Origin: Pseudomonadota bacterium
GTDB lineage: Bacteria > Myxococcota_A > UBA9042 > GCA-2863065
Reading direction: 5' to 3'
Length of the DNA stretch: 33,044 nucleotides
Assembly (NCBI GenBank): GCA_002863065.1
Contig: PKDL01000329.1
Coordinates: 1 to 33,044, forward strand
Part shown: positions 1-33,044 of the stretch, one piece after another
Layout: the number at the start of each line of letters is the position of its first letter
Position numbering within the stretch: the first letter of the stretch is position 1
Notes under the pieces: generated by a model
What the model saw: only the letters and a program-made list of their open reading frames with translations
Database searches by the model: none
Told to the model about the DNA's origin: nothing
Position numbers and translations under genes: made by a program

Positions 1-2
1 TG

Positions 3-500
3 GAGCATCTGACGGGTCGTCTGGCGGCACAGGTCAAAACCATGGGGAAGTTTCTCGATCAGCGATTTGGATTGTCGGTCATAGTACTTCCGCCGGATTT
101 ACCGGACGAAGCGGAGCCGCTGTTTCAGTATGGGGTACAGGCCTTCGCGGCCGGACAGTATGACCTTGCACGAGCAGTATTTAGGCACTTTCTTACGCAT
201 TTTGAGCCACACAAAAAGGTCGATTTAGCCACTATTCAAGTTGCGCGCTCATACCGACAGCAAAAGCGGTACAAGCAAGCACTCCGCGAATACTCAAGTG
301 TTTATAAAAAATATGCCTCCGTGGCTCGTAAGAATAAACCGCCAGTCCTGGATATCGTTCTTTGGGAGTCAGCCGAAACCCTCAATCTTTGGGGGCAGTG
401 TGCCAAGGCACGAGCAATGTATCGCCATTTAGGCGAGTTCAAGCACTTGAAGCGCGCTGCCCGAGGGAAAGCGCGCGCTAAATCAATGCGGTGCAAATAA
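3..500 (+). CDS. TPR-like repeat protein, C-terminal part (gene starts upstream of window)
   Basis: Frame is open from base 3 (EHLTGRLAAQVKTMGKFLDQ...). TPR-like helical pattern (EPLFQYGVQAFAAGQYDLARAVFRHFL; VARSYRQQKRYKQALREYSSVYKKY). Stop at 498-500. Confidence 0.6.
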   Translation, partial: EHLTGRLAAQVKTMGKFLDQRFGLSVIVLPPDLPDEAEPLFQYGVQAFAAGQYDLARAVFRHFLTHFEPHKKVDLATIQVARSYRQQKRYKQALREYSSVYKKYASVARKNKPPVLDIVLWESAETLNLWGQCAKARAMYRHLGEFKHLKRAARGKARAKSMRCK

Positions 501-530
501 CGCACCCCAATATTATCAAGGGAGATAGTG

Positions 531-1097
531 ATGTTTAGGCGGAAGAATACCCGTAAAATTGATCCAATGCCGGGCGTAAAAGAGGTTCGCGCAACCGTAG
601 AAACAAATCACGGAACGATCTGGATCACCTTGTTTGCAAGTGAAGCTCCTCGTACGGTGGCCAACTTTGTTGGCTTGGCGGAAGGCACGCTCGACTTCAA
701 AGACCCCACGACAGGCGATGACACCACACGGCCGTACTATGACGGCCTTACATTCCACCGCGTAATACCCGGTTTCATGATTCAGGGAGGCTGCCCGCTG
801 GGTACGGGTACTGGCGGTCCAGGCTATAATTTTGATGATGAATTTCATCCGAGCCTTCGCCACAATAAGGCAGGAATTCTATCGATGGCGAATGCTGGAC
901 CGGGCACCAACGGTTCTCAATTTTTCATAACGCTGGGGCCCACACCTCACCTGAATAATCGGCATGCAGTATTTGGTGAGGTTACAGAAGGAATGGATGT
1001 CGTACAGGCGATTGCTGCCCTTCCACGTGATGGCCGCGATAAGCCGCATGAGGATGCGAAGATAGAGCGCATTACCTTTGAAAAGGTGATGGCATAG
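531..1097 (+). CDS. Cyclophilin-type peptidyl-prolyl cis-trans isomerase
   Basis: Cyclophilin motifs [39 protein letters not shown] Shine-Dalgarno at about 521; ATG at 531 (alternative GTG at 528). Confidence 0.95.
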
Positions 1098-1243
1098 AGC
1101 TAGCCTCGGTCTGATAGCATTTCAGTACATGGGCACTATCGGGACCAGAATCATCCGTTCCGTATTTCCGAATGCGGCGACTTTTGATGGTGAAACCCAT
1201 GGTGAACGAATATCAGCGTCACCTGATTTACTGAAGGAGCAGC

Positions 1244-1288
1244 GGCGACCTAGAGCGATACCGTGGGAGTTGTATTGTCCAGGTCGCC
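1244..1288. repeat. 8-bp inverted repeat, GGCGACCT ... AGGTCGCC
   Basis: GGCGACCT at 1244-1251 and its exact reverse complement AGGTCGCC at 1281-1288. Confidence 0.55.
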
Positions 1289-1302
1289 ACCGCTAATCAG
1301 AA

Positions 1303-1341
1303 GGCACGGCAGCTCTCAGAGCTGGGGCCGGCTACCGTGCC
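1303..1341. repeat. Nested inverted repeat between convergent genes
   Basis: GGCACGG (1303-1309) pairs with CCGTGCC (1335-1341), enclosing AGCTC-TCA-GAGCT (1311-1323). Confidence 0.6.
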
Positions 1342-1356
1342 GCATGTGACTGCCAA

Positions 1357-2679
1357 TTACTTCCGAAGAAATGTTGGCGTGTCGAACTCGCTTTGATCGG
1401 ATTCTGAGAACGGGTTGTATTCTTTGGGTCCATGGTGCTGTGTCTGGCCGTCATTACCTCGTGCACGCTGATACGTGGGCAGATCATAATCGGTGCTTTC
1501 AACGGACTGCGTACTTTGCTGAGGTACGGCCGGTGGCTCAGCAGCCCGTGCTTCGGCGTATTGCACAGCCTGTCGTTGAGGTGCACCAACATAAACATGT
1601 TCTTCCCCACCCGCGCTACGGGTTTGACGGGTCCGAGACGTATTGGCGGGTTTCTGCCATTGCGTTTGTCGGCCAGTCGATCGAGATGACCGGCGTGACC
1701 AGGTATCGAGCTGCTGTGGAGCAGCAGTGTCGAATCCGGTCGCGACAACAGTAATCTTTACGGAATCAACCATTTCAGCATTGATCACGGAGCCGAAGAT
1801 GATGTTGCAGTTATCATCAGCTACTTCGTTGATGACATCGATAGCCTCGCTGACTTCTTGTAACCCGAGGTCAGGGCCACCGGTAATGTTCACAAGAATG
1901 CCGGTAGCGCCTCGGATGCTCCCATCCTCCAAGAGTGGGCTGCTTATTGCCATTTGAGCGGCTACGACTGCTCTGTTTTCTCCTTCTCCGACGCCGGATC
2001 CCATTAGGGCCTTACCTTTCTCTGCCATGATGGTTTTTACGTCGGCGAAATCAACGTTGATGAGGCCTGGGACTAGTATGAGGTCACTGATGCCCTGAAC
2101 GGCGTTTAACAGCACTGCATCAGCCATTGAGAACGCTTCACGCAGAGACGTTTTCGGTCCCGCAAGCTCCAGTAGCTTTTCATTCGGAATCACGATCAGC
2201 GTGTCTACCGCCTGTCGAAGCTCTTCAATTCCCTCTTCAGCTGATGCCATACGCCGCTTCCCTTCAAATGGGAACGGCTTGGTGACCACACCAACGGTGA
2301 GAGCGCCCGTCTCACGAGCTACCTCTGCGATGATAGGCGCTGCACCAGTACCGGTTCCACCACCCATACCGGCGGTGACGAACACCATATCAGCTCCGTC
2401 GATGTGCTCTAGTAGGTGCTGTTGGTCTTCCACTGCCGCTTTACGGCCTACCTCAGGATTGGCTCCTGCCCCGAGACCACGGGTCAGCTTATCGCCGAGC
2501 TGGACTTTTACTGCGGCAAGGTTTTGAGCTAGCGCCTGAGAGTCGGTATTTGCAGCAATGAACTCGACTCCTTCTAATTGAGCCGAGATCATATTGTTGA
2601 GTGCATTGCCACCGCCACCACCGATTCCGATCACTTTGATGTTGGCGCCAGCTGTTGTTTGTTGTGCGTATTCGAACAT
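1357..2679 (-). CDS. ftsZ: Cell division GTPase FtsZ
   Basis: Tubulin signature [11 protein letters not shown]-terminal [17 protein letters not shown], long variable linker, C-terminal peptide DTPTFLRK. Start at MFEYAQQ with GGGGAG upstream. Confidence 0.97.
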
Positions 2680-2769
2680 GAAGTTTTGCTCCCCTGGAAG
2701 CGGTTTGAGTGTGAGCGAAGCAGTCAATTAGTGGCCAGACGGCGCCGCTCGATTATGTAAAAAGGTTTT

Positions 2770-4014
2770 CTAGACGATCTTTCGGAACCAATTTCCGACT
2801 TTGTTCATTGCGCGTTTGAACCCACCGGGTTGCCGTGCAGATACTTGACTACGTGATGAGACTGGCTGGCCGTGATTGAAGCCGTAAGCGACCAACCCAA
2901 CTCCCGTCGAGTATTTCGGACTTCCAACGACATCCACGAGCCCTCCGACGGATACTGGTCTTCCCATCCGTGCGGGCAGATCGAGTACTTCTTCTGCAAG
3001 CTCCACCATACCCGTCATGGTGCTGGCACCGCCCGTGAGAACGACGCCACTGGAAATGAGGTCTTCGAATCCAGAACGCTGAATTTCACGTTGTACCAGC
3101 ATGTAGATTTCTTCGACTCGAGGTTCGATGATTTCACAGAGGATCTGGCGTGACCGCTGTTGAGCCTTTCTGCCACCCACTGCTGGGACTTCGATTTCGT
3201 CGTCCTCGCCCACGAGACTTGTGAGTGCGCATCCTTCGCGCATCTTTATCTTTTCGGCCTCGCCTCTCGGCGTCCGTAGACCCACTGCGATGTCGTTCGA
3301 TACATGCATACCCCCAATGGGGATCACTGCCGTATGGACAATGGCTTTATTGTAGTAGATGGCAATGTCGGTGGTGCCACCACCAATATCTACAAGCGCA
3401 ACGCCGAGTTCTTTTTCATCCGGATCAAGGCACGCTTCGGCCGAAGCGATCTGCTCTAATACGACTGAATTGACCGTCAATCCCACCCGGTTGCAGCAGC
3501 GCACAATATTTTGAACGCAAGTGCTCGCGGCTGTGACGATGTGTACCTTTGCTTCGAGGCGAACTCCGCTCATGCCGATAGGTTCTTTGACCCCATCGTT
3601 TTCGTCGATCACATACTCTTGAGGCATGACATGTATGATTTGTCGGTCCAACGGTATGTTTACTGCTCGTGCCGCCTCTATGACACGGTTTATATCCGCG
3701 TCACTGACCTCCCGGTCTTTGCCGATAGCGACAATACCCCGGCTATTGAGACTTTGAATATGTGCACCGGCGATGCCAACATACACGTTGCCTATATGAC
3801 AACCTGCCATGAGTTCAGCCTCTTCGACCGCCTCTTGTATGGCAGCCACTGTGGACTCAATGTTGACTACGACACCCTTTCGAAGCCCCTGCGATGCAGA
3901 GGTTCCGATACCTATGATGTCGATACCACCTTCGGTACGTTCTCCGACGATACAGCAAACTTTCGTTGTGCCGATGTCGAGTCCAACTATTACTTCGTCG
4001 CGGTTCGTTCCCAC
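2770..4014 (-). CDS. ftsA: Cell division protein FtsA (actin-like)
   Basis: VGLDIGTTKVCCIVGE, DIGGGTTDIAIY, VVLTGGASTMTGM. C-terminal amphipathic helix MNKVGNWFRKIV. Directly upstream of ftsZ. Confidence 0.97.
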   Translation of the reverse strand: MGTNRDEVIVGLDIGTTKVCCIVGERTEGGIDIIGIGTSASQGLRKGVVVNIESTVAAIQEAVEEAELMAGCHIGNVYVGIAGAHIQSLNSRGIVAIGKDREVSDADINRVIEAARAVNIPLDRQIIHVMPQEYVIDENDGVKEPIGMSGVRLEAKVHIVTAASTCVQNIVRCCNRVGLTVNSVVLEQIASAEACLDPDEKELGVALVDIGGGTTDIAIYYNKAIVHTAVIPIGGMHVSNDIAVGLRTPRGEAEKIKMREGCALTSLVGEDDEIEVPAVGGRKAQQRSRQILCEIIEPRVEEIYMLVQREIQRSGFEDLISSGVVLTGGASTMTGMVELAEEVLDLPARMGRPVSVGGLVDVVGSPKYSTGVGLVAYGFNHGQPVSSRSQVSARQPGGFKRAMNKVGNWFRKIV

Positions 4015-4035
4015 GCCAACTCCTTTGGCTTTCTG

Positions 4036-5127
4036 CTACCTTGAATTGTCATTCCGCTTTGACCTTTGAGACCGACCCCCTGGCCTCTGGTTTTCCGCGG
4101 CTTGCTCCCCGGAACTTGTCTCAGCACCCTCGTTGGATGCCTCTTGTACTTCTTTCGTCGACGGGACTCCTGCCTTGAAGCTCACCGCGACTCTTGATGG
4201 GTCCGTGTTGTTGTCCAACATGACTCTGGCGATGCTGCGACCTTCGGCAGCAGCGTGGTCTATGATGGCCTCCAACCTGTCCAATTTGTTCTGTACGGAC
4301 CCGCGTCCAATCCTGATGAGGCTCCCCCGGTGGATTCCGGATCCTTCTCCGAGTATGACGGAGAGACCCAAGAGGGGGTCCATATGTATTTCGCTCACGT
4401 TGATTCGTTGCCCGATTGAACTTGTCCGCCAGACGTCCATCAGGGTAAGTGCACCCCGAACCAGGCTTCTTGTAAGTGCTTTTCGGTCCAATGTTGCTTC
4501 AGCCGCAAGATCGTTGCGAGTTAGACCGGTGAGAATTGGTAAGTCGAAATGCTCGCTAGAGGCCGACCGGGTAAAAATATTAGCCTGCTTGTCGACCAGA
4601 TAGAGTGGTCCGTCCAATGCGAGCAAAGCGACGGGTACGCGTTCCACTATCTTAATGGACAGCTGACCCGGGAGTTCTCGTCGAACGGTCGCCGTGACGA
4701 TCCAAGGGTGTGCAAGGAGAGCGGACTCTACTTCCCGTAAGTCGAGTTTCAGGATATTCGGTGCTTGTGCGACTCCAGCAGTCTCTAATAACTCTTCGGC
4801 ACTCAGGTGTTGGTGACCCTCGATATGGACATTTTGCACGCGAAAGTCTGGTGTAGCCGTTACGTACCGATATCCGTAGACGACGGCAACGGGAGCCAGT
4901 GCAAGAATGACCGCAATAAGAGCGTAGGGTAGAGAGCGCACTACCATGCGGAGCATCCAAGATGTCCCAAACGTTAATCGCCCCCATCCGGTTTTTAAGC
5001 GACTAGGTATTTGTGGTGCATGCAGCCGCTTGCGCAGAGGTGTCGATGGCTGTCGCGCATTTCGTGCATTACGCTTTACGCGGCGTTTCTGTTTCGCTGA
5101 TCCGGAGAATCGAGACAGTAGGCTCAT
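4036..5127 (-). CDS. ftsQ: Cell division protein FtsQ (POTRA domain)
   Basis: Single N-terminal TM segment followed by a POTRA-like region (DFRVQNVHIEGHQHLSAEELLETAGV...HPWIVTATVRRELPGQLSIKIVERVPVALL). Syntenic between ftsW and ftsA. Confidence 0.9.
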   Translation of the reverse strand: MSLLSRFSGSAKQKRRVKRNARNARQPSTPLRKRLHAPQIPSRLKTGWGRLTFGTSWMLRMVVRSLPYALIAVILALAPVAVVYGYRYVTATPDFRVQNVHIEGHQHLSAEELLETAGVAQAPNILKLDLREVESALLAHPWIVTATVRRELPGQLSIKIVERVPVALLALDGPLYLVDKQANIFTRSASSEHFDLPILTGLTRNDLAAEATLDRKALTRSLVRGALTLMDVWRTSSIGQRINVSEIHMDPLLGLSVILGEGSGIHRGSLIRIGRGSVQNKLDRLEAIIDHAAAEGRSIARVMLDNNTDPSRVAVSFKAGVPSTKEVQEASNEGAETSSGEQAAENQRPGGRSQRSKRNDNSR

Positions 5128-6482
5128 TTCACACCTCCAGTGTTTTGCCCTAACGTCTTAGGGTTCTGCTGGAGCGGGCGTCTTGTTTTTGACCGTGGCT
5201 TCCTGTGTGCGCTTTTCTTGCGCTTCTTTGCGCGCGTTTTCCGTCGGGTGGGGTCCAAGGGTTGCCAGGTAGATGGCTGTTCCGCGAACCGAGAAATATT
5301 AATGAGGATACCGGCGCCGAAACACGATACCAGGAGCGATGAGCCACCACCGGATACAAAGGGAAGGTTTAGGCCCTTTGTGGGTAGTAGCCCTACCGCG
5401 ACGCCCATATTAAATGCTGCCTGAATGCCGATTAGGGTAACGATACCAAATGCCATGTACCGGCCAAAGCGATCGGGTGCTCGCCATGCCGCGCGGAACC
5501 CTCTCCAGCAAAGCATGAGGAATAGGAGTACTACGCAGGCGCAGCCTATGAGTCCGAGCTCCTCCCCGATGGATGCAAATACGAAGTCGGTCCAGCCCTG
5601 GGTGAGGAACCCCATTTTTTGGCGACCATTACCAAGTCCAAGACCGGTCAGTCCTCCAGAGCCCAGACTTACGAGCGCGTTCACGGTTTGGTATCCGGTA
5701 TTCAGCCTATCAGCCCAAGGGTCGAGCCAGCTCATGATACGGCCCACTCGATTACTCGACCGGGCAATGTAGCCCACAACCATAGGAACAGCGACCAGCG
5801 ATACACCTACGATGTAGGTTATTTTGGTGCCCCCAATAAAGAGCATGCCAAAAAGTACACTTCCCAAAAGAAGGCATGTGCCGAGGTCAGGCTGGAGAAG
5901 ACACAAGAAAATGAGGATGACGCATACCAGCAGGTGCGGAAGAAACCCGATGGCCAAGGTTCGCATATCCTCCAGCTTTTTCTCTAGGCTGTAGGCAAGA
6001 TAGATAACGAAAGCGAGCTTTGCTAATTCCGACGGTTGGAAGTCTACGGGACCGATCTTCAGCCAACGAGTTGAAAAGTGACGTGTTTCGCCTAAGCCCG
6101 CAACGACAAGAACCATAAGGGCGACTGAAAACCCAAGGATATGGTACACATAGCGTCGGTACACTTGGTAGTTGAGAGTCATACCGACGACGAAGGCCCC
6201 GAGTGAAATTGCGAGATGGAGCGAGTGGGTTCGGAGAAATCTGTTGGGATCGTCGAATCGCATGTCGGCAACACCGATAGAGGCGGAATACACCATGACT
6301 GAGCCGAGGCCTAGGAGCATCAGCACACTAAAGAGAATCCATACATCGAACGGTCGTTCCACCGCATGCATGGCATGCTCATCTGGTCTGCGGCCAGCAC
6401 TCGTGAAGTGTGTTACTGCAGTCGGTACAGGTGTGAATTGGTCTGTCGACGTTATGATGGTTCGGGTAGTGCGCTGACTCAT
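5124..6482 (-). CDS. ftsW: SEDS peptidoglycan polymerase FtsW
   Basis: SEDS motifs (GPVDFQPSELAKLAFVIYLA, QPDLGT, GIQAAFNMGVAVGLLPTKGLNLPFVSGGGSSLL). Start MSQRTTRTI overlaps the murF stop (ATGA). Confidence 0.95.
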   Translation of the reverse strand: MSQRTTRTIITSTDQFTPVPTAVTHFTSAGRRPDEHAMHAVERPFDVWILFSVLMLLGLGSVMVYSASIGVADMRFDDPNRFLRTHSLHLAISLGAFVVGMTLNYQVYRRYVYHILGFSVALMVLVVAGLGETRHFSTRWLKIGPVDFQPSELAKLAFVIYLAYSLEKKLEDMRTLAIGFLPHLLVCVILIFLCLLQPDLGTCLLLGSVLFGMLFIGGTKITYIVGVSLVAVPMVVGYIARSSNRVGRIMSWLDPWADRLNTGYQTVNALVSLGSGGLTGLGLGNGRQKMGFLTQGWTDFVFASIGEELGLIGCACVVLLFLMLCWRGFRAAWRAPDRFGRYMAFGIVTLIGIQAAFNMGVAVGLLPTKGLNLPFVSGGGSSLLVSCFGAGILINISRFAEQPSTWQPLDPTRRKTRAKKRKKSAHRKPRSKTRRPLQQNPKTLGQNTGGVK

Positions 6483-7858
6483 GCACGCCCCCCTGTAACC
6501 TGTGAGAGCGCGTGTACCACACGCTCCATACGCATCCCGCGGCTTCCTTTGACCAGTACCCAATCGTCTGGGCGAACAATGGATGTTAGGTGGCTGGTAA
6601 TTTCGTCAGCATCGTTGGCACAGACAACGTTGTCTCCATAGAATCCGGAGGCGATTTCCGCGTTGTGCTTACCGACGGCGTAAAGGATATCTACACCCAT
6701 ATCAGCCGCGAGTACTCCTACCTCCCGATGGAGGTTTGATGCATCAGGGCCTAGCTCCAGCATATCGCCAAGTACTGCAATACGACGGTCTTGTCCGGCG
6801 ACTTCACCTAGCGTTCGGAGTGCAGACGCGACGCTGGAGGGATTAGCATTGTAGGTGTCATCAATGATGTTGACGCCTGATGCGACCAGCCAATCAACTC
6901 GCCCATCTACTCCCTCGTGTCGTTCGAGAGCGCGAAGACCTTGTGCGGGGTCCAGGCCAAGGGCATGGAGAATACCGGCAACAAGCGCGCCATTCCGCAT
7001 GTCGTGCCTTGCGAGAGAGCGGAGCTCGAGTTCATATGTGCTACCACCTACGGTAAGCGATGAGGTGAGACCAGCGATGCCTCTTCGTCGTATCGTACCG
7101 ACCCTGACGTCGTCTGCTTTTGCTCCCACATTGACTACACGAGCGCCCGTCCCGGCTGCAGCTTTTACAACATACGCATCATCGGCAGCTACGACTGCAA
7201 CCGCCGTTGACTGGAGGCCGAGGTAAAGTTCTCCCTTTGCTCGGATGACCCCTTCAATGGTTCCGACACCTTCAAGGTGGGCGGCGCCGATACTCACAAC
7301 CACACCGACATCTGGGCGGCATATTTCTGTGAGCCTACTGATTTCCCCGAATTCATTCATACCGAGCTCCAGTACGATGAAATCAACATCCGCATCTGCA
7401 TTTAGTGCGCTTAGGGGGAGACCAATGCGATTATTGTGGTTACCCGGGTTTTTGTGGACTGTCCCGTAGGGCTCGAGGGCCGCTGCAGTCATCTCTTTGG
7501 TGGTCGTTTTTCCGTTACTTCCAGTAATGGCAATGACAGTCGCGTCTAGCGATTCTAAGTGCGCTTTCGCAAGTTCACCAAGTGCGAAAAGGGTATCATC
7601 TACTTCGATTGCAAACTGTGTATCCGAAAGCTCAGGTACGCGTCCCTGATGGACAAGCACGCCCACTGCCCCACTGCGTAGCGCGCCTGAGGCAAAATCA
7701 TCGCCGTCAAAGTTTACACCCCGAAGTCCGATGAAGAGTGACTGCGACGTAGCATCCAGCATTCGCGTATCACTTGATACCGCGCGCACCTTGGCATCTG
7801 CAGGGCCGTAAAGGGTGCCCTTGCAAGCGGCAGCTAGCTGGGATGCAGTCCACGTCAT
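6479..7858 (-). CDS. murF: UDP-N-acetylmuramoyl-tripeptide:D-Ala-D-Ala ligase MurF
   Basis: Mur ligase P-loop ITGSNGKTTTKEM, DDTYNANPSSV, VLGDMLELG. ATGA overlap with murE. Confidence 0.95.
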   Translation of the reverse strand: MTWTASQLAAACKGTLYGPADAKVRAVSSDTRMLDATSQSLFIGLRGVNFDGDDFASGALRSGAVGVLVHQGRVPELSDTQFAIEVDDTLFALGELAKAHLESLDATVIAITGSNGKTTTKEMTAAALEPYGTVHKNPGNHNNRIGLPLSALNADADVDFIVLELGMNEFGEISRLTEICRPDVGVVVSIGAAHLEGVGTIEGVIRAKGELYLGLQSTAVAVVAADDAYVVKAAAGTGARVVNVGAKADDVRVGTIRRRGIAGLTSSLTVGGSTYELELRSLARHDMRNGALVAGILHALGLDPAQGLRALERHEGVDGRVDWLVASGVNIIDDTYNANPSSVASALRTLGEVAGQDRRIAVLGDMLELGPDASNLHREVGVLAADMGVDILYAVGKHNAEIASGFYGDNVVCANDADEITSHLTSIVRPDDWVLVKGSRGMRMERVVHALSQVTGGRA

Positions 7859-9345
7859 CTGCTCGCGGCCTCCATCGTGTTCATGAGTTGTTGTGCTACT
7901 GCAACATCATCGAAGGCCAGTGATTCGCTACCGATCACCTGTACGGTTTCATGTCCTTTACCGGCGATAAGCACTACGTCGGCGGGCGTTGCCAATGCGA
8001 GCGCCTTTTCTATTGCTTTTTGTCGATCAATCTCGACTACAACGGAGTTCTCTGGTCTGCCAGAGGGGATCCCTGTGAGTATATCGGAGACTATGTGATG
8101 CGGATCCTCTGAACGCGGATTATCCGACGTGACGATAGTGATGTCCGCGTTGCCGTGAACCGCACGCGCCATTTCGGGACGCTTGGATTTATCTCGATCG
8201 CCGCCACACCCGAAGACGGTAATGACTTTACCCGCTGTCAGCTCTCGAAGTGAACTGATGGCCGTTTCAAGTGCATCTGGGGTGTGCGCATAGTCAACAA
8301 GTACATTGAGTCCGAGTGTGTTCGGGACGGTTTCAAATCGCCCGCGCACGGTAGGTACTCGCATCAATCCGTCGACAATATCGATCGGTTCAATATCCAA
8401 TAGAAGCGCGGCACCGATGGCGGCCATTGCATTTCGTAGGTTATGTCGGCCGGGTAGTTTGAGCGTTATCGTCAATGTGCCGATCGGGGTGCTAATTCGG
8501 CCCTTCGTACCACTAGGAGTCAGTTCTAAATCAATCGGATAGATATCCGCGGAGTCGTCGAATCCGAATGTCATCGTCGGGTATCGAAACTCACTAAGCA
8601 CTTCCTGTCCGTAAGGGTCGTCCGCAGGGGCAACAAGTCCTTTAAGAGTCTGGGACTGCTGCACCTCCCCGAGTAACCAATTTATTTTCGTGTCGGCGTA
8701 GGCTTCGATAGATTCATGGAAGTCGAGATGGTCTCGTCCCAGTCCAGTGAAAATGCCGACGGCAAATTCACACGCAGCAACGCGATGTAGTGCAATACCA
8801 TGCGATGACACTTCCATCGCGCAGACATCCACCTCGTCACTGACCATGGCTGCAAGAATCGCTTGTAGTTCAGGTGCCTCCGGAGTGGTCAGTCCGGTTT
8901 GGACGTGCCGATCTAGCCAGCGTGCGCCTACGGTTGTTCCTACCACGCCCCAGTTTTTTCTCGCGACCGCCAATATTGCTCGGAGAATCAGAGCAGTAGT
9001 GGTTTTTCCGTTGGTGCCTGTTACGCCAACCAACTCCAGCTGCCGTGAGGGATAGCCAAGTAATCGGGATGAGAGATTTGCCGCTGCGATTGCAGCATTA
9101 GGCACGATGATACAGCTGGTGTCTGGTAACGGTGCGGGGGCTGATTCACACACAATAGCTGCTGCCCCCTTAGCGACAGCATCGGAGATATAGGCCATAC
9201 CATCGTGGTACTGATCGACTTGTGCGCAGTAGATATCCCCTTCTCGTACTTTACGTGAGTCGGTACGTACACCCGATATATTGACGGTCAAATCACCGTG
9301 GGTACTGGTTACTAATTCCCCTTCGATCAATTCACTCAGTATCAT
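7855..9345 (-). CDS. murE: UDP-MurNAc-tripeptide synthetase MurE (meso-DAP type)
   Basis: P-loop VGVTGTNGKTTTALI, LDYAHTPDALE-like VDYAHTPDALE, and DNPR motif (TSDNPRSEDP). Start MILSELIEG overlaps the ftsI stop (ATGA). Confidence 0.95.
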   Translation of the reverse strand: MILSELIEGELVTSTHGDLTVNISGVRTDSRKVREGDIYCAQVDQYHDGMAYISDAVAKGAAAIVCESAPAPLPDTSCIIVPNAAIAAANLSSRLLGYPSRQLELVGVTGTNGKTTTALILRAILAVARKNWGVVGTTVGARWLDRHVQTGLTTPEAPELQAILAAMVSDEVDVCAMEVSSHGIALHRVAACEFAVGIFTGLGRDHLDFHESIEAYADTKINWLLGEVQQSQTLKGLVAPADDPYGQEVLSEFRYPTMTFGFDDSADIYPIDLELTPSGTKGRISTPIGTLTITLKLPGRHNLRNAMAAIGAALLLDIEPIDIVDGLMRVPTVRGRFETVPNTLGLNVLVDYAHTPDALETAISSLRELTAGKVITVFGCGGDRDKSKRPEMARAVHGNADITIVTSDNPRSEDPHHIVSDILTGIPSGRPENSVVVEIDRQKAIEKALALATPADVVLIAGKGHETVQVIGSESLAFDDVAVAQQLMNTMEAASR

Positions 9346-11612
9346 GGTGCTACCTCCTCGAGGGGGGCTCCCAAATCTTGAGCAGGCCGGAAGAATACGT
9401 CCACGGTGGTCCACGCAGGAACTAAGGTTCCTGGCCGAATAGATTGCCCAGCAGCCGTACCTGTGCCGTCTACTTCAATGGACAAGTATTGTTTATGCGC
9501 CAGAGCTACCGCCCCGCGAATACCTAGGTCTGCAAAGTCAGGGACCGCGACTTCATTCGGTCGATTCGGATCGACGCCAGGTTGTGTGTCTGCCGGCCAA
9601 TCGTAATACGCGCCTTCGGCGCTTGGATCGGGTTCACCTAGTTGAGCTACAATATTCTCACGCGCAACACGTTGGCGCGCGCCATACGATGGCGAAACGT
9701 CCAGATAGTTCAGGGCGCGTTCAGTGATAGACCGGAATGCAGGAGCCGCTACCCGGCCGCCATAGTACAGCCCTTGAGGCTCATTTACTGCAACCAGCAC
9801 ACAAAGTTTTGGTCGCTCTGCTGGAGCAAGGCCGACAAAGCTCGCTACCCATCTATTCTCGGCGTACCCACCGAGGAAATCGGGTTTTTGAGCGGTACCT
9901 GTCTTCCCTGCGACGTTGTAGTCATACATCCAAGCACGAGCTCCTGTCCCATCGGGCTCGACAACACTTGAAAGCGCTTCAACGACTTGGTGTGCAGTTT
10001 CTTCAGAAACCACTCGGCGGATTGGTTTTGGCGGAATACGCTCAACGATTTTACCTTCGGAGTCCATGAGTGCGGATACGATACGAGGACGCATTAGCAC
10101 ACCCCGATTACCCAACGCTGCAGTGGCCGAAGCAAGCTGTACTGCTGTCACAGCGACACCTTGTCCAAATGAGATATTCGCCAAGGTTATATCTGGCCAG
10201 TCTCGCGGCGGTCGTAGGACTCCCGGAGAGTCTGACATGCCGCCGTATCCCGACGGAGATCCGAAACCAAAATTTCGCAGGTAGGAATGTAATCGGTCGC
10301 GGCCAAGCATTTGACCAATCTTGATGAATCCAACATTTGATGAGAACTTCACGAGGTCACGAACCGATAATGGTTCATTGCTTCGGTGCGTGTCGCTAAT
10401 CCACTTTTTACCGACTTTGTACCTACCGCCTTCCGTATCAATCTCATCCTCAAGCCGGACAATGCGCTCTTCTAATGCAGCCGCCAGCGTGAATATTTTG
10501 AAAGTGGAGCCAGGCTCAAATATGTCGGCGATGGCTCGGTTACGTCGCCTTTGTATCGACGGTTTTAGGTGCTTTAGAGCCTGAATGAGGTCCTCATCTT
10601 CTGGTGCCTCTCGTAGTTCGGAAATCAACCGTCGTTTCAGCGTCTCGAAGGCAGCCTCTTGGTCATCATCCTGACGAATGATTTCCCGGTAGTTGTTTGG
10701 ATTGAACCGCGGATAGTGCGCCACCGAGAGAAGATCGCCAGTGGCGACGTCTAACACTACGGCAACCCCTGAAAGGGCCATGGAGGATACGACTGTACGT
10801 TCAAGTTCCTCTTCCGCAACTGCCTGAATATTTTCATCGATTGTCAGCTGAAGTGAACGACCTTCTTCTGGTTCGACACGCCCCAATGCTTCCACCATGG
10901 CGTATTGGCCATGGCTGTTTCGGTGGTATCTAGCGGTGAGCTTATTGCCTCTCAGCTGTCGGTCATAGGCCCGCTCAAGGCCCTCATGTCCGGTCGAGTC
11001 AAAGCCAACAACGCCCAGAACCTGTCCAGCCAGTTCACGCTTTGGATAAAAGCGTTTTGCTTCAGACGTGACGTAGATACCCTCAAGCTTCTGTTCTCGG
11101 ACCAAGTGGTGTACCAGCTTCGCTTCTTGGTGGGTTACTTGACGCTTCAGATAACGGAAGTCGGCGTTGGAGCTGAGTTGCTTTCGTACGAACTCTGGAT
11201 CCAGGGACAAGTTCTCAGCCAGCCAGTGTTCAAGCAGATCGAGGTCAGTAGCCTTCGAACGCAGCGTTCGCGGATTTAGATAGATCGTAGGTACCTCTAC
11301 CGAGGCCGCTAGTCGTTCTCCATTGCGATCGAACAACTCACCTCTTTGGGTATCGAGTCGTAAGCGGCGTAGATAGTTCTTTTCTGCCTCTTTTCTGAAA
11401 GCATCATGTTCGCATCCTTGGAGGTATGCGCATGTGCCCAGAACAGCCACAAAGCATACCGACAAGATACCTCCGACGAGTCCCAACCGTCGCAGCTGCA
11501 TTCGGTCGAGTTCCACACCGGTGAGTCGCGGCGCTTTGACCTTGGCTTCGCGTTTTTTATTCCGATTGGATGCACCACGCCCGCGGCGATTCTGGGAGGT
11601 AGGACGGCCCAT
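9342..11612 (-). CDS. ftsI: Class B penicillin-binding protein (FtsI-like) with C-terminal PASTA domain
   Basis: N-terminal TM; transpeptidase motifs SxxK (FEPGSTFKIF), SxN (SSNVGF), KTGT (AGKTGTAQ). C-terminal PASTA-like VAVPDFADLGIRGAVALAHKQYLSIEVDGTG. Confidence 0.93.
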   Translation of the reverse strand: MGRPTSQNRRGRGASNRNKKREAKVKAPRLTGVELDRMQLRRLGLVGGILSVCFVAVLGTCAYLQGCEHDAFRKEAEKNYLRRLRLDTQRGELFDRNGERLAASVEVPTIYLNPRTLRSKATDLDLLEHWLAENLSLDPEFVRKQLSSNADFRYLKRQVTHQEAKLVHHLVREQKLEGIYVTSEAKRFYPKRELAGQVLGVVGFDSTGHEGLERAYDRQLRGNKLTARYHRNSHGQYAMVEALGRVEPEEGRSLQLTIDENIQAVAEEELERTVVSSMALSGVAVVLDVATGDLLSVAHYPRFNPNNYREIIRQDDDQEAAFETLKRRLISELREAPEDEDLIQALKHLKPSIQRRRNRAIADIFEPGSTFKIFTLAAALEERIVRLEDEIDTEGGRYKVGKKWISDTHRSNEPLSVRDLVKFSSNVGFIKIGQMLGRDRLHSYLRNFGFGSPSGYGGMSDSPGVLRPPRDWPDITLANISFGQGVAVTAVQLASATAALGNRGVLMRPRIVSALMDSEGKIVERIPPKPIRRVVSEETAHQVVEALSSVVEPDGTGARAWMYDYNVAGKTGTAQKPDFLGGYAENRWVASFVGLAPAERPKLCVLVAVNEPQGLYYGGRVAAPAFRSITERALNYLDVSPSYGARQRVARENIVAQLGEPDPSAEGAYYDWPADTQPGVDPNRPNEVAVPDFADLGIRGAVALAHKQYLSIEVDGTGTAAGQSIRPGTLVPAWTTVDVFFRPAQDLGAPLEEVAP

Positions 11613-11615
11613 GTA

Positions 11616-12389
11616 TTACATACGCCTCCGGCATCGGCGGCCTAATGGCGATTCAGGCGCGTCTTTGTAGCACTGTTTATACTGAGCTCTGGCAGTGGCG
11701 TGTTCTCCAATGCGTTCATAAAGGCGACCCAGTTGAAAGTGAGGCTCAGCGAACTTCTCGCATTTTTCCGTCGCCCGTCCGAGGTAATCAACTGCAAGCT
11801 CTTCGTCACCGAGCTCCCCGTAGAGCGTCCCGAGATTGGCATAGCCCAGACAAAACTTTGGGTTATGGAAGAGCGCCTGCTTGTAGTGGTGCATGGCTTG
11901 TCTTCGTTTCAGAAGTTGGTGATATGCATAACCTAGGTTGTTGTGTACCAGCCAAGGGGTTCCATACAGTGTGGCACCGACGAGGGGTTTCAGTACTTCA
12001 ACTGCGTCACGCCAACGCTTTTCTGCAAGCAACACAGCCCCCAGGTTGTTTCTCGCCTCGTGAAAAGCAGGGCGTAGATCCAACGCGGTCCGGAAGTGAT
12101 TTTCGGATTCGCTGTATTCCCGTCTTCCAAAGAAGATCATACCCATGAGGTGATGTGCATCCGCATGCTTCGGATCAAGCTTTAGGCACAACGTGAGTTC
12201 ACGCAGAGCACCGGGAATATTGTGTTCGTAAAACGATGTGTTCGCGAGTCGATAGTGGTAGTCGATCTTCTTTGCTTGGTCCTCGTCTTTCGACATGGCG
12301 GCACAGGCGCTCAAACACAATAAGACGAGTACTGGAACGATCATCTCGAGACGCCGACCAAGTGCACCTTGTGTGGGTTTACGGCACAT
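11616..12389 (-). CDS. TPR-repeat lipoprotein (PilF/PilW-like)
   Basis: Lipobox-like LVLLCLSAC; repeated TPR units (ADAHHLMGMIFFGRREYSESENHFRTALDLRPAFHEARNNLGAVLLAEKRWRDAVEVLKPL). Start could instead be MIVPVLV at about 12344. Confidence 0.85.
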   Translation of the reverse strand: MCRKPTQGALGRRLEMIVPVLVLLCLSACAAMSKDEDQAKKIDYHYRLANTSFYEHNIPGALRELTLCLKLDPKHADAHHLMGMIFFGRREYSESENHFRTALDLRPAFHEARNNLGAVLLAEKRWRDAVEVLKPLVGATLYGTPWLVHNNLGYAYHQLLKRRQAMHHYKQALFHNPKFCLGYANLGTLYGELGDEELAVDYLGRATEKCEKFAEPHFQLGRLYERIGEHATARAQYKQCYKDAPESPLGRRCRRRM

Positions 12390-12857
12390 TTACGGAACGA
12401 CCTCCGTTGGAGTATTCGACACTCGGATTTCTACGACATCCTGTGGTGCAGGCTGGAGCATTCCGAGGCGTTTCTCAGCTCTAGAACGGACTACACGCGC
12501 TTCTTTGAGTGTGGATAGCTCTAGCGTAAGTTTCTGGTTTTCATCTCGGGCCGCGCGGTACTGTAGCGTTTCCCGGGAGAGGTCTTGGCCGGTCGAATAA
12601 ATCTGATACTGAGTCCATACACGGTACATACCGAGCAGGCTGACGACGGCAACGAAGCCGAAGCTCAGAAGAAAGACCTTCACACCCCAGACACGTCGCA
12701 ATTGTTGCAGTGCGGGGGCGGCACCAACCCGTGTGGTGCCTTTTATTGATGCAGCCGTATGGACGGATGTCTCCGCCGCTGGCTTTGAACTCGTCACGAA
12801 TCGCTCCCTCAGGTCACTCCGACCCCGATCCGTAGGCGTATTAACGCCATGTTGCAT
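12390..12857 (-). CDS. ftsL: FtsL-like divisome protein
   Basis: Small bitopic protein with one TM (VFLLSFGFVAVVSLLGMYRV) and a coiled coil ending EKRLGMLQPAPQDVVEI. Syntenic between mraZ and ftsI. N-terminal start uncertain. Confidence 0.8.
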   Translation of the reverse strand: MQHGVNTPTDRGRSDLRERFVTSSKPAAETSVHTAASIKGTTRVGAAPALQQLRRVWGVKVFLLSFGFVAVVSLLGMYRVWTQYQIYSTGQDLSRETLQYRAARDENQKLTLELSTLKEARVVRSRAEKRLGMLQPAPQDVVEIRVSNTPTEVVP

Positions 12858-12885
12858 TGGATGACTTCTGCAGCTCTAACTGTGG

Positions 12886-13338
12886 TTAGAGTCCGATTTC
12901 AGCCATGGCATCTAGAACCGCATCGACACTATCGTCGCCAGCGAGCTCTTCGGATACACTAAGCCAGTTGTCGGGCTGCCAAATCTCCAAGTATTTTCCG
13001 ACGCTTACGAATGTTGCTGCATCCGAAATCGCAGCGAACGTTCGTAGTGCGCCGGGCACTAGTATTCGGCCTGCGCGGTCCAGTGCGCAGGTACGTGCGG
13101 CGGGAAAGAGGAATCGCTTCAAGCTGTGCAGCTGTCGCTTCGCTAACCCAGAGGCTGCAATAGCCTCCGCAAGCTTTTCCCATTCAGGCTCTGGAAATCC
13201 CCAGAGGCACTTTCCATGCAGTGACTTCGTGAGAACTAAGCGCTCCTCATATTTACGTCGTAGGACGTCGCGCATGTCCGCTGGAACCGAGATGCGGCCC
13301 TTTTCGTCCATCGTATGAGTGTATTCACCAGTAAACAT
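12886..13338 (-). CDS. mraZ: Transcriptional regulator MraZ
   Basis: MFTGEYTHTMDEKGRISVPADMRDVL and the second AbrB-like repeat CALDRAGRILVPGALR; first gene of the dcw cluster. Confidence 0.95.
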   Translation of the reverse strand: MFTGEYTHTMDEKGRISVPADMRDVLRRKYEERLVLTKSLHGKCLWGFPEPEWEKLAEAIAASGLAKRQLHSLKRFLFPAARTCALDRAGRILVPGALRTFAAISDAATFVSVGKYLEIWQPDNWLSVSEELAGDDSVDAVLDAMAEIGL

Positions 13339-13404
13339 TCGTCTCGCCGCCGATATCAGTTCGCTCTGGTAATTCCCTCTTGTCACCAGGTCGTACATGC
13401 GTGG

Positions 13405-13439
13405 ACCCATTTCATCCCACTTTGTCCCACGCCTCACCA
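13405..13439 (-). promoter_or_regulatory. MraZ-binding boxes in the mraZ promoter region
   Basis: On the minus strand: TGGTG-AGGCG-TGGGA-CAAAG-TGGGA-TGAAA-TGGGT. Three perfect TGGGN boxes and one degenerate box in exact 10-bp register, about 67 bp upstream of the mraZ ATG. Confidence 0.85.
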
Positions 13440-13442
13440 CGA

Positions 13443-14051
13443 TTAGCCATCTAGCCCCTGATCCGTCAAGGGGTTTATCTGCTTAGAGGTCAAGAAAAAC
13501 GGGGAAAAGAGCCGTTGCACCGACATATGGTGTGGGGCGAGGGGTGGTGACCCAAGATGTTGTGCGGCCACTGTGTCAGTCGAATAGAAGAAACCTGAAT
13601 GCAGAACAGATCGACTTTTGTGGATAACTACGTTTTTTTTGGGGGAGGGGGCCAGGAATTGTCCAATGTAGGTCGAAAGTGGGGCTTTTAAGATGTCGGT
13701 CAGCCGTGTCTCGGTGCAGTTCTTGGGGTAGCAGTTAGCGAGCTCTCGAGCTACGTCTCGCGCCCGCTGGTAGCGGCGGTCGCGGTCCTTTGCAATGCTT
13801 CGATGCAGCACGCAGTACATACTTTCAGGCACTGAGGATTCAGTAAGTCGCGGACCTCGGGATGGGGTGTATTGATCATGGTAGAAGATCGTACCGTTTA
13901 AATAGGGAACGTGTCCGCAGTAGATGGCATATAGCAAGCAGCCGGGGCTGTAGACGTCGGCAGGGTGCTCCAAGAAGTCGCGTTGTATTTGTTCGGGAGC
14001 GCTATGGAAGAAGTATGTTAGTTGCACTGAAGAGCAACACGTCAACCCCAA
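13443..14051 (-). pseudogene. Truncated Ser/Thr protein kinase remnant (C-lobe only)
   Basis: Kinase subdomain VIII-XI-like residues (SAPEQIQRDFLEHPADVYSPGCLLYAIYCGHVPYLNG ... LHRSIAKDRDRRYQRARDVARELA). No N-lobe, HRD or DFG in frame; upstream frame closes by stop near 14110. Confidence 0.6.
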
Positions 14052-14414
14052 GCACAGTAATCCGGAGCCAATGATTTGGCTGCGCCTCTGCAGAGGGGGG
14101 CACCTCCATCATGAAACCGTTACTCTCTATGTATATCCACACGATATCGGTAGCCCTCCGTATGGCTCTCGGCACGCTACCCCAGCGCATTCATAGTATT
14201 GAATTGGATCCTGCCTTTACCACATGAACATTTAGGGCTCTTCTAGGATAAGAGGCGGTCTACGTGGCAACCGCGCTCGGGGCAGTGTTTGGGAGATGCT
14301 TCGCATCACGGTGCAGGCTCTCAGAACATAGCTGGGCTGAAGTCGGAATGCTCAGCCTTTTCAGTGTGCTGCATGCATTGGTGGGCATACGTCCTATTGA
14401 GCGTCATTTACGAT

Positions 14415-15995
14415 TCAGCGGCGACGTAGCTCTTCGGGTAAAAGCCATCGCCAAGCGCCCGCGGCACTATCACGTGAGAACTTAGGTGCTTTCATTGCTT
14501 GCCCCTGCGCATGTTCCAGTTGGACCGCCGAACTCGTGACGCGCGTGACGCGTCGAGCCTGTCCCGCAAGCACCACCATATCTCCTACTTTGACATCACT
14601 CATTGCGCTTCCAATGGCTTTTCCTGAGGCTGCATCTACGAACTTTTTCCCACCAGTGGATGGTATGTTGCTGTGCAGTAGCCCTTTTTCGCCTAAGTCC
14701 ATCGTCCGAGTGGTAGCGTGTAAACGCATGCCTCTCCGAAAAAGGAAAGGACCGTCTTCGAAGGCTTCTAAGTGTTCAATGATAGCGTGAATAGTATCGG
14801 CCTCAGATAGCTGTGACAGATGCGCTTGTATCGTGCGTAGTTCTACCCCTGAAGGCATAGCAAACAGCATGCTAAGTATTTGCTGCGCTACCACACTTAG
14901 ATCCGGCTGATAGGCCTCAGGTTCGAGCTGCCCGGCACGGGTCATTTCTACATACGTCCGAAAGGTTTCCATATCGTCGGGGGCGTCACAAATTCCCACA
15001 GCAAACATGGTGTGTTCTCTACGACAGCCGCGACCAATGCGCTGTTGGAACGACGCAATATTTCGAGGGGGCTGCTGAAGCACAATGGCGTCAACATCAC
15101 CGATGTCGATGCCAATTTCCATGGTCATCGTTGCGACGCATAAACCCCATGGCCAGTCTCGCATAGCGGCTTCTGCACTTTCGCGCTGACGTTTCGCGAG
15201 GCTCCCATGATGTGCAACTAATCGGTTTGCAGGCCAAACAGACTGCAAGCGCTCTGCGACGAGCTCGACGTCCTGACGTGTTTCACAGAACCACAATACC
15301 TTATGGCGGCGATGCTTTCGCAGCAATGCTACGGCTTCTTCGGGGTCTGATACCGCATGAAACTCCAGCTCCCTACGTTCTCCGATGTCGATTATTTCCG
15401 CGCTTGAAGACAGGTAGCGCTCTACAAAGGCGTTTGGTTCGGCCGCTGTCGCTGAGAGTGCGACACGTTGGGATGTAGCTGGTAATCTTGAAAGGAGGAC
15501 CCGCACTTGATCCCCGCGATACGTACCATCGACGAGATGCACTTCATCTAGCACAATCGCGCCCAACTCAGAAAACCGTTCGGGTTGTCGGCACAGTAGG
15601 CTATCGAGACTTTCTGGGGTCGTTAGAAGCACTGCTGCCGTCTGGTTGCTACGAAGCGGTTGTTTATCGCCGGTTCGGGCGACGAGTGGAAGCCTTAGAT
15701 CTCTGAGTGGACCTTCAAGTCGACGGTAGAGATCATTCACCAGTGCACGAGTGGGCACCACATAGAGGACACGCAGAACGGTATCGCCAGGAACGGCATG
15801 GCGTTCTAAAAGGGGGGCAATAGCAGCGGCAGTCTTGCCACTGGCGGTTGGCGAGCATAGTAAGAGGTCATGCCCATCCAGCAATGGCGTCAGGGCCACT
15901 AGCTGGGTGGGGTTGAGCTGTCCATGCGTCACAAAGAAGGGGCCAAACGTGTTACGAAGCGCTCGCCGTACCTTCAGTGGAGTCCAAGACGTCAC
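14415..15995 (-). CDS. Superfamily-2 DEAD/DEAH helicase, short Lhr-core/BrxHI-like
   Basis: Motif I SPTASGKTAAA, Ia PTRALVNDLYRRL, TTPESLDSLL, II DEVH, III SAT, VI QRIGRGCRR. C-terminal Lhr-core-like beta-barrel GDMVVLAGQARRVTRVTSSAVQLEHA. GTG start overlapping upstream stop (GTGA). Confidence 0.85.
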   Translation of the reverse strand: MTSWTPLKVRRALRNTFGPFFVTHGQLNPTQLVALTPLLDGHDLLLCSPTASGKTAAAIAPLLERHAVPGDTVLRVLYVVPTRALVNDLYRRLEGPLRDLRLPLVARTGDKQPLRSNQTAAVLLTTPESLDSLLCRQPERFSELGAIVLDEVHLVDGTYRGDQVRVLLSRLPATSQRVALSATAAEPNAFVERYLSSSAEIIDIGERRELEFHAVSDPEEAVALLRKHRRHKVLWFCETRQDVELVAERLQSVWPANRLVAHHGSLAKRQRESAEAAMRDWPWGLCVATMTMEIGIDIGDVDAIVLQQPPRNIASFQQRIGRGCRREHTMFAVGICDAPDDMETFRTYVEMTRAGQLEPEAYQPDLSVVAQQILSMLFAMPSGVELRTIQAHLSQLSEADTIHAIIEHLEAFEDGPFLFRRGMRLHATTRTMDLGEKGLLHSNIPSTGGKKFVDAASGKAIGSAMSDVKVGDMVVLAGQARRVTRVTSSAVQLEHAQGQAMKAPKFSRDSAAGAWRWLLPEELRRR

Positions 15996-17365
15996 GAGTT
16001 GAGTAGGTCTTTTAGTGGGACATTAGGGTGGAATCGTCGATAGTCCAGGCATTCCACAAATGCCTTGATAAATCGTCTTGTTGCTACGCTACCGAAGCGG
16101 GTCAGCAGTTTGCCTACGAGTGCCGTAACCGTTACCGACTTGAACTCTACGCCAAATAATGAGCCGTACACGAGATTGATTCGTTCGGCTAATGAACGCA
16201 ACGCACGAGCTCGTACCGGTTCTATTTCGATCACTGTTTGTTCACCCCGCCATTCTTTATATTGGCCGCGCATTGGACCTGGGGTGGTGGCCATCACGAC
16301 CTTAAGTCCACATGGAGATGTATACAAGTAGGGGACACGTCGATGTCCCGCGTAAATCAGCCCTGTATGTGCGCCGACGTAGGTTGATTCTCGAAGTATC
16401 GGCTCGTCGAGCAGCTCGGGTTCGTCATTCGCAGTCATTGTCAGTCCGCGGAAGAATGACTGCGCTCGGCGAAAATGAAACCGGTAGAGGCAAGCACTTG
16501 CGGTTTCTACTTCGTCAATGAGTAGAACTAATCCAGCGAGACCAACGACTTCGGTACACAGGTGACCTAGGCCGCTTAATAGGTTGCAATATACGTTCGC
16601 AGTCGTCGTGAAATCGGGTAGGAAACCTGTTGCAGCTGTCGCAGGTCCTTCCCCTGACACTGCCGCCCAGTCGGCCGCCGTCATGCGCCCATCAGCAATC
16701 TTATCGAGCACTCTTCCTAGGATGGGGTGGTCCGGTATCGGATTTCCTCCATGGCGCTCTACTGAGGCCATGAGTAGGTGCGTGAGGCCTCCAATACCAG
16801 GGACTTCTAGCCCTCGTGCGATCTGGCGATATAAGCGTTTGGGAAATGCGGCGCTTTCTTCTCCTGCATCCAGATGTGAGTAACTCACTGCATAGCCGCT
16901 CTCATGCGCTCGAGCGCGCGCGGCTTGGAGTAGATGGGATTTACCACTGCCATACGCGCCTTCAATGAGCAGGCTGCCATCCGCTTGATCGTCCAGCCAG
17001 TAGTTTATGTGCGCAAGTTCGTCATCGCGCCCAAATGTCCATTTCTGTACGTACTGATCGGGCACGGTTCCAAGGCGGAAGGCTTCTATTACGCGCCGAT
17101 CCTCGTGCGTTGCGACAATCTTGGGTGGTTCTGATGCTCGCGCCGTGCGGGGCTGAGGTGCGACCGCCAGTCTGCGTGAGGGAGCTGGTAGCCGTTTACC
17201 GTCTTCTTTCCCACCTACAAATCGTAACTCAGTGCCTTTGACCCAGGTGCGAACGGCCTTGAATTGGATCCAGTATTCGTAGCCGTTGTACCGACTTTGA
17301 AGCACACGCCCAGTGCCCATGAGTCGATGGCGGACTTGTGCTCCTTTTGGGATAGGTGTTCTCAC
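15992..17365 (-). CDS. BrxD/DUF2791-like P-loop ATPase with N-terminal SH3/CarD-like domain
   Basis: Walker A IEGAYGSGKSHLL, Walker B LVLLIDEVET, RRVIEAFRLGTVPDQYV start of ATPase domain. GTG start in a GTGA overlap with the upstream gene. Confidence 0.75.
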   Translation of the reverse strand: MRTPIPKGAQVRHRLMGTGRVLQSRYNGYEYWIQFKAVRTWVKGTELRFVGGKEDGKRLPAPSRRLAVAPQPRTARASEPPKIVATHEDRRVIEAFRLGTVPDQYVQKWTFGRDDELAHINYWLDDQADGSLLIEGAYGSGKSHLLQAARARAHESGYAVSYSHLDAGEESAAFPKRLYRQIARGLEVPGIGGLTHLLMASVERHGGNPIPDHPILGRVLDKIADGRMTAADWAAVSGEGPATAATGFLPDFTTTANVYCNLLSGLGHLCTEVVGLAGLVLLIDEVETASACLYRFHFRRAQSFFRGLTMTANDEPELLDEPILRESTYVGAHTGLIYAGHRRVPYLYTSPCGLKVVMATTPGPMRGQYKEWRGEQTVIEIEPVRARALRSLAERINLVYGSLFGVEFKSVTVTALVGKLLTRFGSVATRRFIKAFVECLDYRRFHPNVPLKDLLNS

Positions 17366-18606
17366 AGCAGCTTACGCGCCGATTCCAGGTCGAGCGGAGT
17401 AGCTTGTCCGGCCCGCGCAAGGTGAAAGGCTTTGACGCAGCCTTGAACAAACAGGCGCTTGTACCCAATGTCACCAAAGCGTTGTTCGTACGCCGCCTTC
17501 GCGACCGCACCCACAATTGGTCCTTTATTTGGCAATAGAAGGTCAAAGGCGCGTTCGTAGACGTCGGCCAGCTTTAGCCCAATTGCTTGCAGTAGTTCCA
17601 AGGGGTCTATTTCTAGTTCGTCTAGGCGGATGGTCACGCCGGTTGGGTTGAATACTTCGAAGACACTCGATATTCGCTGGTTGAGCGCTTCATATACGCT
17701 GCTCCGGCCTTCGAAAAAATTAGAGTCGGGTACGGCATACACCATCAGAACGCCGGCAAAGTGTTGATGCCCACACTCGTCGATGAGTTCTCTCAGGTTC
17801 GACAGAAGCGCATCCCGTTGCCTTGTCGAAAGACTGGGAACTTGCTCTGCCTCGTCGAATAAAATGCATAATCCCGGGTAGCCCAATTGCCGGACCCATT
17901 GCGTAAGTGACCGCAGCATCGACAGTGCGACGCTCTTATCGATTGCATGCAGCAGCCCATATCGTTTATGGCGTTCTCGAGCATACCCTGCTGCAGTCAG
18001 CCACTGCAGAAGGTCCGCCAGCTCGTTATGCTTATCTCTTGCGAGTGCTTCGACCGCATTCACAAGCGCTTTCTGCATTTGTAAGCTTTCTAGTCCCTGG
18101 ACCGCACGCTCCGCCATCTGAACCAGAGCAGATATCCGCTTAGACTCCGGAATATCTCGTTCCTCAAGATCCTCCATGAGCCGTAGGTGCCACATTTTTA
18201 GGAGCGGGAGTAGACCGGTTTCCATACTCTGGAACGCATCTTCGCTAGTGACAGGCAACGCGATGCTTCGAGCGATTTCGGCATAGACACGGTCTAAACG
18301 ATGAAACGGGGAGGCTTCGGGCGACAACGTCACATATGCGACGGGGAACCCGTGCTTCCAACCAAGCGCCCGTACACTGTAGAGAAAGTGCGTTTTACCT
18401 CCGCCATATGTTCCTACGAGTAGCTTAAATGTCGCGCCACCCTGTGGGAGGTAGCTTGCAAGGTAGTCTTGCTCAAGCACGTTCAGGTAGGAATCAAGTC
18501 CAGCCGAGAAGAAGTGAAATCCCCATTGAGGCGGGGTCCCGCTTGAGCCTACGGTTTCTATGATTCGGCGGGCAGCGAATGTCGAGGGCGTATCGAAGTC
18601 TGCCAT
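17362..18606 (-). CDS. BrxD/DUF2791-like P-loop ATPase
   Basis: ARRIIETVGSSGTPPQWGFHFFSAGLDSYLNVLEQDYL, Walker A VGTYGGGKTHFLYSV, Walker B LCILFDEAEQ. Start MADFDTP with AAAGG upstream. Confidence 0.8.
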   Translation of the reverse strand: MADFDTPSTFAARRIIETVGSSGTPPQWGFHFFSAGLDSYLNVLEQDYLASYLPQGGATFKLLVGTYGGGKTHFLYSVRALGWKHGFPVAYVTLSPEASPFHRLDRVYAEIARSIALPVTSEDAFQSMETGLLPLLKMWHLRLMEDLEERDIPESKRISALVQMAERAVQGLESLQMQKALVNAVEALARDKHNELADLLQWLTAAGYARERHKRYGLLHAIDKSVALSMLRSLTQWVRQLGYPGLCILFDEAEQVPSLSTRQRDALLSNLRELIDECGHQHFAGVLMVYAVPDSNFFEGRSSVYEALNQRISSVFEVFNPTGVTIRLDELEIDPLELLQAIGLKLADVYERAFDLLLPNKGPIVGAVAKAAYEQRFGDIGYKRLFVQGCVKAFHLARAGQATPLDLESARKLL

Positions 18607-18725
18607 TTTATTACCTTTCAAACAGTCTCACGGCTTGTGACGCTCTATGCTCACATCGCCGCTATTCTCTGATGCAGACTACACTGCTTTGACTCGCACA
18701 AGACATGTGAGGTGGGGTGGCATCA

Positions 18726-19550
18726 TTATCGGAAAGAGATGAATGCGTAATGCGTTCCATCCACCCACAAGTGATCGGCACTCTTCTTCGTCTGTTCGCG
18801 AGTGGCCACGGTTAGGGCGAGTTCTCCGAACGCTGCACTTCTAGTACGCAGCCGGGTCAGGTCGTGACTAAATCGCACTGCGCCATATTCTACCACTCCG
18901 CGACCAAGTGGCTCCCAGGCTTGTGGGGGCTGCCTTCCGGACGCAAGTGCCTCATGCACAGCACGTATCGGTGCACGCTCTCCCGGTGATAAGTTGAGCC
19001 GTATGAGAGCCACTTTCCATGCGGTATGTAACTCGGTAAGAAATGCCAGGTCGTCCATCGTATCGCCATTGAGAGATTGCATGTCTCTCAATACCGCGTC
19101 TGCGATTGTCTTTGGGTCGAGTGGAACGGTATGCAACAGGGTGATTTTGGGGCCGTAATAGATTTTGACCGCTGGCTTGTTTCCGAAAAGAAATTCGAGA
19201 GTCATGGGGCCAACGGTCGGTGTTGGCAGGCGGCCCTGCAAGGCTAGGCCCCGCTGGGTTAACTCATCGTGTAACTCGGCCGCTAATCTTGCTCGCCCCC
19301 GTTCAGTCGCGATTTTCCCCTGTTCTTCTAGTTGGTTCAAATATGCTGGTAGCTCCGAGAGGTCGGCGGCTGTGGGTAGTATTGGCTTGAGCGCCTTACG
19401 AACATCAGCCACCGTGGAGGTGATAGCAAAAGGACGGTCATCTATATGTTTTACCGCGGATTCCAGCTGCTTCAGGGCGCCAGTAAGAGCCTCGGCTGTT
19501 CGCGCGATTTTCGCGGCGGCCTTCCGGCTATTTGTGAGTTCATCACTCAT
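18726..19550 (-). CDS. Uncharacterised protein with predicted helical N-terminus
   Basis: 274-aa ORF, initial MSDELTNSRKAAAKIARTAEALTGALKQLESAVKHI, ATGA overlap with the upstream gene. No recognised family. Confidence 0.7.
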   Translation of the reverse strand: MSDELTNSRKAAAKIARTAEALTGALKQLESAVKHIDDRPFAITSTVADVRKALKPILPTAADLSELPAYLNQLEEQGKIATERGRARLAAELHDELTQRGLALQGRLPTPTVGPMTLEFLFGNKPAVKIYYGPKITLLHTVPLDPKTIADAVLRDMQSLNGDTMDDLAFLTELHTAWKVALIRLNLSPGERAPIRAVHEALASGRQPPQAWEPLGRGVVEYGAVRFSHDLTRLRTRSAAFGELALTVATREQTKKSADHLWVDGTHYAFISFR

Positions 19551-20392
19551 TTGTTGAGACTTTTCTCCAGTGTCGAAAGTTTATCGGAATCCACAGTTTC
19601 AAATCCGGTGATTCTCATCTTCTTACAGGCCTCTGCGTGTTTTTTGCATACGCCTAAGAGTGCTTTGTGGAGTGTGTCATCTTTCTCACCGGTGTTAGCG
19701 ACGATGGCCCCTGGTAAGGTCGGGCCGGCAAGCAGGGATGTCAATTTTGAGTATTTGGCCGAGCTTTGAAGGGCTTTGAACTGTACATCGTTGAGAATTG
19801 CTGCTGCTGCCTTACCCTTTACTGCGTTTTTTACCGCTTTACGTGCACTTCGTGTGCGCTCGAGAGTAAACGATTTTGTGACATCAACTTTGGAATCAAA
19901 TGCCACTCTGGAGAGAAAGGTATCTGACGCTTTCAATCCGGTTTGAACCACTTTACCGCTCAGGCTTTCCATTGTCGTACCGGGTAACGCAACAAGATGG
20001 TAAGACCCTGCAGTTTCTTCGTTTTGTAGCGCAGCATTTGCAGTCAGTTTCCAGGCCTTGCGTTCTGCAAGAAAGAGGTCAAGCGGTACCATGACGACCG
20101 ATGCAGGATGTGCCTTCATCGTTGCCCTGCAGTCCCTCATATTGTTTATGTATGTCCCATTGACATCATCCCAACCTGTGAGCGACGCCAGATGTCCAAG
20201 GAACTCATCCACTATGGGCTGTGCTTGCTCTGTTGAACCAGGCCCGCCAGGAAAGCACAGAAGCACTCGTGCAGATGTCGCGGATGCGGAGAATGCCACG
20301 AGCATCGTTAGTACGGCGATAATGCAGTTGCTAGTACGACTAATTCGTAGGTTCCTCATTCGTTTAAATCCATCCTTCATGATGCTTGGCAA
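19547..20392 (-). CDS. Secreted PhnD-like periplasmic substrate-binding-fold protein
   Basis: Signal peptide (CIIAVLTMLVAFSASATSA); PBP-like pattern (VVMVPLDLFLAERK, SLSGKVVQTGLKASDTFLSRVAF, KAAAAILNDVQFKAL). Start may be one of several internal Met codons. Confidence 0.6.
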   Translation of the reverse strand: MPSIMKDGFKRMRNLRISRTSNCIIAVLTMLVAFSASATSARVLLCFPGGPGSTEQAQPIVDEFLGHLASLTGWDDVNGTYINNMRDCRATMKAHPASVVMVPLDLFLAERKAWKLTANAALQNEETAGSYHLVALPGTTMESLSGKVVQTGLKASDTFLSRVAFDSKVDVTKSFTLERTRSARKAVKNAVKGKAAAAILNDVQFKALQSSAKYSKLTSLLAGPTLPGAIVANTGEKDDTLHKALLGVCKKHAEACKKMRITGFETVDSDKLSTLEKSLNK

Positions 20393-20549
20393 TCAAGCGT
20401 CACGGTGTTTGGCCCTTTCCTGTCGTTTCCTCGATACTCCGTCGCTCGGCAAGTCTCTATGCAAAACCAGGTATCAGGCACCGTGCTACCTTGCACTTAC
20501 CTAGTTGAGACGACATTAGCCTCCTATGCATTCAGATGACTTGATATGC

Positions 20550-23264
20550 CTACGCTTGCGGTTGCTTTTCACCGATAAGATACATGACCGCGGGCAATAC
20601 GAATAGTGTCGCCAGCAGACAGCTGGATACACCCAACACGAGTACTAGGCCGAGTGAGCGAAGCCCTTCATACTGTGCGAAGTACATTGAACCGAACGCG
20701 ATGATAGTAGTGAACGACGATACTATAATAGCCTTGCCCGAGGTTCGTACCGCTTCTTTTACACTCTGACCATGTTCACGCCAGGAATGGACAAGGTGTA
20801 CTCCAGAATCCACACCTATCCCGATAATGAGTGGGAGCGAGATCCCATTTCCAAAGGTAAACTGAATGTTGAGAATGTACATTGCGCCCACCATCCAGAC
20901 GGAACCCAGTACGAGAGGGAGAAGTGAAAGCATCGTGTCCCGAATGCTGCGAACATCTAGCCAAACCAGTAGTAACACGAGCGTCGTCGCGTAAAACAAT
21001 GAGTTCTTGAACGAACGGGCGAAGATCTCACCAAAGTACGCATAATTGATCGCATACCCAGTGGCGCCGTCATCGATAGCACGAAGCCGTTGGCGGAAGT
21101 CACTGACAAACTCCGCGTCTGCGACGTCACCCATTGGATACACGCGGGTTGCATAGGACGTGTGGTTATTAGCGGTGGATCGGAATGCTGCGAGTGTGGA
21201 TTCTGGCAGATCCGTGATTTCGAAGGCGCGTCCTTCGTTCACAAACCTCTTGATTCCTGGAACAAGCTCCGTCAAGGCTCCTTCGAATTTGTTGATTCTG
21301 GTTCCCAGTTGTATCGGTGTCAGCGATTGTGCAGATGTTCGTAGCTCGTTCACTTTTTGAGCAAGTCGTCGGATATAGGGCAAGAGGTCTTTTTGACCGA
21401 GCTCCGTTAGGGCAAACGGCAAATCGTCTTCGAGTAACTCCTGCAGTGCGGTCAGGTCCTTTACAAATTCTTGTGCCTTGAACTTGGAGTCAGCTTCGAA
21501 GCTGATTGGGCGTTGGCCGCGTATCGACTTTCTAAGCGACTGGATGAGAGGTGTTTTTTCAGCTACCTCGGTAGGCAGTACGTCTAGAAGGCTTTCGACG
21601 CGGGATGCGATACCTTCCTCGACTAATTCGGATGCAGCATTGGTGTGTTGGACGACTTCACTGAGGTCATCCCCTTCCAAACCGGCATACTCTAGTTGTC
21701 CTAGCCCGAGCGCTTCAAGTCGTGCCATTGTTTGAAGTGTGGGGGTGTCTTTGGGGAGCAGATTATTCGAGTCTAGGTCCCACTTGATAGGTCGAATAGC
21801 AGATGCAGTCCAAATCGTAAGAGCAATGCCGACCCCGACAGCCAGATATCGCATTGAGTATGGCAGACATAGATGAAGCCCTGCCTTACCAGGAGCCCTT
21901 TTCGTCCGAAACATCTTGCTACCGGGACTGCCCAGCAGCGTTGGTAACATTATAAATGAGGCCAGTAGTACGCAGAGCAGTGCTCCAGAAGCCATGATGC
22001 CAAGTTCGTACGTGCCCTTGAATTCGGTAAACGCCATCACTCCGAATGCGGCTGCACTCGTCATCGCGCCAATCACTATAGGTGGGCCGGTACCGACTAG
22101 AGCTGTTCGCACCGCATCGGGGGGAGATTGACCTTCTAGTCGTTCCAGCCGGATACGAGTGAAGAGATGCACACCAAAGTCAATGCCCATGCCAATAATA
22201 ATGACCAGAAAGGAGCTCGTAAACATGGTCATCTTGTCAATGGCTATGACCGCATAGCCTAATCCCCAGGCGATTCCGGTGAATAACGCAGCCATAATGA
22301 CCAACATGCCACCAAAGGTACGGTATGCGATCAGGAACAGCAGCAGGCATCCGGCTGCAGATACGGTGCCCGTGAGCGACATGTCGCGTCCTATTGCCTT
22401 ATTTTCATCCGACACAATGGATGGAACCCCGGCAAATCCGTAGGTGGTATCTTCAGGGAGGTACGTTACTACTACGCTTTTTATGTTATCGAGCAAAGGA
22501 ACGGCCACTTGCGGGTCTATTACGTCGCCCATGCCACGGATCCGCATGAGCAGTGCATTGTCTGGACCAACGGACATATATCCCGCAGAGTCTAATTGGA
22601 TAGGGCCGTTCGTTTGCTTCTGAAGTTCCGTGAGATTGAACGACGTCTTTTCTTGATTGGTCAACCACGTCCGGAGTTCATCGAACAACGCTTCCACTAT
22701 AGCGGTGGCGGCTTCAAGATCATCGGTACTAAACTCAGGTGTTTTGATGTCGCTGGTATCACCGTCTGCGAATTCTTCTAAACTGGTATTGAGTTCCTGA
22801 ATTACACCGTGGACACCAACGAGGGCGATAGGCTTGTCAGCAGCCGTCATTGGTTTGGGTAGAGAGGCTAGGCCTTTCGCTACGCGCTGCAGCTTGTTTT
22901 TGGGTAGATACCATGCAGCGATATGGGACATCTCCGCCACATTGACTCGGTACGTCACATTTTCGGCGAGTCCATTTTTGACGAGGTCGTTAGCGATGGA
23001 GTCCATTGCAAGCCGTCTCGACTTTAGATCGCCCCCCTCTACAAGCAACAGAATGTCATTCGTACCGAAGCGTGCATTGAATGCCATGAGTAGCTGTTGT
23101 TCACGATCGTCCTCATTCACGATGGCGTGGCGAGACGAGTCGATCTGGATGTAATTTACGACGCACCAAATCGATGCGGCGAACAGTATCGTACAGGTGA
23201 AGAGCACGATGCCGCGTCGTCGTTCAATCAGGGTCGCTAGTACGTGGAACAGTTGCTCCCGCAT
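20550..23264 (-). CDS. RND/MMPL-family transporter (HpnN/MmpL3-like architecture)
   Basis: Two MMPL-type membrane blocks (FLVIIIGMGIDFGVHLFTRIR and ISLPLIIGIGVDSGVHLVHSW) separated by large periplasmic domains. Confidence 0.88.
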   Translation of the reverse strand: MREQLFHVLATLIERRRGIVLFTCTILFAASIWCVVNYIQIDSSRHAIVNEDDREQQLLMAFNARFGTNDILLLVEGGDLKSRRLAMDSIANDLVKNGLAENVTYRVNVAEMSHIAAWYLPKNKLQRVAKGLASLPKPMTAADKPIALVGVHGVIQELNTSLEEFADGDTSDIKTPEFSTDDLEAATAIVEALFDELRTWLTNQEKTSFNLTELQKQTNGPIQLDSAGYMSVGPDNALLMRIRGMGDVIDPQVAVPLLDNIKSVVVTYLPEDTTYGFAGVPSIVSDENKAIGRDMSLTGTVSAAGCLLLFLIAYRTFGGMLVIMAALFTGIAWGLGYAVIAIDKMTMFTSSFLVIIIGMGIDFGVHLFTRIRLERLEGQSPPDAVRTALVGTGPPIVIGAMTSAAAFGVMAFTEFKGTYELGIMASGALLCVLLASFIMLPTLLGSPGSKMFRTKRAPGKAGLHLCLPYSMRYLAVGVGIALTIWTASAIRPIKWDLDSNNLLPKDTPTLQTMARLEALGLGQLEYAGLEGDDLSEVVQHTNAASELVEEGIASRVESLLDVLPTEVAEKTPLIQSLRKSIRGQRPISFEADSKFKAQEFVKDLTALQELLEDDLPFALTELGQKDLLPYIRRLAQKVNELRTSAQSLTPIQLGTRINKFEGALTELVPGIKRFVNEGRAFEITDLPESTLAAFRSTANNHTSYATRVYPMGDVADAEFVSDFRQRLRAIDDGATGYAINYAYFGEIFARSFKNSLFYATTLVLLLVWLDVRSIRDTMLSLLPLVLGSVWMVGAMYILNIQFTFGNGISLPLIIGIGVDSGVHLVHSWREHGQSVKEAVRTSGKAIIVSSFTTIIAFGSMYFAQYEGLRSLGLVLVLGVSSCLLATLFVLPAVMYLIGEKQPQA

Positions 23265-23322
23265 CCTGCCGAAAGTAACAGCCGGCGAGCTATTGTGAAA
23301 GACGCGCTATGTCACATAATTC

Positions 23323-25869
23323 TTAGGCGGGGTGTGAGGACCGCGCAGTATGGTGTCCGTATGTGATTCTGAGGATGGCTGGCAGGAGGATAAGATCCAC
23401 GACGAGGGCTGCGATGACGGTCAGTCCGATCAGGACACCAAAACGTGCGATTGCTGCATTGAGCGCTGCGACGTAGACCAAGAACCCAGCACCCAAAATG
23501 ATAGATGTACCGACCATGGCTCGTGCAGCATGATGGGCGGCGGTCGTAATCGCACGTTCACAATCGCCCGTCTCTATGAGGCCGGCTTTGAAGTGGTGCA
23601 GGAAATGGATCGTGTCATCAACTGCGATCCCGAGTGCAATGGAAGCAATGAGCAGGTTATTCAGGTCGACTGGGATGTTGGTTAGGCCCATGATACCCAT
23701 GACGATAGCGATGGGTACGAGGTTTGGGACCATCGCTATCAAACCCAGTTTGAGGTCTCGAAGCATGAACACCATCAAAACAGTGATAAAGAGGAATGCA
23801 GTCCCAAAGCTTTTTATCAAATCCTGTAACAGGGTTAGTACGATACGAAACATCAGATAAACGCTGCCCGTACCGCGGACCTCGGTAGTCGCCGATAAGT
23901 GCTCCTCGGCCGAGGTCTCGATTCGCTCGAGCAGCGGTTTGTAGCTTGTAGCCTCACGCCACTTCACCTGGAATGTGATGTGACTCTTATCGAGATTCAG
24001 TGTTGCCAGCCGTCGTAATTCGGAAGGTCCGCTGGTTTCGAATAAGAAGAGCAGGGCATTAAGTTCGTCCTGCGTGTCGGGAAGTCGGTATGCCTTTGGG
24101 TCACCATTATTGAGTGCGCGCCGCGTTTCCTTCACCACATCCAACAGTGACAGTGCGTGTCCCACAACTTGAACGCCCTCAAGTTCGAATTGCTGGATAT
24201 CCTCCGCTAACTTTTCGAGACCCTGCAGGACATTCAAGTCCTTCATGGTGCCACTCTTGGGTTCTAATATCAGTACGGCTGAGGACACCCCACCGACGTG
24301 TTTGTCCATACTGAACACCGAACGCTTTATTTCCATATCGTCCGGAATGGTCGCTAAGTCATCATGGGAGACTTTTAGTGTTGTGATCCCGTAGATGGCG
24401 ATGGTTGAGAATATTGCGAAAACAGCAACCATTTGCCAGAGGCCTGTCCGCAAAGAGAGCCGAACGCATACGCCGATTGCGCGGTCGATCAGATCACCAC
24501 TTTCTGACGCATTGCGGGGGGCTGCGCCCATGAGGCTGGAACGGTTAAAGGTGAGGCAAATCGGCAGAAATATGAGTGATAGGGTGAGCGCAAACATGAC
24601 ACCGACGCCGCCTGCTACCCCCATTTCAGCGATGGCTTCGATGTTTGCAAAATTGAGACTAAAGAGACCGCACATGGTGGTGAGGGACGTGAATAATACC
24701 GGCGGTCCGGTCACTCCAACCGCTCTTGCGATGGCCTCGTTATTGGGCACATCAAACCGCCGTAAATCCCTGTAGATACTAATCATATGAACAGAGTCAC
24801 CGACCCCGACTACTAGAAGGAAGGATGGTAAGATGACCGACAGTATTGTCATGCCGTACCCTACGGCCGCCATAAAGCCGAGCGTCCATACAACGGCGAG
24901 TCCGACAACTACCACTGGACCAAATATTCCGATCGGATGGCGAAACAGGAAGGTGAGCATCAGAAGCATCGCTAAACCTGAGTAGGTTGCGAGTCTGGCT
25001 GTATCTTGCAGGACGATTTGATTCAGCGCAGCGTTTATCGCTGGCTGGCCTGTCACTTGGATTTTGAAAAAGTCTGCTTGAAGAGGTTCCAGCGCTCGCT
25101 GAAGCTCCAATGCGACCAGTTCCATATCTTCGTCGCGCATTTGAAATGTGCGGGCTGCAATCACGGTGTGCCGCGCGCTTTTACCTACCAGACGGCCAAC
25201 AATGGCTGGGTCGTTCAACGCGGCTTTTTTGATGTTTGGGAGCGCATCTTCAGGCGGCATGGGGTCAAGTAGTTTTTCGACTCTGATGCCCGATTCTCCA
25301 TCGATCATTATTGGTACTGTCTGGCGGGCATTGATCAGAGAGACAACGTCTTCGATGACGCTGCCGCCTTCCACGCCCTCCCAATCGTCACCTTGTTGGC
25401 TAGTGGGGTCTTCAAAATCGTCTTCAAAACCGTCAGCAAAGTCATCTCCGAAGTCATCTTCAAGGGGTGGGGCGTCGGCTGACTGTGGCCTACTCGGTGT
25501 CGTTGGAACAGCGTCGAGGTGACTCGAGATCTCTACGTCGACATGAATGTTAGCAACGATCTCGTGAGCTTGCTTTAGCCGCTGTAAAAAGGCGGGCGTA
25601 AAGACGTCACCTTCGATCAGTATTAGAAAGAGATCATCGCGGCCGAATGTGGCGCGATACTCATCGATTGCGTCCATCTCGGGCGAGTCCGGCGCGAAGA
25701 CTTCCAGACTGTTGTTTATCTCTAGCTTGTTGACCACTAGCCACATGGCGCCAGCCGTTATCACTGCTAGGAGCAGTGCATACGCTAGCCGGTGTCGCAC
25801 AAAGGACCAGCCCATGCGGAGGAACCATGGATTAGGGCTGTCGGGTGGACGCGAATCGCGACTGTTCAT
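23323..25869 (-). CDS. RND/MMPL-family transporter
   Basis: MMPL blocks PSFLLVVGVGDSVHMISIYRDLR and NNLLIASIALGIAVDDTIHFLHHFK. Start chosen at MNSRDSRPP with upstream AGGA; the longest ORF extends to 25971. Confidence 0.88.
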   Translation of the reverse strand: MNSRDSRPPDSPNPWFLRMGWSFVRHRLAYALLLAVITAGAMWLVVNKLEINNSLEVFAPDSPEMDAIDEYRATFGRDDLFLILIEGDVFTPAFLQRLKQAHEIVANIHVDVEISSHLDAVPTTPSRPQSADAPPLEDDFGDDFADGFEDDFEDPTSQQGDDWEGVEGGSVIEDVVSLINARQTVPIMIDGESGIRVEKLLDPMPPEDALPNIKKAALNDPAIVGRLVGKSARHTVIAARTFQMRDEDMELVALELQRALEPLQADFFKIQVTGQPAINAALNQIVLQDTARLATYSGLAMLLMLTFLFRHPIGIFGPVVVVGLAVVWTLGFMAAVGYGMTILSVILPSFLLVVGVGDSVHMISIYRDLRRFDVPNNEAIARAVGVTGPPVLFTSLTTMCGLFSLNFANIEAIAEMGVAGGVGVMFALTLSLIFLPICLTFNRSSLMGAAPRNASESGDLIDRAIGVCVRLSLRTGLWQMVAVFAIFSTIAIYGITTLKVSHDDLATIPDDMEIKRSVFSMDKHVGGVSSAVLILEPKSGTMKDLNVLQGLEKLAEDIQQFELEGVQVVGHALSLLDVVKETRRALNNGDPKAYRLPDTQDELNALLFLFETSGPSELRRLATLNLDKSHITFQVKWREATSYKPLLERIETSAEEHLSATTEVRGTGSVYLMFRIVLTLLQDLIKSFGTAFLFITVLMVFMLRDLKLGLIAMVPNLVPIAIVMGIMGLTNIPVDLNNLLIASIALGIAVDDTIHFLHHFKAGLIETGDCERAITTAAHHAARAMVGTSIILGAGFLVYVAALNAAIARFGVLIGLTVIAALVVDLILLPAILRITYGHHTARSSHPA
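25409..25470. repeat. 12-bp degenerate tandem repeat encoding an acidic DDF-type peptide
   Basis: tcttcaaaatcg tcttcaaaaccg tcagcaaagtca tctccgaagtca tcttcaagg; encodes EDDFGDDFADGFEDDFEDP on the minus strand. Confidence 0.7.
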
Positions 25870-26074
25870 ATGGTATTTGAGTCCTGAATCGGTGGTCGAA
25901 CTAAGCGCTGGTTTTCCATAAAATCGACGTTTTCTCACCGGAAGACGACCAGCCCTTACAGGATGGTTCAAATTATCGTTTGGCGCGGATGCGATGTCTA
26001 AATTGGAGGTCGGCCCTCTGTCATCTTGTCATGTCGCTTGGTTGTTGTGCGTATATCGCCGCGAAGCCAGCAGA

Positions 26075-27649
26075 CTAAAACAGGATGCGCGCGCGTGCGA
26101 AAACAGTGGATGCGCCCGTCGTCGGGCTTCCAAACTTCGTATTTTTCGCCCCGAAATACAGAAATGCTCCCACGGTGAATTCGGCTCCATTCACTGGCGC
26201 AACTACAATCTGGGGGAAAATAGCTGCACTGGCATCTTCGCGTCGCCGTCGGGCACCTAGCCCGGTATCTTCGGTACACAGCCCAAACGTGTCTGTGTCA
26301 CACGTCACAGGAAACTTTACGATGCCAAAAATCCGCAGCAACAGCTTGTTTTGGAGCATTTTAAAGTCCATTCCGGCAACGAGGTAATCCCCGAGTTTAT
26401 TGGCGCCGAACTCATCGACAAATCCACGCAGGTATTGAATGTTGAGGTACCACCAGGGAAAAGGCGTGTAGTCCATACCGACCGTAGCCTTAATGAAAAA
26501 GCCCTTCTCTAATTCCAGTTCGGGTCCGTTCTTGAACACATCACCGTCACGATTACCTGCGAACTCGGTCCCGTCGATCGTGATATATAAATCGTCGTGG
26601 ATGTTGAAGGCGACCTCAGCCCAAAGTCCCACACCATCCATAAAATCGAGACTCGTTGCCATGTCGATTCCAATGACATGGACCTTCGGATACGTCAGGG
26701 TGAGATCCACGTTCACGTCGATAGTGTTACCGGTAACGACCGCTGATTCAGCTCGCGGAAAGTCGTCGTATCCATAAAAGTAGGAGAAGGACATATCGAT
26801 CCCACCGAGGTTGAATCCCATCCGGGCACCAAGCATTGAGTGTTCGATATCGTAATCTGGTCGAATGATTCGTGGGTCGACATTGACGGTTGCACCTTGC
26901 TGTACATAGCCCACCTGGTCTCGTGCCATGCCAGCCAGTATTGGGGTGCGCGCGTTCCGAAATTGTTCATCGACGTCACGGAAGGCGATTTCAGCACTGG
27001 CGGGAAGCCAAGCAGGCTTGAAGATTGGTACCCAGGAGAACTCAAAGAACAATTCTTGGAACCAAGGATCGTCTTCATCACCGCCGAAAACGTAGGGACT
27101 GTACCGAATATGCAGCATCTCTTGAGCGACGGTATCTCCAAAGGCCAGCGGGTCTTGCACGTCCAGGGGGACGAGATTGGATGTCGGTCGGAATTTATCG
27201 GAGGCACCCCAGACAAGCTGTTTACGGCCCAGTGATATATCGAAGCCGTCGATTCCCGCATCGGTGAAGGTCACGAAAAGTGCACGTGATTCTATCCGGA
27301 ATGGGTCGAGGGCATTGCGGTCTAATAGCTCGGAGAAGCTGCTGGTATTACCCGTTTCCAAGTACAGCAGATCGAGTTGCGCCTTGCCGAGTACCCATCC
27401 ACCATATTTACCTAGGACTTCCCCGCGAATACCTGTCTCAAACCGTTCATAGTCCAATGACTTCACGTCCGTTGGACACGGGGCGAGCTCACCACCACAT
27501 AACGTAGTGCGGATGTCAGTATATATCTCCGCTTTCCAGCGGAAGTCGGCTTCTACCTGAGCATTCGCAGATAGTGCTCCAAAAATAGATAGAATCCCTG
27601 CCAGAATGAAATGGCGGTGACGGCAGTTGGTCATATCTATTGCTCTCAT
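26075..27649 (-). CDS. Outer-membrane beta-barrel protein (DUF1302-like)
   Basis: Signal peptide (FILAGILSIFGALSANAQ), LGRKQLVWGASDKFRPTS motif, alternating beta pattern, C-terminal Phe (RARILF). ATGA overlap with the upstream gene. Confidence 0.7.
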   Translation of the reverse strand: MRAIDMTNCRHRHFILAGILSIFGALSANAQVEADFRWKAEIYTDIRTTLCGGELAPCPTDVKSLDYERFETGIRGEVLGKYGGWVLGKAQLDLLYLETGNTSSFSELLDRNALDPFRIESRALFVTFTDAGIDGFDISLGRKQLVWGASDKFRPTSNLVPLDVQDPLAFGDTVAQEMLHIRYSPYVFGGDEDDPWFQELFFEFSWVPIFKPAWLPASAEIAFRDVDEQFRNARTPILAGMARDQVGYVQQGATVNVDPRIIRPDYDIEHSMLGARMGFNLGGIDMSFSYFYGYDDFPRAESAVVTGNTIDVNVDLTLTYPKVHVIGIDMATSLDFMDGVGLWAEVAFNIHDDLYITIDGTEFAGNRDGDVFKNGPELELEKGFFIKATVGMDYTPFPWWYLNIQYLRGFVDEFGANKLGDYLVAGMDFKMLQNKLLLRIFGIVKFPVTCDTDTFGLCTEDTGLGARRRREDASAAIFPQIVVAPVNGAEFTVGAFLYFGAKNTKFGSPTTGASTVFARARILF

Positions 27650-28401
27650 TGGCCGCGCACGAGGCTGCGTTTACTGAATACCTTGTTGGGAATGGGCTCG
27701 TTGATCTTCTGCGAGAGCATCTCCAATCGGGTCTTTAAGCCGCCTTCACTCGACATGGTGATGGTTTTCCAGGTTGGGGCGCCTCCGACAACAGTAAAGT
27801 TTGTCCGGTGTTGGGTCTTCACTTTCTTACCAGCATCCCAGTACTCGACCACTTCGATGAGTGCGTGTTTTTTATTTATCCGTAGCCGCAGCTTGGGCCA
27901 AGCCGCGTCGGACTCTGCTTTTTTATTGAGCTCCAGCCAGACATGATCATCTGCAGCAGCACCTACTGTCGCATTGTACTCTGGTGCGAGATTGACAGTT
28001 GCCATATCGGCGTAGGTAAAATTCGATCCCAGCAGGTTCTGACGGCGCGCTGATGTAGCGACGCGCCGTACATTTTCCGTCTGCGGTGCATACACGTACA
28101 TCGTGCGACCCTTGGACAACACGCTCATACCTTTGACATCTCCAGGCGAAAGGAACCGCACCAATCGCTTAGAACCTTTCTGCATAACGTCGAATTTCAT
28201 CGAGCGCTTGGAACCACTGACAGGGATGACGGTCATTTCGAATGTCCATTTTTGGCTGTCGTAGGCGTTATGCCGCTTATCCAGGGCTTCCAATAGTCCC
28301 TGGGGGGTCTGCGACAATGCATCGACGTCCAGTGGCGTGTCGGCTAAGACTAGAGTCGGGATGCTAAGTAGTGTGAAAAAAAGAAGCACTGAGAGACGCA
28401 T
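27646..28401 (-). CDS. LolA-fold 'outer membrane lipoprotein-sorting' family protein
   Basis: Signal peptide MRLSVLLFFTLLSIPTLVLA; family pattern VRFLSPGDVKGMSVLSKG...MYVYAPQTENVRRVATSARRQNLLGSNFTYADM. Confidence 0.8.
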   Translation of the reverse strand: MRLSVLLFFTLLSIPTLVLADTPLDVDALSQTPQGLLEALDKRHNAYDSQKWTFEMTVIPVSGSKRSMKFDVMQKGSKRLVRFLSPGDVKGMSVLSKGRTMYVYAPQTENVRRVATSARRQNLLGSNFTYADMATVNLAPEYNATVGAAADDHVWLELNKKAESDAAWPKLRLRINKKHALIEVVEYWDAGKKVKTQHRTNFTVVGGAPTWKTITMSSEGGLKTRLEMLSQKINEPIPNKVFSKRSLVRGQ

Positions 28402-28406
28402 TATCC

Positions 28407-31202
28407 CTAACCTCCTGTTTGTCGACGCGGTTTCCATAATTCAACGACCGCGGGCATAAGAATAAGTGTTGCAAGAGCTGCTACCAGCAATGTCACGGCG
28501 GTCAAGATTCCGAAGTTACTCATCGGAACGAGACTTGCTGCCGCCAGTACGATAAAGCCAGCGGTGATCTCTACCGCATTAATGATAATGGCGCGTCCGG
28601 TGGTCCGCATGGCATCGTCGGCCCCTGTCTCGCGGTAGCGCCAGAGAAAGTGAATCGCGTAGTCGATGCCTACTCCGAGTGCGATCGAGGCGAGCATTGA
28701 GCTACCGATATCTAGCGGAAAGCGCGATGGGAACATACCCATCAGCCCGAAGGTGACCAACAGCGTGAGGCCGGTTGGAATCATCCCGAGAATGCCCGCC
28801 AGTGGACTGCGGAATAATAAAACGAGAAGTAGGAAGACCAGAGGCAGACTCGTAGCGAGACTCTTGACTTGGTTGTTGTGTACCGATTGCGTCATCGCTT
28901 CCTGTACCACCGGATATCCACTGACGGTCACTTTCAGTGGGGCCCCTATAGAGTTATTCCAATCGGCATCAATGGCCCAATTTGGTGCCAGTACATCATG
29001 GACGATTGCAGAGACCCGATACTTCACTGCTTCTTCTAGGCCATCCCCCAGTAGTGTCAGAATATCGCGGACGATTGGGGTGGCAGCGCTCGTATCCGTA
29101 AGCTTTGCTAGTGCGCGATATAGATAGGATACGCTTTTGTCGAAGGCCTCGGGTTCTTCGAGTTCCTCCGGGTCTGCAATCGATGTAAGTCGGGTTTTGA
29201 ACTGCTTGCGCGTAAATCGACCAGCTTCCATATCTGCGGACAACAAGTCGGAAAACGCCTGGAGATCGGTATCCTTACGGACGAAAATCATTTCGTCTTC
29301 ACCGATTTCTAAGTCTATTATTTTGGCAATCTTGGGTTTGATTTCGGCGATATCAATAGTAGTGCCGGCTGCGTCGAGGATACCTATCAAACTTGGTTTT
29401 AATGCCTCCGGAGCAGATGATCTCAACAGGATCCGCTCCGCAGCGTCGTCAATGACCTTCGCTCGTAGTTCCGTATTCGTGGACTCTACGGTGGTGACCG
29501 TCTCTGGCACAGATGTGGATGCGAGGGCTCTTACTTCTTCAGTCACCCGCTTTACGACCGATGTGTCGAACTTGCCTAGGGCGATTTGTAATAACGCACC
29601 CTTCCAATTTTTGTCGATTAGTAGGCTTACGGCAGGGTCACTCATCTGCCCAAGGTACCCGTGATATTTTATACCTTTCGTCGTTGTCGCCAGGCGACGT
29701 TCGCCGGAGAAGGCTGCGTTGATGATAGCGAGGACGTTAGTAATGGATTCGACTCTTGTAACGCCATTAACCGCTTGGATACGATCCTCGAATGCCGCAA
29801 CTTGCCGCAGGATGGACGGATCCGTCATATCGCCTTCGACCAGCACCTGCAGGAATACGGATCCACTAAATTTATCGGTCAGAAAGTTATCCGCCTGTGC
29901 GGGCGCGGAGTCCGATTCGAAGAATGATCCGATATCCATTCGGGTCTCTATCAACGGTAGCTTCGATCCAAACAGTAGGCCAATACTCACGAGTAAGACT
30001 AAAACAAGACCGCGTCTACGCCTTGCTCCCGCACCGGTGGCTACTAAGGCGTCGTCTATTAGCTTGGTGAGTCGGGATGAGCGGGTGCCCTGAATCGGAT
30101 AGCGGTAGAGAAAAGACGGGATGACGAAGAGCGCAAGGATGACGCATATGCCGGTGCCCATTGCCATCTGCCACCCGAATTCGCGCATGGGTGAAAGATC
30201 CATTACCAAAAATGAAAGAAATCCAGCCATCGTTGTGAGTCCAGCCACGAGTACTGGCCAGCCCACGGTTCGCAGCGTGCCTTCTACAGTGGGCTGATGG
30301 TCTAGGTAGCACACGAGCAGATGAACCGCATAGGCCGAACCCAATGCGACTAGTACCACTGGCAAAGACGTCGAAACGAGCGTGAGTGGAAATCCTGTCC
30401 ACGCCATGATCCCCAGAGTCCAGAGGATACCGATGCCGACAGAGCCCAGACCGAGCATCGCGGCTCGGAAGGAACCCAGGGATAGGAAGATCAGTAGCAC
30501 GATGATTCCAGCAACCCAGGGAGCCAAACGTTTCAAATCATCTTGCGAGCCTGTGGCGGCTGCCTCAGCAATGAAGGGAGCGCCTCCAAAATGTAGAGAT
30601 ATATCCTCCGGTCTCGTAAGGCTTTTAGCTGCTTTACGTACGGATTGAGCCGCACTCGTGGTCGAGATCCGTTGTCCATCGACTTCGTCATAGATCTGCA
30701 CGACGAGTAGCGTGGATGTAGCGTCTTTCGATACGACTGAGCCCACGAGGTAATCCAGGGTTATAATACCGTCTTGGACGCGTTTGAGCGCATCGGAGTC
30801 AGTCGGTATTTCAGATGGTACCAACGCTCGATGTACCGATTCGCCGACTTCACCTGCTTGAGCGACTTCAGCGTCCACCACCGCCAGCTCGGTCATCGCG
30901 GTGACGTGCGCAACCACATTGAGCGCTTTCAGGCTTGTTGCTAGCTTTCGCACATATGCCAAATTCTCAGCTGTATACAGGTGTGTCGCCTCGACTCCGA
31001 CGAGAGCGACGTTGATTGCACCGAACTGTCTCACAATTTTGTTGAAGCGCTGCACTTCTGGGTCATCTGTCGGTAAAAATCGCACGACGTCATCGTCATA
31101 GCCAAGCTGCATCAAAGGTAGAGCGGTAGCGAAAGACACCAGGATGGTGGCAATGAGAATCGCCCCACTGTGTTGCTGAATAAATCTGGCCAGAATCTGC
31201 AC
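28407..31202 (-). CDS. RND/MMPL-family transporter
   Basis: MMPL blocks LPVVLVALGSAYAVHLLVCYLDH and SSMLASIALGVGIDYAIHFLWRY; five bases upstream of the LolA-like gene. Confidence 0.88.
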   Translation of the reverse strand: MQILARFIQQHSGAILIATILVSFATALPLMQLGYDDDVVRFLPTDDPEVQRFNKIVRQFGAINVALVGVEATHLYTAENLAYVRKLATSLKALNVVAHVTAMTELAVVDAEVAQAGEVGESVHRALVPSEIPTDSDALKRVQDGIITLDYLVGSVVSKDATSTLLVVQIYDEVDGQRISTTSAAQSVRKAAKSLTRPEDISLHFGGAPFIAEAAATGSQDDLKRLAPWVAGIIVLLIFLSLGSFRAAMLGLGSVGIGILWTLGIMAWTGFPLTLVSTSLPVVLVALGSAYAVHLLVCYLDHQPTVEGTLRTVGWPVLVAGLTTMAGFLSFLVMDLSPMREFGWQMAMGTGICVILALFVIPSFLYRYPIQGTRSSRLTKLIDDALVATGAGARRRRGLVLVLLVSIGLLFGSKLPLIETRMDIGSFFESDSAPAQADNFLTDKFSGSVFLQVLVEGDMTDPSILRQVAAFEDRIQAVNGVTRVESITNVLAIINAAFSGERRLATTTKGIKYHGYLGQMSDPAVSLLIDKNWKGALLQIALGKFDTSVVKRVTEEVRALASTSVPETVTTVESTNTELRAKVIDDAAERILLRSSAPEALKPSLIGILDAAGTTIDIAEIKPKIAKIIDLEIGEDEMIFVRKDTDLQAFSDLLSADMEAGRFTRKQFKTRLTSIADPEELEEPEAFDKSVSYLYRALAKLTDTSAATPIVRDILTLLGDGLEEAVKYRVSAIVHDVLAPNWAIDADWNNSIGAPLKVTVSGYPVVQEAMTQSVHNNQVKSLATSLPLVFLLLVLLFRSPLAGILGMIPTGLTLLVTFGLMGMFPSRFPLDIGSSMLASIALGVGIDYAIHFLWRYRETGADDAMRTTGRAIIINAVEITAGFIVLAAASLVPMSNFGILTAVTLLVAALATLILMPAVVELWKPRRQTGG

Positions 31203-31336
31203 GGGCGCAAACTATGCACCAGACGCGGCATGGAAGAAAGTCAGTGAAGCAGGTTCTTGCATCATCCCGTCCATCACATGCATCGAGATGACAGATGATT
31301 TCAGGTTTAAAACCGCGCATAGCAGGAACTTGACCG

Positions 31337-32416
31337 ATGCTGTTCGCGGCCCGAACATACCGGTTCCCGAGCATCGGTAGGTATTTTGAGGTATTTCCCT
31401 TGCAGCTGTCCCCATTGACCAAGAAGCAGCGTCTCGTAAAGCAGACTTATTTTGCTTCGGTCTCAACCGGATGGCGCATAGCACTACATCGCTATATTCC
31501 ACCACGGGGACCTTTACCGGGGCAGGTACCGGTGCTGTTGTGCCATGGTCTTGGAGCCAATCGGTTCAATATGGATGCGCCTGGTCGAAAGTCACTTGCA
31601 AAGTATCTGTGCAGACTGGGTTTTGACTGTTGGGTGATCGAATTACGTGGCGCCGGCATGTCGACGCGACGCGGTTTTAGACAGCGGTTTCAATACGATT
31701 GGCGCTTTGAGGACCATGTACTGGAAGATGTACCCGCAGCGCTACGACTGATTAGAGACCAAACGGGCCATGAACAAGTGCATTGGGTAGGTCATAGTAT
31801 GGGCGGTATGGTCGCTTATGCGTACGCTATGCTCGTGGGCTCACATCGGCTGCGTAGTTTGGTTGCCATTGCCAGTCCTACCTTTTCCCACGCTGCTCAC
31901 CCTCTCATCGATCTTGTGACTCCTATTGGACGAAAGTTGAGGCATTTCCCGAAGGTTCCATACGGTGGTCCGAGCTTCTTGCTGGCACCAGTCATGCCTC
32001 TATTCAAGGAGACATTGGGTCGCATATTGGGTAATCCGCGAAATCTCGATACGGTCGAAATGATGCGGCTCATCTCACTCGCACCGACGGACTTGCCGGG
32101 CACGTTATTAGCGCAGTTTTCCGAGTGGTACGAAGGACGTCGGTTTGAGAGTTCTGAAGTCAACATGAAGTATTACGATGAGCTCGAACGAATCGATATT
32201 CCGACGTACTTATTGGCTGGATATGTGGACCGACTATCCCCACCTAATGATGTGTCCGACGTATTCAAGCGCATTGGTGCCGAAGACAAAAAACTACAGC
32301 TGTTCGGTAAATTGACTGGTTGTCGGTATGACTACGGCCACATCGATCTCGTACTCGGTAAATGGGCGGATGAAGAAGTATTTCCGCATATCCATAACTG
32401 GCTGACATCGCACTAA
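31337..32416 (+). CDS. Alpha/beta-fold hydrolase
   Basis: VLLCHGLGANRFNMD oxyanion region, nucleophile elbow GHSMGG, C-terminal DYGHIDLVLG with catalytic-like His. Confidence 0.85.
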   Translation: MLFAARTYRFPSIGRYFEVFPLQLSPLTKKQRLVKQTYFASVSTGWRIALHRYIPPRGPLPGQVPVLLCHGLGANRFNMDAPGRKSLAKYLCRLGFDCWVIELRGAGMSTRRGFRQRFQYDWRFEDHVLEDVPAALRLIRDQTGHEQVHWVGHSMGGMVAYAYAMLVGSHRLRSLVAIASPTFSHAAHPLIDLVTPIGRKLRHFPKVPYGGPSFLLAPVMPLFKETLGRILGNPRNLDTVEMMRLISLAPTDLPGTLLAQFSEWYEGRRFESSEVNMKYYDELERIDIPTYLLAGYVDRLSPPNDVSDVFKRIGAEDKKLQLFGKLTGCRYDYGHIDLVLGKWADEEVFPHIHNWLTSH

Positions 32417-32505
32417 GTATCGTCACTAACGCACCAAAATAGCTTGAGGTGTCGGGTGCCGCCTTCTATCGTCATCTAAAGGCCCTCTATTCGGATAAAG
32501 GCGGT

Positions 32506-33044
32506 ATGAAGTTGCACCGGTGTGTTTCTATTCTTGTATCGATTGTTTTGGCAGCCGCATGTTCTCATGCCGATGATTCCAACAACAACTCACCCGTTGC
32601 CTCTATTACGATTCCGACTGGCGTGACTCACGCTGGTTTACTGCTAGCCGTGACCGATATCGACGCCATATGGCGCACTGGTAATGCGGGTCAGCTAGGT
32701 GCCAGCATAGTGGTGACCATCGACGATAAGGTCCTAGGTCCTCAAGAATATCGATTGTTGACTGATGGAGATACGATTCGGGTCGAGTCGAGCGACCCGA
32801 TCGGCGCGAGCTATGGCCTCTATCACATCGCTTGGGACCTTGGCGCACGCTGGTATCATCCCGAAGAGGTACATATCCCCGACGAGGTACACATGCTTCG
32901 TGCGTATCTTGGCGAAGTTCACGGTCCATCTTTTCAGCAGCGTGGATTCCACGAGCATACTCAGCATCCGACGGTTTGGAGTGACTTCTATATGCGGCCG
33001 AACGAACCTGGCTACAGAGAAAAGATCTCCAATTACCTCAAGTG
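32506..33044 (+). CDS. Partial lipoprotein, N-terminus resembling carbohydrate-active enzyme N-terminal domains (DUF4838/alpha-glucuronidase-like)
   Basis: ATG at 32506 preceded by AAAGGCGG. Signal plus lipobox VLAAACS; open to the end of the window. Motif GASYGLYHIAWDLGARWYHPEEVHIPDEV. Absent from the supplied ORF track because it has no stop. Confidence 0.65.
   Translation, partial: MKLHRCVSILVSIVLAAACSHADDSNNNSPVASITIPTGVTHAGLLLAVTDIDAIWRTGNAGQLGASIVVTIDDKVLGPQEYRLLTDGDTIRVESSDPIGASYGLYHIAWDLGARWYHPEEVHIPDEVHMLRAYLGEVHGPSFQQRGFHEHTQHPTVWSDFYMRPNEPGYREKISNYLK

What the first reader, a model, noticed from the sequence alone, without database searches (positions are those of the whole stretch)
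14415..19550. Candidate BREX-like cassette: helical partner, two BrxD/DUF2791-like ATPases and a short Lhr/BrxHI-like helicase
Seen: four co-oriented genes, with the two ATPases and the helicase joined by GTGA stop/start overlaps (17362-17365, 15992-15995). Both ATPases have Walker A and B motifs, and the helicase has a full SF2 motif set ending in an Lhr-core-like beta-barrel. Established: BrxD (DUF2791 P-loop) and BrxHI (Lhr-like helicase) occur together in some BREX phage-defence systems alongside PglX methylase, PglZ phosphatase and large ATPases. Inference: this is a stripped-down relative with two ATPases and no methylase, PglZ or nuclease in the window. It could be a standalone anti-phage, anti-plasmid or DNA-repair machine.
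Basis: partly seen in the sequence, partly recalled or inferred. Interest (0 to 1): 0.85.

Follow-up and report, generated by a model that had tools for sequence, protein, structure and literature searches.

The report
Undescribed four-gene ATPase–helicase DNA machine
Four neighbouring genes encode two DnaA/ORC-like motor ATPases, an Lhr-like helicase and an adaptor of no recognised fold; the same four genes recur in the same order across about twenty bacterial phyla and several archaea, so this is an apparently undescribed and widespread DNA-handling machine, not a broken piece of the BREX phage-defence system.

Summary
Both ATPases match the BrxC/BrxD family and the helicase is a short Lhr/BrxHI-like enzyme. 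The fourth gene is a real partner, an adaptor of no known family or fold. The wider result is new: H274–ATP1–ATP2–HEL recurs in that order in most of 80 loci from about 20 bacterial phyla and several archaeal lineages. It is not BREX: the genome has no PglZ, and the helicase and ATPases fall outside the BrxHI and BrxD clades. It is not Shango: no SngA, and a genome can carry both. PADLOC, NCBIfam and the papers I could search name no such set. Two further findings shape the reading. ATP2 usually starts with a domain resembling the UvrD/PcrA Tudor and Mfd/CarD RID, a class known to bind RNA polymerase. In some families the set is near-universal, in one at a fixed housekeeping locus. My best reading is a two-ATPase loader that places an Lhr-like helicase on DNA, possibly at RNA polymerase, for genome maintenance. 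A standalone defence role is a strong rival: carriage is patchy elsewhere and all characterised relatives are defence systems. Function is untested.

The parts
18726..19550 (-). H274: 274-aa adaptor. Long N-terminal alpha-hairpin, then an alpha/beta C-terminal part; no known family, no nuclease signature seen
   Evidence: No relevant family in Pfam/PADLOC/NCBIfam for the window protein; the 66-member family gets only weak, coiled-coil-like NCBIfam/PADLOC matches. AF2 pLDDT 92.5, pTM 0.82; best PDB fold match E 0.1. A homologue precedes ATP1 in most related loci.
17362..18606 (-). ATP1: BrxC/BrxD-family (ORC/Cdc6-type) AAA+ ATPase, 414 aa, intact Walker A (GTYGGGKTH) and Walker B (LFDEAE)
   Evidence: PF10923 8e-42; own clade 99/96; start corrected to ATG 18606.
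15992..17365 (-). ATP2: second, paralogous AAA+ ATPase, 457 aa, intact Walker A (GAYGSGKSH) and Walker B (LLIDEVE)
   Evidence: PF10923 9e-20; hhalign to ATP1 99.9%; AF2 pLDDT 90.5; Foldseek top hits include ORC, DnaA, RuvB, also BrxC 9zll.
17201..17365 (-). Tudor / RID-like five-strand barrel at the N-terminus of ATP2 (residues ~8-50)
   Evidence: Family profile matches UvrD Tudor structures 7egs 2.6e-4 and 6yi2 3.6e-4; PcrA_UvrD_tudor in 9 and CarD_TRCF_RID in 7 of 32 members, though not the window's own copy alone; strands 10-49 in the model; detected in 66 of 91 ATP2.
14415..15995 (-). HEL: 526-aa SF2 helicase, Lhr-core-like, shorter at the C-terminus than the ~690-aa BrxHI/SngC forms
   Evidence: DEAD 1.5e-31, Helicase_C 9e-16; PDB profile best hit 5v9x, an ATP-dependent DNA helicase, 9e-63; outside the BrxHI+SngC clade.

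Best explanation
The four genes encode one ATP-driven DNA-remodelling machine. ATP1 and ATP2 form a mixed ORC/Cdc6/DnaA-type AAA+ assembly on DNA. H274 bridges it to its partners through its long helical arm. The assembly loads or activates the Lhr-like helicase HEL. Where ATP2 carries the Tudor/RID-like domain, that domain tethers the machine to a partner protein, most likely RNA polymerase. The helicase would then strip or unwind DNA or hybrids at blocked transcription or replication sites. With no nuclease or modification enzyme in the set, it acts by remodelling and is somewhat more likely genome maintenance than restriction. Shown here: the gene set, its conservation, intact motor motifs, the predicted fold class of ATP2, the presence of the Tudor-like domain. 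Inferred: assembly, helicase loading, RNA-polymerase binding, maintenance role.
For: Conserved order and short junctions: ATP2-HEL median -4 bp, ATP1-ATP2 median 0. Co-divergence: pairwise-distance correlations 0.78-0.91 over 58 loci with all four genes. HEL is kept, but unlinked, in both same-family genomes that lack it beside ATP2 (54% and 51% identity). ATP1 and ATP2 are old separate clades with invariant Walker residues. ATP2 matches ORC, DnaA, RuvB; a 2026 BREX survey (PMC12839542) classes BrxD as ORC-Cdc6 AAA+ and suggests it loads BrxHI. Tudor-like N-terminus in 66 of 91 ATP2 and in none of the other three proteins; the PcrA/UvrD Tudor binds RNA polymerase experimentally (PMC5397179, PMC8318588). 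Near-universal carriage: 13/13 genomes of family f6 with conserved RluD-like and LonB-like flanking genes, and 20/23 genomes of a WOR-3 family. Not found in viral contigs or phages; plasmid matches are at 25-28% identity (annotated as BrxD where a name is given, best rows) and H274 has none. No recurrent fifth gene.
Against: Carriage is patchy elsewhere: 13/21 in family f19, 61/377 in the phylum sample, 5/61 in the Methanosarcinaceae sample, one of those with stop codons in the gene. Some flanking genes are defence-like (OLD-type ATPases, GmrSD, Mrr-type, reverse transcriptase). Every characterised relative of the ATPase+helicase pair known to me is a defence system. The Tudor-like domain is not detected in 25 of 91 ATP2, the window's own copy is not recognised by Pfam alone, and the domain could bind something other than RNA polymerase. 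No complex, loading or binding was modelled or measured.
Confidence: 0.45

Rival explanations
1. A standalone anti-phage or anti-plasmid system, analogous to Shango: the ATPases sense invading or aberrant DNA and load the helicase, which blocks the invader's replication or transcription.
For: Closest relatives are BREX BrxD-BrxHI and Shango SngB-SngC; Shango, a TerB+ATPase+helicase trio, is experimentally anti-phage (PMC10250203). Patchy carriage in several families, cross-phylum distribution, some defence-type neighbours; Shango has no annotated nuclease either.
Against: Fixed housekeeping locus and 13/13 carriage in f6, 20/23 in a WOR-3 family; not detected on plasmids, phages or viral contigs while PF10923-type ATPases at ~25% identity are on 666 plasmids, though those collections under-sample these hosts; most listed flanking families are not defence-related (no matched control run).
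Confidence: 0.38
2. A decayed or stripped-down BREX locus.
For: BrxD- and BrxHI-type family matches.
Against: No PglZ in the genome; the same set without BREX genes in many phyla; ATPases and helicase outside the BREX clades; PglZ-BrxD-BrxHI loci occur separately in the same class, including in G004, which also has the trio.
Confidence: 0.03
3. Two unrelated units side by side: a sterol-transport operon ending in H274, and an ATPase-helicase operon.
For: The H274 start overlaps the BstB-like stop, and 119 bp separate H274 from ATP1 in the window.
Against: H274 homologues precede ATP1 across phyla without Bst genes and co-diverge with it, r=0.89.
Confidence: 0.02

Closest known systems
Shango (SngA-SngB-SngC)
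   Same: PF10923-type ATPase followed by an SF2 helicase of the BrxHI/SngC kind plus one extra protein; no methylase, PglZ or annotated nuclease
   Different: No TerB/SngA (H274 unrelated to an SngA by profile); two paralogous ATPases, not one; ATPases and helicase in other clades; ATP2 has a Tudor-like domain; G023 carries both a Shango and this set
Type-2 BREX BrxD-BrxHI pair
   Same: ORC/Cdc6-type ATPase + Lhr-CTD-related helicase encoded as a tight pair (PMC12839542)
   Different: No PglZ; no PglX or PglW seen in the window; second ATPase; adaptor H274; helicase ~170 aa shorter; separate clades
PcrA/UvrD and Mfd/CarD RNA-polymerase-binding Tudor/RID domains
   Same: The ~50-aa N-terminal domain of ATP2 resembles these domains by family profile and predicted strands
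   Different: Attached to an AAA+ ATPase, not a helicase or transcription factor; binding untested
Lhr helicases
   Same: SF2 core (PDB profile best hits 5v9x and 7lhl, ATP-dependent DNA helicases; that these are Lhr proteins is from memory)
   Different: Short form, encoded with two AAA+ ATPases and an adaptor

Membership tests
BREX | PglZ gene | tested here: not met
   No PF08665 in the host genome; in 8 other set-bearing genomes absent from 4 and, in the 4 with a match, far from the set or on another contig
BREX | PglX/BrxX methyltransferase in the locus | tested here: inconclusive
   Not among the flanking proteins scanned; not every window ORF was scanned and the genome was not searched for it
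BREX | ATPase of the BrxC/BrxD family | tested here: met
   PF10923 8e-42 and 9e-20; but NCBIfam BREX_BrxD equivalog 142 and 49 bits against a cut-off of 350
BREX | ATPase and helicase group with BREX BrxD and BrxHI | tested here: not met
   BrxD and BrxHI form separate supported clades
Shango | SngA (TerB-like) gene | tested here: not met
   None matched in the window proteins scanned; none found in the genome (a search whose controls did not ring); H274 profile does not match an SngA
Shango | ATPase and helicase group with SngB and SngC | tested here: not met
   PADLOC SngB/SngC models match, but SngB and SngC form separate clades
Shango | Anti-phage activity | not testable with these tools
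   Needs phage challenge
RNA-polymerase-binding Tudor/RID proteins | Tudor/RID fold resembling PcrA/UvrD or CarD/TRCF domains | tested here: met
   for the family profile and model; the window copy alone is below Pfam detection
RNA-polymerase-binding Tudor/RID proteins | Binding to RNA polymerase | not testable with these tools
   Needs pulldown or structure

The most novel reading that the evidence does not exclude
A previously undescribed machine shared by bacteria and archaea in which a pair of ORC/Cdc6-type ATPases, tethered to RNA polymerase by a Tudor/RID-like domain and to partners by an adaptor of unrecognised fold, loads an Lhr-type helicase to resolve stalled transcription, R-loops or replication conflicts: a transcription-coupled repair route distinct from Mfd and UvrD.
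Probability: 0.2. Interest if true: 0.92.

Novelty: new variant of a known kind. Interest (0 to 1): 0.72.

Why it matters
The set joins BREX and Shango to a third, widely distributed branch of the same ATPase+helicase pair. If that branch turns out to be genome maintenance, it would suggest what BrxD-BrxHI and SngB-SngC do mechanistically (helicase loading), a step reported as uncharacterised in BREX (PMC12839542). It also adds a conserved protein family of no recognised fold. Because PF10923 is named for BREX, family-based annotation is likely to label its two ATPases as BREX proteins, which may inflate BREX-like counts in uncultivated phyla.

Tried and rejected
Degenerate BREX: rejected. Shango member: rejected as a member, kept as the nearest analogue. 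H274 as part of the sterol operon only: rejected. A nuclease hidden in H274: no family or fold match; weak coiled-coil-like matches ignored. A clue from the 866-1027 aa ATP2 of Methanosarcina: the extra N-terminus is low-complexity with no informative domain. A recurrent fifth gene: none. HEL truly lost in HEL-less loci: not in G001/G002, where it is unlinked; apparently so in G004. A 'defence island' test on 146 flanking proteins was mixed: only a small share match defence families, but no matched control set was scanned and only pooled counts were returned, so it is descriptive only. First gene calls on high-GC loci were wrong and were redone with a codon model. Promoter and Rfam scans gave nothing useful.

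Full report
What is there. The window (one whole contig of a 578-contig, 5.4-Mb genome) carries, on the minus strand, a 274-aa protein (H274, 18726-19550), two ATPases (ATP1 17362-18606; ATP2 15992-17365) and a 526-aa helicase (HEL 14415-15995). ATP1/ATP2 and ATP2/HEL overlap by GTGA. ATP1 most plausibly starts at the ATG at 18606. Upstream lie sterol-transporter-like genes, downstream a division/wall gene cluster beginning with mraZ. Related genomes reached from this one are mostly titled Myxococcota or Deltaproteobacteria MAGs; the two nearest are titled only 'Proteobacteria bacterium'. That the host is a Myxococcota is therefore an inference.

Family assignment. Pfam BrxC_BrxD matches ATP1 (8e-42) and ATP2 (9e-20), and HEL has a full DEAD/Helicase_C core. 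PADLOC's best models for HEL are BrxHI (1.7e-66) and Shango SngC (1.2e-60); both ATPases match BrxD and, more weakly, SngB. NCBIfam's BREX_BrxD model scores far below its cut-off. H274 matches nothing curated.

The set is conserved. In 53 related genomes, ATP1 is found in 30 and H274 in 21 (the ATP1 count includes distant BREX and Shango ATPases). Gene maps show H274-ATP1-ATP2-HEL in the same order in families f6, f7, f8 and f12, and H274-ATP1-ATP2 without an adjacent HEL in two f1 relatives and in G004. In those two f1 relatives an orthologous HEL lies elsewhere in the genome (54% and 51%). A scan of GTDB genomes with the ATP1 alignment found 169 relatives; the best 80 come from about 20 bacterial phyla (labels follow submitters' titles) and from archaea including Methanosarcinales, ANME-1/2, Methanoperedens and a Lokiarchaeon. 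Profile searches find the four genes in order in most of these loci; incomplete ones are partly contig ends. Junctions are short. A more divergent version, with a ~690-aa helicase, occurs in other families of the same phylum. Over 58 loci with all four proteins, pairwise distances correlate at 0.78-0.91, lowest for pairs with HEL.

It is neither BREX nor Shango. The genome has no PglZ and no other PF10923 protein. In the same class, PglZ-BrxD-BrxHI loci and a SngA-bearing Shango locus occur separately, in G004 and G023 respectively alongside this set or its trio. In a helicase tree BrxHI and SngC each form a 100/100 clade and join each other at 100/99, leaving HEL outside, although HEL itself is not one clean clade. 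In an ATPase tree, ATP1 (99/96), ATP2 (100/100) and BrxD+SngB (97/93) are three groups, so the ATP1/ATP2 duplication is older than the spread of the set. The ATP1 tree over loci is strongly clustered by taxon but not clean by phylum.

Clues to mechanism. ATP2's predicted structure (pLDDT 90.5) matches ORC, DnaA, RuvB and BrxC, as does its profile for DnaA and, weakly, ORC1. A recent BREX survey classes BrxD as ORC-Cdc6 AAA+ and proposes that it loads or activates BrxHI (PMC12839542). The first ~50 residues of ATP2 form a five-strand barrel whose family profile matches UvrD/PcrA Tudor structures (2.6e-4) and, in some members, the CarD/TRCF RID. It is detected in 66 of 91 ATP2 and in none of the other three proteins. 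PcrA/UvrD Tudor domains bind RNA polymerase (PMC5397179, PMC8318588). That makes an RNA-polymerase tether a reasonable, untested inference. H274 is confidently modelled (pLDDT 92.5), with no PDB fold match at E<=0.001; one short phage-protein match at 2.5e-3 covers only part of it.

Maintenance or defence. For maintenance: 13/13 genomes of f6 carry ATP1; among f6 loci with enough flank, an RluD-like gene lies upstream and a LonB-like gene downstream in nearly all; a WOR-3 family carries ATP1 in 20/23; the set's proteins were not found on phages or viral contigs, and plasmids gave only low-identity matches (25-28% in the best rows, annotated BrxD where named) and no H274. For defence: carriage is 13/21 in f19, 61/377 in the phylum sample and 5/61 in Methanosarcinaceae; some neighbours are defence-type; the characterised relatives are defence systems, Shango with direct evidence (PMC10250203). 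I did not run a matched control for the neighbourhood counts, so I give them little weight. Plasmid and phage collections under-sample these hosts.

Novelty. No set of this composition turned up in PADLOC 2023, H274 is in no NCBIfam, Pfam or PADLOC family, and nine paper searches found no description. The library holds open-licence papers only, so a description elsewhere cannot be ruled out. I rate it a new variant of a known kind: the ATPase+helicase pair is known, while the four-gene set, the paired ATPases, the Tudor-like domain and H274 are not described in what I could search.

Noticed in passing
window 19547-31202: Sterol-transport-like locus: BstB-like (84 bits, cut-off 350), BstA/HpnN-like MMPL protein, further HAE3 and MMPL transporters, a 524-aa protein of no Pfam family (26075-27649) and an unscanned one (27646-28437); homologues of BstB, 26075 and 27646 also lie next to the set in G002 (L028).
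   Followed up: partly
window 13443-14051: ORF matching only the C-terminal lobe of Ser/Thr kinases (Pfam 163-252 of 263), between HEL and mraZ; looks like a kinase remnant.
   Followed up: no
window 1357-13440: Cell division and wall gene cluster (MraZ, FtsI-type transpeptidase, FtsA, FtsZ among others) that includes a TPR-repeat protein (11616-12389).
   Followed up: no
L120, L126, L128 (Methanosarcina-type): ATP2 carries a several-hundred-residue low-complexity N-terminal extension with degenerate repeats, and no Tudor-like domain is detected.
   Followed up: partly
G425 contig C100 (Methanosarcinaceae): ATP1 copy interrupted by stop codons, an apparent pseudogene.
   Followed up: no
L074:6857-7417, L072:5604-6167: Genes overlapping the end of HEL: a PLD-like protein in a Poribacteria MAG and a protein with a winged-helix-like end in Caldatribacterium; neither recurs. 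Assigned by eye.
   Followed up: no
L047 and L050 (G003, G010): Highly diverged versions of the set; L047's first gene is an H274 homologue (1.3e-35), L050's is not detectably one.
   Followed up: partly
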